Origin: Selenomonas ruminantium subsp. ruminantium ATCC 12561
GTDB taxonomy: Bacteria; Bacillota; Negativicutes; Selenomonadales; Selenomonadaceae
Assembly (NCBI RefSeq): GCF_000424065.1
Contig: NZ_AUJE01000004.1
Span: 62,001-126,000, forward strand
Direction of reading: 5' to 3'
Length of the DNA stretch: 64,000 nucleotides
Shown: positions 1 to 64,000 of the stretch, in pieces
How the letters are laid out: each line of letters opens with the position of its first letter
Numbering within the stretch: the stretch's first letter is position 1
The notes under the pieces: model-generated
What the model was told of the DNA's origin: nothing
Database searches by the model: none
Seen by the model: the letters and a program-made list of their open reading frames with translations, nothing else
Position numbers and translations under genes: made by a program

Positions 1-681
1 ATCCACCGAAGGGTGTTTCATCAGGAGATTCAAAATCGCGTCCGGGCGATTGCCCCGGTCAAAAAAATCTCCTACAATATGCAGCCTGTCCACTGCCAGC
101 CGCTTAATCAGCACCGTAAACGCCTCGATAAAATCCGCGCCGCTGTCAATCTGCACGATGGTATTGAGTAATCTCTGGTGATAAACGAACTGGGCATTAT
201 CGGCCTCCGGCCGGGTATTCATAAGCTCCACAATCACGGCTTCATAACGCCTGGGAACAAACCCGCGCACCTTGGACGCCGGATATTTGTAGCTCATAAG
301 CTTGGATAGTTCCAAAAGCTGGGAAAGATTTTTCCGATACCAGGCCGGCGTGTTCTTGTGGTCTTTTGTCACCTGCTCGATTTTTTCCTTGGGATAGTAA
401 ATCAGGGTACAGAATTCTGCCTTCTCTTCCGCAGACAACCGCTCCCCAAAGACATAATCGACCTTCTCCCGGATAACCCCGGAACAATTGTTAAGGATAT
501 GGAAAAACGATGCATACTCTCCATGCAAATCACTCATGAAGTGCTCAATCCCCTTGGGCAGTGACAGCCTCGATTGCAAATAAATCAGCTGTTCATAAAC
601 TGCTTCCTTGGTGGGATATTTTTCTGCCAGCAGACGTATAATCTTATTGGGTCTGCCCTTTACCGCTATACCGCGTGCCAC
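1..681 (-). CDS. fbp: Fructose-1,6-bisphosphatase class III, N-terminal part
   Basis: This gene runs off the left edge, so only the first 227 codons are present. The protein reads as the Firmicute class III fructose-1,6-bisphosphatase, which removes the 1-phosphate of fructose-1,6-bisphosphate in gluconeogenesis in the cytoplasm. Two metallophosphatase signatures are visible: MSDLHGEYASF near residue 70, and GDFFDRGNRPD near residue 210, both expected to bind metal. I chose the GTG at 681 because GGGGGTGG lies a few bases upstream; a second in-frame GTG at 690 is possible. The family is about 640-670 residues long, so roughly two thirds lies outside the window. The family call is firm. Confidence 0.9.
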   Translation of the reverse strand, partial: MARGIAVKGRPNKIIRLLAEKYPTKEAVYEQLIYLQSRLSLPKGIEHFMSDLHGEYASFFHILNNCSGVIREKVDYVFGERLSAEEKAEFCTLIYYPKEKIEQVTKDHKNTPAWYRKNLSQLLELSKLMSYKYPASKVRGFVPRRYEAVIVELMNTRPEADNAQFVYHQRLLNTIVQIDSGADFIEAFTVLIKRLAVDRLHIVGDFFDRGNRPDAILNLLMKHPSVD

Positions 682-720
682 TCTGACCACCCCCGCACTA
701 TTATTTTTATTGATTTGTTA

Positions 721-1161
721 TCATTTTATCATAACCTGTGCGTGAATGATATAGGTAAGGATTACAACAGCCATAGAAAACAAATATTCCATAACCGAAC
801 CTACAGTAAACAGCTTAATCCCCACTTTCTGCCAGGGAAGCAGCAGGGGAACCTTGCCGCAGAACGCATCTTCGGCAATATGCAGCAGTGCACCGATACA
901 GATGAAGCTTGCGCCACGTTCCACATCAGCCCCCTGCGGCAAAATCCCCTGCTGCATAATCGCCAAAATAGCAATATAAATAACCGGCCAATGCGACCAG
1001 CCGCGATGCCGCGCCCGCCAGCTCCAATAATTTGCCCCAGGCCTGCCCTCTACCTTGTCAGGAAGAATCGCTCCCGCCATGGAAAATGCCGTCGAGAGCA
1101 AATCTCCCGTAGCGCCGTATACGATAACGCCGGTGACTATTTCGTGATTAACCCATTTCAT
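721..1161 (-). CDS. YdjM-family (DUF457) membrane-bound metal-dependent hydrolase
   Basis: A 146-residue membrane protein with several hydrophobic segments. It carries the histidine-rich motif HRGWSHW near residue 53 and HIAEDAFCGK near residue 95, which are typical of the DUF457/YdjM family of inner-membrane proteins described as metal-dependent hydrolases. The substrate of the family is not established. It lies upstream of fbp on the same strand with about 40 bases between them, so the two could share a transcript. AAGGAG is present upstream, but 13 bases from the ATG, which is long. The family call is fairly sure and the function is not known. Confidence 0.7.
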   Translation of the reverse strand: MKWVNHEIVTGVIVYGATGDLLSTAFSMAGAILPDKVEGRPGANYWSWRARHRGWSHWPVIYIAILAIMQQGILPQGADVERGASFICIGALLHIAEDAFCGKVPLLLPWQKVGIKLFTVGSVMEYLFSMAVVILTYIIHAQVMIK

Positions 1162-1197
1162 TGCGTTGCTTTAACTCCTTAAACTCACTTTGTTTCC

Positions 1198-1226
1198 TAG
1201 ACTTATTTTAGCATATCGAGTATAAT
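1198..1226 (+). promoter_or_regulatory. Sigma-A type promoter for the 1256 gene
   Basis: TAGACT, a 17-base spacer and a perfect TATAAT lie about 30 bases before the start codon of the gene at 1256. The -10 is consensus and the -35 matches four of six positions. Confidence 0.55.
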
Positions 1227-1255
1227 TAGGGTACTTAGATGAACGGAGCGATATA

Positions 1256-2353
1256 ATGGACGATTATACCTGGCAACGGCGGCTTCGGGCCCGTCGCACG
1301 CAGGAACGGCGGCGGCTGTCATTGGTCTTTTTGCTTTTGGCAGCATTTATCGGTGCGGTGGTATGGTATTTCTTTTTCTTTATCCGCACCCCTGAATATG
1401 CCCTAGATCAGCTTCAGACCGCCATTACAGAACGGAATAGCGAAAAGTTCAACCGCTATGTGAACACAGAACTTCTTACCTCACGCGCGTATGACGATTT
1501 AACCGTGGATTTGTTCGCCTATGACTCGGAACTGACCCCCAAAACCCGTGCCATGTTTGAAAAATTCTATATCATGATCAAACCTCAGCTGACCGAAGGC
1601 CTGGAAACAGCTGCGCTCACCCGGATAACGGCTGGCAGCTGGAATCTGCCGGAAGGCACGGACATTTTAAAAGGACGCCAGCTGGGTATTGACTTTGAGC
1701 GCTTTTTGGAGCGCAGTCAGGTGCGCAATACGATACTGATCAAAGCCGGTAAAGTCGAACACGCCGGTCATAGCGCCACCGCTGAAATCGAAATACTAGA
1801 AGAATATACCCAGACCCCCTTCACTCTCCAGCTGGCCATGGAACAGGCAGAAGACGGCCATTGGCAAGTAGCCTATATCAAGAATTACAAGGAATATCTC
1901 GATAAGGTTTCCCCCCTGCAAAACAAGGATATTGCCGATTATATCGCAGCGACCAAAAGCATCGTCACCGAAAGCAATGAACATTTCGAGGTATTTCAGG
2001 CCCGTTTCAAACGCCTGAACAGCTCAAAAACCGGTCATTTGAGCAAACAACAAAAAACCACGATTGCCGCCTTGATTGAGGAAGATATTATTCCCAGCTT
2101 ACAGGAACGGCAGACAAAACTCGATGCCATCGAAGTCCCTGCGGGTGCACAATACCTGGCCCGTCAGCGCCAGCAATCCACCGAAACATCCATCAAGGCC
2201 TGGCAGCATTACATCAAGGGTCTGCGGGAAGACAGTCCCAACGAATTCGCTACGGCTGAAACTCTCCACAAACAGGAACTTGCTATTGATTTGCGCGTTC
2301 AGGACATTATCCGCCACACGGCCATCAGCAAGAATATCCCCAATTTGCCCTGA
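1256..2353 (+). CDS. Membrane-anchored DUF2939-like protein
   Basis: A 365-residue protein with an arginine-rich N-terminus (residues 5-22), one strong transmembrane segment (about 24-43) and a large extracytoplasmic domain. Directly after the membrane helix comes a pattern of the type PEYALDQLQTAI...F.RYVN, which resembles DUF2939-like domains found in anchored Negativicute proteins. No catalytic motif is visible. GGAG lies seven bases before the ATG. It is a single gene between its own promoter and the next promoter at 2374. The role is unknown; a cell-envelope role is only an inference from topology. Confidence 0.6.
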   Translation: MDDYTWQRRLRARRTQERRRLSLVFLLLAAFIGAVVWYFFFFIRTPEYALDQLQTAITERNSEKFNRYVNTELLTSRAYDDLTVDLFAYDSELTPKTRAMFEKFYIMIKPQLTEGLETAALTRITAGSWNLPEGTDILKGRQLGIDFERFLERSQVRNTILIKAGKVEHAGHSATAEIEILEEYTQTPFTLQLAMEQAEDGHWQVAYIKNYKEYLDKVSPLQNKDIADYIAATKSIVTESNEHFEVFQARFKRLNSSKTGHLSKQQKTTIAALIEEDIIPSLQERQTKLDAIEVPAGAQYLARQRQQSTETSIKAWQHYIKGLREDSPNEFATAETLHKQELAIDLRVQDIIRHTAISKNIPNLP

Positions 2354-2373
2354 TTCTGAGGGGATAGTTTTCC

Positions 2374-2401
2374 TTGACTTATTCCCGTTTCGTAGTAAAA
2401 T
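2374..2401 (+). promoter_or_regulatory. Promoter for the orphan glucose-type IIA gene
   Basis: TTGACT and TAAAAT are separated by 16 bases, about 90 bases upstream of the IIA start codon. Confidence 0.55.
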
Positions 2402-2492
2402 AAAAATATAAAACTTATTAGAAAATTCACAATACCAATCAATTATCTTATGGATTGTACATACATTATTTATGGAAAGGCGGCATGATAAT

Positions 2493-2978
2493 ATGACTGC
2501 AACGAAATCACCCTGCCAAGTTATTTTGGCCCCCTTCTCCGGAAAAACCGTAGAACTGACCTCTGTTCCCGATCCTGTATTTGCAGAGAAACTAACAGGT
2601 GACGGTCTCGCCATTGAACTGAACAGCGACACGGTGGTTGCGCCCTGTGACGGCGTGATTTCCCTGTTCTTTGACACCAAACATGCCTTTGCCATTACCA
2701 CCGATGATGGGATTCAGATTCTCGTGCATGTAGGACTCGACAGCATAATCCTGAACGGTGAAGGAATTACGGCCCTGAAGGACTCTGGTGACCGGGTAAC
2801 CGCAGGCACACCGATTCTCAAAATCGATTTATCGGTCTTTGAGAAGAATTCCATCAATTTGATTTCTCCCGTATTGGTTGTCAATTATGATAAAGTAACC
2901 GAACTTACGCCCTGCCAGCCCGGCTGTGAAGTCGCTGCGGGCAGTGATGAGGTCATGCAATACGCCATAGCGATATAA
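2493..2978 (+). CDS. PTS glucose-type IIA protein (Crr-like), stand-alone
   Basis: A 161-residue cytoplasmic EIIA of the glucose family (PTS_EIIA_1). Both active-site histidines are recognisable: the KHAF motif (His64) and the HVGLD motif (His79), the latter the expected phospho-acceptor. In the family this protein passes phosphate from HPr to an EIIB domain and can also act as a regulator. No EIIB or EIIC of this class is adjacent, so its partner must be elsewhere. I prefer the ATG at 2493 because AAGGCGG lies nine bases before it; the in-frame ATG at 2472 has no ribosome binding site. A strong terminator follows directly. Confidence 0.9.
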   Translation: MTATKSPCQVILAPFSGKTVELTSVPDPVFAEKLTGDGLAIELNSDTVVAPCDGVISLFFDTKHAFAITTDDGIQILVHVGLDSIILNGEGITALKDSGDRVTAGTPILKIDLSVFEKNSINLISPVLVVNYDKVTELTPCQPGCEVAAGSDEVMQYAIAI

Positions 2979-2981
2979 AAA

Positions 2982-3009
2982 GAGCCGCCTTTCGGCGGCC
3001 TTTTGTTTT
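2982..3009. terminator. Bidirectional rho-independent terminator
   Basis: GCCGCC and GGCGGC form a six-pair stem around a TTTC loop, with T-rich sequence on the plus side and an A-run that becomes a U-run on the minus side. It closes the IIA gene (plus) and the solute-binding gene (minus). Confidence 0.85.
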
Positions 3010-3014
3010 ACCCG

Positions 3015-4310
3015 TTATTGCTGCAAATAAGCATTGATTTCCTTTTGTACCTGACTTAAAGCACTGCTCACCGACAGCCTTTCCTGCACAATATGCTGCA
3101 TCTTATGATCAGCCAGATTCATCGCCTCCCGATAACGGGAAAATTTCGGCTCGGTGATGGAATCATCTAAAACCTGACTGATGATTTGCAGATTCATCTC
3201 CTCACTGCCCGGGGTCGATGCCGTAAACAGTTCCTGTGCCCGTGGGGATTCCACCACATCACGGCGGGCAGGTACCCCCTGCGTCATGGTGAGCAGGGAT
3301 TCCTGAATCACCGGGTCATAGCAAATGGTCTTTAAAAGCTCCCAGGACAGGCGTGGCTCACTTGTCCGGGCACTGATTCCCATAATCATAACCTGCATAA
3401 TAGACGAATTATGCCCTGACGGCCCCGCCGGCAGTTTGATACAGTCCCATTCAAAGGAGCTGTATTTTTTTATGCGCCAGGGATAGGGCTTATAGGTACG
3501 GTATTCGGCAAACGTAAACGGGCGAAAGGCCACCTTCCCCATATCAAAATCCTTGGCCGTGACCTCCTGTCCCTGATTGACGGCATGCAAATCAACCATA
3601 AACCGCATTACTTCCTCCATATTTTGCGTGGTAAAATTTGCACTCTTGCCATCGTCTGCAAAGAGTTTCACCCCATTAGTCAGCGCTGCCTTGCGCCAGT
3701 TATAGTCATAAACGCCAAACTGATCCAGGCGGCCATCACCATCCGTATCGCGGGTTACAGCCTTGCAAATGCGCAAAAAATCCTGCCAGGTCCAGTCATT
3801 ACGGGGAATGGCAATGCCCTCTTTAGCCAACAGGGTTTTATTCACAAACATCAGAGTGGGCACAGCGCCCACAGGCAGGGCATAGCTTTCCCCCTGCCAG
3901 CAGCCATAATCCAGCGCCATCGGATAAAAAACGTCCGGGTTGAAATTGGTATCCATGTCCATAAACCGCGCCAACGGTGCCAATGCGCCCATCGAGGCAT
4001 ATAAGGCAAAGTCCGTTCCCGGCACGACAAAAATATCCGGCTCGTCACCATTCAGCAGGCGTTCGGCCAGCCATTCCGAATAATCCTCCTTGCGAATACC
4101 GCTGACGTATTTGACCTTCACACCGGGATGCTCTGCTTCAAACCGCTTGATGGCCGCCTCCATCAAGGCATAGGGTTCCCCCTCCGGCACGTTCCAGTTG
4201 CTGCCGGCAAACATTCCTACCGTAAGCACTTTCGGACGCGTCAGATACCAACCCAAAAAACAGGTCAGGAACACCAGGAAAGCCAGATAAAGAGCAAAAC
4301 CACGCTTCAC
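3015..4310 (-). CDS. Extracellular solute-binding protein family 1, membrane-anchored
   Basis: A 431-residue periplasmic-type sugar-binding protein (SBP_bac_1 fold) with one N-terminal hydrophobic segment (residues 5-23) and no convincing lipobox, so it is probably anchored by an uncleaved helix. The region around residues 165-200 has the WTWQDF and DTDGDGRLDQFG motifs common in carbohydrate-binding members. Its GTG start overlaps the stop of the response regulator gene by four bases, so it is the last gene of a sensory operon. No ABC permease or ATPase is encoded nearby. It could feed a remote transporter or act as a co-sensor; the context favours the second (inference). Confidence 0.82.
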   Translation of the reverse strand: MKRGFALYLAFLVFLTCFLGWYLTRPKVLTVGMFAGSNWNVPEGEPYALMEAAIKRFEAEHPGVKVKYVSGIRKEDYSEWLAERLLNGDEPDIFVVPGTDFALYASMGALAPLARFMDMDTNFNPDVFYPMALDYGCWQGESYALPVGAVPTLMFVNKTLLAKEGIAIPRNDWTWQDFLRICKAVTRDTDGDGRLDQFGVYDYNWRKAALTNGVKLFADDGKSANFTTQNMEEVMRFMVDLHAVNQGQEVTAKDFDMGKVAFRPFTFAEYRTYKPYPWRIKKYSSFEWDCIKLPAGPSGHNSSIMQVMIMGISARTSEPRLSWELLKTICYDPVIQESLLTMTQGVPARRDVVESPRAQELFTASTPGSEEMNLQIISQVLDDSITEPKFSRYREAMNLADHKMQHIVQERLSVSSALSQVQKEINAYLQQ

Positions 4311-4978
4311 GATACATCCACCTCAGCGGCCGCCAGCCCCGTCTGCACGGCCCAAATCGCCAGCTGCGTACGGTCACGCAGCCCCAGCTTGGAAAGGGTA
4401 CTGGACATGCTGTTGCGCACGGTCCCCTCCGACAGCCGCAATCGCTCGGCAATTTCCTTATTGGAAAGGCCATGGCCTACCAAATGCGCAATATTGCGTT
4501 CTGTACGGCTGAGCCCCTCAGCAATCGGCCCTGTCTCTACAGCACTGTTTCCTTGCGCCATCTGATTGAAGAACTTCACCACTTTGGCGACAATGCCGGG
4601 GTTAATCATAGCACCGCCGGATACTACCGTCCGAATAGCGCCCGTGAGTTCCGGAACCGATACACCTTTTAACAGATAGCCGCTGGCACCATATTTCAAC
4701 GCATTAAACACATATTCATCATCATCAAAGGTGGTCAGGATGATGATTTTCACGGCAGGATAGAGCTGTTTGACTTCCCGCGTAGCCTCCACACCATCCA
4801 ATTCCGGCATACGCACATCCATCAAAATGACATCCGGCTGGCCATCTTTGAGCATATCCATCAAAATCTGCCCATTTTCCGCTACACCAGTCACTTCAAT
4901 ATCCTCATTCTGATCCAGTACAATCTTCAAGCTTTCCCGAATGAGTTCCTGATCATCGGCAATAACAACTTTTATCAT
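4307..4978 (-). CDS. NarL/FixJ-family response regulator
   Basis: A 223-residue two-component regulator. The N-terminal receiver has the acidic pair DD at residues 8-9, the phospho-acceptor Asp54 in LMDVRMP and the later Thr and Lys residues. The C-terminus is a LuxR-type helix-turn-helix (LSNKEIAERLRLSEGTVRNSMS). It should be phosphorylated by the HisKA_3 kinase encoded just upstream and then bind DNA. I chose the ATG at 4978, six bases after GGGGAGG; an in-frame ATG at 4993 would put that sequence inside the gene. Its target genes are not evident. Confidence 0.93.
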   Translation of the reverse strand: MIKVVIADDQELIRESLKIVLDQNEDIEVTGVAENGQILMDMLKDGQPDVILMDVRMPELDGVEATREVKQLYPAVKIIILTTFDDDEYVFNALKYGASGYLLKGVSVPELTGAIRTVVSGGAMINPGIVAKVVKFFNQMAQGNSAVETGPIAEGLSRTERNIAHLVGHGLSNKEIAERLRLSEGTVRNSMSSTLSKLGLRDRTQLAIWAVQTGLAAAEVDVS

Positions 4979-5002
4979 GTTTATCCTCCCCATGATTATC
5001 CA

Positions 5003-6307
5003 TTACATCTTGCCCATTGGGATAGTTGCCTCCAATGTAAAGCCCTTATCGCTCCAATAACGGAGCCGTCCGTGCAGCAGTTCCAGCCGTTCTTCCATAT
5101 GCCGCAAACCAAAGCCCTGCTTGAGTTCTGCACAGCCTTCGCCATTATCGGCAATGATGATGTAGAATCTGCCCGGTTCCAATCCGCAGGTGACCGTCAC
5201 TTTCGTGGCCCTGCCATGACGGCGGGCATTGGTGATGCCCTCCTGCACAATGCGGTAAATGACTTCTTCCTCATCTTCCCGCAATTTTTCTGGCCAGCCC
5301 AGTTCCACCAGCTGAATTTCGACACCGGATGAGGCAGAAAACTCCGCAATGACCTTTTTGATTGCCTGCTGCAGCGGCATTTTCTCCAAATCGTCCGGAC
5401 GCAGTTTCTTAACCGAACGGCGGACATCCACCAGCCCATGACGGGCGGTTTCCCGGATTTTTTCCAGCTGCTTTTTCACCACGGCAGGCGCTGCATCCAC
5501 CAGCACAATGCAGGCATCCACCCCGGCGGCAATCCCCGTTAAGGTATGTCCCAGCGTATCGTGAATCTCCCGCGCCAGACGATTGCGCTCACGCGTCTCA
5601 GCCGTGCGTTCGGCCTCCAGTGCAAAGGCACGCAGACGCACATTAGCTTCCTCCAGCTGCTGATTCAGAATGGCAATACGTTCCTTTTCGTGGTGCTTGC
5701 TCTGCACCAACAGCACCAGATACAGGACAAACAATACGATATTCAAGGATTGAAAGGCATTTTTTATCGCCAGCAAAACCGACTGTACCTCTGGCCGGTA
5801 ATACGCCGCATACACATCAAAAGGAGCTACATGTCGCTGAAAAATGGCCATATTGTAATTCGCCATAAAGTAGAGCCCCAGCATGGCCACCAGCAGCAGC
5901 CAGCTTTGATTTTCCCCCTGATAGCGATGCATAAGGTCTGCCACCGCCAAGAGGACTATGCCATCATAAGCCAGATTAAGGCTTTTCATCAAGAGCATGC
6001 AGATACCGATTTCCGCAGCAAATATCAGCTGCCGCTGTCCCGATTCCAAACCGCCGTGCCGGTAGAGTTTCCCTAGAAAAAGCAACAGGGCATAGGCCCC
6101 CATGGACAGCCAAAAACCTTTCATCGCGGGCAAGGGCACAATGGGCAAAGTGGACAAAAATTCATGAGCACTCATGGTGCTGACAATCTTTTGCTGGGTA
6201 AGACACATAAACCCTGCCATCAGGAGCACAACCAGCCCATTATACAGCCCCAAAAGCCCATAGAGCCATTCCAGCCGCCGCTGCTCCGGTGTATAGCTCC
6301 CCATCAT
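5003..6307 (-). CDS. HisKA_3-type membrane sensor histidine kinase
   Basis: A 434-residue kinase with about six transmembrane segments in the first 200 residues, a short coiled coil, the HisKA_3 dimerisation domain with the phospho-acceptor histidine in REIHDTLGHT, and a C-terminal HATPase domain. There is little extracytoplasmic sequence of its own, so ligand sensing may be delegated to the two anchored binding proteins encoded in the same operon. I prefer the ATG at 6307, which overlaps the upstream stop codon as TGATG and lies nine bases after GAGAGG. It is the partner of the NarL-type regulator downstream. Confidence 0.88.
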   Translation of the reverse strand: MMGSYTPEQRRLEWLYGLLGLYNGLVVLLMAGFMCLTQQKIVSTMSAHEFLSTLPIVPLPAMKGFWLSMGAYALLLFLGKLYRHGGLESGQRQLIFAAEIGICMLLMKSLNLAYDGIVLLAVADLMHRYQGENQSWLLLVAMLGLYFMANYNMAIFQRHVAPFDVYAAYYRPEVQSVLLAIKNAFQSLNIVLFVLYLVLLVQSKHHEKERIAILNQQLEEANVRLRAFALEAERTAETRERNRLAREIHDTLGHTLTGIAAGVDACIVLVDAAPAVVKKQLEKIRETARHGLVDVRRSVKKLRPDDLEKMPLQQAIKKVIAEFSASSGVEIQLVELGWPEKLREDEEEVIYRIVQEGITNARRHGRATKVTVTCGLEPGRFYIIIADNGEGCAELKQGFGLRHMEERLELLHGRLRYWSDKGFTLEATIPMGKM

Positions 6308-7272
6308 CAATCCCATCCTCTCAAACTTGCCCCCAAATTCTCCTTGGTTATCAGCTGGGTTGGCAGACGCATCAACTTGGGTACCTGCTCACCCGCCAGT
6401 ATCTTATAGGCCATTTCTGCCGCATTGCGGCCCAAAGCTCTGGGCGACTGCCCTGCTGTGGCCATCATATGCCCACCCGCTATCATTTCCTTGGTTTCCG
6501 GCACACCATCTACGCCATAGACCAGCACCTTATCCAGCCGGCCAACGGTCTGCAGTGCCGCCATAGCCCCCATAGCCGTTGGGTCGTTCAAGGCCATGAC
6601 CACATCGATATCCGGATGCCGGGCGAGCATTTCCTGCATCGCTGGCATGGCCAATTCCAGCTGTCCCCGGCACTCAGCTCGATCAACCACTTCAAAGTTT
6701 GGATTAATCGCCAAGCCATCTAAAAATCCCTGAATTCTGTCCACAGAAGAACGGGCCTCGGAATGCTGGAGCAGGGCGATTTTGCCGCCGGCTGCATGCG
6801 CCAGCAAATGCTCAGCACATTGCTTTCCAGCCAAATAATTGTCCGACACCACTGTAGCAGCCACAGAATTTTCATCTTCCACATTGGTATCTACCGCAAT
6901 GACCGGCACATTGGCCTCCTGTGCTAATTTCAAGGCCGGCGCTATGCGCTGCCAGTCCACCGGATTGATAAAGATAAGCTCTACGCCGCTTTCAATAAGT
7001 TCTTTTACCGCTTCTTCCTGTCGTTCCACCGACAAGGCCGGGTCGCGGGATATCAGAACATCGCCCCGCCGGGTCACTTCCATGCGGATTTCTTCGTCCA
7101 CAATTTCGTAAAAGGGGTTATTCAGCGTCATATACACAGCACCAAATTTATGCCGATGCTCCGCCTGACGCAGGGAATAGTCTGTCTGCATGACCTGCCA
7201 CATGACCAGAGCCACCAAAAAGAGCAGCAAAATCCCCATCACGCTCCAAAATAACCGTTCCCCCCGCTCCAT
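6307..7272 (-). CDS. Membrane-anchored RbsB-like sugar-binding protein
   Basis: A 321-residue periplasmic-binding protein of the ribose/LacI-like group (Peripla_BP_4). An N-terminal transmembrane helix (residues 8-28) is followed by the two-lobed binding fold, with typical stretches such as LIESGVELIFINPVD and DVVMALNDPTAMGA. It is the first gene of the operon and its stop codon is fused to the kinase start. Comparable arrangements are known where an anchored sugar-binding protein modulates a kinase (for example XylFII with LytS in clostridia). By analogy it probably presents sugar occupancy to the kinase; that is inference. Confidence 0.83.
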   Translation of the reverse strand: MERGERLFWSVMGILLLFLVALVMWQVMQTDYSLRQAEHRHKFGAVYMTLNNPFYEIVDEEIRMEVTRRGDVLISRDPALSVERQEEAVKELIESGVELIFINPVDWQRIAPALKLAQEANVPVIAVDTNVEDENSVAATVVSDNYLAGKQCAEHLLAHAAGGKIALLQHSEARSSVDRIQGFLDGLAINPNFEVVDRAECRGQLELAMPAMQEMLARHPDIDVVMALNDPTAMGAMAALQTVGRLDKVLVYGVDGVPETKEMIAGGHMMATAGQSPRALGRNAAEMAYKILAGEQVPKLMRLPTQLITKENLGASLRGWD

Positions 7273-7475
7273 ACCTGCAAACTCCGCCTTTCTCCGTCAA
7301 TATCAATCAAATTATACCGCGTACCAAAGTATTTTGCTATAGGCAGGACTATCCCGACAAAAAAATTCTCAATATAGCACAAATGTCCTCGTATTTTCAC
7401 GACAAAATGTGATATAATAAGAGATAAGACTCATAATGTTTTAGGAATGTATGTGTAGTAGAAGACTTTTATTTT

Positions 7476-7481
7476 AGGAGG
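7476..7481 (+). promoter_or_regulatory. Shine-Dalgarno that decides the glucitol-type IIA start
   Basis: A perfect AGGAGG lies ten bases before the ATG at 7492 and only one base before the in-frame ATG at 7483, so 7492 is the likely start. Confidence 0.6.
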
Positions 7482-7491
7482 AATGAAAAGC

Positions 7492-7854
7492 ATGGACATT
7501 AAGTACGATGTAGCAATCACTTCCATCGGCAATCTGGCTAGAACCTTTCTGACCAACAACAACAGCGCCATTCTTTTGGACGAAGGCATCCGCCCCAACC
7601 TTTCGGATATGGTACTGGAACACACGCCCGGCAAATTGGAAGAAGACATCAAGAAGGGTGACAAGCTTCTGATGGGCGGTATCAAATACACCATCGAAAA
7701 AGTCGGTGACGATGTCAATCAAAACTTGCGCGAAGAAGGTCACTGCACGCTGGTATTCAACGCTGAAGGCTCCATGCCCGGCCAGATTATCCTCAAAGGT
7801 CCAGCCCTGCCCGTACTGACGGTCGGCGCACATATTACCTTCACGAAGAAATAA
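7492..7854 (+). CDS. PTS glucitol/sorbitol-type IIA protein, stand-alone
   Basis: A 120-residue protein of the PTSIIA_gutA family, close to the usual length of about 120. The family pattern is clear: an LLDEG segment, a histidine in LEHTPGK as the likely phospho-acceptor, IKKGDKLLMGG, VGDDVNQNL and EGHCTLVF. In known systems it phosphorylates the glucitol EIIB/EIIC. Here no glucitol EIIB, EIIC or dehydrogenase gene is adjacent, so this is the second orphan IIA within 5 kb. It lies between two sensory operons and has its own terminator. Confidence 0.85.
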   Translation: MDIKYDVAITSIGNLARTFLTNNNSAILLDEGIRPNLSDMVLEHTPGKLEEDIKKGDKLLMGGIKYTIEKVGDDVNQNLREEGHCTLVFNAEGSMPGQIILKGPALPVLTVGAHITFTKK

Positions 7855-7868
7855 TTACAAAAAATCTC

Positions 7869-7895
7869 AGGACTGCGGAATCGCAGTTCTTTTTT
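7869..7895 (+). terminator. Rho-independent terminator after the glucitol-type IIA gene
   Basis: ACTGCG and CGCAGT pair around a GAAT loop, followed by a run of T. Confidence 0.82.
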
Positions 7896-8016
7896 CATGT
7901 CACTTAGCAGGATTATGACCTTGTCAGCACGAAGTTATTCCTAGTTTGTAATGTCAATCGGGTTCCTGAATATTATTTGATGCTTTCGACATACATGAAT
8001 CTACGGAGGAGAGGAC

Positions 8017-10077
8017 ATGGGGATTTTTTCACGGAAGATATCACTTTGTGCCCTGTTATTCCTTTTGCTGAACATTTTTCTGCCAGCCCGCATGCTGGCG
8101 ATGGAAGAATTAAAAGTCGGCTACGTGCCGGGCACAGGATTTTTAGATGAGGACAAGCCGGGTCATATGCGCGGAAACGGCTATGAGTATATGGAATTTC
8201 TCTCCGGTTTTTTGGGCGCCAACTTTTCCTATATTCCCTGCGTGAACTGGTGGGAAGCTGGTGCAAAACTGGAAAACCACGAAATCGATCTGCTGCCCGC
8301 AATGCCCGGGAATTACCGGACACTCCCCTTTGCCGTGCGCACGGACCACGTCATTGCCCGCTTTCCGATGGAATTGGTGGTACAGGATGATTTTAGCGGC
8401 GGCCATGTACACCTGGGCACACTGGACTACAACTATCCCACCCCCAATCTAAGCAAAGCCGCCCAAGAGCACGGCTTCACCTATGAACTCGTCACCTTCA
8501 GCGATCCTACAGATATGAAACGTGCCTTTGATGCCCACCAGCTCGACGGCTATGTTCACCCCCTGCTCCATCCGGAAAAAAATGGCCGTGTACTGGCCCT
8601 CTTTGACCGGGTCAGCTATCGTCTGCTCGTCCATCGTGACCGTCCGGAACTTTTGGCGAAACTGAACGCGGCTCAAGACAACCTGCTCCTGACCCAGCCC
8701 AATATTCGAACCCGCCTCAACGATAAATACGAACGGGCCAAGGGTTTTCCGCTGGTGCTCTCACCAGCCGAGAAAGCTTACCTGCAGGAAAAGGGCACGT
8801 TTCATGTAGCGGTGCTGATGCGGACAAAACCTTACTTCTACCAGGATGAACAGGGAAACTGGAGCGGTGCCACCCAGGCTTTACTAAACCAACTGGAACA
8901 AGATTTAGGCGTCGCGATTGAACTGGTGGAAGTCAACTCGGCAGATGAGCTGCGCCACCTGATTACCCGTGGGACAGTGGATTTCGTGGCCGATGTCCCC
9001 TGTGATTTCAGCTGGCTGGACAACTTCGGTCTCATGCCTACCCAGTCTTATTTGGAAATTGGCTATGTCCCCATAACCCGTCATGGTGCACCAAGGTCTC
9101 GCGCCCCCAAAGCAGCCGCGGTCGAGGGAAATTTTGAGACAGCCGCCTTCATCATGACGCAATATCCCGGCGAGCAGATTATCAGCCGCAACAGTTGGGA
9201 AGAATGTTTTACGGCTGTCGGCAGCGGTACTGCCGACATTACCTATGCGCCCCGCGCCACAGTGCCCTATCTGATGGAAGCTGTATCGGCTTACAATCTT
9301 TCTGCCGACACCGAAAGCGTTTTTTTGGAAGCCATCAGCCTTGGTGTAGCCAAAGAAGCCAATCCCCTGTTGTGGCAGATACTCGATAAGGAAATCAATC
9401 ACCTGCCACCGCATCTGGTGTCGGAGTCCCTGAGCCAGACCGCCCACGAAAATGTCCATCAGTTGAATCCTGTCTATCTGCTTTACCACTATCCCCTGCA
9501 GGCAGTCCTCATGATTTTCCTGATTATGGGACTCATTGCGGGCACGATTTACTACCGCGCCCGCAGGCATGACCGGCAGCTATCCGAATTGGAGCAGCTG
9601 GCCTGTACAGACAGCCGCTATCAACTCCCCAATCTGCGCTATTTAGAACGGCACCGGGAGCAAATTCTCCGCCGAATCCGGCGCGAACAAAAATCCGTTC
9701 ACGTTTTTCTGGTTCTCTTTGCCGCCAGTCCAACCAAGGAAACGGCCTTCCACGACCGTCATGCTTTGGACGGACCATTAAAAGAAGCCGCCCGCCTGCT
9801 TGCCGGTAAAGACTGGACAGCCGAAATCGCCGCCGGCACCATGACCGGTGAATTGCTCTGCCTCTGCATAGCAGACAATCCCCAAATGATGCTGAATCTG
9901 GCAGCAGAATCCATTACCGATTTAACGCCTGAAGCCCCAAACATCATCTGGCACGCGGGATTCTGCCCACTGGCCGGCTTTTCCCTGGCACAGGTGGAAG
10001 AAAATGCAGCGCTTGCCTGTCAGGAAGCCAAAGAAAAAAATATCCGGGCAAAACTTTGGCAAAACGCCCATTCTTGA
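8017..10077 (+). CDS. Double SBP_bac_3 sensor with degenerate GGDEF-like domain
   Basis: A 686-residue protein. It has a Sec signal (residues 5-28), two tandem amino-acid-binding-protein folds (SBP_bac_3, about 32-235 and 255-475), a transmembrane helix (about 490-510) and a cytoplasmic region that looks like a decayed diguanylate cyclase. The cytoplasmic start retains a DSRYQLPNLRYLE segment comparable to the D-LTGLPNRR motif, but no GGDEF loop can be found. It is therefore a membrane sensor whose output may be protein contact rather than cyclic-di-GMP synthesis. It opens the operon that ends at 15505, with GGAGGAGAGG before the ATG. Confidence 0.8.
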   Translation: MGIFSRKISLCALLFLLLNIFLPARMLAMEELKVGYVPGTGFLDEDKPGHMRGNGYEYMEFLSGFLGANFSYIPCVNWWEAGAKLENHEIDLLPAMPGNYRTLPFAVRTDHVIARFPMELVVQDDFSGGHVHLGTLDYNYPTPNLSKAAQEHGFTYELVTFSDPTDMKRAFDAHQLDGYVHPLLHPEKNGRVLALFDRVSYRLLVHRDRPELLAKLNAAQDNLLLTQPNIRTRLNDKYERAKGFPLVLSPAEKAYLQEKGTFHVAVLMRTKPYFYQDEQGNWSGATQALLNQLEQDLGVAIELVEVNSADELRHLITRGTVDFVADVPCDFSWLDNFGLMPTQSYLEIGYVPITRHGAPRSRAPKAAAVEGNFETAAFIMTQYPGEQIISRNSWEECFTAVGSGTADITYAPRATVPYLMEAVSAYNLSADTESVFLEAISLGVAKEANPLLWQILDKEINHLPPHLVSESLSQTAHENVHQLNPVYLLYHYPLQAVLMIFLIMGLIAGTIYYRARRHDRQLSELEQLACTDSRYQLPNLRYLERHREQILRRIRREQKSVHVFLVLFAASPTKETAFHDRHALDGPLKEAARLLAGKDWTAEIAAGTMTGELLCLCIADNPQMMLNLAAESITDLTPEAPNIIWHAGFCPLAGFSLAQVEENAALACQEAKEKNIRAKLWQNAHS

Positions 10078-10098
10078 TGTGATTTAGGAGGAATTGAC

Positions 10099-10539
10099 AT
10101 GAGTAAATTACCCGTTATTTTAATCGTGGATGATGATGAAATGAATATCGTCATGGCCAAGAGCATTCTGGAAATGAAAGTCCGTGCCGAAATCCTGACG
10201 ACAAGCAGCGGCAGTTCCTGTCTGGGCATACTCCGCCAACGGAAAGATCCTGTCGACCTCATTCTGCTGGACATCGCCATGCCCGGCATGGACGGCCTGC
10301 AGACCCTCGCGGCGATTCGCAATGACCCCAGTCTTCGGGACAGCAAGGTCATCTTCCTGACTGCCTCGGCCGACAAGGAAACCATTGTCAAGGCCAGCCA
10401 GCTGAAAATTGCCGATTATGTCAAAAAACCATTTATCCCAGAGGATTTAATTACCCGGGTTGAAAAACACCTCAATTCGCCCATTGAGCCCCCAAAAGTC
10501 AATGACATGTTCAAGGATTCGGATAATATCGGCTTGTAA
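10099..10539 (+). CDS. Stand-alone response regulator receiver (CheY-like)
   Basis: A 146-residue single-domain receiver with the acidic cluster DDDE at the start, phospho-acceptor Asp58 in LLDIAMPGMDG, the conserved Thr in FLTAS and Lys in VKKPF. A short charged tail follows and there is no DNA-binding domain. It lies 21 bases after the double-SBP sensor and AGGAGG precedes the ATG. The hybrid kinase of the same operon has an HPt domain, so this receiver is a plausible terminal acceptor of that phosphorelay (inference). Confidence 0.92.
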   Translation: MSKLPVILIVDDDEMNIVMAKSILEMKVRAEILTTSSGSSCLGILRQRKDPVDLILLDIAMPGMDGLQTLAAIRNDPSLRDSKVIFLTASADKETIVKASQLKIADYVKKPFIPEDLITRVEKHLNSPIEPPKVNDMFKDSDNIGL

Positions 10540-10571
10540 GCCGACCTATCCGGCAGAAAGGAGCAGGCATT

Positions 10572-11876
10572 ATGGGTGTTCATCACTTTATCCTCCAACT
10601 GGTCAACCGCCTCCTCAAAATTTCCTATCTGCGGGCAATCCGGGAAACCTTCTGCGCCCTGATGCCGGTCATCGTCCTGCTGACCCTCATTGATATGGCA
10701 GGCTGCCTATTCTGTGACCCAACAGGGCCTGTACTTGGCGATGAAGGACTGGGAATCGGCACCTTCCTGACCGACGGACTCCATGATGAAGCCTATCGAG
10801 AATCCGCTTTCTATGCCACGATGACCCAACTGCGCAACTGCCTGAAAGTCACCGTGCTGATAAACTCCCTGCTCTTTTCCCTTGTACTGACGAATAAGCT
10901 GGCCCGCCTTTGGCATGGAGATGTTACCGCCTCCGTTGTCTGCACCGTTTCTTCCTATCTATTCCTATTGGCCGGATTTAACGGAAATTTGGCCAGTCTG
11001 TCCACCTACTTTGGCGGACGCGCCTTTTTTCTGGCTCTGCTTATCGCCACAGTCAGTGTCCTCGTATTCAGCCGCCTTGCCCGCCTCCGCTGTCTGCACC
11101 TGCCCGTTCCCCAGGGGATGCCGCAGGCAATGCAGCAATCCATGATTCTGTTTATCCCGCTGGGACTGACGCTGTTTTCCTCGTTAATCACCTCCTTTGC
11201 CTGGCTTTCCGTGGAGCAGTCCATACATTCCCTGCCCTCCCTCTTGCAGGGATATTTTGGTGCAGATATCGCCCAAATCCCGGCAGCTGCCATTCTATAT
11301 GAATGTCTGCGCCGGCTCCTTTGGTGGTTTGGACTCAATGGCAGCAGCCTCACCTTTTTCTGGAACGAAGCCTTCTATATCCCCGCCCAGCTGGCCAACG
11401 AATTAGAAAACAGCAAATACATCTTCACGATTGAATTTTTCGATGCCAATTCCATTTCCCTTTTGGGACTGGCCATTTCCGTATGGGTATTTTCCTATCG
11501 GGAAAAACTGCGCCAGCTCTCGGCTTACAGCCTTCCTTGCCTGCTGTTCTCCATCAACGAGCCTTTCCTCTTTGCCCTGCCCATCGTCCTCAATCCGCTC
11601 TTTCTCATCCCCTATCTGCTGGCTCCTATGCTGAATGTCTACATCGGCTATCTGGCCATCGATTTTGGTATTGTCCCCCTGTTCCACTACAGCGTAGATG
11701 CCACCGTCCCTGTACTCTTACAGGGCTGGCTCTCCACCGGAGATATCATGGGCGCTGTCCTACAGTTGGTATGGCTCAGTCTGGATATTGTCATCTACAC
11801 CCCCTTTGTCATCATGTTCAATATGCTGACCAGGGAAGAAGATGCCATCGAGGAGGCGAATGCGTATGAAGCCTGA
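10572..11876 (+). CDS. EIIC-like PTS membrane protein (cellobiose/lactose family), orphan
   Basis: A 434-residue polytopic membrane protein of the PTS_EIIC family. The best signature is SINEPFLFALPIVLNPLFLI with Glu330, matching the INEP motif of cellobiose/lactose permeases. The other family signature, GIHG, is changed to GLNG, so Asn256 replaces the usual histidine. No EIIA, EIIB or HPr-like gene lies in the operon, which instead encodes a binding protein and a kinase. It may have become a sugar sensor or a non-phosphorylating channel rather than a phosphotransferase permease; this is inference. The ribosome binding site is AAAGGAG, upstream of the ATG. Confidence 0.8.
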   Translation: MGVHHFILQLVNRLLKISYLRAIRETFCALMPVIVLLTLIDMAGCLFCDPTGPVLGDEGLGIGTFLTDGLHDEAYRESAFYATMTQLRNCLKVTVLINSLLFSLVLTNKLARLWHGDVTASVVCTVSSYLFLLAGFNGNLASLSTYFGGRAFFLALLIATVSVLVFSRLARLRCLHLPVPQGMPQAMQQSMILFIPLGLTLFSSLITSFAWLSVEQSIHSLPSLLQGYFGADIAQIPAAAILYECLRRLLWWFGLNGSSLTFFWNEAFYIPAQLANELENSKYIFTIEFFDANSISLLGLAISVWVFSYREKLRQLSAYSLPCLLFSINEPFLFALPIVLNPLFLIPYLLAPMLNVYIGYLAIDFGIVPLFHYSVDATVPVLLQGWLSTGDIMGAVLQLVWLSLDIVIYTPFVIMFNMLTREEDAIEEANAYEA

Positions 11877-12981
11877 CAGCCATGAGCTATTGCGACGGCG
11901 ATTTATCGCCTTTGCGCTTTTGCAGGCCTTTCTCCTCTGTCTGGCCATCTTTCTTTCCATCAATTATTTTGGTTCCGATATCTGGTCACGGCGGGATTCC
12001 GTTGGCCTGATTCTCGCCAGCGCCAAAGACGCTCCGGGATGGCCACGGGATATGCGCCTGGGCCTGCAAAAAGCCTGTCAGAACCGGGGATACACCCTCT
12101 ACATCGAAGATCACGTAAACAGCGATGACAATAGTCTCGCGCAGGTCACGGAAAAACTGGTCAAAAAAGGCGTCAAAAAAATCTTTTTAGCCAATCCCGG
12201 CTATCAGCGCAATCTGGAAAATATCGCGCGCCAATATCCGCAGGTGGAATTTTATGCCAACTCAGTCGGCGAAACCATTTCCGCCAAAATCTTCAACTAC
12301 TCTGTCCGCTACTACGAGGTACGCTATCTGGCTGGTATTTTAGCCGGGCTCCATACCCGGACAGGCATTGTCGGGTATCTGGCCCCCTTTCCCGCCTTGG
12401 AAACCCGCCGGGACCTCAATGCTTTCGCCCTGGGGGTGCAAAAAGTCCGCCCCGATGCCCGCATTCTCGTGCATTGGACAGGACAATGGATTTCTGCCGA
12501 AAAGGAACGCCAGGCCCTCTATCTGCTCAAACATGAAAATACCGATGTCATCACCTATTTTGCTGCCTCCCAACAGCTTTCACGCGAAGCTGCTGACTTA
12601 GATCTGGATTACATTGATTTCCATACGGCAGGGCTGACCATGCCCCCGCACTGTATCGCCGCACTGGAAACCAACTGGACAAAAGTCTATGATGAGCTTC
12701 TCCGTACGCATACCGCAAAATCTACAGCTCATGTCTATTGGCAGGGAATGCTGGATAACGTAATCACCCTGCGCCTGTCGCCGGAACTTACGCCGCGGGA
12801 AGAAGCACTGGTTCTCCGGGCACGGCAGGAACTCTTGCAGGGATATCCCGTCTTTTCTGGAAATATTGTTGACCGGGATGGCCATAGCCGCTGTCAGGAA
12901 GGCGCAGTCATCGCCAACAGCAGCCTGCGGGAAAAAATGGACTGGCTGGTGAAGGGAGTGGAAATCATTGAAGCAAAATAA
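11866..12981 (+). CDS. Anchored BMP-family (PnrA/Med-like) binding protein
   Basis: A 371-residue protein with one N-terminal transmembrane helix (about residues 12-33) and a BMP-family substrate-binding fold. The region [20 protein letters not shown] followed by a tryptophan-rich turn and a GKEx-like helix is characteristic of PnrA-type nucleoside-binding proteins. There is no lipobox and no ABC transporter gene nearby. I chose the ATG at 11866, nine bases after AGGAGG; this overlaps the EIIC-like gene by 11 bases and suggests translational coupling. Its ligand is unknown; nucleosides would be the family default. Confidence 0.8.
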
Positions 12982-15505
12982 TATGCCGGAAGAGGCCCCG
13001 AAAAAAAGAATGCTCACCTTCACCCTGCACCTTATGGGCCGCTTTTTGCTCTTTTTCGCCATTCTGCTGTTCATCGGCTTTGCCCTGCATAGCAAAATGA
13101 CGGAATCCCTCAACCATGAAGCGGAAAAATTCAGCACCCGTCAGGGAGAACTGCTGTCCTTCGTCTATCACAATCTGTTCCGGGCAGAAATGGCGGAATT
13201 AAATAAAGCCGCCAACCTGATTGCTGCGGGAAAAATCACGCCCACGGACGGCGTGCAGGCCATCAGCAGCCAGGGGCAACAGGGCGGACTTTTGGACATC
13301 AACGGCAACAGCCTCATTGGCATTGCCCTGCCTGAAAAAGCACGTCTGCAATGTGCCCGCACCCTGCAGGGTGAACCCAGCTGGCGCTATTACAAAGATA
13401 TGGGGCTGGTCGCCATGGTTCCGGTCTACGAAGGGCCTGCCGTCCGTTATGTCCTCTGCAAGCTCTACACCGATACCGGTCTGCAGGATGGCACGTCCCC
13501 CTTCCACTTTTCCGCCCAAAAGGAGGACGAAAAAGTCCTGCTTTACGATACGGCCACCCAACAGGTAATCGTCCCCTTCCAGGATTATCGGGAAAGCCCC
13601 TTCTATGATGCAGCCAAAAATGCACCATTAGGGCTGGACAAACTGCTGGAAAAACTAAGCAGCGGCCAGGAAGCCGATGTATCTATTTTTGACCCGGATT
13701 TGAACGCCGACTACATGCTCTCTGCGGCCCCCATCCCCGACACCCCATTTCTTGCCATCGGCTATCGGGAATGGCGTTCTCTGATGACCGGCATCACCAA
13801 CATTCACCTGATTGTTCTCTGGGTCTTCGGTCTGTTGGTCGTATTGTTCTGCGTATTCATCCTCTACAGCTTTGCCAATCAGGTCGCCGCCGAGGAAAGC
13901 ACTGCCCTGCGGGAAGCACGTGACGAAGCCCTGCGGGCCAATCAGGCAAAAAGCGAATTTCTCGCCAATATGAGCCACGAAATCCGTACGCCCCTCAACG
14001 CCATTCTGGGCATGAACGAAATGATCATGCGCAATGCCCGCGGCACCATGAAAAAATATGCCTTCAACATCAAGAGCGCCGGTGATACCCTGCTGTCCAT
14101 CATCAACGATATCTTGGACTTTTCCAAAATCGAATCCGGCAAAATGGAAATCGTGCCCGTCAGCTACAGCCTGAGTTCTGTGCTCAACGATGTGTACAAC
14201 ATGGTCAGCTACAAGGCTGGGCAAAAAGGGCTCGCCTTCCACATGGAAGTTGACCCCCATATCCCCGATGCCCTATGCGGCGATGAAGTCCGCCTGCGGC
14301 AAGTGGTCGTAAATATTCTCAACAATGCAGTCAAATATACCCCCAAAGGTTCCGTGACCTTCAAGGTGCAAGCTGCAGATAATCTGCCAGATGGACAGCT
14401 TGTTCTGGAATTTATCACTCAGGACACCGGTATCGGCATCCGTGAAGAAGATAAAGCCAAACTCTTTGCCAAATTCCAACGGCTGGATTTGGAAAAGAAC
14501 CGCAATATCGAAGGCACAGGCTTAGGCCTGGCCATCACCGTACGGCTGACGGAAATGATGCAGGGCAGCATAGCCGTAGACAGTGTTTATGGCGAAGGCA
14601 GCACCTTCACCATCCGCCTGCCCCAAACAGTAGAAAAAGATGACCCTATCGGCGATTTTAATGCCCGCATCGAAGCGGCTCTGCGGGAAGAAAAAAGTTA
14701 CCGGGAAAGCTTCACCGCCCCCGCAGGCAAAATTTTGGTCGTGGACGATAACGACATGAATCTGACCGTAGTGCAAAGCCTGTTGGAAAAAACACAGCTG
14801 CAAATCCATACCGCCAGCAGCGGCAGGGAATGCCTGTCCAAAATCGCCCAGGAACATTACGACATCGTCTTTCTTGACCACATGATGCCGGAAATGGACG
14901 GCATCGAAACCCTGCAACGGGCCAAAGCCCTGCCGGACAGCCAATGCCTGCATACACCATACATCGCCCTGACCGCCAATGCCGTAGCCGGCGTCAAGGA
15001 AATGTTCCTCGAAAAAGGCTTCGACGATTATCTCTCCAAGCCCGTAGACGGCAAAACCTTGGAACGCATGGTACAAAAATACCTTCCCCCGGAAAAGATA
15101 AAACCTGCAGGAGAAAGCACCGATTCTCCTGCAGAAGAACAAATCGACCTGCCCACCGCCCTCAAATACTGCGGCGGCAATGAGGAAATGCAAAAAAAAT
15201 TCCTCACGATGTTCGTTTCCCGCCGGGGAGCCGTAGCCAAACAGCTAAACGACGATTGGGAAACGCAAAACATCGCAGATTACACCACCCATGTCCACGC
15301 GCTGAAATCCACCTCCCTCTCCATCGGCGGCATAAAACTCTCCGAAGCCGCCAAAGCTTTAGAAATGGCAGGCCGAGCCTGCTGTAACGGCCCCGAGGAA
15401 GAAAAGGATCGTCACCTGCAGTACATCAGGGAGCATCATGGCGAAGCCCTTAAACTCTACGCAAAACTGGCCGCTGAAGCGCAGGAACGCTTTGGCATAA
15501 GCTGA
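12968..15505 (+). CDS. Hybrid sensor histidine kinase with receiver and HPt domains
   Basis: An 845-residue kinase. Order of parts: transmembrane helix (about 18-38), extracytoplasmic sensor region (about 40-275), second helix (about 280-300), HisKA with His337 in SHEIRTPLN, HATPase with GTGLGLAIT, receiver with Asp637 in [11 protein letters not shown], and a C-terminal HPt with His777 in HALKST. This layout supports a His-Asp-His relay ending on a separate receiver, and the lone receiver at 10099 is the obvious candidate. I chose the TTG at 12968, nine bases after AGGGAG and overlapping the BMP gene by 14 bases; the ATG at 12983 lacks a ribosome binding site. Confidence 0.92.
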
Positions 15506-15532
15506 CATTTTTTTATGTATACACGCAAAAAC

Positions 15533-15586
15533 ATAAAAAATCCGGAAGTTTTACGATTATATCCGCAAAACTTCCGGATTTTTACT
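15533..15586. terminator. Bidirectional terminator between the sensory operon and the island
   Basis: AAAAATCCGGAAGTTTT and its reverse complement AAAACTTCCGGATTTTT form a long stem with T-runs on both strands. It closes the kinase gene (plus) and the WYL gene (minus) and marks the left edge of the accessory island. Confidence 0.85.
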
Positions 15587-16571
15587 TTTCATATGCCCGC
15601 AAACTATCTTTTAATACTTTGGCTATCTCCTGTCTCACCCCTGCCGGTGCTAAAATTTCAACATGCTCCATATACTGTAATGCCCAATATTTTATCGCAC
15701 ATTCATTGCATTTGACTGTCACCAGTATATCCCCATTCTTCAAAGGCTTTACCGAAAAATCCTTGCCGAACCAGTCAACCAGCTGGTCCATAAGGTATTT
15801 TCCCGTCTGAAATTTTACCTCGATGGTGTCACCGCCAAACATATAGATATGCTCCGCCATATGTCTGGGCAGGTTATAGCCACGAGCAAACTCAGCCACC
15901 AATGACTTATTCTTAACCGGCTTGTCTACTATAGCCACCTTTTTCATCTTATCAATGCGGTAATGGGATACATTGTCGTGAGGCTCCGTATTGCCAATCA
16001 GATAATACCAGCCATTGCATACCACCATTTGATAAGGATTGACAACATACGGCTCATCCCGCTTGGGCACCAGCTTAAACGAAGTGTTGTAACTGTTATA
16101 GATAAATTTCACCTGCCGCTTTTTTTCAATAGCATCATTTAACACCTCGACATTCTTCATCACCACGGTATTATCTGAATGCCGCATTTCCGGCAGATTC
16201 GCAATGTGTTTGACTTTTGCTTGAAAATAACGGTTTCCCTGATTAACCAGTTTTGTGATTAACCGCTTCGCCTGACTCTGCGATACTCCCTTCGCAGATA
16301 ATACACCGTCAATCAGCAAACGTAATTCTGCATCGTCAAAATCCCGTTCCTGCAAATAATAGCCCTTATCCGCAGCGATTTCGTAGCCCAGTTCCTTTAA
16401 CGAGTCAATATTCGCCCGTACCGAGCGTCTGTCACAGGTCATGCCATATTTTTTTTCCAATAACTGAATCATCTCCATTTGCGTCAAACGATGATTCTCA
16501 TCCGTATATTCTTTCAGAATCTCCAATATCAGCATATTGAGCATTTTCTTATTGCCTGTCGCGTACATCAT
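15582..16571 (-). CDS. WYL-domain transcriptional regulator
   Basis: A 329-residue regulator with an N-terminal winged-helix region (residues 10-75, containing CDRRSVRANIDSLKELGYEI) and a central WYL domain (about 145-225). The WYL-type signature appears as NGWYYLIG, followed by YRIDKMKKV. A C-terminal WCX-like extension completes the family length. WYL proteins often control phage-defence and DNA-damage genes and sense nucleic-acid ligands. The gene is divergent from the AAA+ operon and shares a symmetric promoter/operator with it, so it is the natural candidate to control the three operator copies of the island (inference). Confidence 0.88.
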   Translation of the reverse strand: MMYATGNKKMLNMLILEILKEYTDENHRLTQMEMIQLLEKKYGMTCDRRSVRANIDSLKELGYEIAADKGYYLQERDFDDAELRLLIDGVLSAKGVSQSQAKRLITKLVNQGNRYFQAKVKHIANLPEMRHSDNTVVMKNVEVLNDAIEKKRQVKFIYNSYNTSFKLVPKRDEPYVVNPYQMVVCNGWYYLIGNTEPHDNVSHYRIDKMKKVAIVDKPVKNKSLVAEFARGYNLPRHMAEHIYMFGGDTIEVKFQTGKYLMDQLVDWFGKDFSVKPLKNGDILVTVKCNECAIKYWALQYMEHVEILAPAGVRQEIAKVLKDSLRAYEK

Positions 16572-16631
16572 ATCACTTCCTCTTTGCCTTTGTTCTAGGC
16601 AAAATCCTCCAATTCTTCATGTTTTCTGATT

Positions 16632-16685
16632 TTATTTTAGCAGATGAGATGTACAAAAAAATGTACCTTGTGCCTGCTAAAATAA
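16632..16685. promoter_or_regulatory. Back-to-back promoters around operator copy 1
   Basis: The core is GTACA-A6-TGTAC (16651-16666). It is framed by a perfect 12-bp inverted repeat: TTATTTTAGCAG (16632-16643) and CTGCTAAAATAA (16674-16685), both with the same centre at 16658.5. The outer repeats contain TAAAAT -10 boxes on the minus strand (16634-16639) and the plus strand (16678-16683), each exactly 11 bases from the core. The minus promoter faces the WYL gene and the plus promoter the AAA+ operon. The -35 positions of both fall in the shared A-tract. Confidence 0.75.
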
Positions 16686-16726
16686 GCATAAGATGAATCA
16701 CCACAACAGAAAAGGAGGCGTTTGCC

Positions 16727-18781
16727 ATGTTATTTTATCAGGTAAAGGTTGCTTGTTCACTCGTTGATAATGGCAAAATGCAAAAAAACTATGAAGAATC
16801 ACAGAACGCTTGGCACAGGCTAATAGAAGATATAAATGATACGCTCGAAACGGACGCCAACGAATCAAAAATATTTATGACCATTTACAAGGCTTCCCCG
16901 GAGGAACTATTCTTTATTGCCGTTATTGATTCTCTTGAATCCCCCTCATCTAAAACTCTACTTAAATTTTTGGCTGACTGTGTCAGCGAAAAATATGGAC
17001 TCTCCCTGCAAAGAAAAGCACAGATGAAGGAAATCTCCCCTAAAGAAGCAAGAAAGTTTTTAGAAAACAGTTCTCATTTTATTAGCCGCAATCGCTATTG
17101 GGACAACGACAATTATAGTCTTGATTATTATAACAACAGAGATTTTCAAATCACAGAACAAATTTTTGATAATTTCCCCACCAACTTAAACGCTGCCCTT
17201 GAAGATGCCCATACATTTATACCGGATAAAACCTTGTTGGAGGAAATCAAGCGTATCTATACCCCCACTCATCCACACAAGTATCAAGGTCATCCTGTAC
17301 ACTATAAACTCTCTGCTGATAATAAAAATTCCGCCTTGCAGCTTGCCACCTGCTTATGCCGCAACCTTTACGCCAATCAACGTCTTGTAAGCCGTTGCAT
17401 CAGTTATATTTCCGATATTACTGAAGGCTGTTTTAACGATTCGAATATCGAGTCTATTTTCCGACAAAGTGCAGGCGGTACTATTGTCATAGAACTTACG
17501 GGAAGCAAAGAAGAACATCAAAACTACACAACTTGTTATGAGGAAGTCGTAAATTTTTTCACCGAAAAAATCCGTAAGTATCAACGGAATACCCTCTTTA
17601 TTCTTGTGGAAAACACACATAATCCCGGCTTTACACACAATTTAATCAGCTCACTACAAGAGGAAATGTTCTTTATTGAAATAAAAGAAGGAACGGGTAA
17701 TCGGCAAACAGCAGCAAAATATCTGCAAAAATTATTAACTGATGGCAAGATCTCCTATAACACCGAGCAGATAGAATACGTTTTAGGTGATAAGACTGTA
17801 TTTCGCCCCTCCGATATTTATCAGATGTATGACCGGCTCTATCGAAATAACTTACGTAACAACGCATACACAGCATATAAAGAAGTCAGCCGGGTTACAC
17901 TTTCCGTCAAAAAGCATGCTGAAAAAGACGCATACAGCCGCCTGCAATCCATGATTGGCCTGCAGGAAGTCAAAAAAGTTATCGAAAATATACTGGACAC
18001 CTTCCGCGCGCAAAAAATACGTTCTACTATGGGATTAAACCAGTTCCGCCCCAATATGCACATGGTCTTTACCGGCAATCCAGGGAGTGCTAAAACCACG
18101 GTAGCCAGATTACTGTCAGAAATTCTTAACAGTGAAGGTATCCTATCATCCGGTGAATTTGTGGAATGTGGCCGTGCCGATTTGGTTGGCAAATATGTAG
18201 GCTGGACAGCCCCAACGATAAAGAAAAAATTTCGACACGCCGAAGGCGGGATTTTGTTTATTGACGAAGCCTATTCGCTTGTTGATGACTGTGATGGCTC
18301 TTACGGAGACGAAGCCATCAATACCATCGTGCAGGAAATGGAAAATAACCGCGATGATACCATTGTTATATTCGCCGGCTATCCCGATAAAATGGAAAGA
18401 TTTCTCGAAAAGAATGAAGGTCTGCGCAGCCGTATCGCCTTCCATATTGATTTTCCCGATTACACACCCCAGGAACTATTGGATATCCTGCATTTGATGG
18501 CCAGCGAACAGGAATTGACGCTCGGTGCAGGTATAAATGAAAAATGCCGCGAAATATTCAACAAAGCCAGCCAAACAGACAACTTCGGCAACGGCCGCTT
18601 TGTACGCAACATGCTGGAACAAGCACAAATAAAACAGGCCAGCAGAGTTATGCAGGAATACAATGGAAAGGAAATTGACCGCCATATACTGTTGGAACTG
18701 AAAAAAGAGGATTTTGATGTAAATGTGGCGAAACAGTATAAATCCAACAACAGAACACTTGGTTTTGTACCAAATTCATAA
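16727..18781 (+). CDS. CbxX/CfxQ-type AAA+ ATPase with extended N-terminal half
   Basis: A 684-residue protein. The C-terminal AAA+ domain (about 405-660) has Walker A GNPGSAKTT at 450-458, Walker B ILFIDEA with Asp513, and a conserved arginine-containing stretch (LRSRIAFHIDF), matching the CbxX/CfxQ/EccA-like group. The region from about 195 to 390 looks like a second AAA-related fold without a P-loop, and the first 190 residues match nothing I recognise. Members of this group remodel other proteins. AAAGGAGG precedes the ATG. Two small paralogous proteins follow in the same operon and are its likely partners or substrates (inference). Confidence 0.8.
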   Translation: MLFYQVKVACSLVDNGKMQKNYEESQNAWHRLIEDINDTLETDANESKIFMTIYKASPEELFFIAVIDSLESPSSKTLLKFLADCVSEKYGLSLQRKAQMKEISPKEARKFLENSSHFISRNRYWDNDNYSLDYYNNRDFQITEQIFDNFPTNLNAALEDAHTFIPDKTLLEEIKRIYTPTHPHKYQGHPVHYKLSADNKNSALQLATCLCRNLYANQRLVSRCISYISDITEGCFNDSNIESIFRQSAGGTIVIELTGSKEEHQNYTTCYEEVVNFFTEKIRKYQRNTLFILVENTHNPGFTHNLISSLQEEMFFIEIKEGTGNRQTAAKYLQKLLTDGKISYNTEQIEYVLGDKTVFRPSDIYQMYDRLYRNNLRNNAYTAYKEVSRVTLSVKKHAEKDAYSRLQSMIGLQEVKKVIENILDTFRAQKIRSTMGLNQFRPNMHMVFTGNPGSAKTTVARLLSEILNSEGILSSGEFVECGRADLVGKYVGWTAPTIKKKFRHAEGGILFIDEAYSLVDDCDGSYGDEAINTIVQEMENNRDDTIVIFAGYPDKMERFLEKNEGLRSRIAFHIDFPDYTPQELLDILHLMASEQELTLGAGINEKCREIFNKASQTDNFGNGRFVRNMLEQAQIKQASRVMQEYNGKEIDRHILLELKKEDFDVNVAKQYKSNNRTLGFVPNS

Positions 18782-18800
18782 GCAAGAAGAGGATAATTTC

Positions 18801-19178
18801 ATGAGAGAAAGATCTATACAAATCCGCAAAGCCATGACCTGGCTCCGCCAATGCGATGATGCCGCCTCCCCTCACTTCAATATAAAAACGGGAAGATGGT
18901 CTTTAGGCAAAGGAAAAAAACAAACAGAATCCTATTATTTAGAAAAGATTATACAAGATTATATCGGTATGAAATTAAAATTCCGCTATCAATGGCATGG
19001 AGAAATCATCACACGCCATGTCTTTGCCGAGGTACTGGAAGACATAATCTACCGTTATGATGATTTCAACATTACCGGTTTTGAAGAAGACTACAATATA
19101 CAGCAACGCAAATGGCTGATGTTGATACAGAATAAGATTAAGCTGCTAAAGTCCGGAAAGGTGATTTCTCATGCGTAA
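18801..19178 (+). CDS. Unknown small protein, paralogue of the next gene
   Basis: A 125-residue basic and aromatic protein without membrane segments or known motifs. The ATG at 18801 is preceded by AGAAGAGGA and lies 19 bases after the AAA+ stop codon. Its C-terminal half (FAEVLEDIIYR...FNITGFEEDYNIQQ) aligns with FSDVLQDVLYC...FTVGEFTEQYSQQQ in the following protein. The two are therefore tandem diverged copies of one small family. Its position in the AAA+ operon suggests a partner or adaptor; no function can be read from the sequence. Confidence 0.7.
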   Translation: MRERSIQIRKAMTWLRQCDDAASPHFNIKTGRWSLGKGKKQTESYYLEKIIQDYIGMKLKFRYQWHGEIITRHVFAEVLEDIIYRYDDFNITGFEEDYNIQQRKWLMLIQNKIKLLKSGKVISHA

Positions 19179-19563
19179 AGAACTAAAATACACCTATAGC
19201 AAATGGCCGCCAAAGAAAGGCGTATCCAGTGAAAAAATCCCTCATTTCTGCAAAAAATCAAATGAATGGCGATGCATGGTAAAGGGATTCGATGATAAAA
19301 ATTATGAAGAACGCGGTCCTATCGAATGGGTAATGGCTGAATTTGTACAATATAACGAAACATATGATTACTACATAGAAGAAGATATCTGCCAATGCGA
19401 TTGGCCAAATCATTCGCATACATTTAGCGATGTGCTCCAAGATGTACTATATTGTCCACAACATTTCACGGTGGGAGAATTTACAGAGCAGTATAGCCAA
19501 CAACAGCTGAACCTAATCCATGCTTTGAAAGAAAAATTATTATCCAGTAAAAAAGCGAGATAA
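19171..19563 (+). CDS. Unknown small protein, paralogue of the previous gene
   Basis: A 130-residue acidic and aromatic protein that starts eight bases before the previous gene ends, which points to translational coupling. It contains three cysteine/histidine-bearing stretches (HFCKKSNEWRC, ICQCDWPNHSH, YCPQHF) that could bind a metal, but the spacing matches no finger I know. The C-terminal half is homologous to that of the upstream protein. It is the last gene of the WYL-linked AAA+ operon. GGAAAGGTGAT precedes the ATG. Confidence 0.7.
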   Translation: MRKELKYTYSKWPPKKGVSSEKIPHFCKKSNEWRCMVKGFDDKNYEERGPIEWVMAEFVQYNETYDYYIEEDICQCDWPNHSHTFSDVLQDVLYCPQHFTVGEFTEQYSQQQLNLIHALKEKLLSSKKAR

Positions 19564-19585
19564 AAAATTTACTGATGAATCGCAA

Positions 19586-19624
19586 AATGACCTCCTGACA
19601 GTTCATTTTTGTCAGGAGGTCATT
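19586..19624. terminator. Perfect 14-bp inverted repeat after the AAA+ operon
   Basis: AATGACCTCCTGAC (19586-19599) and GTCAGGAGGTCATT (19611-19624) form a perfect 14-bp stem with an 11-base loop. There is no T-run after it on the plus strand, so it may act as an mRNA-stabilising or weak termination structure. Confidence 0.55.
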
Positions 19625-19693
19625 GCTACAAAACGTACACATATCACAAAATTTTCTCATCAACTGTCACAAGTGAAAAATATATCGATTATC

Positions 19694-20371
19694 TTAAATA
19701 AACCAATATGATCTATCACGTCCAATATCCGGGAAATTTTTTAATATATCTTCCATCCTATACCCTGGATTTTGAAGCATCCATTGCTTTATGGTTTTAA
19801 TCAGCGTGGTAACATTTTCTACTGACCGTAATTTGCCTGCATCAACATCCACTTCCACCACAGCATCATATTTGGTCAAAATGTTATTTTTCCGTCCATG
19901 CCCCAGCAATAATTTCCCCTTAAAATTTATCATGCAATTAAACATAATATTAGGATAGTGCATTATCACTGGACTATCATGTACCTTTTTGGGTTTTACC
20001 CCCATGTAATTCGGGTAAAGCCATTCATTATCGCCTGTATGAATAAATACATCTTTCAAGCAACAGCCAATTTCATTTAATAAAAAGACTTCTGTAAGAC
20101 CTTGCCAATTCCATTGGCTGATTCTATTTGGCTGCAATGGCGCGTTATCTATTGGGAACCAAGTGGTCAAATAGCCTTCCAGTGAATCATTCCGTGGAGT
20201 ATTTCTCCAAACACTCCACGGAACAGTCGCTCTTTTTCCTGTACAGCTATTCTGGTAAAAAATTAAATCGTACGGCTCTCCCTTTAGCAATATCACGGTA
20301 CTAAGCGGAAAATCTGGCAATTTCATTTTTCCGTCAATACGTACATATTCGCCACTATCGATAAAATTCAT
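19694..20371 (-). CDS. Unknown 225-residue protein of the WYL-linked island
   Basis: I do not recognise this protein. It is 225 residues, without a signal peptide or membrane helix, and rich in aromatic residues. The N-terminal part is beta-rich in appearance (EYVRIDGKMKLPDFPLSTVILLKGE), followed by tryptophan-containing segments, and the C-terminus looks helical with a final DRSYWFI. AAGGAGG lies eight bases before the ATG. It is transcribed from the minus-strand promoter of operator copy 2, which suggests co-regulation with the WYL/AAA+ genes. Confidence 0.65.
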   Translation of the reverse strand: MNFIDSGEYVRIDGKMKLPDFPLSTVILLKGEPYDLIFYQNSCTGKRATVPWSVWRNTPRNDSLEGYLTTWFPIDNAPLQPNRISQWNWQGLTEVFLLNEIGCCLKDVFIHTGDNEWLYPNYMGVKPKKVHDSPVIMHYPNIMFNCMINFKGKLLLGHGRKNNILTKYDAVVEVDVDAGKLRSVENVTTLIKTIKQWMLQNPGYRMEDILKNFPDIGRDRSYWFI

Positions 20372-20401
20372 GATTTCAACCTCCTTATCATGTATATCTT
20401 C

Positions 20402-20451
20402 AATATACCATTAACAATGTACAAAAAAATGCACATTGTATTCCCTATAAA
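20402..20451. promoter_or_regulatory. Back-to-back promoters around operator copy 2
   Basis: The core GTACA-A6-TGCAC lies at 20419-20434. Minus-strand TATATT (20402-20407) and plus-strand TATAAA (20446-20451) are each exactly 11 bases from the core, the same geometry as copies 1 and 3. The minus promoter serves the 225-residue protein gene and the plus promoter a 25-codon ORF. Confidence 0.72.
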
Positions 20452-20483
20452 AAAAACTTAATAAGAATTAAGGAGGCAATTCC

Positions 20484-20561
20484 ATGTTCTTATTTAACAC
20501 TTACCATTCCGCACACCAAAAAAATATGATAAATGGGAAAAGGAAAATGAATGAACGATAA
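20484..20561 (+). CDS. 25-residue micro-ORF with its own promoter and terminator
   Basis: A 25-codon ORF beginning MFLFNTYHS and ending GKRKMNER. A perfect AAGGAGG (20470-20476) lies seven bases before the ATG, the TATAAA of operator copy 2 lies 32 bases before it, and a strong terminator stem begins at its stop codon. The whole unit is about 170 bases long. The peptide is basic at its C-terminus and hydrophobic/aromatic at its N-terminus. Its upstream layout resembles that of the AAA+ gene (AAGGAGG, then ATG-TT-TT codons), so it could also be a relic of a duplicated operon start. Confidence 0.5.
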   Translation: MFLFNTYHSAHQKNMINGKRKMNER

Positions 20562-20612
20562 AAATATGCACGCTGAGAGTGTGAGAGTGTAAACTCCAGC
20601 GTGCATATTTTT
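20560..20612. terminator. Bidirectional terminator between micro-ORF and Mrr-like gene
   Basis: AAAAATATGCACGCTG (20560-20575) pairs with CAGCGTGCATATTTTT (20597-20612), a 16-bp stem with A/T tails on both strands. Confidence 0.85.
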
Positions 20613-20628
20613 ATGCTCTATGTTATTT

Positions 20629-21708
20629 TTAGATTACGCAATCGCTAACCCCAACATCAATCAACATTTTTGCAAATTCACCGCCATTTATCAATCGAAT
20701 AGGTAAAGAGATATTTTGAATACTCTGCTGAAGAGCTGCTTGCTTTACTTCTGGCGAATATTCATCACAAGATGATATTATCCATGCAGCGCAGGTATAA
20801 TTATTTTTATCAACGCCATCAATATAATTTTTAATTTGAGTTATCGCCCAGTTGTCGTTCTGAATACCCTCGTAATGCTTAGCCTGAATATAAACCACTA
20901 GATTAAGCCTTGAAAAAGTTGCTATAACGTCAGCATCGCCATCATCAGGCTTGTTGGAAGCATTTTTTGGTGGGATATATACATCGTCTGCTCCCAGTTT
21001 CTTCATGTACCATTCAACGAGTAGTTCAAATTTATCTGGAGTAATTTCTTTTTGGATTAACTCCTTCAATGATTTGCTCAAGTTATCCGATACTGTTGTG
21101 TAAAAATTTAGTGGCTTATTATTTTTTATATCAGCAACAACATTTTTTACATCATCAGCCAAATCATTCAAATTTCCGTTGGTTGCGCGTGATTTCAAGC
21201 GTTTTGTCAGGGCACTTTTAAGGAACTGAGCTCTAGGAGCAAATTCAGTTCCATTACTGTAATGAGTAATGGGCGATACTTTTATAAAGAAGCCTAAGTC
21301 GTATTCTTTACCGTCACTATCAGAAATTCCTGCACCATCAAAAACAACACCTTTACCATTCCAATCCTTGATGCTGTCAATGATGTCACGCGGCAAATTG
21401 TTAATTGATTTTGCCGTTTCCAATACTTCGTATACAGCAAATGTTCCCCACGAAGGAATAACTACCCAATCGCCCACTGCAAATCTAGAAAAATTCCACA
21501 AAAACCAACGATTACGGCTAACTTTGTTATAGATCTCTTGAAAAATTTCATTGTATTTTTCCTCATCAATAGTACCTGCCTTAATCTCCGCAACGACTGT
21601 ACCATACTTCGGCAAGAGATCACCAAATCCTATGGTCATATATCCTTTTTCCAAAAGAGGATAAGACACACGCGCCTCATAGCTGATACGATGAAACCAA
21701 TAATTCAT
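20629..21708 (-). CDS. Mrr-like restriction endonuclease with N-terminal EVE/PUA-like part
   Basis: A 359-residue protein. The C-terminal region (about 223-355) is an Mrr_cat PD-(D/E)XK nuclease: FELLVEWYMKKLGADDVY, then acidic residues at 258-260 (GDADV), then QAK with Lys277, and a final LINGGEFAKML. The N-terminal region (about 1-150, with FAVGDWVVIPSWGTFAVYEVLE) resembles the EVE/PUA-like heads that some Mrr proteins carry, possibly to read modified bases. Mrr enzymes cut foreign or modified DNA. It lies 21 bases after the HD-domain gene, with AAAGGAGAG before the ATG, and so shares the promoter of operator copy 3. Confidence 0.78.
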   Translation of the reverse strand: MNYWFHRISYEARVSYPLLEKGYMTIGFGDLLPKYGTVVAEIKAGTIDEEKYNEIFQEIYNKVSRNRWFLWNFSRFAVGDWVVIPSWGTFAVYEVLETAKSINNLPRDIIDSIKDWNGKGVVFDGAGISDSDGKEYDLGFFIKVSPITHYSNGTEFAPRAQFLKSALTKRLKSRATNGNLNDLADDVKNVVADIKNNKPLNFYTTVSDNLSKSLKELIQKEITPDKFELLVEWYMKKLGADDVYIPPKNASNKPDDGDADVIATFSRLNLVVYIQAKHYEGIQNDNWAITQIKNYIDGVDKNNYTCAAWIISSCDEYSPEVKQAALQQSIQNISLPIRLINGGEFAKMLIDVGVSDCVI

Positions 21709-21729
21709 ATCACATCTCTCCTTTCAAAA

Positions 21730-22299
21730 TCATTCTTCCACCACAAAGCAACTCCAACTATCAGCATACTGAAGTAGCAATGTCAATTTTTCCTCACGAG
21801 TTGCCACGCTTCTGTTATCTTCCACATACTGCCCATCATGGTAGGCAATCGCCTGCACTTCTTCCTCTGTGAGCGGGAAACGTGGCGTAATGAGATAGAG
21901 GCTTCTAATCGGCACGCTAAGATAGGTCAGTTCATTATTAAAACGATAAGGCGGATTGGCTGCATAACCATAAGCTTTTTGCTTCGGTGTCGGTTCATTT
22001 TTGATGTACTGCGGATTCCCCGGCATCCCTGCTTTGCCCAAATCATGCAGGAGTGCCACGATAACGCAGCTCTCGTCACTTATTTCCGGAGTCAGCGTGC
22101 TTTTCAGTTTCAGCATGGTTTCGGCGACATTTACACTATGTTCTAAAAGTCCCTGTTCATGGCACAGATGAAACCTTGTCGAAGCTGACGCTGTCAAATA
22201 TTCTGTCTCATTTTCGATATACGACATCAGCTCCTGAAACTCCTCCTTCCTGTCCATAACTTTATCCTTCAATTTCTGATAGCGCTTCATCAAGTCCAT
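21730..22299 (-). CDS. HD-domain phosphohydrolase-like protein
   Basis: A 189-residue HD-superfamily protein. The metal-binding residues are visible: His54 in LLEHS, the HD pair at 85-86 in LLHDLGK, and a later YHD motif near residue 153. Similar small HD proteins are common in phages and plasmids; substrates range from nucleotides to oligonucleotides and cannot be told from the sequence. It is the first gene after the minus-strand promoter of operator copy 3 and precedes the Mrr-like gene. GGAGG lies ten bases before the ATG. Confidence 0.78.
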   Translation of the reverse strand: MDLMKRYQKLKDKVMDRKEEFQELMSYIENETEYLTASASTRFHLCHEQGLLEHSVNVAETMLKLKSTLTPEISDESCVIVALLHDLGKAGMPGNPQYIKNEPTPKQKAYGYAANPPYRFNNELTYLSVPIRSLYLITPRFPLTEEEVQAIAYHDGQYVEDNRSVATREEKLTLLLQYADSWSCFVVEE

Positions 22300-22349
22300 A
22301 AGTAATGCTCCTCCATTTTATCAATCATGGTTTTATTACTGTTGGTACA

Positions 22350-22399
22350 AGCATAGCAAAACATATGTACAAAAAAATGCACATTGTCCATGATATGCT
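22350..22399. promoter_or_regulatory. Back-to-back promoters around operator copy 3
   Basis: The core GTACA-A6-TGCAC lies at 22367-22382. TATGCT occurs on the minus strand (22350-22355) and on the plus strand (22394-22399), each exactly 11 bases from the core. The minus promoter serves the HD and Mrr-like genes. The plus promoter points into the iteron origin and the rep gene. Confidence 0.7.
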
Positions 22400-22400
22400 T

Positions 22401-22472
22401 ATTGCAGAATTTTAACGGACAAAATTTTTTTCCTATTGCAGAGAAAAAACGCCATCATTGCAGAAAAATAAC
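22401..22472 (+). repeat. Three direct iterons of a plasmid-type origin
   Basis: Three copies related to ATTGCAGAAAAATAACGG start at 22401, 22435 and 22457. They lie on the plus strand, directly after the -10 box of operator copy 3. Confidence 0.75.
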
Positions 22473-22573
22473 ATCCACAGGTGCAGTATGCTTGATTTTA
22501 TTGCTGTCACGCACCTTTTCCCCAGCAAATCAACAAGTTATCCACAGCTTTATCCACATATCTCCATCATTAA

Positions 22574-22675
22574 CGGTTATTTTTCTGCAATCGCCGTCAA
22601 AAATCTGCAATCCCACCGTTATTATTCCGCAATATCTCCGTTAAAAATCTGCAAAGGCGTTATTTTCCTGCAAAT
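22574..22675 (-). repeat. Five phased iterons on the opposite strand
   Basis: Five inverted copies of the same iteron lie at about 22574, 22595, 22617, 22639 and 22658. The spacing of 19-22 bases is close to two helical turns, as expected for Rep-binding iterons. Confidence 0.75.
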
Positions 22676-22896
22676 AAAGGCCCTATTTTCGCCGTGCGGC
22701 GTGGTCTGCCATCAGCCGCCTATATATTGACTTAACTTTTATGAAATCCAATAAGGCAAATAAACGCCCCCTAAGAATAAATCATACGCGCAAGGATTAG
22801 GCCTGTTTTATCCTTTGACCGCGCTTAATTGCAGATATTTAACGTGCTTGCTTACGCCGCCAAATTTTGCTAATGTGTTTAACACGAGGTGAAAAC

Positions 22897-24168
22897 ATGA
22901 CCACTCCCCAACAGTTAGAACTGCCCTTTTTCTCGTCCATACAATACGCTGCGGCCTATCCGCTCAGAGCTACCTCCAAGCTGGAGAACAATGTCTACTC
23001 CGCAGTCCGCTATACCATTCAGCAGATGGTCTACTCCGGCGCAGAGTTTGAGGTGGACAAGAACATCCATATTCCCATTGATGTCCGCAGTGAAGCCAAG
23101 CTGCGCAATATTGACGATTGGTTCACGCTCTACCGCAATATCGAACGGGCGATGAACAAGGTTTCCAAAAATGCTTACAAGGAGCGCATTATCCTTGATA
23201 ATGCGGAAGACAAGGAAAAATACATTGAAGCCGCCATTGTCACCACTACGCATTACAATGCGGAAAGCGGCGTTATCACCGTGACCGTCAATGCCGATTT
23301 CGTCAAATACTATGTCGCCATGCTGCTTTCCCGCCCGGAAATTCAGGTGCCGCGGGAATTTGATGCCTTTGCCCGTTCCAGCTACACCTATCCGTTTTCC
23401 CGCTGGCTTTTTGGTCAGATTGCCATATTGCAGAAAAATAACGAAAATCCTCCCTATAAAATCTCGATTTCCCTTGAAGATTTGATGGCCTTTGTGCCAC
23501 CGTCCTCTGCCTCTATCCGGCCATCTTCCTACAGCCGGGATATCATCTCCTCCGTCATTGAAGATATGAATGAAAACGAGTTCTGTCCTGTGACGATAGT
23601 AAATCCCCATGATATCGTGTCGCGCCGCACAGGACGCCGTATTGCCGAATTTACTTTTGAAGTGGAAATGCGCCCGTTGGGCGCCAATAAATATCCCTTG
23701 CTTACAGCTATATCAGGCAGCGGCCTGCTTAACGAAAGCAGTGTGCCGTCCCGCGATTATCTGCACAAACGCCTGCAGAAGCTCGGCTTTGCCGAATCCT
23801 CATGGAGCAAGCTGGACAACCAGCCTGCCGTTTGCTGGAAAGTCATTCTCTACACGCTGGTCAAAGTCAAGGAACACGCCCATGATGCCACGCCATTCAA
23901 TCCCGGTGCCTACATTCAGGGCATGTTGAAACGCCGCTCGGAACAGGCATTGTTGAAGGACAAAAACATAAAGAGCCTTGCACTGGATGTCCTGCGCAAA
24001 GCTCCTGAATACGTTGATGAAGTTATCATTGCGACAGCCGGTGTACGCACTGCCGCTGACCAATTTCTCGCTATGGCTATTCAAAACCGTCCTGTACCGA
24101 AACAAACTGCCAATAACAATCCATTTTTGCGGGAATATCTGGCTAAACACAAGGATGTAACAAATTGA
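22897..24168 (+). CDS. Plasmid-type replication initiator (Rep_3-like)
   Basis: A 423-residue soluble protein resembling iteron-binding initiators with two winged-helix domains: about 35-180 (containing AVRYTIQQM and the YTYPFSRWLFGQIA helix further on) and about 185-310 (ISLEDLMAFV and RDIISSVIEDMNE). It should bind the iterons upstream to open the origin. The ATG at 22897 follows GAGGTG by five bases; the TTG at 22867 is a less likely start. One full iteron sequence lies inside the gene at 23427-23443. A strong terminator follows. No partition, mobilisation or integrase gene is visible in the window. Confidence 0.7.
   Translation: MTTPQQLELPFFSSIQYAAAYPLRATSKLENNVYSAVRYTIQQMVYSGAEFEVDKNIHIPIDVRSEAKLRNIDDWFTLYRNIERAMNKVSKNAYKERIILDNAEDKEKYIEAAIVTTTHYNAESGVITVTVNADFVKYYVAMLLSRPEIQVPREFDAFARSSYTYPFSRWLFGQIAILQKNNENPPYKISISLEDLMAFVPPSSASIRPSSYSRDIISSVIEDMNENEFCPVTIVNPHDIVSRRTGRRIAEFTFEVEMRPLGANKYPLLTAISGSGLLNESSVPSRDYLHKRLQKLGFAESSWSKLDNQPAVCWKVILYTLVKVKEHAHDATPFNPGAYIQGMLKRRSEQALLKDKNIKSLALDVLRKAPEYVDEVIIATAGVRTAADQFLAMAIQNRPVPKQTANNNPFLREYLAKHKDVTN
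23427..23443 (+). repeat. Iteron copy inside the rep coding sequence
   Basis: ATTGCAGAAAAATAACG occurs within the rep gene, matching the iteron consensus over 17 bases, in the orientation of the first three iterons. Confidence 0.65.
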
Positions 24169-24186
24169 CCATAACCAACCAACAGG

Positions 24187-24222
24187 AAAAGCCCTGCGAA
24201 CAAACTTCGCAGGGCTTTTCGG
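24187..24222. terminator. Bidirectional terminator between rep and the mannose PTS operon
   Basis: AAAAGCCCTGCGA pairs with TCGCAGGGCTTTT around a seven-base loop. It marks the right edge of the accessory island. Confidence 0.88.
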
Positions 24223-24270
24223 GAATGAATATATAATGGAATGTGTATGTAGACTACTACTGGACTTATC

Positions 24271-25095
24271 TTAGGCGAAAAGACCAACAGCGTAGCCAGC
24301 AATGCCAAGGGCGAAGAGGCCCAGGATGATAACCAGCGGGTTAACGCCTTTCTTTAGCAGGTACATGCAGGCAAAGGTCATCAGCAGAGGAACAATGCCA
24401 GGCATAAGGCTGTCGAGGAGGCTCTGAACCGTGGTAACAACCTGCTCACCCTGGCTGTTCGTATAAGAGGACAGTACCAGAGGCATGTTGACCGTGGTCC
24501 ATTTTGCTACGAGAGCACCCATAACCAGAAGACCGAGTACGGAGGAACCTTCCGTGAGGTAACGCATGCGGTTGCCGCCTACTTCGTTTACGAGTTCCGT
24601 ACCTTTATCATAGCCGTACATTACGCCGTACCAGTTCGTGAGCAGGCGAATAACGTTGAACGCGATGAAGAAAATCAGCGGACCAACCAGGCTGCCCGTC
24701 AGAGCAACACCAGCACCGAGAGCGGCGAGTACCGGACGGAGCGTGCCCCAGAAAATCGGGTCACCGACACCAGCCAGAGGACCAATCAGACCTACTTTAA
24801 CGCCGGACAGAGTGTCCTCACCGATATCAGCGCCATTGGCCTTCTTTTCTTCCATTGCGGCAATGATACCCATAATCGGGGTTGCCAGGAACGGCTGCGT
24901 GTTGAAGAATTCGAGGTGACGTTTCAAGGAACGCTTGTATTCTTCCGGGTCATCTTTATAGAGTTTCTTGAGTGCCGGAATCAGGGACACGCAGAAACCG
25001 ATAGCCTGCATACGCTCGAAGTTGAAGGAGCCGAGCAGGAAGTTGGAACGGATAAAAATCGATACGAGATCGCCTTTAGTGAGCTGTTTTTCCAT
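24271..25095 (-). CDS. PTS mannose/fructose/sorbose family IID component
   Basis: A 274-residue membrane protein of the EIID-Man family. The start (LTKGDLVSIFIRSNFLLGSFNFERMQA) and the PTAxGxGDP-type loop (VGLIGPLAGVGDPIFW) are diagnostic. Together with IIC it forms the membrane channel of a mannose-family phosphotransferase. GGGGAGG precedes the ATG and the gene lies 15 bases after IIC. It is the last gene of the operon. The substrate cannot be set from sequence; hexoses or amino sugars are typical. Confidence 0.95.
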   Translation of the reverse strand: MEKQLTKGDLVSIFIRSNFLLGSFNFERMQAIGFCVSLIPALKKLYKDDPEEYKRSLKRHLEFFNTQPFLATPIMGIIAAMEEKKANGADIGEDTLSGVKVGLIGPLAGVGDPIFWGTLRPVLAALGAGVALTGSLVGPLIFFIAFNVIRLLTNWYGVMYGYDKGTELVNEVGGNRMRYLTEGSSVLGLLVMGALVAKWTTVNMPLVLSSYTNSQGEQVVTTVQSLLDSLMPGIVPLLMTFACMYLLKKGVNPLVIILGLFALGIAGYAVGLFA

Positions 25096-25110
25096 GAGTC
25101 GAACCTCCCC

Positions 25111-25908
25111 TTACATCAAATCAGAATCGTCAATCGCATCCAGCGGGTCACTGGAGCCGCCAGCAGCTGCGCCGTTCAGTTCGCGCTGCAGACCACGGAT
25201 ATGGAAGAAAGCAGCGATAAGACCGATAGCACCGAAACCGATGAGGTTGACGTTGGTGAATACAGCGATGAGGAAGCCGAGGAAGAAGTACGGCATGAGG
25301 GACTTAGCGTTCATCATGTTGATAACCATTGCATAACCAACAACGACGATGAAACCACCGGAAACCTGCAGACCGCGAGTGATTACTTCCGGAATAGAAG
25401 CCAGCATGGAGTTAACCGTGTCCGTACCGGCAACAGCAGCAACGATAGCAGCCGGAACAGCTACGCGGATACCCTGCAGCAGCAGACCGCCGATATGGCA
25501 CATTTCAATACCGAAAGCATTGCCTTCCAGAGCAAATTTATCAGCTAAATGCTGGAAGAATACGGTGATGGTACGAACGAAGATGGTGAGAACCTGACCA
25601 GCAGCGGCAAGAGGTACGGCCAGTGCGATACCAGCGCCGATGGACTGATGGCCAACGATTACGAGGATTGCGGAAACTACGGAAGCCAGAGCCGCATCCG
25701 GTGCCATTGCTGCACCGACGTTCATCCAGCCCAAAGCCAGCATTTCCAGCGTACCGCCAAGGATAATACCCGTCGTCATATCACCTAAAACAAGACCAAC
25801 CAGCGTGCAGGCAACCAGTGGACGATGGAACTGTGCTTCGTCGAGCACACTTCCCATACCAGCGATGGCGGCCACCACGATGAGCAGAATAAATTGTACA
25901 CTCGTCAT
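25111..25908 (-). CDS. PTS mannose/fructose/sorbose family IIC component
   Basis: A 265-residue polytopic protein of the EIIC-Man family, with the typical start (TSVQFILLIVVAAIAGMGSVLDEAQFHRPLV), a GDMTTGIILGGTLEMLALGW segment and several hydrophobic helices. It forms the sugar channel with IID. The order IIB-IIC-IID is normal, but no IIA gene of this class is present, so phosphate must come from a IIA encoded elsewhere. AAGGGGG precedes the ATG. Confidence 0.95.
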   Translation of the reverse strand: MTSVQFILLIVVAAIAGMGSVLDEAQFHRPLVACTLVGLVLGDMTTGIILGGTLEMLALGWMNVGAAMAPDAALASVVSAILVIVGHQSIGAGIALAVPLAAAGQVLTIFVRTITVFFQHLADKFALEGNAFGIEMCHIGGLLLQGIRVAVPAAIVAAVAGTDTVNSMLASIPEVITRGLQVSGGFIVVVGYAMVINMMNAKSLMPYFFLGFLIAVFTNVNLIGFGAIGLIAAFFHIRGLQRELNGAAAGGSSDPLDAIDDSDLM

Positions 25909-25966
25909 AATGAATTAATCCCCCTTCGAGATTCCTGATGATAATTCCCTGAATGAATTTACGCGA

Positions 25967-26458
25967 TTAAGCCAAACCTTTAGCTTTCAGCGCCGACATC
26001 AAATCGCCTTTTGGTTCGCTGGCGAGCTTGCGGATTTCCACTTCGATGCCCATTTCCTGCAGTTCGAGCAGAGCCTTGACATCGTCCGGATTTACCGCAA
26101 CAGCGCTGGAAATCAGCGTATCGCCATCTTTGTAAGTCATACCGCCCAGGTTGACGGACTTGAAGGGAATACCGCCCTTAACTGCACGAACCACATCAGC
26201 GGGCTTCGTGAACAGGAACAGCGTCTTGAATGCATCATACTTCGGGTTCTTGTAAGCTTCGCAAGCCTTTTCCACAGGCACAACGTAAGCTTTGATTCCC
26301 GGAGGAGCAACCTGCAGCAGGAGCTTCTTTCTCATTTCGTCCTGAGCAACTTCATCACTGCAGCACATGATACGGTTGCAGCCCGTTACCTTCGTCCAAA
26401 CAGTTGCGACCTGACCATGAATCAGACGATCATCAATACGGCAAAATGCGATTTCCAT
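25967..26458 (-). CDS. PTS mannose/fructose/sorbose family IIB component
   Basis: A 163-residue cytoplasmic EIIB-Man protein. The phospho-acceptor His15 lies in RIDDRLIHGQVATVW, and a VNLGGMTYKDGD segment follows near residue 110. It receives phosphate from a IIA domain and passes it to the sugar carried by IIC/IID. It is the first gene of the operon, divergent from an RpiR-type regulator. Confidence 0.95.
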   Translation of the reverse strand: MEIAFCRIDDRLIHGQVATVWTKVTGCNRIMCCSDEVAQDEMRKKLLLQVAPPGIKAYVVPVEKACEAYKNPKYDAFKTLFLFTKPADVVRAVKGGIPFKSVNLGGMTYKDGDTLISSAVAVNPDDVKALLELQEMGIEVEIRKLASEPKGDLMSALKAKGLA

Positions 26459-26483
26459 AATTCATTCCCCTTTCGGAATTCCT

Positions 26484-26512
26484 CTTGCACGATTTTCCCC
26501 AATCGATGCAAG
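26484..26512 (-). other. Leader hairpin of the mannose PTS operon
   Basis: CTTGCACGATT and AATCGATGCAAG can pair around a TTCCCC loop with one bulged base, within the untranslated leader of the IIB gene. There is no T-run, so it is not a simple terminator; a role in mRNA stability or antitermination is possible. Confidence 0.45.
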
Positions 26513-26545
26513 ATAGTTAAGCTTTGTTTTTTTCTGACAATAAGA

Positions 26546-26574
26546 ATTATAATAGCAAACTCGGTCAAAGTCAG
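26546..26574 (-). promoter_or_regulatory. Promoter of the mannose PTS operon
   Basis: On the minus strand, CTGACT and a perfect TATAAT are separated by 17 bases, about 90 bases upstream of the IIB start codon. Confidence 0.55.
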
Positions 26575-26606
26575 CTGAACTATGTCACAACTTTATAAAT
26601 AATTGC

Positions 26607-26620
26607 ATGACATTTGTCAT
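26607..26620. promoter_or_regulatory. Palindromic candidate operator in the RpiR/mannose PTS interval
   Basis: ATGACA-TT-TGTCAT is a perfect six-base-arm palindrome between the two divergent promoters. It may be the binding site of the adjacent RpiR protein (inference). Confidence 0.4.
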
Positions 26621-26657
26621 AGATAGCGTTTACTTCAATAAAAAATAAATAAAAATA

Positions 26658-26685
26658 TTGCTATCATCCATTTTTCTTATATAAT
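26658..26685 (+). promoter_or_regulatory. Promoter of the RpiR regulator gene
   Basis: TTGCTA and a perfect TATAAT are separated by 16 bases, about 30 bases before the start codon. Confidence 0.6.
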
Positions 26686-26717
26686 GAAGACAGAATAATA
26701 ACGAAGGAGTGGTTGCT

Positions 26718-27581
26718 GTGCGCCTGTTAAAAGCCATGCAGGAAGGAGAGCGTTTTTCCTCCACAGAGGAAAACATCGTCGAATATATCTTAGCCAACCC
26801 CGCCCAGATTTCGGAAATGACGACCCGCGAACTCGCCGAAAAAACTTATACCAGTCCCGCCGCCATCTTCCGTCTGTGTCAGAAACTGGGGCTGAAAGGC
26901 TATAATGAATTCAAGATAAAATTCACCAGTGAGGTAAACCGGACGCTGCCCTGCGGTGCTCATATCATGCGCCGCCCCATCACGGACAAGGACTCCACCT
27001 CCGATATCATCCGTATGCTGGCACAGCTCGAAATCGAGGCCATCGAAGAAACGAAGAATGAAATGGACACCGACCAAATGGAACGGATAGCAGGCATCCT
27101 GGATAAAGCGTCCATCATCGACATCTATGCCTACGACCAGAATTATTCACTCGCCCAAATGGCGGTATATAACTTCCTGCAGGTGAAAAAAACCGCCGTA
27201 GCCCATAACTCCCTGAACAGCCAGCTTTGTGCCGCACTGGTCGCAGACCCCAGTCATGCCGCTATTATCATCAGCCGCTCCGGTATCAATCAGCGTCTGA
27301 TTCGCACAGCGAAAATCCTGAAAAAATGCAAGGTCAAAACGATTCTGCTCTCCGTAAACCGTGAAACAGAACTGGCCGGACTCTGCGATGAATTTCTCTA
27401 TGTAGCCAATACGCTGGAGTATTTGGATATGGGCGGCAATATCTTCAGTGTCGGCGCCCGCTATTACTTTGATGTAATGGTCAGTATGCTTCTCTCCCGC
27501 CATTTCAAGGATGTAGAAAACTTCTATACAGAATTTGAGAATTACCTTGGCCATCCCGATGACAAAAATCGTTTATGGTAA
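26718..27581 (+). CDS. MurR/RpiR-family transcriptional regulator
   Basis: A 287-residue regulator. The N-terminal RpiR helix-turn-helix (about 1-75, MTTRELAEKTYTSPAAIFRLCQKLG) is followed by a SIS sugar-phosphate-binding domain (about 115-250, with AIIISRSGINQRLI). Such proteins repress or activate sugar catabolic genes in response to sugar phosphates. I chose the GTG at 26718, eight bases after AAGGAG; the GTG at 26709 lies within the ribosome binding site. It sits between the mannose-type and cellobiose-type PTS operons and may control either or both. Confidence 0.92.
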   Translation: MRLLKAMQEGERFSSTEENIVEYILANPAQISEMTTRELAEKTYTSPAAIFRLCQKLGLKGYNEFKIKFTSEVNRTLPCGAHIMRRPITDKDSTSDIIRMLAQLEIEAIEETKNEMDTDQMERIAGILDKASIIDIYAYDQNYSLAQMAVYNFLQVKKTAVAHNSLNSQLCAALVADPSHAAIIISRSGINQRLIRTAKILKKCKVKTILLSVNRETELAGLCDEFLYVANTLEYLDMGGNIFSVGARYYFDVMVSMLLSRHFKDVENFYTEFENYLGHPDDKNRLW

Positions 27582-27596
27582 TCCTAACAAAAGAAT

Positions 27597-27640
27597 AAAA
27601 AACCGAAACGCTGTTTCACGCGTTTCGGTTTTTTTATTCT
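27597..27640 (+). terminator. Terminator after the RpiR gene
   Basis: AACCGAAACGC pairs with GCGTTTCGGTT, followed by seven T. Confidence 0.88.
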
Positions 27641-27664
27641 TTTTTTGAAACACCCGACCGCAAT

Positions 27665-27740
27665 CGTCTGAATCTATTGAAACAACATAAAAGTGATGAT
27701 ATAGTGAACTTGTCTTAAGGCAAACGCATTTATTCAGACG
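27665..27740 (+). promoter_or_regulatory. Cellobiose PTS promoter flanked by a 9-bp inverted repeat
   Basis: TTGAAA (27677-27682), a 17-base spacer and TATAGT (27700-27705) form a good promoter. It is bracketed by CGTCTGAAT (27665-27673) and its reverse complement ATTCAGACG (27732-27740), with centres 67 bases apart. The pair may be two operator half-sites or a long-range stem. Confidence 0.55.
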
Positions 27741-27761
27741 TTTTACAAAGGAGTTATCAAA

Positions 27762-29105
27762 ATGAACAAACAAGAGATGTTCGATAAGTTCATCGAGTTC
27801 ATGGGGCGCTTCGCGGAAATCCGTGCTGTAGCTGCTCTGCGCGATGGCTTTATCATGACTACCCCCTTTACCATCTGCGGTTCGGTGTTCCTGCTGCTGG
27901 CCAACCTGCCGATTCCGGGTTATGCCGAATTCATGGCCGGAATGTTCGGCCCGAACTGGACTGACCCGTTAAATGCTGTTTCCGGTGCTACATTCAGTGT
28001 TTTAGCCCTGATTGCCGTTCTAGCCATCACTTACAAATATGTAGAAGGCGAAGGCTGCGATGCCATGATGGCTTCGATTCTGGCCCTTTCCACTTTCCTG
28101 ATTCTCCTGCCACCCTCTGTGGCAGCCGAAGGCGGTGCTGTTGTGGACAACATCATCCCTAAAGCCTGGGCAGGCAGTAACGGTGTTATCACCGCAATTC
28201 TCGTAAGTTTCGTTGTTTCCTGGGTGTTCTGCTACTGTGAGAAGAATCACATCGGCATCAAGATGCCGCCCGCAGTTCCCGGTGGTGTAGCCAAGGCTTT
28301 TGAAGCCCTGACTCCGGGCATGATTCTCTTTACCCTCGGCGCTATCATCTATGGTCTCTGCCACTTCATGGGCGCTACGACTTTCCCGGAACTCATCTTT
28401 GCACTTGTACAGACTCCGCTGCAGGGTCTTTCCGATACGCTGATTGGCGGTTCCATTATCGCCGCTCTCCAGAGCATCCTGTTCTGGGCTGGTATTCATG
28501 GCCCCAACGTGGTTGGCGGTGTGGTAAACCCCATTCTGATTGCCAACTCGCTTGACAATCAGGCTATCCTTAACGCAGGTATGAGCCTTGCAGGCAATCC
28601 CGATGCAAAAATCATCACGATTCAGGTTACCGATGTATTCATCAAATCCGGCGGCTGCGGCATCACGATGGGTCTTTTGATTGCCAGCTGGCTCTCCGCT
28701 AAGTCCTCTCAGATGAAATCCATTACGAAACTGGCTACAGTTCCTGGTCTCTTCAACATCAACGAACCGGTTATCTTCGGTCTGCCGATTGTATTCAACC
28801 CGTTCATGCTCGTTCCGTTCGTACTCGTTCCGCTGCTCGCAATTGTCATCACTTATGCGTCCATCGCCATCGGCTTTATGAGCCCGTTCAGCGCTGTACA
28901 GATTCCCTGGACGACCCCGCCCATCATCGCTGGTCTTTTGTTAAACGGCTGGCAGGGCGCAGTTGTACAGATTATCGTCATCGCCATGAGCACCGCTGTG
29001 TACTTCCCCTTCGTCCGCGCTCAGGACAAAGCGATGCTGGCTGAAGAAATGGGTGATGGCAGCAATAACCAGGAAGAAGACGGCTCCCCCGTTCTGCATA
29101 ACTAA
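27762..29105 (+). CDS. celB: PTS cellobiose/lactose family IIC permease
   Basis: A 447-residue membrane permease of the cellobiose/diacetylchitobiose EIIC family. Both family signatures are intact: WAGIHGPNVV with the substrate-site histidine and FNINEPVIFGLPIVFNPFML with the conserved glutamate. It carries a beta-glucoside across the membrane while EIIB phosphorylates it. AAAGGAG precedes the ATG. It starts the operon IIC-IIB-IIA-phosphoglucosidase. Confidence 0.95.
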   Translation: MNKQEMFDKFIEFMGRFAEIRAVAALRDGFIMTTPFTICGSVFLLLANLPIPGYAEFMAGMFGPNWTDPLNAVSGATFSVLALIAVLAITYKYVEGEGCDAMMASILALSTFLILLPPSVAAEGGAVVDNIIPKAWAGSNGVITAILVSFVVSWVFCYCEKNHIGIKMPPAVPGGVAKAFEALTPGMILFTLGAIIYGLCHFMGATTFPELIFALVQTPLQGLSDTLIGGSIIAALQSILFWAGIHGPNVVGGVVNPILIANSLDNQAILNAGMSLAGNPDAKIITIQVTDVFIKSGGCGITMGLLIASWLSAKSSQMKSITKLATVPGLFNINEPVIFGLPIVFNPFMLVPFVLVPLLAIVITYASIAIGFMSPFSAVQIPWTTPPIIAGLLLNGWQGAVVQIIVIAMSTAVYFPFVRAQDKAMLAEEMGDGSNNQEEDGSPVLHN

Positions 29106-29142
29106 AAACAATTCATTTATATATTTGAAAGGATGATTCATT

Positions 29143-29445
29143 ATGAAAAAGATTACGTTACTTTGCGCCGCAGGTATGAGCACCAGCATGCTGGTTAAAG
29201 CTATGCAGAAAGCTGCTGCCGATGAAAACTTTGAATGTGAAATCGCCGCTTACCCCACTTCCGAAGCCAAAGAAAAGGCCGCCGGTTCTGACGTAGTTCT
29301 CCTTGGTCCTCAGGTTCGTTTCCAGAAAGCCAAGATTCAGGAGCTTCTGCCCGGCATTCCCGTGGATGCTATCGACATGCGCATGTATGGCCGTATGGAT
29401 GGCGCAGGTGTATTGAAATTCGCCAAGGAAAAAATGAACGCATAA
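29143..29445 (+). CDS. celA: PTS cellobiose/lactose family IIB component
   Basis: A 100-residue cytoplasmic EIIB. The phospho-acceptor cysteine lies in the N-terminal motif LLCAAGMSTSMLV (Cys8), and the length matches the family. It transfers phosphate from IIA to the incoming disaccharide. GAAAGGATG precedes the ATG; the gene sits 37 bases after IIC. Confidence 0.95.
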   Translation: MKKITLLCAAGMSTSMLVKAMQKAAADENFECEIAAYPTSEAKEKAAGSDVVLLGPQVRFQKAKIQELLPGIPVDAIDMRMYGRMDGAGVLKFAKEKMNA

Positions 29446-29463
29446 TCGAACGAAAGGTTGTCT

Positions 29464-31271
<1,808 letters not shown>

Positions 31272-31280
31272 GGCAGAATA

Positions 31281-31322
31281 AAAAATCCCGTGAACGACAA
31301 ACCGCCGTTCACGGGATTTTTG
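31281..31322. terminator. Bidirectional terminator after the cellobiose operon
   Basis: AAAAATCCCGTGAAC pairs with GTTCACGGGATTTTT, with T-runs on both strands; it also serves the convergent RNase H gene. Confidence 0.88.
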
Positions 31323-31333
31323 CATATTAACGA

Positions 31334-32011
31334 TTATTGATATTTCATTGCTTCTGCTTTGGCCAATTCATCACAGCGTTCATTCTGGGCAACGCCTACG
31401 TGCCCCTTAACCCAGTGAAACCGCACCTGATGGGCGCTAAAAGCCGCATCGAGCTGCTGCCATAAATCCTGATTCTTCACCGGCGTTCCGGCCGCCGTCA
31501 TCCAGCCCTTGCGCTTCCACCCGGCCAGCCAGTTTTTCGTAAAGGCATTCTTGAGGTACTGACTGTCGGTGTAAAGGTCAATCAGCGAACCGTTCCGCGC
31601 AAAGGATAACGCCTGTAAGGCCGCGGTCAGTTCCATGCGGTTGTTGGTCGTTGACGGTTCCCCACCGTGCAGTTCGGTGAGCTTTCCTTCCACCTGGTCG
31701 GCGATTACCGCGGCCCAGCCACCGGGGCCATCGGGATTGCGCAGACAGGAACCATCCGTATAGATGATGTAATCTGCCGCATCGTCCATATTTACTGCAG
31801 GCTGCTCTGCGGGCGGCGCTGCTGCTGCCTTGCCTCTGCCATAAGGCGGCACATAATCCAGATTCAGCCATTTTGTCGCCTCATTCGGGTCAGTGAACCC
31901 CTTAAACCGTGCGCCCGGAAAGCCATCGACCTGTGCCTTGCACTCTGCCCATGTCGTAAAAATTCCCGTTTTGCGCCCATTTCTCACCGCATAAACTTTT
32001 TTTCCTGCCAT
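31334..32011 (-). CDS. rnhA: Ribonuclease H with N-terminal viroplasmin domain
   Basis: A 225-residue protein. The N-terminus (about 1-50, KKVYAVRNGRKTGIFTTW) is the viroplasmin/RNase H N-terminal hybrid-binding domain. The C-terminal RNase H1 fold (about 85-222) has its catalytic acids in YTDGSC, RMELTAA, YTDSQY and ERCDELA. It removes RNA from RNA-DNA hybrids. I chose the ATG at 32011, five bases after AGGAG. Confidence 0.93.
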   Translation of the reverse strand: MAGKKVYAVRNGRKTGIFTTWAECKAQVDGFPGARFKGFTDPNEATKWLNLDYVPPYGRGKAAAAPPAEQPAVNMDDAADYIIYTDGSCLRNPDGPGGWAAVIADQVEGKLTELHGGEPSTTNNRMELTAALQALSFARNGSLIDLYTDSQYLKNAFTKNWLAGWKRKGWMTAAGTPVKNQDLWQQLDAAFSAHQVRFHWVKGHVGVAQNERCDELAKAEAMKYQ

Positions 32012-32019
32012 TGTTACTC

Positions 32020-32619
32020 CTATCTTTCCCGCCAAATCCAAATGCGGTCATGAAGCTTTGCTTTATGCAGAGCTTCATTCATCACATCGTAAGCCAACTG
32101 GCTCACATCGCCCTGCGTAGAATATTCATCGTTGAAATGCCGGGAAGCGCCCTTGCTGAACACTTCGTCCTTGGATTTATCAAAACCGACAATCTCCACT
32201 GCGGCATAGCTGTGAACAATATACCTGCCCCAACGATGCCAGCTCATAGTCTGATACTGTTCATAGCCGGTCAGCACAGGGATAACCACCAAATCCGCAT
32301 TTAATTTTTCCGCAACCGGACGCATGATATCCTTTAGCTTTACCTTAGAGGCAGCGCTGGCCCTTGCCTCCTCCAAGGCCGCCTGACAATCCTTCTCCGG
32401 AATGTAATAGACGGCATTCAACGTGCCATTCAACGGTACATGCAGACTGCGGTCAACAAGCGTTTCCAATCTATCCTGTACCTCCTGCGCCGGCGTCATA
32501 TAACTCTGCACGAGCAAGGGAAACTGTGCCACCCGCAAAGGAATACGCTCCGCAGCCCAAGCCTGTACAGACAATATACACAAAAATAACGTCACCAGCA
32601 AGGTAATTTTTCGTTTCAC
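32020..32619 (-). CDS. Secreted protein of unknown function
   Basis: A 199-residue protein with a clear Sec signal peptide (residues 1-22, ending in AWA before AE). The mature part is alpha/beta in appearance, with KLNADLVVIPVLTGYEQ in the middle, and has no cysteine. I see no catalytic motif. The ADLVV pattern recalls small periplasmic or outer-membrane-associated proteins common in Negativicutes, but I cannot name a family. It lies nine bases upstream of rnhA on the same strand. Confidence 0.7.
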   Translation of the reverse strand: MKRKITLLVTLFLCILSVQAWAAERIPLRVAQFPLLVQSYMTPAQEVQDRLETLVDRSLHVPLNGTLNAVYYIPEKDCQAALEEARASAASKVKLKDIMRPVAEKLNADLVVIPVLTGYEQYQTMSWHRWGRYIVHSYAAVEIVGFDKSKDEVFSKGASRHFNDEYSTQGDVSQLAYDVMNEALHKAKLHDRIWIWRER

Positions 32620-32645
32620 GCTGCCACCTCCAAGCCTCCAACATT

Positions 32646-33548
32646 TTAGTGGATGGACTTCTTCTTGAACCTGCCGCCGACAATATCATGGACGGCATTA
32701 ATCGTAACAAAGGCGTTCTCGTCCTTGTCGAGCACGATTTCCTTGAGCTTATCGACTTCCAGACGCGTGACCACGCAGTACAAAACTTCCTTGCTCTCGC
32801 CAGTGTAGCCGCCAGCACCATGCAGCAGCGTAACGCCGCGCCCGAGCCGGTCATTGAGGGCCGAGGTTATCTCATCATGCGCGTTGGTGACAATCATCAC
32901 CGCATAGGATTCATCGAGCCCCTTGATGACCACATCGATCATCTTGGAAATAACGAAGTACGCGACCAAAGAGTACATGGCCTTGTCCCAACCATATAAG
33001 AGACCTGCACTGGACAAAATAAAGAGGTTGATAAACATAACTACTTCGCCGACCGAGAACACGGATTTCTTATCCATGATGATGGCGACAATCTCCGTGC
33101 CGTCCAAACTGCCGCCCGCGCGGATAATCAGCCCCACGCCCAAACCGTCAATAATACCGCCAAAGATGGCTGCCAAAAACGGGTCATCCGTCACCTTTTG
33201 CAGCGGCTCAAAAACCTCTGACCAAACGGCCAGAAAGCAAATGGCCACCAAGGTCGCAATCGCAAAATTCTTGCCAATTTGCTTATACCCCATAAACAAG
33301 AAAGGAATATTGAGTATTACCAAGAAAACACCTAAGCTGATGCCCGTTATGGTTTCCATCATAATGGACACACCCACAATCCCGCCATCAATGACGTTGT
33401 TGGGAATCAAAAACTCCTCCAGCCCAAAAGCGGCGATAATGGCTCCCACAAAAATCATGGCATACTTTTTCACATAAAAAGAAGTCTTACGATGTTGACC
33501 GATTATCTGTTTCGTATTGCCATTTTCATAGCCTGCCTGTTCTTCCAT
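32646..33548 (-). CDS. YitT-family membrane protein (DUF161 plus DUF2179)
   Basis: A 300-residue protein with about five transmembrane helices (about 25-190) and a C-terminal DUF2179 domain (about 205-295, GRGVTLLHGAGGYTGESKEVLYCVV). It has the YitT signature GGSLDGTEIVA. The function of the family is not established; a transport role is often proposed. I chose the ATG at 33548, ten bases after AGGAG; a GTG at 33557 is adjacent to it. Confidence 0.9.
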   Translation of the reverse strand: MEEQAGYENGNTKQIIGQHRKTSFYVKKYAMIFVGAIIAAFGLEEFLIPNNVIDGGIVGVSIMMETITGISLGVFLVILNIPFLFMGYKQIGKNFAIATLVAICFLAVWSEVFEPLQKVTDDPFLAAIFGGIIDGLGVGLIIRAGGSLDGTEIVAIIMDKKSVFSVGEVVMFINLFILSSAGLLYGWDKAMYSLVAYFVISKMIDVVIKGLDESYAVMIVTNAHDEITSALNDRLGRGVTLLHGAGGYTGESKEVLYCVVTRLEVDKLKEIVLDKDENAFVTINAVHDIVGGRFKKKSIH

Positions 33549-33724
33549 ACGCCTCACGCTCCTGTTTTTATTCTATATTCATTATATATTATTAGGTAAA
33601 TGCAGACAATAATCCTCTTTTTCATGTTTTTTCTGTATCACGCTAAAGTACATTCGTATTTTGTCGGTGGTTTTTGGCGGGATTTAGCAACTTTTTGCTT
33701 GTTTTTTCGTGTCTTTGATTGACT

Positions 33725-33752
33725 TTGACGGACTTTAGTTGTATGATATAGA
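33725..33752 (+). promoter_or_regulatory. Promoter of the fructose operon
   Basis: TTGACG and TATAGA are separated by 16 bases. The -35 region lies in direct repeats related to TTTGA-GACTTT, which may be the operator of the DeoR-type regulator encoded next. Confidence 0.5.
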
Positions 33753-33780
33753 AAACGTCAAATTTAGGAGAGTGATAGCC

Positions 33781-34527
33781 ATGCTGACAGAAGAACGCTA
33801 CGCTACAATTTTGCGCATCCTTGAAGAAAAAAAGGCTGTTACCGTCCTTGACCTCACTCAGGCTTTAGGAGCCTCAGAATCCACGGTACGCCGGGATCTG
33901 GCTGCCCTGCACAAGAGCGGGCGCCTATACAAAGTATACGGCGGGGCCACTTCCCTCGACAACAATTACAGCAGTGCCGAGGAAGACATGAAAACCAAAA
34001 ACGATTTATTCCCTGAGGAAAAAATCGTTATTGCCCGCAAAGCAGCGGGACTCATTAAACCCAAAGATTTTGTTTACCTCGATGCTGGAACCACCACCCT
34101 GCACCTGATTGACTTTCTGACGGAAACCAGTGCAGTATTCGTCACCAACGGCATGCAGCATGCCGCCCGCCTGTCCGCCAAAGGCTTTAAGGTCTTTATC
34201 ATCGGCGGAGCGGTGAAAGCCATCACCGAAGCAGTTGTTGGCACCGAAGCAATGGAAAGCCTCAAGAACTATAATTTCACCAAAGGCTTTTTCGGTACCA
34301 ACGGCATCAGCCCCAAATCCGGCTTTTCTACCCCGGATGCAGATGAAGGCACAATCAAGAGTGCCGCCCTGCTCCGCTGCAAAGAAGCCTTTGTGCTGGC
34401 TGACCGGTCGAAATTCAACAAAATTTCCCCAATTACCTTTGCCCACCTTTCCAGTGCCACCATCATTACGGGACACTTGGAAGATAAAAAATATCGTGAT
34501 TACACCACTATAATTGAAGGAGAATGA
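33781..34527 (+). CDS. fruR: DeoR-family regulator of fructose utilisation
   Basis: A 248-residue DeoR-type regulator. The N-terminal helix-turn-helix (LTEERYATILRILEEKKAVTVLDL and ESTVRRDLAALH) is followed by the DeoR sugar-phosphate sensor domain with KVYGGATS, DAGTTTLHL and the terminal FVLADRSKF motif. It lies directly upstream of fruK and fruA and probably responds to fructose-1-phosphate. I chose the ATG at 33781, after AGGAGAG. Confidence 0.93.
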   Translation: MLTEERYATILRILEEKKAVTVLDLTQALGASESTVRRDLAALHKSGRLYKVYGGATSLDNNYSSAEEDMKTKNDLFPEEKIVIARKAAGLIKPKDFVYLDAGTTTLHLIDFLTETSAVFVTNGMQHAARLSAKGFKVFIIGGAVKAITEAVVGTEAMESLKNYNFTKGFFGTNGISPKSGFSTPDADEGTIKSAALLRCKEAFVLADRSKFNKISPITFAHLSSATIITGHLEDKKYRDYTTIIEGE

Positions 34528-34530
34528 AAG

Positions 34531-35439
34531 ATGATTTACACTGTAACCTTCAATCCATCTTTGGATTACATCGTCCGCCTCGACAACTTCACTGCCGGCG
34601 AAATCAACCGCGTGAACTACGAACAGGTCTTAGCTGGCGGCAAGGGCATCAACGTGTCCATCGTGCTCAAGAATCTCGGCCACGACAATGCTGCTCTGGG
34701 TTTTGTCGCTGGTTTCACCGGCGAAGAAATCAAGCGCCAGCTCAAAGATTTTGGCGTGACGAGCGATTTTGTGCAGCTCGATGAGGGATTTTCCCGTATC
34801 AATGTCAAAGCAAAAGCTAAGACGGAAACGGAAATCAACGGTCAGGGCCCGGACATCAGCGAAGCCAAGCAGGCTGAACTCTTTGCCCAGCTCGATAAAC
34901 TCGTCGAAGGCGACACGCTGGTACTGGCAGGCTCCATTCCGAAGACGCTGCCGGATGACATCTATCAGCGCATCATGGCCCGCCTTGACGGCAAGGGTAT
35001 CCGCATCGTCGTTGATGCCGAAAAGAAACTGCTCTTAAACGTGCTGCAGTATCATCCGTTCCTCATTAAACCCAACAATCACGAACTGGGCGATATGTTC
35101 GGCGTGAAACTCACCACGGACGAAGAAATCATCACCTATGCCAAGAAGCTGCAGGAAAAAGGCGCACAGAACGTGCTGATTTCCATGGCTGGTGACGGCG
35201 CTATCCTCTTGACGGCTGAAGGCAAGTCCTTCAAGTGCCCGGCACCAAAAGGCAAGCTCATCAACTCCGTAGGCGCTGGCGACTCCATGGTAGCCGGTTT
35301 CATCACGGGTTACATGGAATCGGATGGCGACTTTGAAACGGCCTTCCATTGGGGCGTAGCCACGGGCTCTGCTTCGGCCTTCAGCGAAAACCTCGCTACC
35401 CGTCCGGAAGTTGAAGCGCTCTTAAAGACCATCGCCTAA
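34531..35439 (+). CDS. fruK: 1-phosphofructokinase
   Basis: A 302-residue PfkB-family kinase that turns fructose-1-phosphate into fructose-1,6-bisphosphate. The start TVTFNPSLDYIV, the GGKGINVS loop and the C-terminal anion-hole motif SVGAGDSMVAGF with the catalytic aspartate are all present. The start codon lies three bases after the regulator stop codon. It acts on the product of the EIIABC permease encoded next. Confidence 0.94.
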   Translation: MIYTVTFNPSLDYIVRLDNFTAGEINRVNYEQVLAGGKGINVSIVLKNLGHDNAALGFVAGFTGEEIKRQLKDFGVTSDFVQLDEGFSRINVKAKAKTETEINGQGPDISEAKQAELFAQLDKLVEGDTLVLAGSIPKTLPDDIYQRIMARLDGKGIRIVVDAEKKLLLNVLQYHPFLIKPNNHELGDMFGVKLTTDEEIITYAKKLQEKGAQNVLISMAGDGAILLTAEGKSFKCPAPKGKLINSVGAGDSMVAGFITGYMESDGDFETAFHWGVATGSASAFSENLATRPEVEALLKTIA

Positions 35440-35535
35440 GCTTAAATTTATTATAATTCCTTTATCGTTATCCAAACATTGGGTTTTCGCCTTTAAGGCA
35501 TTATTCATAATTACTTTATAAAAGGAGAGAACATT

Positions 35536-37431
35536 ATGCGTATCACTGACCTGCTCAAGAGCGATAGCATCGTTCTAGGCGCCTCCCCTGCGGACAAAGC
35601 GGCCGCAATCAATCAGCTGGCTGACCTTATGGAAGCCGGCGGCAACCTGTCCGACAAAGAACAGTACAAAAAAGATGTATTCGCCCGCGAAGCATCCGGC
35701 ACCACTGGCCTCGGCGACGGTATCGCCACTCCCCATGCCAAGAGTGCTGGTGTAAAGGCTGCCGGCCTTGCCGCTATGACGGTTCCTGCCGGTATGGATT
35801 TTGAATCCATGGACGGCCTGCCGAGCCGCCTGTTCTTCATGATTGCTGCTCCGGACTCTGCCAATGACGACCATCTGGCTATCCTGTCCAAGCTGGCTAC
35901 CATGATTATGGACCCGGACTTCAAGGAAGCCCTGATTGCCGCTAAGAGCAAAGATGAATTCCTGAAGCTCATCGATGCCAAAGAAGATGGCAAATTCGTA
36001 GCTCCGGCAGCAGCAGAAGCAGAAGAAGCTGCTCCGAAAGCCGACCACATTCAGGTACTGGCTGTTACGGCCTGCCCCACGGGTATTGCCCACACCTTCA
36101 TGGCTGCCGAAAGCCTCGAACAGCATGCCAAGAAGCGCGGCATCACCATCAAGGTTGAAACCAACGGCTCCGGCGGTGCCAAGAACGTACTGACCGCTGA
36201 AGAAATCGCCAAAGCTGACGCCATCATCGTCGCTGCTGATAAGAACGTCGCTATGGCCCGTTTCGATGGCAAGCCGACCATCATCACCAAAGTTGCTGAC
36301 GGCATCAACAAGGCAGACGAACTTTTAGACCGTGCCCTGTCCGGCAACGCGCCGATTTACCATGCTTCCGGTTCTAATGCCGAAGAATCCGCTGCTGATG
36401 TATCCGGCGAAAGCCTCGGCCGTCAGATTTACAAGCACCTCATGAACGGTGTCAGCCACATGCTGCCCTTCGTTGTTGGCGGTGGTATCCTGATTGCCAT
36501 GGCCTTCCTGTTCGATGATTACTCCATCGACCCGAGCAAATTCGGTTCCAATACGCCGCTGGCTAAGTTCTTCATGGATATCGGCGGTGCATCCTTCGGC
36601 TTCATGCTGCCGATTCTCGCCGGCTTTATCGCCATGTCCATCGCTGACCGTCCGGGCCTTGCTGTAGGTTTCGTCGGCGGTGCGCTGGCTGGCACTACGG
36701 GTTCCGGCTTCCTCGGCGCTCTCGTAGCTGGTTTCGTTGCTGGTTACACGGTAAACTTCCTGAAGAAAGCCTTCTCCTGCCTGCCGGAATCTCTGGACGG
36801 CATCAAGCCCGTTCTGCTCTATCCGTTCTTCGGTATTCTGATCATCGGCTTCATCAGCATGTTCATCATTGCTCCGCCGGTTGGTGCAATCAACACCTGG
36901 CTCGTTGACACGCTGAAGAACATGGACCCCAACGCCCGCATTATGCTGGGTATCGTCATGGGCGGCATGATGGCTATCGACATGGGCGGCCCCATCAACA
37001 AGGCAGCTTATGTAACGGGTACTGGCCTGCTCGCTTCCGGCGAATACCATGTAATGGCCGCTGTTATGGCTGGCGGTATGGTTCCGCCTCTGGCTATCGC
37101 CCTTTGCACGACCTTCTTCAAGAACCGCTTCACGGAAAGCGAACGCAAAGCTGGTATCACCAACTATGTCATGGGTATGTCCTTCATCACGGAAGGTGCT
37201 ATTCCGTTCGCCGCTGGTGACCCCCTGCGCGTGATTCCGTCCGTATTCATCGGTTCCGCTACGGCAGGTGCCCTCTCCATGGCCTTTGACTGCACCCTGC
37301 GTGCTCCTCATGGCGGTATCTTCGTCGTACCGACCATCGGCAATGCCGGTATGTACATCGCCGCTATCGTTATCGGTGCTGTAGTCGGCTGCGCTGTACT
37401 GTCCGTACTGAAAAAGCCCATCAAGGACTAA
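35536..37431 (+). CDS. fruA: PTS fructose-specific EIIABC
   Basis: A 631-residue three-domain permease in the order A-B-C. EIIA (about 1-150) has its phospho-histidine in GIATPHAKS. EIIB (about 172-270) has its phospho-cysteine in VTACPTGIAHT. EIIC (about 290-625) is a polytopic fructose permease with GGGILIAMAFLF. A linker rich in Ala and Glu joins A and B. It imports fructose as fructose-1-phosphate for FruK. AAAGGAGAG precedes the ATG. Confidence 0.95.
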   Translation: MRITDLLKSDSIVLGASPADKAAAINQLADLMEAGGNLSDKEQYKKDVFAREASGTTGLGDGIATPHAKSAGVKAAGLAAMTVPAGMDFESMDGLPSRLFFMIAAPDSANDDHLAILSKLATMIMDPDFKEALIAAKSKDEFLKLIDAKEDGKFVAPAAAEAEEAAPKADHIQVLAVTACPTGIAHTFMAAESLEQHAKKRGITIKVETNGSGGAKNVLTAEEIAKADAIIVAADKNVAMARFDGKPTIITKVADGINKADELLDRALSGNAPIYHASGSNAEESAADVSGESLGRQIYKHLMNGVSHMLPFVVGGGILIAMAFLFDDYSIDPSKFGSNTPLAKFFMDIGGASFGFMLPILAGFIAMSIADRPGLAVGFVGGALAGTTGSGFLGALVAGFVAGYTVNFLKKAFSCLPESLDGIKPVLLYPFFGILIIGFISMFIIAPPVGAINTWLVDTLKNMDPNARIMLGIVMGGMMAIDMGGPINKAAYVTGTGLLASGEYHVMAAVMAGGMVPPLAIALCTTFFKNRFTESERKAGITNYVMGMSFITEGAIPFAAGDPLRVIPSVFIGSATAGALSMAFDCTLRAPHGGIFVVPTIGNAGMYIAAIVIGAVVGCAVLSVLKKPIKD

Positions 37432-37453
37432 TACTAACGAGTAAAACATAGAT

Positions 37454-37482
37454 AAAGCCTTCCCCTCTGGGGAAGGCTTTAT
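37454..37482. terminator. Bidirectional terminator after fruA
   Basis: AAAGCCTTCCCC pairs with GGGGAAGGCTTT around a TCT loop. Confidence 0.88.
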
Positions 37483-37491
37483 TCTAAATTT

Positions 37492-37498
37492 AAGGAGG
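37492..37498 (+). promoter_or_regulatory. Stranded Shine-Dalgarno at the left end of the IS607 element
   Basis: A perfect AAGGAGG is followed by no start codon at a usable distance. Joining it to the sequence after the GG at 39699-39700 gives AAGGAGGAGTTATG, a proper start for the permease gene at 39705. Confidence 0.5.
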
Positions 37499-37515
37499 CT
37501 TTTAACAGATAAAAT

Positions 37516-37536
37516 AAAGTTATAAATAGTTATAAA
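37516..37536 (+). repeat. Left-end recombinase binding repeats of the IS607 element
   Basis: Two direct copies of AGTTATAAA, the first extended to AAAGTTATAAAT. The inverse of this longer form recurs near the right end at 39669-39680. Confidence 0.55.
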
Positions 37537-37589
37537 ATATTCTTGATTATATTACAACGTATTGATACAATAGTATTGAGGTGATGAAC

Positions 37590-38246
37590 TTGGAATACTA
37601 TACTATCAACAAGTTTGCTAAAATCGTCGGAGTCACCCCGCAAACCCTGAGAAATTGGGACAGGAGCGGAAAACTCCATCCTCATCACACTTCGTCAAAC
37701 GGCTACAGATATTACTCAGAAGACCAATTAAATGCTGTGACGGGCATTCAAACGGCTCCTAAAAAAGTTATCGGCTATTGCAGAGTATCAAGTCCCAAGC
37801 AAAAAGACGACCTTGAGCGACAGATAGAAAATCTGAGAACATATCTATACGCACAGGGGCAGCCCTTTGAAATAATCATTGACGTTGGTTCTGGAATCAA
37901 TTACAAGAAGAAAGGTTTACAAGACCTTATTCGCAGGATTGAGTCTAATCAGGCCGAGAAGGTAGTTATCCTTTATAAGGACAGGCTTTTACGCTTTGGT
38001 TTTGAGCTTATCGAAACTATTGCCGCTATACATGGCTGCAAGATAGAAATAGTCGATACTACACAAAAAAGCGAGCAACAAGAACTTGTCGAGGACTTGG
38101 TGCAAATAATTACAGTGTTTAGCTGTAAACTCCAAGGAAAGTGGGCACATAAGGCGAAGAAGATGATTCAGGAATTAGTTGGTGGTGATTCAGATGATAA
38201 AGTCGGTCAGAATACGGCTGTTGCCGAACAACAAACAGAAAGCTAA
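37590..38246 (+). CDS. tnpA: IS607-family serine recombinase
   Basis: A protein of about 218 residues. An N-terminal MerR-type helix-turn-helix (INKFAKIVGVTPQTLRNWDRSGKL) is followed by a resolvase catalytic domain, with the nucleophile serine in YCRVSSPKQKDDLERQ and the later conserved basic stretch YKDRLLRFGFE. This layout is specific to IS607 TnpA, which integrates via a serine recombinase. The start is uncertain: TTG at 37590 lies six bases after GAGGTG, while ATG at 37584 abuts it. The tnpB gene overlaps its end by 53 bases. Confidence 0.93.
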   Translation: MEYYTINKFAKIVGVTPQTLRNWDRSGKLHPHHTSSNGYRYYSEDQLNAVTGIQTAPKKVIGYCRVSSPKQKDDLERQIENLRTYLYAQGQPFEIIIDVGSGINYKKKGLQDLIRRIESNQAEKVVILYKDRLLRFGFELIETIAAIHGCKIEIVDTTQKSEQQELVEDLVQIITVFSCKLQGKWAHKAKKMIQELVGGDSDDKVGQNTAVAEQQTES

Positions 38247-39492
38247 ACTGTTTCAGTTTGCGGGAGCTTCGAGGTTTGCCTATAACTGGGCTTTAGATAA
38301 GCAGATGAATAATTTTTGGGAAGGCAGAAAACTTCAGAGTGATTATGACCTCCGCAAAGAATTCACTGTTCTGCGAAATTCAGGAGAAAAACCTTGGTTG
38401 CTGGACATATCCAACAATGTCACTAAGCAGGCTATTAAGGACTTGTGTATAGCATATAAGAACTTCTTTCGTAAACAGAAACAGCCTGGATATATCAAGT
38501 ATAGCCCTAAAAAATTGGCTTATCTTGCTCGTATTGACAAGAAACCAACAGCCTATGATATGAACGGGCACCCAAAATTCAGAAGCAAAAAGAATGGCGA
38601 CTTTCGTTTCTATCAGGACAATGTAAAGATTCAGTTCACCAATACACATGTCAAACTGGAGAGTATTGCGGGCAGCAAGAAAAAGAACCGTCAACGGCTC
38701 AACTGGATAAGGCTTGCCGAAAAGGGCAGAATTCCTGTTGGTATGAAATACACCCAACCGCGAATAACTTTTGACGGTGAAAACTGGTGGCTGGGAATTG
38801 GCTTTGTAGTCAAGCATAAGTTAAAGCCAATGCGAGGGCTAAAATTTGTCCGCAAACAGCCGAAACGTCCCTACACCGAGGGAGTTGGTATTGATTTAGG
38901 TATCAAGGACTTAGCGATAATCTCGGACTCCACAGTAGTCAAAAATATCAATAAGTCCCATACAATAAAAAAACTCAAAAAGAAACGGCGCAGGTTGCAG
39001 CGTCAGGTATCTCGTAAATACCAGATGAATAAGAAAGGAGATAGTTACTGCAAAACAAGCAACCTTATAAAAAGTGAAAAACAACTTTTACGAATAAATC
39101 ACAGGCTGGCAAACGTCAGAGTCAATCATGTACATCAGGCGACGAGAACGATTATAAACCGAAAGCCAAGGTTTATATGCCTTGAAGACCTGAATGTGCA
39201 GGGGATGATGAAGAATAAGCACCTGTCTGAGAAGTTGCAGGAACAGAATCTTTATGAATTCCGCAGACAGATTGAATACAAGGCGCATTGGGCAAAAATT
39301 CCCGTGGTTATTGCTGACCGCTGGTACCCTAGTTCTAAGACTTGTATTGAATGCGGATATGTAAATAAAGACCTGAAGCTGTCAGACAGAACTTATGTCT
39401 GCCCGCATTGTGGTAATGTGATAGACCGTGATTTCCAGGCGGCGTTGAATCTTGAACGCTATGGAGAAGTGGAACTATCTAAATCTGCATAA
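38194..39492 (+). CDS. tnpB: TnpB RNA-guided endonuclease of the IS607 element
   Basis: A 432-residue TnpB. The RuvC-like catalytic acids are visible in GIDLGIKDLAI, ICLEDLNVQGM and DRDFQAALNLER, and a four-cysteine zinc ribbon (CIEC...CPHC) lies between the second and third. All look intact, so the protein could be active. TnpB proteins cut DNA guided by an RNA made from the right end of the element. I chose the ATG at 38194, five bases after GGTGGTGA. Confidence 0.93.
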   Translation: MIKSVRIRLLPNNKQKAKLFQFAGASRFAYNWALDKQMNNFWEGRKLQSDYDLRKEFTVLRNSGEKPWLLDISNNVTKQAIKDLCIAYKNFFRKQKQPGYIKYSPKKLAYLARIDKKPTAYDMNGHPKFRSKKNGDFRFYQDNVKIQFTNTHVKLESIAGSKKKNRQRLNWIRLAEKGRIPVGMKYTQPRITFDGENWWLGIGFVVKHKLKPMRGLKFVRKQPKRPYTEGVGIDLGIKDLAIISDSTVVKNINKSHTIKKLKKKRRRLQRQVSRKYQMNKKGDSYCKTSNLIKSEKQLLRINHRLANVRVNHVHQATRTIINRKPRFICLEDLNVQGMMKNKHLSEKLQEQNLYEFRRQIEYKAHWAKIPVVIADRWYPSSKTCIECGYVNKDLKLSDRTYVCPHCGNVIDRDFQAALNLERYGEVELSKSA

Positions 39493-39700
39493 AGACACCA
39501 ACAAGTCAATGCAGATATGTACCGATTCGTTAGTCGGGAATTTAAGCCTCTGGAGCATTACATCAAACGTGATTAGCCTGTTCTTCGGGACGGCAAAAGC
39601 GGATGCGAAATACCTCTTTCGAGGAAAGAATGAGGAATGAAACGTAAAAGTTAGCTTTTCTTATGAAAATTTATAACTTTTTGTAAGTTTTCAGTAACGG
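39493..39700 (+). ncRNA. Candidate omega RNA at the right end of the IS607 element
   Basis: The roughly 200 bases after tnpB contain several short hairpins (for example CCTC-TTTC-GAGG near 39612) and no ORF. TnpB guide RNAs are made from this position, overlapping the 3' end of tnpB, with the guide taken from the flanking DNA. If so, the present guide would be the start of the permease gene at 39705. This rests on position and known biology, not on a conserved motif I can verify. Confidence 0.4.
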
Positions 39701-39704
39701 AGTT

Positions 39705-41012
39705 ATGCTAGACCGCCTGTTTAAGCTGCGTGACCGGAATACTTCGGTACGCACAGAAATTTTTGCCGGGCTGACCACGTTCATTGCCATGGCTTATATT
39801 GTTTTTGTCATTCCCCACATGCTCACGGATGCTGGAGTTCCCCAGGAAGCATCCATCGCCGCTACCATTCTGATTACCGCCGTTTCCACCCTCTTTATGG
39901 GTGTACTGGTCAATTACCCAGTGGCTCTTGCCCCCGGACTTGGTCTTGCGGCCTTCTTTTCCTATTACGTCTGCGGCAGCCTGCACCTGCACTGGACAGT
40001 AGCCCTCGGCGCCGTCTTCTTTTCGGGTATCGTATTTTTGCTTTTAACCTGTGGCGGCATCATGAAAGCCATCATTCATGCCGTACCAGATACGCTCAAA
40101 GCGGCCATCACAGTCGGTATCGGCCTGTTTATCGCCTTTATCGGACTCAAAAATGCCGGTGTCCTGCAATCTGACCCGTCAACCTTTGTCGCGCTCGGTG
40201 ATGTTACCCAACCGGCGCCTGTCTTTGCGATGTTTACGCTAGCGCTCACGATTATTCTCATGGTGCGTGGCGTGCAGGGAGCTATCCTCATCAGTATTGG
40301 CGTGACCACGCTGCTCTCCATGGCCCTGGGGTATTCTCCCATTCCCCACGGCATCAACGATATTATCAGCTTCGATATTCCCTCGGTGAGCGGTTCCTTC
40401 GTCCAGTTCGATATTGCAGGTGCTTGGAATTATGGGATAATCTCCATCATCTTCACCTTCACCATGGTGGAACTGTTCGATAATATCGGCACGCTTATCA
40501 GTCTTACCCGCCGGGCCAATATGGTGCAGGAGGACGGAGAAATTCCCGGCCTCAACAAGGCGCTGACCATGAACGCCTTCGCTACAATTGGCAGTGCGTT
40601 TGTAGGAACCTCCACCGTAACCACCTATCTGGAAAGTGCTACGGGTATTGAAGCCGGCGGCCGCACGGGTCTTACCGCTGTTGTCACGGCACTGGGCTTC
40701 CTCTCCCTGCTGCTCTTTGCTCCACTGATTGCCTTGGTGCCCAGCTATGCGACAGCCTCTGCGCTGATTCTCATCGGTGCTTTGATGATTTCTTCCGTCA
40801 AAGACATTGATTTTTCCGACCTCACCGATGGTGTCCCGGCCTTTCTGACCATCATTATGATGCCACTTACCTACAGCATCGCCAGCGGCTTTGCCTTTGG
40901 CTTTATCAGCTATGTTGTGCTGAAGGTATGTACAGGAAGGTATAAAGAAGTCAGCTGGGTTATGGGCGTAATCAGCCTGGCATTCTTAATTAACCTGATT
41001 ATGCGAGCCTAA
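39705..41012 (+). CDS. NCS2-family purine-type permease (AzgA-like)
   Basis: A 435-residue membrane transporter of the nucleobase-cation symporter 2 group. The AzgA-like start (LFKLRDRNTSVRTEIFAGLTTFIAMAYIVFVIP) and the signature MVELFDNIGTLISL are clear. Likely substrates are adenine, guanine or hypoxanthine. The ribosome binding site GGAG is only two bases before the ATG, apparently because the IS607 element inserted there. The coding region looks complete; expression may be altered or driven by the element. Confidence 0.9.
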   Translation: MLDRLFKLRDRNTSVRTEIFAGLTTFIAMAYIVFVIPHMLTDAGVPQEASIAATILITAVSTLFMGVLVNYPVALAPGLGLAAFFSYYVCGSLHLHWTVALGAVFFSGIVFLLLTCGGIMKAIIHAVPDTLKAAITVGIGLFIAFIGLKNAGVLQSDPSTFVALGDVTQPAPVFAMFTLALTIILMVRGVQGAILISIGVTTLLSMALGYSPIPHGINDIISFDIPSVSGSFVQFDIAGAWNYGIISIIFTFTMVELFDNIGTLISLTRRANMVQEDGEIPGLNKALTMNAFATIGSAFVGTSTVTTYLESATGIEAGGRTGLTAVVTALGFLSLLLFAPLIALVPSYATASALILIGALMISSVKDIDFSDLTDGVPAFLTIIMMPLTYSIASGFAFGFISYVVLKVCTGRYKEVSWVMGVISLAFLINLIMRA

Positions 41013-41020
41013 ATACAACT

Positions 41021-41494
41021 TCAAATGCCTAAAAACGAATTGACCTGAAAGTTCCTTATGCTGGTCAGCACTGCAGCCTGCAAGGCTGCAGTCAGGGCCT
41101 TACCCGTTGCCTGCGCCGTTTCCGTATCGATACTGCCATTTAACAGCCCGCTGTTATTGAGCTGGTTCAACCAGGCGATATTCTGGGCCACTTCATTAAT
41201 CGCCTGCTGATTCAGGCTTCTCTGCTGGCGTTTATAATAGCTGTACAGATAATCCTGTGTCTTGCGGCGGCTGTCGGCCCAAAAACTGTCCACCAGCCCC
41301 AGCTTATACTTCGTCAAATCGTATTCATTAAGCGTCTTGTCCCATTCTTCCTGTTCTTTTTTGACCTTATCCCATACATCCTTATAACTTTCCTCAGCCT
41401 TCGTTTCCTTCTCCTTGCTGGTATTTGTACGTTTATAAGACTTATCGGCCAGCTTCTGCAAGGCCAAAAGTGTTTCCAATCCCATCTGCGACAT
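41021..41494 (-). CDS. Unknown hydrophilic protein
   Basis: I do not recognise this 157-residue protein. Residues 20-60 are highly charged and lysine/glutamate-rich and may form a coiled coil; the middle holds an aromatic stretch (LVDSFWADSRRKTQDYLYSYYKRQ), and the end is helical. There is no signal peptide or membrane segment. Its ribosome binding site AAAGGGGG lies within the arm of a long hairpin directly upstream. Confidence 0.6.
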   Translation of the reverse strand: MSQMGLETLLALQKLADKSYKRTNTSKEKETKAEESYKDVWDKVKKEQEEWDKTLNEYDLTKYKLGLVDSFWADSRRKTQDYLYSYYKRQQRSLNQQAINEVAQNIAWLNQLNNSGLLNGSIDTETAQATGKALTAALQAAVLTSIRNFQVNSFLGI

Positions 41495-41500
41495 AAAAAT

Positions 41501-41538
41501 GCCCCCTTTCTTTCTTAATATATCGAAAGAAAGGGGGC
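41501..41538 (-). other. Hairpin covering the ribosome binding site of the 41494 gene
   Basis: GCCCCCTTTCTTT (41501-41513, plus strand) pairs with AAAGAAAGGGGGC (41526-41538) as a perfect 13-bp stem with a 12-base loop. Read on the minus strand, the second arm contains AAAGGGGG, six bases before the ATG. It can also act as the terminator of the upstream deaminase-like gene. Confidence 0.7.
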
Positions 41539-41550
41539 ATAACTTTAATT

Positions 41551-41970
41551 TTACTCCTCGTCTACGGGACGCAGAGCATTATCCATCGGCGCCCTGGCAT
41601 AAGGCATAAGCTCTGTGAGCTTGGCCGTCTTTACCACGCCATCCATATTGGTCATAATGATTTCGGGAACATTGAATTCTGCGAGCAGCTGGCAGACAGC
41701 GCCATTGGGAACAAAGGGCTCTTCCGTATCCGCGATAATGGCAATCGCATCAAATTCCCGCTTGCCATCAGCCACCGCTCGGTACATCGCCACTTCCTCC
41801 GCAAAAACCGACAAGCGGGGAATGGCATTTTCGATGTTGCAGCCCGTATAGAATGTGCCGTCACTAGCCAGTACGCAAGCACCGATAGCAGCCTTCCCAT
41901 AGGGCACATAGGCGTTATCCATCACCTGCATGGCCGCCCGCACCATCGTATCAATAATCTCTGGATTCAT
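41551..41970 (-). CDS. Cytidine deaminase-like protein lacking zinc ligands
   Basis: A 139-residue protein with the overall cytidine deaminase sequence (YVPYGKAAIGACV, GCNIENA). The three zinc-binding cysteines of the Bacillus-type enzyme are all replaced: Phe56 in SVFAEE where Cys-Ala-Glu is expected, and Asn89 and Val92 in VPNGAVCQ where Pro-Cys-Gly-Ala-Cys-Arg is expected. The catalytic glutamate (Glu58) remains. Without zinc it should not deaminate cytidine. It may be a binding or regulatory relative. GAAGGAG precedes the ATG, and the reading frame is intact. Confidence 0.8.
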   Translation of the reverse strand: MNPEIIDTMVRAAMQVMDNAYVPYGKAAIGACVLASDGTFYTGCNIENAIPRLSVFAEEVAMYRAVADGKREFDAIAIIADTEEPFVPNGAVCQLLAEFNVPEIIMTNMDGVVKTAKLTELMPYARAPMDNALRPVDEE

Positions 41971-42035
41971 TATCGTTCACTCCTTCTTAGACTCCATCAT
42001 CTACCGTTACTATTCCCCATTCAAGAGAAAAAATC

Positions 42036-42047
42036 CTTGTGCACAAG
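42036..42047. other. Short perfect palindrome
   Basis: CTTGTGCACAAG is a 12-base palindrome between the mgtC and deaminase-like genes. It may be an operator; nothing further supports this. Confidence 0.3.
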
Positions 42048-42058
42048 CAAAAAAATTA

Positions 42059-42739
42059 TCAAACCACATCTACCCGGATAACCCCGTCAATCTGTCGCAC
42101 AGCATCGACGATGATGATGCTCTTGATACTTTGCTTGTTGAAAATCTCCAAATCAATATACATGCTTTTTTCGCCGTTATCGTCCACTTCATCCTCATCA
42201 GCCTTGACCTTAACGCCTCGCACCCGCAGCTGCAAATCTTCCAGACAACGGCTTATTCGCATAAGCTGCCCTGGCCTGTCCACCGTATGTATATTGAGCG
42301 AGAGATTTTTTTCATGGTCAACCCAGTCATCCAAACGGGAAAGACTTCCCAAGGTTACAAAAACCAACGCCGTACTGATCAGTGCCCCTGCATAAAAACC
42401 GGCACCGACCGCCAAACCAACACCAGCTACCACCCAAAGACAGGCTGCAGTAGTAAGACCGGTAACCGACAGCCCTTCCTTCATAATCGCACCAGCTCCC
42501 AAGAAACCGATGCCGCTGACCACCTGAGCCGCCAGCCTTGCCGGGTCGGCATTCGTCTTACCTTCTACTTCCTGATACATTTCCACAGACATGACCATAA
42601 TCAGACAGGAACCCAGACACACCAACACATTTGTACGTAATCCCGCCGATTTTCTGCGGGATTGACGTTCATAGCCAATTATCCCGCCTAAGACACAGGA
42701 GAGAACCAGCCTTAGGAATAGTTCCCACTCCGACAGCAT
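42059..42739 (-). CDS. MgtC/SapB-family membrane protein
   Basis: A 226-residue protein. The N-terminal MgtC domain (about 8-145) has RLVLSCVLGGIIGYERQSR and RLAAQVVSGIGFLGAGAI, the family signatures, with four or five helices. The C-terminal part (about 148-226) resembles an ACT-like regulatory domain (NIHTVDRPGQLMRISRCLEDL). MgtC proteins are linked to magnesium limitation and acid tolerance. The intergenic region before its start holds a cluster of DnaA boxes. Confidence 0.9.
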   Translation of the reverse strand: MLSEWELFLRLVLSCVLGGIIGYERQSRRKSAGLRTNVLVCLGSCLIMVMSVEMYQEVEGKTNADPARLAAQVVSGIGFLGAGAIMKEGLSVTGLTTAACLWVVAGVGLAVGAGFYAGALISTALVFVTLGSLSRLDDWVDHEKNLSLNIHTVDRPGQLMRISRCLEDLQLRVRGVKVKADEDEVDDNGEKSMYIDLEIFNKQSIKSIIIVDAVRQIDGVIRVDVV

Positions 42740-42849
42740 GATTCCTCACCTCTTTTCCAGATATAACCATGCTTTATTCTTGTATAAATTCGCGCCGCAA
42801 AGCAAAAATCCTGCATGTCTATGGGAAACTCTGTATACAAAGTAACAAT

Positions 42850-43126
42850 TTATCCACATATTAATCCACAACTGTGGATAAGTATGCACATAACATTTAT
42901 GATTTTCTGTTTCCTACTATAATATATAAGCGTCATGTGTATATTGTTTATTTTATTCTAACCACAATCTGTGGATAATGTGGATAAATCCGTGGATAAC
43001 CCCATATATTCAGCTTGACAAAGACTGTTCAGCTATATTTTGTGCATTTATCCCCATAATTTCTCCAAAATCCTGTGGATAAATCTTAAACTGTGTATAA
43101 CGTTACAAAATATCACTTTTTCCACA
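42850..43126. other. DnaA-box cluster, candidate oriC or DnaA-titration site
   Basis: This 370-base intergenic interval has no ORF. Five perfect DnaA boxes (TTATCCACA or its complement) lie at 42850, 42873, 42970, 42979 and 43074. One-mismatch copies lie at 42862, 42991, 43048, 43092 and 43118. Between the groups (42895-42965) is a very AT-rich stretch suited to unwinding. The density is far above chance. No dnaA or dnaN gene is nearby. Confidence 0.65.
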
Positions 43127-43577
43127 GGGAAAATGGATTTTTTATTAAGTTTGCATTGTAGTAGCGGACATCACCAGAAACTTCCTGTCCCAGCCAAACC
43201 GGACGGGAAAAGTCCGCGCCTTCGTCCGGAAGTTCCACTTCTGCCACCACCAGCCCTTGATTTTCACCAGCAAACACATCAATTTCCCAGAGACGATTTC
43301 CATGCTGTTCCAAATAACGCACCTTAGACAGAATCGGCTGTTCAGCCAGTTTCAATAGTTCTTCTGCATCAGCAAGAGGGATTTCGTATTCAAACTCCGC
43401 CCGGCTGATGCCTTGATTCTTCCCCTTGATGGTCAGATAGCCTTTATCGCCCTTTATCCGCACTCTGACCGTCCGCTCGGGCACAGTGGACAAATACCCT
43501 TGGGCTATTGTTATCCCTGCTGCCTGCGGCTGCCAATTATCCTTCACCAAAAATTTACGTTCAATTTCTTTCGCCAT
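43113..43577 (-). CDS. CYTH-domain protein (triphosphatase/adenylate cyclase class IV-like)
   Basis: A 154-residue CYTH domain with the defining N-terminal motif EIERKFLV and alternating charged residues through the tunnel fold (VRVRIKGDKGYLTIKGK, EFEYEIP, DVFAGENQGLVVAEVEL). Bacterial members are mostly inorganic triphosphatases; some are adenylate cyclases. I chose the ATG at 43577, nine bases after AAAGGAG. Its end reaches the edge of the DnaA-box cluster. Confidence 0.9.
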   Translation of the reverse strand: MAKEIERKFLVKDNWQPQAAGITIAQGYLSTVPERTVRVRIKGDKGYLTIKGKNQGISRAEFEYEIPLADAEELLKLAEQPILSKVRYLEQHGNRLWEIDVFAGENQGLVVAEVELPDEGADFSRPVWLGQEVSGDVRYYNANLIKNPFSLWKK

Positions 43578-43642
43578 ATCCATCAACTCCTTTATATCTT
43601 ATATTGTAACATTTTTTTCTTATTTCCTCGCTTTTTTCAGAT

Positions 43643-43671
43643 TTGTTTGTTATACTTAATTAGTTTATAAT
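43643..43671 (+). promoter_or_regulatory. Promoter of the LCP-family gene
   Basis: TTGTTT and a perfect TATAAT are separated by 17 bases. Confidence 0.6.
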
Positions 43672-43730
43672 AAATATATGCTACAATAGTTGATATTACA
43701 TAAAATTTTTGAAGAAATGAGGGTATGATT

Positions 43731-45020
43731 TTGCAAGATTCCAATATTCCGCCCCGCAAGACCAATAAAAAACGCCGTATTTGGCTTTGGGTACTGATGC
43801 TGTTCATCTTTTTGGGTGCAGCTCTAGGCGGCGCTTATTTTGCCAGCAATAGTCTTACGGAAAAGCCTGTGGAAAAAAAGCAAAGTGAGGAACTGATTAC
43901 CGCTAAAGATAAAGCCACGATTATGATTATGGGGGTAGATGAGCGCGAAGATGATGTAGGCCGCAGTGACACCCTGATGATTGCCTCCATCGACCCCAAG
44001 ACCAATCAGGCCTCCCTACTGTCTGTGCCCCGCGATACCCGCGTAAAAATCAAGGGACACGGTTTTGACAAGGTAAATGCCGCCTATGCCTATGGCAAGG
44101 AAAGACTTTCTCAGGAAACGGTAGAAAATCTTTTGGGTGTCAACGTAGACCACTACATTATCATCAATACCAAATCCTTCAAGAAAATTATCGATGCCGT
44201 TGGCGGCATTGATATCGATGTTCCCAAACGCATGCACTATGAAGACCCCTGGGACGACGATGGCGGCCTTATTATTGATTTCCATCCCGGAATGCAGCAT
44301 ATGGACGGCGCAAAAGCCGTAACCTATGTACGCTACCGCGATGAAGAAGGAGACCTGGGCCGTATCCGCCGCCAGCAGGATTTTGTGCGGGCTTTCATGG
44401 AAAAACTCGTATCTCCGACAATCATTCCCAAGCTGCCTGCTGTAATCAAGGAAGTTATGGACTCCATTGAAACCGACCTTTCTGTCCGTCAGCTTTTAGA
44501 ATTCGCCGGAACATTGAAAGAGTCCAAGCACAATGGCCTGAAAACCGATATGGTTCCCGGCAAGCCGCTCTATATCGAGGGTATAAGTTATTGGATTCCC
44601 GATTTGAATAAGCTGCGTCTGACCGTAGCCGATACGCTGGGCGTATCCCTGAGCGGCAAGTACAAGACCAAGATGGAAGCGGATATCCGCGAATATGAAA
44701 ACAGTATTCCTGCCGGTGCCAGTGAAGTTCCAGCCAGCGATACCTCCATCGGCCGTGCCAAAGCTTCCGACAGCAGCAGAAACCGCCGCAGAGAAGAAAC
44801 TGTGGACAAAGAGAAACGCAGCAGCGAAGACAAAAAGGTTGAACGCACAGAACGTTCCCGCAGTGAAGACCGTGAGGAACGTTCCGAACGAAGCAGCCGT
44901 GAGGAAATTGACCGTCCCGCTCGTTCCCAGACTACTCCCACTACGGACAACAGCAGCCCCCGCAGCGACGATTCTACGGCCCCGCCAACCCCTAGTGCAG
45001 GGATAAGCAAGTCCCGCTGA
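43731..45020 (+). CDS. LytR-CpsA-Psr family protein with low-complexity tail
   Basis: A protein of about 429 residues with an N-terminal transmembrane helix (about 20-40) and an LCP domain (about 60-290: IMIMGVDERE, SDTLMIASID, SLLSVPRDTRVKI, VRYRDEEGDLGRIRRQQDF). LCP proteins transfer glycopolymers from lipid carriers to the cell wall. The last 110 residues are a hydrophilic tail rich in Ser, Arg and Glu, probably disordered. The start is uncertain: TTG at 43731 lies seven bases after GAGGG, and the ATG at 43725 directly follows it. Confidence 0.9.
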   Translation: MQDSNIPPRKTNKKRRIWLWVLMLFIFLGAALGGAYFASNSLTEKPVEKKQSEELITAKDKATIMIMGVDEREDDVGRSDTLMIASIDPKTNQASLLSVPRDTRVKIKGHGFDKVNAAYAYGKERLSQETVENLLGVNVDHYIIINTKSFKKIIDAVGGIDIDVPKRMHYEDPWDDDGGLIIDFHPGMQHMDGAKAVTYVRYRDEEGDLGRIRRQQDFVRAFMEKLVSPTIIPKLPAVIKEVMDSIETDLSVRQLLEFAGTLKESKHNGLKTDMVPGKPLYIEGISYWIPDLNKLRLTVADTLGVSLSGKYKTKMEADIREYENSIPAGASEVPASDTSIGRAKASDSSRNRRREETVDKEKRSSEDKKVERTERSRSEDREERSERSSREEIDRPARSQTTPTTDNSSPRSDDSTAPPTPSAGISKSR

Positions 45021-45034
45021 CACAAAATAAACCA

Positions 45035-45083
45035 AAAGACCGCTATTTTATTCTGCTCTTGCACAGAATAGGCAGCGGTCTTT
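45035..45083 (+). terminator. Terminator after the LCP-family gene
   Basis: AAAGACCGCT pairs with AGCGGTCTTT, with an inner TATTCTG/CAGAATA stem. Confidence 0.75.
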
Positions 45084-45132
45084 GCTATATTTACTATACC
45101 TTTTAGTTATTGTATCTATCAATATTTTATAT

Positions 45133-45160
45133 TTGTCTTTTCCCGTAAGTAGTTTATAAT
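45133..45160 (+). promoter_or_regulatory. Promoter of the malic enzyme gene
   Basis: TTGTCT and a perfect TATAAT are separated by 16 bases, about 90 bases before the start codon. Confidence 0.6.
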
Positions 45161-45251
45161 GTATATATTACACTTTATATATCTGTACGCCGGAAATTGA
45201 TAAAAAACGTAAACCACAACATGATAAGTATACAAGGAAGGACGTTTTATT

Positions 45252-46493
45252 ATGAGCAACGTAAATGAAAAAGCTTTAGAGCTGCATAAAAATAATCAAG
45301 GAAAACTTGCTGTCCATAGCAAAGTTCCTCTGAAATCCGCTGAAGATTTAACCCTCGCTTATACCCCGGGTGTAGCCGCACCGTGTCTGGCCATCAAAGA
45401 TGACCCGCGCAAGGCTTATGCGTATACCAGCAAGGGCAATATGGTAGCCGTCGTGACCAATGGTACTGCGGTACTGGGCCTGGGTAATATCGGCGCAATG
45501 GCAGGTCTGCCCGTAATGGAAGGAAAGGCCGTACTCTTCAAGGCATTTGCCGGCGTGGATGCCGTGCCCATCTGTCTGGACGCACAGGACCCCATTCAGG
45601 TTATCAAAGCAGTACAGTTTATGGCACCTACCTTCGGTGGAATTAACCTTGAGGACATCAAAGCTCCGCAGTGCTTTGATATTGAAAAAGAACTAAAAAA
45701 GACGCTGGATATTCCCGTATTCCATGATGACCAGCATGGCACGGCCATTGTGGTGGTTTCTGCCTTGATCAACGCCTTCAAAATCGTAGGCAAGGATTTT
45801 GCCACAGCAAAATTCGTCATCAATGGTGCAGGTGCTGCCGGGCAAGCTATCACCCGCCTGATTCACCGTGCCGGCGGGCGCAATATCATTCTTTGTGACT
45901 CCCGTGGTGCCATCTATGATGGCCGCCCCAATGGCATGAATCCCTATAAGGAAGACATTGCGAAAATCACCAATCCCGGTCATGAAGCAGGCCCGTTGAA
46001 TGCCGTTATCCGCAAGGCTGATGTCTTTATCGGCGTTTCCGTGGCAGGCTGTGTAACTCCGGATATGGTGCGCACCATGAAGAAAGATGCCATCGTCATG
46101 GGCATGGCCAATCCCGAACCGGAAATCCTGCCCCATCTGGCCAAAGAAGCCGGCGCACGAATCGTCTGCACTGGACGTTCCGACTTCCCCAATCAGGTCA
46201 ACAACCTGCTGGCCTTCCCCGGTATCTTCCGTGGGGCGCTGGATGTTCAGGCCAGCACCATCAACGAGGAAATGAAGATGGCTGCAGCACAGGCCATCGC
46301 TTCTCTCATAAGCCCTGCTGAACTCGATGAAGAACACATCATCGCCAGCCCCTTCAACCCGGAAGTTGCACCAACCGTTGCCGCCGCCGTGGCCAAAGCC
46401 GCCCGCAAAACCGGCGTAGCCCGCAACCGCGATATGACACCGGAAATGGTTGCCGCACATACACGGGAACTCTTACAAAATCAAAACGCATAA
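45252..46493 (+). CDS. Malic enzyme (NAD(P)-dependent)
   Basis: A 413-residue short-form malic enzyme, which converts malate to pyruvate and CO2. Visible parts are the YTPGVAAPC motif, the catalytic region [20 protein letters not shown], the metal-binding [11 protein letters not shown], the Rossmann loop [11 protein letters not shown] and [10 protein letters not shown]. The length matches the short bacterial type without a phosphotransacetylase domain. Whether it uses NAD or NADP cannot be stated safely. AGGAAGGA precedes the ATG. Confidence 0.95.
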
Positions 46494-46546
46494 ATAAAAA
46501 TACCGATTGAATCAGCATTGCGATGTTGATTCAATCGGTATTTTTT
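46494..46546. terminator. Terminator between malic enzyme and gyrA
   Basis: TACCGATTGAATCA pairs with TGATTCAATCGGTA, flanked by A and T runs, so it can serve both convergent genes. Confidence 0.88.
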
Positions 46547-46575
46547 ATCAAATTCTATGACAGCATACGAAAATA

Positions 46576-49005
46576 TTAGTCTTCCTTCTGCACCAAGGTT
46601 GCCATAGATGCTACCTTGTCATTTTCCGCCGTAGTCATGAGCTTGACGCCCTGCGTGTTACGGCTGATGACGGAGATATCGGATACGTTGGTGCGGATGA
46701 CGATGCCATCGGTGGTAATGAGCATGAGTTCATGTTCCGGACGAACAACCTTGATGCCTACTACCTGGCCGGTTTTTTCCGTGACCTTCATGTTGATAAG
46801 GCCCTTACCGCCACGAGTCTGCGCACGATATTCATCGGTGCTGGTGCGCTTGCCATAGCCGCATTCCGTAACGGTCAGGACTTCGGCATTGCGCACGAGG
46901 ATATCCATGCCAACGACTTCATCACCATCAGACAGGGTAATGCCCTTGACCCCACGCGCCATGCGGCCCATAGAGCGGACATCATCTTCAGAGAAGGCAA
47001 TCGCCTTACCGAGCTTCGTACCCAGCATCAGATAGCTTTCGCCATCGGTGAATTTAACGCCCATGAGGTCGTCATCATCATCGAGGTTGATGGCGTTAAG
47101 GCCGTTCTTGCGCAGGTTGCTGAACTCAGACAGGGACGTCTTCTTCACGATACCCTTGCGAGTTGCCATAAAGAGGTATCTATCCGGGTCAAAGCCCTTG
47201 ACCTGAATAACCGCCGTAATCTTCTCGTCCTGGTCAAGCTGCAGGAGATTGATGATGGCCGTTCCCTTGGCCGTGCGGCTGGATTCGGCAATCTCGTAAG
47301 CTTTCAGGCTGTATACGCGGCCGCGGGTCGTGAAGAACAGGATGGTATGATGGGTTGTGGTAATCAGGAGATTTTCCACAAAATCCGTTTCCTTCGTGCC
47401 CATGCCCTTGATGCCCTTGCCACCGCGGTTCTGACGACGGTAGGTATCGAGCGGCATACGCTTGATGTAGTTGTTATGGGTGAGGGTAATCACCACATCT
47501 TCCTCGGCGATGAGGTCTTCCACATCGATTTCCGAAGTGTCAATGGTAAGTTTCGTGCGGCGGTCATCACCGTACTTCTCCTTCACAGCCGTGAGTTCTT
47601 CCTTGATGATATTCAGGATTTTCTGATTGTCGGCAAGGATGGCCTTGAATTCTTCGATAGCCTTCAAGGTTTCCTGATATTCTTCCTCAATCTTTTCCCG
47701 TTCCAGACCGGTCAGGCGCTGGAGACGGAGGTCGAGGATGGCCTGTGCCTGTTTATCGGAAAGCTTGAAGCCTGTCATCAAGGCTTCCTTGGCGATATCC
47801 GCCGTGCGGCTCTCGCGGATGGTCGTAATAACGGCATCCAGATGGTCGAGGGCAATCGTCAAACCTTCCAGGATATGGGCGCGGGCTTCGGCCTTCTTCA
47901 GTTCGTACTGCGTACGGCGGGTGATGACCTCTTCCTGATGCTTGATGTAGTAATGGAGCACCTGCTTGAGGTTCAATACCTGCGGTTTTCCATCAACCAA
48001 AGCCAACATAATCACGCCAAAGCTGTCCTGCAGCTGCGTGTGCTTAAAGAGCTGGTTCAGGATAACATTGGCGTTGGCATCGCGGCGCAGGTCGATAACG
48101 ATGTGCATACCATTACGGTCCGATTCATCCCGCAAGTCCGTAATGCCCTCAATCTGCTTATCACGCACCAGCTGGGCAATCTTTTCGATAAGACGCGCCT
48201 TGTTGACCTGATACGGCAGTTCCGTAACGACGATACGCGGCTTGCCGTTGCTCATGGTTTCAATATGGGCATTGGCCCGCATCTTGATGATGCCGCGCCC
48301 CGTCATATAGGCCTGCTTGATACCCTCTTTGCCCAGGATAAGACCTGCCGTCGGGAAATCCGGCCCCTTGATGGCCGTCATGAGTTCCTCAATGGTCGTA
48401 TCCGGATTATCAATGAGCATCAGCGTGCCATCAATGACTTCCCGCATATTGTGCGGCGGGATATTGGTCGCCATACCTACGGCGATACCAGAAGTACCAT
48501 TGACCAAGAGCTGCGGGAACTTGGACGGCAATACTGCCGGTTCCTTCAAGGACTCATCATAGTTGGGAACGAAATCTACCGTTTCCTTGTCAATGTCCTG
48601 CAGCATAAGCTCGGAAATCTTGGACATACGGACTTCCGTATAACGCATAGCAGCGGCCGGGTCACCATCTACGGAACCGAAGTTGCCGTGACCGTCAGCC
48701 AGCATATAGCGCATGGAGAAATCCTGCGCCATGCGGACGATGGCATCATAAACGGACGTATCACCATGCGGATGATATTTACCCAAAACTTCGCCGACGA
48801 TACGCGCCGACTTCTTGTAGGGCTTGCCGGACCCCATACCTGCTTCCTGCATAGCATAGAGTATACGGCGGTGTACCGGCTTCAAACCATCCCGGACATC
48901 CGGCAGGGCACGAGCCACGATAACGCTCATCGCATAGTCGATGTAGCAGTTCTTCATCTCGTGTTCCAGATTAACGGGGACGATTTTTCCCTGTTCAAAC
49001 TCCAC
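46576..49005 (-). CDS. gyrA: DNA gyrase subunit A
   Basis: An 809-residue GyrA. The N-terminal breakage-reunion domain has the catalytic tyrosine in the [11 protein letters not shown] motif and the quinolone-region sequence [25 protein letters not shown]. The C-terminal beta-pinwheel includes the GyrA-box-like [12 protein letters not shown]. It forms the negatively supercoiling enzyme with GyrB, which is not in this window. The quinolone-region positions read His-Gly-Asp-Thr-Ser and Asp-Ala, as in many Firmicutes. Confidence 0.97.
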
Positions 49006-49096
49006 AATCTCACCTCAAAATCTTATTTATCACTAATATCAACTGAAATCTAAGCAAAATTACTAGCTTCTTATTATACCATTTTTACACAAAAAA

Positions 49097-49136
49097 GTCC
49101 ATCAACGCCCATAAAATAAGCGTTGACAGACATTTT
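49097..49136 (-). terminator. Terminator of the Tad pilus operon
   Basis: GTCTGTCAACGC and GCGTTGATGGAC pair on the minus strand with one mismatch and are followed by a T-run. Confidence 0.75.
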
Positions 49137-49140
49137 TGTT

Positions 49141-50892
49141 TTATATGGTTACTCCGGAGCGATCTGTCGTATAAGCCACATCCATATTCGGATTGTTATA
49201 GACATTCAACCTTACAGCTCTAAAGTCATCGTATTTTGCTTCACTAAATCCCAGCTCTGCATAAAAGGACTGGAACCTTGCCGCCACTGCCGGATTCAAT
49301 GAGGAATAGTCTAACCCTGAAGAACTGGGGGTTTCAATCGTATTGCCATTGGCATCCACAAACTTCTCCGCTATGATTATCCCCTGGAACTTATGCCCGT
49401 TGCCTTCCACATGAACCGGACTGTTGGGAGCAAATAAAATCCCACGGAAGTCTTCTTCCAAAGTCAACATTACTGTTCTGGACTTACGCCCTTTACCGCG
49501 CTCCCCTATTCCATCGTTATCTTCATCTTCTCCCACCGGGCCGTCATAGAAGAATATCATGGGGCGATATTTATAATCTCCATACATATCTTTTTCGGTA
49601 TTATCGGCCTTGATATTGATGCTGATATCACGCACGGTATTGGTTACCCATCCGAGACCTCCACTGGTATTATATTCTTCACTTTCCAAACGAACAAACA
49701 GCGGGTCAATAACGTTTGGCTCATCTGTGTACACATCATAGGATATTTCGGATGCCGGCAACTGGTTCAAATTACGCACAGCATAAGGTTCTACGACATT
49801 GACAATGGACGCTATCCGAGAATAAACTAACTTTTTTGCCGTTGGTTCACCAAATATGCTTACCAATCTATCATAAAATTTCCCCCATAAACTGTATCCC
49901 CCCTCTTTATCTTCACTGTGCCCTCCTACCTCATCGATAATTCGCCAATTGGTAAGTTGCATCCCCAGTTTATAAATATAATCTCTAGCCACCGCAGGAT
50001 CATTATCGAGCATATCGAGATCCCAATTATTAGTAAACTGCTGTTTAGATGAAAAATCAGGCTTATAATTGATCAGCAGACTTCTCAAATTGTTATTTAT
50101 ACTTGCCGTGCCATCCATATCAAAGATTTCTGACCGGGTACCATCTGCCTTATAAGCAGGCCCCTTATTGGTAAAACTAATTTCCTTAACATATTGATTT
50201 CGATTTCCATTATACCCCGCTGGTACTTTAGTGTTTTGTTCCCATTCCTGAAATGTGGAAAAGGTATGCGAATCCTCCACTTCTTTCATCTGTGTCAACA
50301 GGTCAATTCCCGCCAAGGGAGAACCATTATCTCCACCATCGTTTTTACTCTTTGCCCAGGCTTCAACCTTCACCTTCCAATCTGTAGGCATCAAGACTTC
50401 CGGCAGAAACATTTTCGCGAAGGGAAAATCCATATCGTCCGTAAGTTCTACTTTATAGTAATAATTCGAACCATTGTTATTATAATAATCCGGTGCCCAT
50501 TTTTTCAATAAGGGATTATTGGGCGTTTTATTTTGCGAAGCATTACTTTCCTTACGTAGTTCCGTAGTAACATTGCTTCTGCCTGTTTTCCATTTTCCAT
50601 CATTATCCAGCGTCAAAAACTTATCGGCTTCAGCATCTGCATTCCTACTGGACGCAGCTGTAGTCAATTGACCAAGAGCCGGTACATCCGTTACTGCTAT
50701 CAGGCTGGCTTTCTTGCCGCTGACTTTTTCCACCCCAGCTAAAGCTGCCATATCGGCTGCATTCTGCATATAGGATTTATGCAGGTAACTACGCCCAATA
50801 TCAATCGCCATGCCTGCAAAAAGAATCAAGAAAGGCAGCATGAGAGCAAAAAAGACAATCACCGTGCCTTTCTCTGCCTGCTTTCCTCTCAT
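49141..50892 (-). CDS. TadG-like Flp pilus-associated protein
   Basis: A 583-residue protein with an N-terminal TadE/TadG-like membrane segment (GTVIVFFALMLPFLILFAGMAIDIGRSYLHKSYMQNAADMAALAG, residues 9-53), the hallmark of Tad proteins with a type IV-pilin-like leader. The rest is a large extracytoplasmic region without a clear von Willebrand domain and with an acidic cluster GEDEDNDGIG near residue 460 that could bind calcium. It is the last gene of the operon and may be a surface-exposed or tip component (inference). Confidence 0.75.
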   Translation of the reverse strand: MRGKQAEKGTVIVFFALMLPFLILFAGMAIDIGRSYLHKSYMQNAADMAALAGVEKVSGKKASLIAVTDVPALGQLTTAASSRNADAEADKFLTLDNDGKWKTGRSNVTTELRKESNASQNKTPNNPLLKKWAPDYYNNNGSNYYYKVELTDDMDFPFAKMFLPEVLMPTDWKVKVEAWAKSKNDGGDNGSPLAGIDLLTQMKEVEDSHTFSTFQEWEQNTKVPAGYNGNRNQYVKEISFTNKGPAYKADGTRSEIFDMDGTASINNNLRSLLINYKPDFSSKQQFTNNWDLDMLDNDPAVARDYIYKLGMQLTNWRIIDEVGGHSEDKEGGYSLWGKFYDRLVSIFGEPTAKKLVYSRIASIVNVVEPYAVRNLNQLPASEISYDVYTDEPNVIDPLFVRLESEEYNTSGGLGWVTNTVRDISINIKADNTEKDMYGDYKYRPMIFFYDGPVGEDEDNDGIGERGKGRKSRTVMLTLEEDFRGILFAPNSPVHVEGNGHKFQGIIIAEKFVDANGNTIETPSSSGLDYSSLNPAVAARFQSFYAELGFSEAKYDDFRAVRLNVYNNPNMDVAYTTDRSGVTI

Positions 50893-50905
50893 GATAATCC
50901 CCCCC

Positions 50906-51700
50906 TTATTCTACCCTGATACTCATGTCTCCGTTTATGCCCTGTGTCATATCGCGAATCCAGCTTCCATCTTTAGCCTGCGCATTACGCGTAGCCCATA
51001 TTTGGATAGCCTTAGCTTTACCAGTAGTTTTATCAAATTCAAAAGCACAACGAACACTAACAGCATAGCTATCCTTTTTATTAGTTTCTATTATCGCATG
51101 ATTATAGACTCCCTGCGTGTAAATGAGGTCATCCGAGAAAAAATACCGGTTGTCTGACTCCATCTGCTTTTGTGTTGATGGATATTGCGTATAGTTTCCC
51201 TGCATCCAATTGACCAGATTATCCTTAGCCACTACACCATTATCAAACCTTGTCTTAACACTCCCGTTTTCCCCGTCACCTGTACTGTTGATATAGTAGT
51301 CAAAGAGTAAAGTTCCCTGATTTAATGCATTACGATCATATTTTGCATTCCAATTAGGTTGACTCATCAACATCGCTCTAATCTCAGTCTGTGTCTTACC
51401 CAAAAAAGCCCCCGCTATATTCCGCAAAGTAGCATCGTCCATCGCGATGCGCTCTTGATTCGACACGGCCTCCCGCAGCTCCGAATTGGACAAAGCCCCA
51501 TACTTATTAATAGCCTGCTCTGAGGTGGGCGTACTGCTTAGATAACTGCCCACACCGTTATAGGCATTGCTTACCTGCGGAAGGATTTGGGCATTGCGGA
51601 ACATATAGACAATTCCTACCACAAAAAGTGCCACGAGTGCCCATTCAACAAAGGAATGCCCTTTTTCGCCCCGCAAAATTTTCTGCAATTTTCTCAGCAT
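50906..51700 (-). CDS. Pseudopilin-like Tad locus protein
   Basis: A 264-residue protein whose N-terminus (RGEKGHSFVEWALVALFVVGIVYMF) looks like a Flp/TadE-type prepilin: a Gly-His-Ser-Phe-Val-Glu junction followed by a hydrophobic helix. The remainder is hydrophilic and matches no family I know. It lies between tadC and the TadG-like gene and is probably a minor pilin. I chose the ATG at 51700, eight bases after GGAGG. Confidence 0.65.
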   Translation of the reverse strand: MLRKLQKILRGEKGHSFVEWALVALFVVGIVYMFRNAQILPQVSNAYNGVGSYLSSTPTSEQAINKYGALSNSELREAVSNQERIAMDDATLRNIAGAFLGKTQTEIRAMLMSQPNWNAKYDRNALNQGTLLFDYYINSTGDGENGSVKTRFDNGVVAKDNLVNWMQGNYTQYPSTQKQMESDNRYFFSDDLIYTQGVYNHAIIETNKKDSYAVSVRCAFEFDKTTGKAKAIQIWATRNAQAKDGSWIRDMTQGINGDMSIRVE

Positions 51701-51728
51701 TTGGCTCACCTCCGTTCATCAGTCAATC

Positions 51729-52709
51729 CTATCGATTCAACGATTTAAGCAAAATCAGTGCCGACGGGAAAACCACGATTACAAAAATCGCCGGAAAGAT
51801 AAACAAGACCATTGGAAAAATAATCTTTACCGGTGCCTTGAGCGCCATTGCCCGTACTGCCTGCCGATGCCGGTCACGCATATTATCCGCCTGAATCTTC
51901 AAGGTTCTGGACATGCTCGTGCCCAAATGCTCAGCCTGAATCACCGATGCGGTAAACAGATATAGTTCTTCCAAGTCGCAACGCTTGGCCAGCTGGGTAA
52001 GGGTTCGCTGTCTGTCCATGCCCAGCCCCATATCGCGCAGCATTCGCCGGAATTCATCGGGCAGCGGGCCTTTCATCCGATTGACGATTTTCGCTACCGC
52101 ACCATCAAAGGACAACCCTGCCTGCACACTGACACAAAGAAAATCCAAAAACTCCGGCAACTGTCGTCTTAGCGTCTCTTTGCGCCGCTGGATAGCCGAC
52201 TGTAACAGCAGAAACGGAATTACCGCCCCTAGCACTACCCCCAAAATCATTATGGCAAGTTGCTGAGGAACCTGCAAGGGGGACAATGCAGATATACTAA
52301 ACAAGGCCAGTATCGCGCCCAGCGCTACACACAGCACCCAACCAGCCGCCAGACGATTGATTCCCCATTTTTCCTGCACGCCAAGGTGCATCAGCATGCC
52401 TTCCAGCATATTGCGCATTTCTCTTGGGGCAAACTTCATCAGCCAATTTTCCACCGAACTCACCAGCGGGCGGATAATGCGTTCCTTGAAGGATTGCTCA
52501 CGCAAATAATGATAGTCAGCAGCCTTGCCTGCCGCCAGCACACCTTTGGTCTTTTGCTGTTTAGCCGCCATGCGCTGGGCTTCGGCCTCTGCAATCATGC
52601 GCTCCAAATGCTGACGGGTCTGCATCTGCGGACGGCGGGCGGCATAAAATAACAGAAACAGCACGGCCATAACCAGTACCGTTACCAATGCCGATAATAG
52701 CAAAATCAT
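51729..52709 (-). CDS. tadC: TadC-type inner-membrane protein (T2SSF domain)
   Basis: A 326-residue polytopic protein with a T2SSF domain (about 170-300, RRQLPEFLDFLCVSVQAGLSFDGAVAKI and AEHLGTSMSRTLKIQADNMR). It pairs with TadB as the platform of the Tad pilus machine. AAGGGGG precedes the ATG. It follows cpaF closely, the usual order. Confidence 0.88.
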   Translation of the reverse strand: MILLLSALVTVLVMAVLFLLFYAARRPQMQTRQHLERMIAEAEAQRMAAKQQKTKGVLAAGKAADYHYLREQSFKERIIRPLVSSVENWLMKFAPREMRNMLEGMLMHLGVQEKWGINRLAAGWVLCVALGAILALFSISALSPLQVPQQLAIMILGVVLGAVIPFLLLQSAIQRRKETLRRQLPEFLDFLCVSVQAGLSFDGAVAKIVNRMKGPLPDEFRRMLRDMGLGMDRQRTLTQLAKRCDLEELYLFTASVIQAEHLGTSMSRTLKIQADNMRDRHRQAVRAMALKAPVKIIFPMVLFIFPAIFVIVVFPSALILLKSLNR

Positions 52710-52721
52710 AAATACGCCCCC

Positions 52722-54245
52722 TTACCCTTTTTGAAAAAGATCTTGCGGCAACTCTATACCATGGGTGCGGAATTTATCCATAAAGGTGGGGCGAAAGCCC
52801 GAAGCCTCAAAATGCCCTACAGATTTGCCCTTATCGTCCAAATAATCCTGCACATAACGGAACAAATCCTGCAAAATAATCGTATCCCCATCCATCCCCT
52901 GCACTTCCGTGATATGGGTGAGTTTACGGCTGCCGTCCTGCAGGCGGGACTGCTGGATAATGAGGTTGATTGCCGAAGAAATCTGCGTACGCACCGCCCG
53001 CACCGGCAGTTCCATACCAGCCATCAACGTCATGGTTTCCAAACGAGACAGCACATCTCGCGGACTATTGGCATGAGCCGTGGTGATAGAACCATCGTGA
53101 CCGGTATTCATGGCCTGCAGCATATCCAAGGCCTCACCGGAACGCACCTCGCCGACAATAATGCGGTCAGGTCGCATACGCAGGGCATTACGCACCAAAT
53201 CGCGAATGGTCACCGCACCTGTACCTTCAATATTGGCTGGCCGGGATTCCAAGGTGACCACATGACGCTGCTGCAGCCTTAACTCTGCCGCATCTTCAAT
53301 GGTAACAATGCGTTCATTGGCGGGAATAAAGGAGGACAGGACATTGAGTGTCGTGGTCTTGCCCGAGCCAGTGCCCCCGGCCACCAGAATATTCAGCCGC
53401 GCCTTGACGCAGGCTTCCAAAAAGATGGCCATTTTTTCACTCATGGTTCCCAGGCCCACCAAATTTTCTACCGACAGTGCCTTTTGGGAGAATTTACGAA
53501 TGGTGACCGTTGGCCCAATCAGAGACAGCGGCGGGATTATGATATTTACACGGGAACCATCGGAAAGACGGGCATCGACCAAGGGCGAGGCTTCATCAAC
53601 ACGCCGCCCCAGCGGTGCCAATATACGCTCAATAATATTCATCAAATGGTTATCGTCATAGAAGCGGGTATCCGAGAGAAGCAGCTTGCCATTGCGCTCC
53701 ACGAAAATATCCTTGGGACCGTTGACCATGATTTCGGTAATGGAATCGTCCTTCAACAGCGGCTCCAACGGGCCAAGACCCAGGAGTTCGTCACAGATAT
53801 CGTCCACCAGCACCAAACGTTCCGCCCGGGACAGATTGTAATTGTTGTTGACCATTTCCCGTTCCAGATAGGAAGCAATCAGGTTCTTGATCTGTTCCCT
53901 TGCTTCTTTCCCTTGGGAAATTAACTGCTGTTCCGCCACCGTCATTTCATCCACGATACGACGATGAATAGCCAGACGCAGCTGCTGAATCTGGTCAATC
54001 TGCACTACAGCCGAACGCCGTGCCGCAAAAGCCGAAGCCATCTGCGGCTGTTCTGTATTTTTCTGCTCCATCAGGCGGGAATAAGTCTGATTTGCTTCCA
54101 CCTTGCTGGTTGTCACCGGCCGTGAAACACCATTGCCAGCAGCTACCTGCTCCGGCCTGTTTTCTACGGACAGATTTGCCCCCCGATTTTCCACTTCTTT
54201 AATCGCTTGTTCTTTAGTTCTGCCCAAACGCTTTAAGAGCGACAT
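52722..54245 (-). CDS. cpaF: Tad pilus assembly ATPase CpaF/TadA
   Basis: A 507-residue secretion ATPase of the CpaF/TadA group. Walker A is [14 protein letters not shown]; the Asp box and Walker B lie in [17 protein letters not shown], and a conserved [14 protein letters not shown] follows. The first 90 residues are a variable, Gln/Arg-rich region. It powers pilus assembly on the cytoplasmic side of the TadB/TadC platform. AAGGTGGGG precedes the ATG. Confidence 0.95.
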
Positions 54246-54314
54246 ATCATCCCCACCTTGTTTTACATTACATTTACCAAAAATATCCCCAATTATTGCC
54301 TACATGCTTATGTA

Positions 54315-54743
54315 CTATGTATTACCGGCACTAGATTGCTCCGGTTCTATTGGCATAGTGCATTGTAAGTTTAGTTTTTTCGGTAAAAAAGGAATAGCTA
54401 TATTATCATCACGTGTCAACTTCACCGTTACAGTTACCGAACCAATGTCTGTGGAATTATTCGCTTCTTCAACATTTGCATTGAACTCAGGATTATACAA
54501 ATTAGTCAAAGGCTTATAGTATTTATTCGCAGAGTTGCTGCTGTTCACCATATTTACAAGACGAGTACGCTTATCTGTATCACTCTGAACGGCGATTTCC
54601 CTGGCAGCTTCCCGCACAGCAGTATTGTATTGCAGGTAATCGGCAAAAACAAACCCGCCATAAATCATATTTAAGAGCAACATAAAAATCAAAGGAAGAA
54701 CAAAAGCCAACTCCACTACAGACTGACCTTTCTGCCTGTTCAT
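54315..54743 (-). CDS. TadE-like minor pilin
   Basis: A 142-residue protein beginning NRQKGQSVVELAFVLPLIFMLLLNMI: a prepilin cleavage region (after Gly, with Glu at +5) and a hydrophobic helix, followed by TadE-type AAREIAVQ. It should be processed by a TadV-type peptidase and act as a pseudopilin. I chose the ATG at 54743, which lies after GGAAGGT; a second ATG at 54749 is adjacent. Confidence 0.8.
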   Translation of the reverse strand: MNRQKGQSVVELAFVLPLIFMLLLNMIYGGFVFADYLQYNTAVREAAREIAVQSDTDKRTRLVNMVNSSNSANKYYKPLTNLYNPEFNANVEEANNSTDIGSVTVTVKLTRDDNIAIPFLPKKLNLQCTMPIEPEQSSAGNT

Positions 54744-54777
54744 CAGCATCACCTTCCCCCTGAATAGCATTAGTGAA

Positions 54778-54813
54778 GAAAAGAGCTTCCCAAAATCTTA
54801 AGAAGCTCTTTTC
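54778..54813 (-). terminator. Hairpin between flp and the TadE-like gene
   Basis: GAAAAGAGCTTC pairs with GAAGCTCTTTTC as a perfect 12-bp stem. Read on the minus strand it ends with CTCTTTTCTTC, so it may be a partial terminator that raises pilin mRNA over the distal genes. Confidence 0.65.
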
Positions 54814-54848
54814 TCTAATTTAAAAACCATTCTTCATTATAAGATAAT

Positions 54849-55046
54849 TTACGGAGTTGTCGTACCAGTACCGTTTATTTTATTCGTTACTTCCGTAAAT
54901 TTGGCTTGAATTGCCTGCCCCATACCGCTATCAGTCTTCAAAGCTATAACTGCAATCGCCACCACAAAAGCCAGAATCAGTGCATACTCCACAATGCCCT
55001 GACCTTTTTCAGACCAAATCTTAATACGCTGTAACATATCATCCAC
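54849..55046 (-). CDS. flp: Flp-type major pilin
   Basis: A 65-residue prepilin. The leader ends in SEKGQG, followed by IVEYALILAFVVAIAVIAL, the classic Flp motif with Glu-Tyr after the cleavage site and a hydrophobic spine. The mature pilin is about 49 residues long with a Thr-rich end. AAAGG lies six bases before the ATG. It lies between tadB and the TadE-like gene and is followed by a hairpin. Confidence 0.93.
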   Translation of the reverse strand: MDDMLQRIKIWSEKGQGIVEYALILAFVVAIAVIALKTDSGMGQAIQAKFTEVTNKINGTGTTTP

Positions 55047-55086
55047 ATCCTTTCTAGATAAAACAGGTTAATATAAATAATATAAA

Positions 55087-56052
55087 TTATACATCTATGT
55101 GAACAATCTTCTGAATGACCACATAGCCGATAAGCTCCAAAAAGAGTGAAATCATCAATGCCATACGCCCCAATGGGTCATCAATCAGTATCATCAGCTG
55201 TTCAGGCTTAAAGATATACATGAATAACGCCATTACAAAGGGAAGAACAAGCAGTACCCATGCTGACAATCTGCCTTGTGCAGTCAGGGCGAAAATCTCG
55301 CGCTTCATGCGAATCCGTTCCTGAATGGTATCGCCGATATTATCGAGAATCTGTGCCAGATTGCCGCCGACTTCCCGCTGTATCAGCACGGAGGTTATCA
55401 TCAAATCCAAATCGGCACTGCCAACACGGCGGCCCATGGCCTCCAGTGCCGCCTCCAAGGGCACACCCATGGAAACTTCCCGGGAAACCTGCGCGAATTC
55501 GTCACTGATGGGCGGTTCCATTTCCTTGGCCACCACCTCGACTGCCTGCGGAAAGCTATAGCCTGCACGCAGGGCATTAGCGACAGTAGTCAGACAATCC
55601 CCCAGCTGCTCTGTGAAGGCATTACGGCGGCGGTATGCCCGCCAGGCGACAAATATCCAAATAGCAGCCGCGACCAGCCCGCCCAGCAGGAAAGCCGTTG
55701 CCAGCTCCAAAGTCAGCATCCAGCCAATCAGAAAAGCAGCTAAGGCACTAACTACTAATAAGACCATAAATTCGCCGCCCAGCAGGGGAATTCCTGCCTG
55801 CCGCATACGAAAATCCAACGCTTGTATCGGCCCATGTTCCGCAATTGGTGCCGCCGCCTTCCGCAGCCAGCGGCGTATGCGCTCCAGATAGGGCTGCTCC
55901 ATGACCTGACCAGCTTCAATCACATGATGACGGCGCAAGCGGTAAAAAATACTCATTCGCCGCACATGCTGGAAATACACCGCCACCAGGAGAATCAGGA
56001 AAAAAGCGGCCAAAGCAGAGATTATTGCTGCCAGAATAATCATCGCGCTCAC
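55087..56052 (-). CDS. tadB: TadB-type inner-membrane protein (T2SSF domain)
   Basis: A 321-residue polytopic protein with N-terminal and central helices and a T2SSF domain (about 155-285, LGDCLTTVANALRAGYSFPQAVEVVA and REVGGNLAQILDNIGDTIQERI). It is the partner of TadC in the assembly platform. Its start overlaps the end of the upstream CpaE-like gene by four bases (ATGA). Its position before flp, apart from tadC, is unusual. Confidence 0.88.
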   Translation of the reverse strand: MSAMIILAAIISALAAFFLILLVAVYFQHVRRMSIFYRLRRHHVIEAGQVMEQPYLERIRRWLRKAAAPIAEHGPIQALDFRMRQAGIPLLGGEFMVLLVVSALAAFLIGWMLTLELATAFLLGGLVAAAIWIFVAWRAYRRRNAFTEQLGDCLTTVANALRAGYSFPQAVEVVAKEMEPPISDEFAQVSREVSMGVPLEAALEAMGRRVGSADLDLMITSVLIQREVGGNLAQILDNIGDTIQERIRMKREIFALTAQGRLSAWVLLVLPFVMALFMYIFKPEQLMILIDDPLGRMALMISLFLELIGYVVIQKIVHIDV

Positions 56053-57164
56053 CTCCGGTCACCAATAAGTGCAAAGGCAAACTCGGACACGGCATCAACA
56101 AAAGGTGACCCCTCCGGCAAGTCTTTCATCAACCGCCCGCTTCCCGTAACTTCTTTTATCCGCCGTTCCTCCGGCAGCATCAGCGTTACAGAACGCCCCA
56201 GTTCCCCCTCCAGTTTGCGCTTATGATTCTCGGTACAGTTCTGCACACCGGAAAACATCGTGTAAACCCGCTTTCCATAAGTGTCCCACATGTGGAACAT
56301 TTTCAGCGAACGCTTCATGTGCCGGACTTCCTGCCCACTGCTCAGCATGGAAATCAGAATATCCGTATCCGCACATTCAGCCAAGGCCAAAGAAATCGGA
56401 TTGAACCCCATCGGCAAATCCAATATGACATAGCGGAACAAACAACCCGCCATACGCACCACTTCAATCAGGCGGTTTGCTTCTACCAGTTCAGCGTGTT
56501 CCGGCTGCAGCGGACCACTCATAATCCAAACACCATTGCCTACCGGGTGAAAATAATTTTCCAGCGCAGCCGGTGTCAGCAAATTGATATCATGCGAGGC
56601 TTCCACCACATTATGGCGGGGTACTGCATCAAAGAACATAGCCACGTCTCCAAATTGCAAATCCGCATCAATAATGCCTACAGATTCACCACTTTTTTTA
56701 GCCAGTTCAATAGCCAGCACGGTTGCCACGGTAGTACGCCCCGAATGGCCTTTGGGACTGAAAAACGCCAATGTACGGGTCGGCAGGGCTTTTCCCCGCC
56801 GCTTGTAAATCTTCAGCGCTTCTATAACATCGGCAGAATTGAAGGGCTTCAGAATACAACCACTGGCCCCCGCAGACAGAAGCTGTTCTGCAACATTGGA
56901 GTTCCACTGTCCCATAAGGCCCAAGACCTGCGCCTGCGGATAACCTTTGAGAAAACGGGGGATTAGCGCCACAGCCCTTGGTTCATCTACATTGATCAAA
57001 AATAAGGTGGGACGAAAAACGCTGCTCTGCCCATAGGCCACATCCGCATCATGATAGGTCGAAGCCAAATCAAATGCATTATCAGCCTTGAGTATGCCCG
57101 CCATGCGGGACAGCAAATCCGGGTCCCGTTCTACAAGTATTACGCGATAAGTCACCTTGGTCAC
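56049..57164 (-). CDS. CpaE/TadZ-like protein with receiver-like head and altered P-loop
   Basis: A 371-residue protein. Residues 5-125 form a receiver-like domain (VILVERDPDLL, later ILKPFNSADV) in which the usual phospho-aspartate site reads INVDEP. The C-terminal half is a MinD/ParA-type ATPase domain. Its deviant Walker A reads SPKGHSGRTT, with Arg in place of the usual catalytic Lys. IIDADLQFGDV and LILDLP-like motifs follow. TadZ proteins place the pilus machine in the cell. It sits beside a second CpaE-like gene with an intact P-loop. Confidence 0.85.
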   Translation of the reverse strand: MTKVTYRVILVERDPDLLSRMAGILKADNAFDLASTYHDADVAYGQSSVFRPTLFLINVDEPRAVALIPRFLKGYPQAQVLGLMGQWNSNVAEQLLSAGASGCILKPFNSADVIEALKIYKRRGKALPTRTLAFFSPKGHSGRTTVATVLAIELAKKSGESVGIIDADLQFGDVAMFFDAVPRHNVVEASHDINLLTPAALENYFHPVGNGVWIMSGPLQPEHAELVEANRLIEVVRMAGCLFRYVILDLPMGFNPISLALAECADTDILISMLSSGQEVRHMKRSLKMFHMWDTYGKRVYTMFSGVQNCTENHKRKLEGELGRSVTLMLPEERRIKEVTGSGRLMKDLPEGSPFVDAVSEFAFALIGDRR

Positions 57165-57170
57165 CAGCCC

Positions 57171-58031
57171 TTACTTCATATTCTGCGCCGTCAGCCATTC
57201 ATCATCACCAAACAGCCACGAAAGGATTTTCTTTGCTCCCTTCTTTTCCTCCACCGGCATTGGCGTGATACGGGACTTCTTGGTGCGGTTGGTATAGCGG
57301 CCCACCAGCTGCCAATAACTCTGTGTCAGCGGTGACAAAGGTACACAATACATAAGCGGCTTTCCCATGCGGATAGAATAGGTAACAGCCGAGGAATCAC
57401 TGGGCAAATGATGATAAATCGTCGTCCCTAGGAGCCGTTCTACATCGCGTGCTTTGATATAACGGTCTGAATCCGCCTGATTTTCCACCAGACAAATCTT
57501 ACTTTCCTCATAATCAAAGCGCAGCAATGTGTCATAGCCAACTTTATAGTTCTTTACCGCCGGCAGAAAATCCAGCACACCCACAAAATTGATAACCGTA
57601 CTCATATCCAGCATAGCCAGATTCAACGTGCTGAACACAGAGGTCAAATCCAGAACAATGAAGTTAAAGCCCTTCATGGAACTGATTATTTTCTCTACAG
57701 CCTCCACACTGATCAGATAAGCATCGTTTATCTCCCGTGGCGGTGGCAATACGGAAAAAGCCGTATCACCACACTTGTATTCCGTCAGGTAATCATCGAT
57801 CTTGAAATTTTCCTCATCTTTCAGTATAGCCTTTTGGGCATCGGCGATGGTAAAATCACTCACCATATCCAAATAGCCCATAACATCGCCAAACTGCAAG
57901 TCCAGGTCTACCAAACATGTCCGATACCCTTCCTCTGCCAGTCCTGCAGCCAGATTGATGGCCGTAATGGTTTTACCACTGCCGGAGGAAGTGCTGAAAA
58001 CAGAAATGATAATACTGCTGGTTGCATCCAT
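57171..58031 (-). CDS. CpaE-like MinD/ParA-type ATPase
   Basis: A 286-residue ATPase. The P-loop STSSGSGKTITAINLAAGLAEEG is intact, and LVDLDLQFGDVMGYLD and FIVLDLTS follow, as in CpaE proteins. There is no receiver-like head. It should act at the membrane to position or regulate the Tad machine, perhaps as a heterodimer with the following, P-loop-altered protein. GGAGG lies nine bases before the ATG. Confidence 0.88.
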   Translation of the reverse strand: MDATSSIIISVFSTSSGSGKTITAINLAAGLAEEGYRTCLVDLDLQFGDVMGYLDMVSDFTIADAQKAILKDEENFKIDDYLTEYKCGDTAFSVLPPPREINDAYLISVEAVEKIISSMKGFNFIVLDLTSVFSTLNLAMLDMSTVINFVGVLDFLPAVKNYKVGYDTLLRFDYEESKICLVENQADSDRYIKARDVERLLGTTIYHHLPSDSSAVTYSIRMGKPLMYCVPLSPLTQSYWQLVGRYTNRTKKSRITPMPVEEKKGAKKILSWLFGDDEWLTAQNMK

Positions 58032-58068
58032 TTCATCAACCCTCCCCTTCCCATATTGCGGCAGACTT

Positions 58069-59652
58069 TTACTTTTTATTTAAGACATCACGGTTCAGAT
58101 ATTTATCCAAAACGGACTCACTGGCCATTTCAGATGCTACCTGCTGGGAATTATCCCCTTCCCGCGTTACCGTATCTGCCTGTTCTTCTACAGCAGCTTC
58201 TTTCTGCTGCTCTGCTGTCGCATTTTCTTCATTGAGGTCTACTTTTTTCATTGCAGCCTTTTCCTGCTGACCTTTTCTGTAGAACTCCTGCATCTCGTTG
58301 GTCATATCCGCCTGAGAAGCACTGTTTTCGTCCACCAATCGCGGTGTAACCAAAATAATCAATTCCTGACGATTCCGGGATTTCGAGGTGTACTTGAAAA
58401 ATTCACCAATGATGGGAATGTCACCCAGGAAGGGGAACTTGCGTACAACCTTATACTCCCGCGAATCCATCAGACCACCAATAACCATGGTGGAACCAGA
58501 AGTCGCTGTGACCACCGCATCAGCCCGTCGTTTATCCAAAATCGGCTGGTTATCCACGGTTTCCCCACTTGGCATGCTGACCTCGGTATGAATCGATGAA
58601 ACAATACGATTTTCCGCATCGACCAACGGTTTGAACTGCAGGATAATACCATAATCCTTGAATTCTGTCTTGGGATTACCATTACTGTCCCTGGTTGTAT
58701 AGGGAATCTCACCACCGACCTGAATCACAGCTTCTTCCCCACTCATCGTCGTAATGCTGGGACGAGAGAGAATCTTTGCCTTGTTCTGCGTAATCAAAGC
58801 CCGCAGAGCCACATTAATGTCACTATGATGTTCGGTCAACCATTTCCAAGGATTATTACGGAAGGTTGTACTGCCGCCCGGACCATAGGACTGTCCGCCG
58901 TAAAATACCCCCGGCGAATTGCCAAGGTATGAGCCGGAAGATGTGTCGGAAGATAAGTAGTCGGAAGCTGAGCCATAGACAAAACCCACATCCGAATTTT
59001 CTGTAGGATTGATGGCGACCACCTGTGCTTCCAAGCGGATTTGGGAAGGATGGCGCAGGTGCAACAGGTCAATTACCGTCCCCGTTGAGGAAAAATTATT
59101 TCCCCCGACTGCACCGGAGCGCGAATCCATACCAGATATTTGTGCCTGCATACGCATATTGGCATTGCTGCCTACACTGAGACTTCCATTCGCAGCTGTA
59201 TCCTGTTTCACAAATAATTGTGCCGTCCGTACGGCCAAATTGCGTTCATACTGATTTTCCACTGTGCCGGTAAGCAAAATCTTGCCGTCAACCATTTTAA
59301 CGCGTACCCCCGGCAAACCGATGGCGCTTTCAATGACTTTGGCCTGTCCTTCATCTTCGGGAGATACACCGACAATATATTCATACCGCGCCCCATCGAC
59401 GCCCCAAACAAACAGGGAAGTCGTGCCAGCCTTATGCGCAACCAACAAAAATTCCGTTCGCGACGAGGGCACGCGCACAATCGTCGCAATTTCCGGGTCA
59501 CCGACAGCAATACGGGCAATGGAGGTCGGCATAGATACATAACGAGAGCTGTGCACCCCGACGGATAATAACTCCGCTGCCGAAACGTTTGCTGTCCAAA
59601 GACAAAACAGGGCAAATAGTCCAATGATGATGTTCAAATTTTTCCGTTTCAA
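58069..59652 (-). CDS. cpaC: Tad secretin CpaC/RcpA
   Basis: A protein of about 527 residues with a signal peptide (MKRKNLNIIIGLFALFCLWTANVSA), a pilus-secretin N-domain (residues 30-105), a BON-like section (GVRVKMVDGKILLTGTV) and a C-terminal secretin domain (about 270-450, KAKILSRPSITTMSGEEAVIQVGGEIPY and ELIILVTPRLV). It forms the outer-membrane pore for the pilus, evidence for a diderm host. I prefer the TTG at 59652, five bases after GAGGGTGG; the GTG at 59667 is the alternative. The tail is Glu/Ala-rich. Confidence 0.92.
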   Translation of the reverse strand: MKRKNLNIIIGLFALFCLWTANVSAAELLSVGVHSSRYVSMPTSIARIAVGDPEIATIVRVPSSRTEFLLVAHKAGTTSLFVWGVDGARYEYIVGVSPEDEGQAKVIESAIGLPGVRVKMVDGKILLTGTVENQYERNLAVRTAQLFVKQDTAANGSLSVGSNANMRMQAQISGMDSRSGAVGGNNFSSTGTVIDLLHLRHPSQIRLEAQVVAINPTENSDVGFVYGSASDYLSSDTSSGSYLGNSPGVFYGGQSYGPGGSTTFRNNPWKWLTEHHSDINVALRALITQNKAKILSRPSITTMSGEEAVIQVGGEIPYTTRDSNGNPKTEFKDYGIILQFKPLVDAENRIVSSIHTEVSMPSGETVDNQPILDKRRADAVVTATSGSTMVIGGLMDSREYKVVRKFPFLGDIPIIGEFFKYTSKSRNRQELIILVTPRLVDENSASQADMTNEMQEFYRKGQQEKAAMKKVDLNEENATAEQQKEAAVEEQADTVTREGDNSQQVASEMASESVLDKYLNRDVLNKK

Positions 59653-59663
59653 GCCGTCCACCC

Positions 59664-60578
59664 TCACTTCGCAGTAACTTTATCGCCTTCAATGATTTCA
59701 AAGCCGCCTGAGGAACGGGGCGCCGCTGGTGCACTGGCTGCCGGTGCATGATAAGCCGGAGCCGGCGCAGGTGCCGCCGCTTCTGTACGCGCTTTGACTA
59801 CTTCGTTTCCTTTGGACGACCGCAAGGTATAGGTCTCCAAAAAGTTTCCTGTTTCTGCTGTATGGAACGGACGCAGTGCCAAATAAATATCGCCTATAGC
59901 TGCTGCAGAAACCAGCTGCAGCATATCGTCCGGCTCCAAAGCCAATGTAGCCGTAGCTGGCTTTGCCTGACCTGCTTTTTCCTTGACCGTATCTTTTTCC
60001 TTTGCCGTGTCCTGATTAATCCCCAAAAGCAGAACATTCTTGAGCAGGAAGCGGCTGGTAGCTCCCTGATTGGTTTTCTCCACCAGAATTACATCCACGT
60101 AATCCCCCGGTTTAGCAAACCCTGCAACACCGGTAATCTCGCTGATTCCTACTGACACTGCCCGGCAGTTTTCCGGTATTTCTCCTACAAAACCGACTTT
60201 GTTCTTGTCTACAATCAGTTTGGACAGGGTAACAATATCCCCGGCATAGATGGTCGAAGCTGCAGGCTGTCCCACTACATCCTGCATGCTCATCATCGCG
60301 CCCCGCGGAACTGCATCTACTGGAATTTCCTTGATTTCCAGCATATCTTCCTGTATCACCGTACGGGAGGGTATATCATCTTTAGCCATCACCACCTGTG
60401 TCATCGCTGTCTGTGTCTGTGCAGCAGGCACCGCCTTCTGCACATCTGCGGCCTTATTGCTCATCCCGGTCAAAGCCAGATAGACGACCAAAAATACCGC
60501 TACCGCCGTTCCCCCTGCCAGCATCAACAACTGTCTGGGCTGTAAATCGTTTAGTACATCCATTAGCTTGGAAAACAT
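59664..60578 (-). CDS. cpaB: Flp pilus assembly protein CpaB/RcpC
   Basis: A 304-residue protein with one N-terminal membrane helix (about 15-35), an SAF domain (about 60-125: MAKDDIPSRTVIQEDMLEIKEIPVD) and an RcpC-type region (SVGISEITGVAGFAKPGDYVDVILV). It belongs to the periplasmic part of the Tad machine and is the first gene of the operon. I chose the ATG at 60578, six bases after GAAGGGG. The C-terminal 40 residues are Ala/Pro-rich. Confidence 0.9.
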   Translation of the reverse strand: MFSKLMDVLNDLQPRQLLMLAGGTAVAVFLVVYLALTGMSNKAADVQKAVPAAQTQTAMTQVVMAKDDIPSRTVIQEDMLEIKEIPVDAVPRGAMMSMQDVVGQPAASTIYAGDIVTLSKLIVDKNKVGFVGEIPENCRAVSVGISEITGVAGFAKPGDYVDVILVEKTNQGATSRFLLKNVLLLGINQDTAKEKDTVKEKAGQAKPATATLALEPDDMLQLVSAAAIGDIYLALRPFHTAETGNFLETYTLRSSKGNEVVKARTEAAAPAPAPAYHAPAASAPAAPRSSGGFEIIEGDKVTAK

Positions 60579-60905
60579 CGGCATCCCCTTCATTCCTGTA
60601 TTATTTTTTGACACCCCATTGTAAATTGTCTATTTATTTTAATTATTTCTTTCTTTAATTATATCACCCTGCTGAAAAATTCGCAATAATTACACGTCAT
60701 GCAACGAAATAAATATGACATCTGCTCATCGATTCGTAAAAAGTATTATGCATAACATTCGCTTTTTTGAAATAAAATCCTCTCTAAATACAATAAATAT
60801 TTTCTCCATCTCTACTACTTTATTTACTGAAAATCTTCACTTTTTATGATATAATGTTATAAATATTAAAATTATCAAACAACAATAAAAACGAGGTGTA
60901 GCTTT
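60579..60905. other. AT-rich divergent intergenic region
   Basis: This interval of about 327 bases separates the Tad operon (minus) from the Cache-GGDEF gene (plus). It is very AT-rich. A TATAAT at 60850-60855 is the likely -10 for the plus-strand gene, with a weak -35. I see no clear minus-strand promoter and no small ORF. Confidence 0.5.
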
Positions 60906-62519
60906 ATGGGTCGAAGAAGTATTCATAAAAAATTATTCCTGCTCTTAACCCTGATGGGCATAATCCCCATTGCAGTAGTGCTCGTTTACAGCGGATTTCG
61001 GCTGGCCGACCACATGGAACAACATGCCAAGAACACCGGCTGGCTGAATAATACCATTGTCAACGAACATCTGAGCAACATACTCCAAAATAATTTCTAT
61101 ACCCTGCATACCATTGCCGATGCACCAACCATCAAGAAATATCTGACCACCGGCAGCCCGGAAGATGAAGCGGCCCTTCTCCAATTGATTCGCAGCAATG
61201 ATAACTTGTTCCGTGACAATAATATCACGGCAGTCACCAATACTGCCGGACAACAGTTACTCCGCAGTGATGGTTCTCCGCTCGTCGATGTCAGCCAGCG
61301 CCGGCATTTTCAGGAAGCCATGGCCGGACGGGATTATGCTTCCGATATTATTGTCAGCATGTCCACCGGCAAGATGATGATTGTTCTGGAAGTCCCCGTA
61401 TTCAATGACCAGCGACAGCCCATCGGCATGCTGCAAAGGAATTTGACGCTGGATAACCTTCAGGAGTTCATTACCAAACAAAGCGTGAATGATATCTCCA
61501 TTCTGGTTCTTGACCAGGAAAACAAGGTCATTGCCAACTCTCATCCGGATGCAGACGAGCCGGAAGATCCGGATTACTACAAAAAAATAATTCGCGTGAT
61601 GGACGAAGAAAACGGCGTTGCCCGCATTGAACTGCTGGGAAAAAATTACTTTGTTACCTGTTCGCGCAATCAGCTGACCCACTGGAGTGTGGCGACTATT
61701 CAGCCGGCCAGCGTAGTTTACCGCACAGCCAACGAGGAAGTTGCCCGTGTCGGCATTATCGGCCTGCTGCTGCTGATTTTAGTCAGCATTTCGGCGCATA
61801 TCATGGCCACCCGCCTAACCATTCCCATTCGCAAAATCTGCAAGGTGGTCACCGATATCGTCAAAGGCAATGATGATGAAAAACAGCTCAGCATCCTCTC
61901 CGAAGATGAACTCGGTGAAATGGCTATGGCCATCAACGAAATCCGCGCCATACGCAACAATATGAAACAGGAAAATGAAACCGACGCCCTGACCGGCCTT
62001 GCCAGCCGCGCTGCTGTAGAATCCATTTGCCGCCAGCGGCTGCAGGAATACGAAGAATCCTTCGCGCCCGGTATGATGGCCATTTTCCTTATCGATTTGG
62101 ATAACTTCAAAAAAGCCACCAAGGAAGACGGTCACCAGTACGGCAACCGTATCTTGCAAAAATTTGCGCAGGGTCTAAAGGATATATTCCGTTCTTATGA
62201 TACAGTCGGTCATCTCGACAGCGATGAGTTTGTTGTCATCATCGACCATCAGAAGGATTTGACCATCATCAAACGCAAGGCGGAAGAAATCAATAAAATG
62301 GCCCGCGAGCTCATGATTGGTGACACGAATGCCGGCATCAGCGCCAGCATCGGCATTGCCGTATCCCCGCAGAACGGCAAGACCTACAATCACCTGTTCC
62401 ATGCGGCAGACCTGGCGCTGTTCGCCGCCAAGGAAAAAGGCCGCAACAGCTACCATATCGCCGGTGAAGACGAAGGCGAATTTGTCGGTCTGGAAAACCA
62501 AACGGACAGCCAATCCTAA
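60906..62519 (+). CDS. Cache-HAMP-GGDEF protein with altered active site
   Basis: A 537-residue membrane sensor. It has an N-terminal helix (about 10-30), a double-Cache-type extracytoplasmic domain (about 35-275, with TNTAGQQLLRSDGSPLVDVSQRRHFQEAMAG), a second helix (about 283-300), a HAMP-like linker and a C-terminal GGDEF domain (about 360-525, DALTGLASR and FLIDLDNFK). The catalytic GGDEF reads DSDEF (438-442), missing both glycines, so cyclase activity is doubtful. It is divergent from the Tad operon and may link its expression or activity to cyclic-di-GMP (inference). Confidence 0.88.
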   Translation: MGRRSIHKKLFLLLTLMGIIPIAVVLVYSGFRLADHMEQHAKNTGWLNNTIVNEHLSNILQNNFYTLHTIADAPTIKKYLTTGSPEDEAALLQLIRSNDNLFRDNNITAVTNTAGQQLLRSDGSPLVDVSQRRHFQEAMAGRDYASDIIVSMSTGKMMIVLEVPVFNDQRQPIGMLQRNLTLDNLQEFITKQSVNDISILVLDQENKVIANSHPDADEPEDPDYYKKIIRVMDEENGVARIELLGKNYFVTCSRNQLTHWSVATIQPASVVYRTANEEVARVGIIGLLLLILVSISAHIMATRLTIPIRKICKVVTDIVKGNDDEKQLSILSEDELGEMAMAINEIRAIRNNMKQENETDALTGLASRAAVESICRQRLQEYEESFAPGMMAIFLIDLDNFKKATKEDGHQYGNRILQKFAQGLKDIFRSYDTVGHLDSDEFVVIIDHQKDLTIIKRKAEEINKMARELMIGDTNAGISASIGIAVSPQNGKTYNHLFHAADLALFAAKEKGRNSYHIAGEDEGEFVGLENQTDSQS

Positions 62520-62527
62520 AGGAAAAA

Positions 62528-62573
62528 CAAAAAAAGCTAAATCTGCATGCATTTCGCAGATTTAGCTTTTTTT
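62528..62573. terminator. Bidirectional terminator between Cache-GGDEF and ppx genes
   Basis: AAAAAGCTAAATCTGC pairs with GCAGATTTAGCTTTTT, with T-runs on both strands. Confidence 0.88.
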
Positions 62574-62586
62574 ATTTTACTTGATT

Positions 62587-63495
62587 TTACTTGCCGATAA
62601 TCCGGTCGTATATATATCCTTCCCGCACCCCCGAATCGCTGTAGGTAATCCATTGACTCTGAAACCTGCGGGACAGGACGCTGGCAATAATCAGCCCCGG
62701 TATGATGGTATTGAGCCGTTCCGGTACTGAACGCATCAATGTGACCGCCATATCCGGTGTCATGCCCAAATCGCTGACAAAAGTACTGATCATGGTACGG
62801 ATATTTTTGGTTTCCAGCCGCCGATTGGCTGCGGGCAAATTAAACAGCTCATTATTCAGGGCACAGGCCCCCTTGAACGTGCCGCCAATACCAACGATTT
62901 CCGCCTCGCTGATGTTCAAGAAATCCGCAGCAGCACTAATGGTCGCTTCGGCTTCTCCATGCATTTCCATACATTCCTGCATGGTCGGCAGGATACCGCT
63001 TACATATTTTTTGGCAAACCCCAAAGATCCCAGCGGCAGGCTGGTCTTATATTGTATCTGCCGTTCCCGGTAGGTGACAATCTCTGTACTGCCGCCGCCA
63101 ATATCAATCAACAACCCTGAAGCATTGTTCAGGCTGTGCGTTGCCCCGATAAAGTCCAGCGTGGCCTCCTCGTCACCACTGATAACCTGAATCTTTATTC
63201 CCGTGCGGCGCTCAATCTCCCCTACGGCCTGACTGCTGTTTTTGGCATTGCGCAAAGCCGCTGTGGTAAACGCTGAAACCTGTGTGATCTGAAAGCAGTG
63301 GAGGAATTTCTTGTATTCCAGCAAAGTCTCTACCGCCCGCTCAATTCCCTCTGGCTGCATAATACCATCTTCCACATAGGAAGCCAGTCCCACTGTGTTT
63401 TTACGCTTCATCAGCTGTTCAAAATGACCGCCTTCGATTAGATACACCGCCATACGAATGGTGTTGGAACCAATATCAATTATGCCATGGAGCAT
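62587..63495 (-). CDS. Ppx/GppA-family phosphatase
   Basis: A 302-residue protein of the Ppx/GppA actin-like ATPase fold. The phosphate-1 loop IDIGSNTIRMAVY, the GDEEA motif and the phosphate-2 loop LLIDIGGGSTEIV are intact. It hydrolyses inorganic polyphosphate or the guanosine pentaphosphate alarmone. At about 300 residues it is the short form without the C-terminal HD domain. It lies 32 bases downstream of the threonine synthase-like gene on the same strand. Confidence 0.92.
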   Translation of the reverse strand: MLHGIIDIGSNTIRMAVYLIEGGHFEQLMKRKNTVGLASYVEDGIMQPEGIERAVETLLEYKKFLHCFQITQVSAFTTAALRNAKNSSQAVGEIERRTGIKIQVISGDEEATLDFIGATHSLNNASGLLIDIGGGSTEIVTYRERQIQYKTSLPLGSLGFAKKYVSGILPTMQECMEMHGEAEATISAAADFLNISEAEIVGIGGTFKGACALNNELFNLPAANRRLETKNIRTMISTFVSDLGMTPDMAVTLMRSVPERLNTIIPGLIIASVLSRRFQSQWITYSDSGVREGYIYDRIIGK

Positions 63496-63527
63496 ATATT
63501 GTTCTCCTGTTCACAATACGGCAAAAA

Positions 63528-64000
63528 TCAGCGTTTCAAGCCGCTGCCCGTGATGGGAATAACCACCTTGTAGTTATCCGGCTTGCCATCAGCAAAGAAC
63601 TTCTCTGCCCCAGCCAAAGCAGCTGCAGACGTCAGTTCTGCATATACGCCCTTGGAGCCTAAATACTTCTTGGCCTTGAGAATCTCTGCGTCCTCAACCG
63701 TCACCACATCACCGCCGGTTTGTTTGAGGATTTCCAGCATGGTGGTAATTCGTTTCGGCCGTTCAATGCGGATAGCATGCGCAATGGTGGTCTTTTTCGG
63801 CTGTTCCTCTACAACCTTGAATGCTTCATAGAGCGGTGCACACTTGGAACTCTGTACCGCCACAAAATGCGGCAGACGGCCCAGTTCCATAAAACCTAAA
63901 TACAGGCCAATCATCATCGTGCCGTTGCCTACAGGCATGAAGATATATTCAGGAATCTTGTTGCCCAGCTGCTTGTAGATTTCCTTGGCCATGGGGCGCA
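63528..64000 (-). CDS. thrC: Threonine synthase, C-terminal part
   Basis: The gene enters from the right edge, so only the last 157 or so codons are present and its start lies outside. The fragment is from a PLP-dependent fold type II enzyme: PVGNGTMMIGLYLGFMELG is the phosphate-binding and cofactor loop, VQSSKCAPLYEAF follows, and ELTSAAALAG and VVIPITGSGLK end the protein. The pattern fits threonine synthase, which makes threonine from O-phosphohomoserine; related PLP lyases cannot be fully excluded on the fragment. Confidence 0.8.
   Translation of the reverse strand, partial: RPMAKEIYKQLGNKIPEYIFMPVGNGTMMIGLYLGFMELGRLPHFVAVQSSKCAPLYEAFKVVEEQPKKTTIAHAIRIERPKRITTMLEILKQTGGDVVTVEDAEILKAKKYLGSKGVYAELTSAAALAGAEKFFADGKPDNYKVVIPITGSGLKR

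Follow-up and report, generated by a model that had tools for sequence, protein, structure and literature searches.

The question raised by this locus is whether a dense cluster of DnaA boxes, lying apart from dnaA, marks the chromosome origin or a site that controls DnaA from outside it. The window, by which we mean the whole stretch of 64,000 nucleotides analysed here (G000:C4:62001-126000), belongs to the 3.39-Mb genome of the rumen bacterium Selenomonas ruminantium (G000) and carries gyrA at 46576-49005, 3.45 kb from the cluster, in agreement with the 3.5 kb given in an earlier note on this DNA. The same note had described five perfect and five one-mismatch boxes around a very AT-rich core in an ORF-free interval, and had offered oriC and a DnaA-titration locus as readings. 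The dense cluster stands, with counts slightly above those claimed: 12 boxes with at most one mismatch lie within the 277 bases 42850-43126, six perfect and six with one mismatch. The AT-rich core corresponds to 42891-42969 in the middle of the cluster, at 24% GC. The interval 42740-43112 (373 bases, 33% GC) is indeed free of genes and holds 11 boxes, six of them perfect; the box at 43118-43126, however, falls inside the 3' end of a CYTH-domain gene, and a mechanical ORF of 95 residues (43040-43327, plus strand) overlaps the cluster. Shuffling of this interval (2000 dinucleotide shuffles) gave a mean of 0.99 boxes (maximum 6) and 0.056 perfect boxes (maximum 2). The cluster is the densest on contig C4 (165,577 bases) in both 500-base and 300-base windows. 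An RNA gene at the cluster was considered and rejected, as 42500-43800 has no Rfam match up to E=1.

The boxes, and the conserved element that most of them form, are as follows.

42850-43126, no strand: DnaA-box cluster, 12 boxes with at most one mismatch each
42850 (plus), 42873, 42970, 42979, 43074 and 43092 (minus): starts of the perfect DnaA boxes TTATNCACA, the last as TTATACACA
42862, 42882, 43048 and 43118 (plus), 42936 and 42991 (minus): starts of the one-mismatch boxes
42847-43083 (C4:104847-105083), minus: conserved element, positions 4-240 of the 241 of model R1, E 4.0e-51, this sequence being one of the 20 that built the model
43074-43082, minus: box A, TTATCCACA, mean pairwise identity 0.96 in 20 sequences
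42991-42999, minus: box B1, TTATCCACG, from the alignment of 20
42979-42987, minus: box B2, TTATCCACA, 12 bases from B1, invariant in all 20 sequences
42970-42978, minus: box B3, TTATCCACA, directly abutting B2
42905-42928, minus: conserved AT-rich motif at the centre, TATATATTATAGTAGGAAA, flanked by the B and C triplets, with the hexamer TATAAT on the plus strand
42873-42881, minus: box C1, TTATCCACA, invariant in all 20 sequences
42862-42870, plus: box C2, TAATCCACA in this genome, opposed to C1 at an offset of 11
42850-42858, plus: box C3, TTATCCACA, on the strand of C2 at an offset of 12, identical in 20 of 20
43092-43100, minus: additional perfect box, TTATACACA, which some of the loci lack

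Comparison with relatives revealed the same box layout downstream of their CYTH genes. A CYTH match was found in 54 genomes, and 20 of the 30 CYTH loci fetched were aligned (alignment A1); the others (G066, G046, G045, G024, G039, G064, G047, G022, G027 and G068) lack the full layout beside CYTH and were left out, although G045 and G068 carry the element elsewhere. Seven boxes are common to the 20 aligned loci and keep their order and orientation: the single box A, the triplet B1-B2-B3 with offsets of 12 and 9, and the triplet C1-C2-C3 with offsets of 11 and 12, in which one box is opposed to the other two. The mean pairwise identity is 0.96 for the seven boxes compared with 0.54 for the other columns, and the AT-rich motif is also largely kept. 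Of 31 distinct cores found with a pattern, 22 have B and C starting 105-107 bases apart and the other nine 100-119. Helical phasing of this distance, suggested by the 22 cores at 105-107 together with four at 116-119, was dropped, since the distances of 100 and 104, and that of 113 seen in three cores, do not clearly match whole turns.

The earlier note had found no dnaA in the window, which holds; yet the gene lies only 9.9 kb past the right end, on the same contig. This single full-length dnaA of the genome is located at C4:135891-137267, 30.8 kb to the right of the cluster, and the only other DnaA-like match resembles DnaI/DnaC-type ATPases. The minimum of the cumulative GC skew sits at dnaA in three members of the genus, namely at 134,546 in G000, at 526,339 in G010 (dnaA 523,620-525,002) and at 2,940 in G017 (dnaA 299-1,687), and 8-kb skew bins keep one sign throughout the cluster region in all three. 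In the dnaA-dnaN spacer, two abutting boxes are followed by a GC-rich gap and CTA repeats, which is the published unwinding module, described in excerpts of PMC8287927 as a box beside DnaA-trios. A script recovered a box with CTACTA in 19 of 21 such spacers, L057 being added by alignment and L065 carrying a variant. None of 20 clusters has a box (at most two mismatches) within 16 bases of CTACTA-type trios, though CTACTA itself occurs in 11 of them; the central motif was likewise rejected as a DnaA-trio for want of an adjacent DnaA box.

Because dnaA is 30.8 kb off, the skew minimum lies at dnaA and the unwinding module resides in the dnaA-dnaN spacer, the cluster is not oriC; oriC is at dnaA, outside the window. 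Thus the origin branch of the earlier proposal fails on two of the checks it had suggested, cumulative GC skew and the location of dnaA, as well as on the module, which in its CTACTA-type form is missing from all 20 clusters. In boxes with at most one mismatch, the cluster outnumbers both oriC halves in G000 (12 versus 9 and 8), G010 (10 versus 9 and 9) and G017 (10 versus 9 and 6); in perfect boxes only, it ties in G010 (4 versus 4 and 3). This is a warning for origin finders, as the densest box cluster near dnaA is here not the origin. As a separate observation, every parS-like site (at most two mismatches) in the stretches read in G000, G010 and G017 has dnaA between it and the cluster.

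Model R1 was searched against 120 genomes. At E<=1e-10 it matched 48 of 73 genomes of the family Selenomonadaceae (this one included), 20 of 22 of the genus and none of 47 outside the family; 20 of the 48 matched genomes built the model, leaving 28 as independent matches. The best match outside the family (1.5e-8, G100) lies just upstream of dnaA. The search used stricter filters, which lose weak matches, and left 25 family genomes without a match at this threshold. Among them are the two genus members G015 and G020; on the side in question, the contig with dnaA breaks off 8.2 kb from the gene in G015 and 20.7 kb from it in G020. An exact degenerate pattern run over a collection of 84,980 species found 12 stretches: eight in Selenomonas ruminantium and one each in Mitsuokella sp., Selenomonadaceae, an uncultured Selenomonadales and an uncultured Veillonellaceae. 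In three genomes from other families, only the oriC halves rose above the cluster threshold used within about 60 kb on either side of dnaA. No published description of the element was found among the open-licence PMC papers listed for DnaA and Selenomonas or Negativicutes.

Among the 48 genomes, cluster and dnaA share a contig in 25, with a gap of 3.1-42.1 kb in 24 of them (median of those 24, 29.4 kb); in 22 of the 25 the cluster is on the dnaN side, as inferred from the strand of dnaA. Only G031 gives a bound among the other 23, the remaining 22 being uninformative, either because no dnaA was found or because the contig ends no more than 29 kb from the cluster. The element is therefore near dnaA in 24 of 26 informative genomes, the exceptions being G039, with a partial match only, 419 kb from dnaA, and G031. 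The latter has the element complete, at E 3.2e-43 and with 10 boxes, together with gyrA, LCP and CYTH on a 1.48-Mb contig; as the element is 299 kb from the nearer contig end and dnaA is on another contig, the two are at least 299 kb apart. The separation of dnaA from the gyrA-LCP-CYTH-cluster block on contigs C4 and C6 of G031 is due either to rearrangement around the origin or to the assembly. In G071, CYTH and dnaA are 88 kb apart, and in G050 the gap is roughly 85 kb, taking the genome as circular and its size as rounded; neither genome has an element match at E<=1e-10. G071, G050 and G039 could hint at decay of the element far from oriC; G031 argues against this.

With modest confidence we take the conserved 270-base stretch for a control locus of Selenomonadaceae that would bind DnaA outside the origin, though usually close to oriC, and most likely limits re-initiation. 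The titration branch of the earlier proposal appears the better one, favoured by the box density, the nearness to dnaA in 24 of 26 informative genomes and a conservation that does not depend on any single neighbouring gene. We propose that DnaA would bind here and be titrated or inactivated, with an effect on the timing of initiation. A fixed complex would form, with DnaA on all seven conserved boxes: box A, the B triplet and, beyond the AT-rich spacer, the C triplet. As most genomes have the array 3-42 kb from oriC, it would be copied soon after initiation, and the doubled sites would then draw DnaA from oriC, so that less free DnaA is left there, early re-initiation is blocked and the next round is delayed.

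The element would best be read as a functional counterpart of E. coli datA or of the DnaA-box clusters of Bacillus. The B. subtilis clusters, which the title of Okumura et al. 2012 reportedly calls oriC-proximal, are likewise non-origin groups of DnaA boxes outside oriC; the Selenomonadaceae element may differ in keeping one seven-box layout across genera of a family. Non-origin DnaA control sites are known in other bacteria, and the fixed layout of this one is its own. Joint deletion of six B. subtilis clusters leads to early initiation, according to excerpts of PMC5295017 and PMC13220808; the former states that no individual cluster has been shown to play a significant part by itself, a strong effect being seen only on removal of six. 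YabA, a DnaA regulator of B. subtilis, was not found in the S. ruminantium genome. The site datA, in the account given in parts of PMC5742627, is duplicated early because it is near oriC, which leaves less DnaA for oriC; it is also a compact non-coding DnaA-box cluster near oriC, with groups of boxes parted by a spacer. datA needs IHF (same excerpts), for which it has a site between its box groups; the two HU/IHF-family proteins found in the S. ruminantium genome are best matched by HU models and score below every HU and IHF cut-off. In E. coli, datA lies about 470 kb from oriC (PMC5742627, in part), whereas the gap here, in 24 of the 26 informative genomes, is 3-42 kb. A DnaA-box cluster of Streptomyces coelicolor is named in the same excerpts, together with the B. 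subtilis clusters, as an analogue of datA.

The near-rigid spacing and the conserved non-box motif exceed the needs of a passive sink, and the near-fixed spacing leaves room for a more active role, in which the nucleotide state of DnaA is changed. It is a tentative and rather improbable extension that the element might be a lineage-specific, IHF-independent seven-box DnaA machine, usually near oriC, which switches the nucleotide state of DnaA in the manner of datA, a site that promotes hydrolysis of the ATP carried by DnaA, or of DARS, instead of merely titrating it. If true, such a switch without a recognised IHF would bear on B. subtilis, where the existence of regulators of DnaA ATP/ADP interconversion is unknown according to excerpts of a recent review (PMC13220808). 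Knowledge of the sites that control DnaA away from oriC comes chiefly from E. coli and, in less detail, from B. subtilis; a conserved, sharply bounded element that can be captured by a model in a different lineage is a target for the question of titration versus DnaA state.

The genes around the element bear on a different reading, in which the cluster would be a promoter region under DnaA control, serving the neighbouring MgtC-family gene or LytR-CpsA-Psr (LCP) family gene. Three genes flank it in the window.

42059-42739, minus: MgtC-family gene, beside the element, not found there in 14 of 39 other loci
43113-43586, minus: CYTH-domain gene, its 3' end abutting the element; 12 of the 39 other loci have no CYTH gene adjacent
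43725-45020, plus: LCP family gene, adjoining the element in nine genomes without CYTH there

The usual block order is gyrA, LCP, CYTH, cluster, MgtC, cytidine deaminase (CDD) and PTS. Of the 47 other genomes that R1 matched at E<=1e-10, 39 had their neighbour genes examined (G043, G022, G067, G032, G047, G027, G039 and G025 were left out), and none of CYTH, MgtC, LCP and cytidine deaminase was found beside the cluster in all 39 loci. As the neighbours vary while the element stays, it is not tied to one gene; its nearness to dnaA and oriC is partly inherited with the syntenic block.

DnaA is a known transcription factor, as excerpts of PMC8203912 describe, and the promoter reading can point to MgtC beside the cluster in 25 of the 39 other loci, to the nine genomes without CYTH where the cluster occupies the divergent LCP-MgtC spacer, and to the TATAAT that the conserved central motif holds on one strand. 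The element is nevertheless kept where MgtC is missing beside it (14 of 39) and where neither MgtC nor LCP is there (6 of 39, among them G046, whose contig ends about 0.2 kb past CYTH). A promoter consensus scan of 42700-43800 gave seven sites, each agreeing with the consensus at 9 of 12 positions, where shuffling leads one to expect 3.4; conservation of promoters across relatives was judged by eye. Weakened by this turnover of genes, with no tested neighbour constant in the 39 loci, a promoter function is unlikely to explain the element.

Resemblance of the C triplet to the E. coli DARS cores suggests an activating site, where the triplet would assemble ADP-DnaA, promote the release of ADP and raise active DnaA. 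We read the DARS1 and DARS2 cores at what we take to be their places in the K-12 genome; their offsets are 14 and 12, with the first box opposed. In DARS1 and DARS2 as in the element, a three-box core has its first box opposed to the other two (here C1 against C2 and C3), and the second spacing is 12 in both. The first spacing is 11 here, not the 14 of both E. coli cores, and the element further differs in its extra B triplet and box A and in being usually close to oriC, while the E. coli DARS sites are far from it, consistent with their presumed map places. The three-box core of DARS is described in excerpts of PMC5742627. Since the 11/12 triplet also occurs upstream of dnaA in these genomes, it is not special to the cluster, and a DARS-like activator is quite unlikely.

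A second or displaced chromosome origin would account for the dense boxes round an AT-rich core and for modules that resemble both oriC halves, and the origin of G031 is not placed by these data, its skew being weak with no clear flip at dnaA. Such an origin is very unlikely given the skew minima at dnaA in G000, G010 and G017 and the box-trio modules that mark the dnaA-dnaN spacers and not the clusters. A relic of an integrated plasmid or phage origin has nothing in its favour beyond the box density and is rejected as next to negligible, since 42840-43130 matches none of 72,556 plasmid records and none of 50,697 phage records (distant mode, E<=0.01) and the element is kept in a syntenic block across genera.

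The preferred DnaA-binding control locus has to be seen among other DnaA sites of these chromosomes. Perfect boxes number 234 versus 75 for the reversed pattern in G000, and 153 versus 33 in G010; with 234 perfect boxes in G000, the cluster accounts for only a small part of the sites. With other clusters present and this genome-wide excess, the element may be the strongest of several DnaA-binding clusters. A second group in G010 has six boxes, five of them perfect, and lies 76 kb from dnaA on the other side (L176, G010:C1:447256-447432); its layout is common to three genus members (L176 in G010, L177 in G013 and L179 in G003).

Several other features were observed in passing. Tandem pairs of perfect boxes with a 12-base period occur in the window at 22538-22558 and elsewhere at C4:150207-150227, C11:81568, C17:71074 and C59:3032. 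The pair at 22538 precedes by about 300 bases an ORF of 433 residues (22867-24168), for which a plasmid-type Rep, guessed from reading the ORF, was rejected as it has no Pfam match. The low-GC island at 15000-23000 (0.36-0.43 in 2-kb windows), with genes for an Mrr-type restriction endonuclease, an AAA+ ATPase and a regulator with a WYL domain, is possibly a defence island. In a mobile element at 37581-39492, the gene of a MerR-HTH serine resolvase overlaps one of OrfB/TnpB type that has a Cas12f1-like TNB domain, and the GC skew (2-kb windows) turns positive at 37001-40000, where this element sits.
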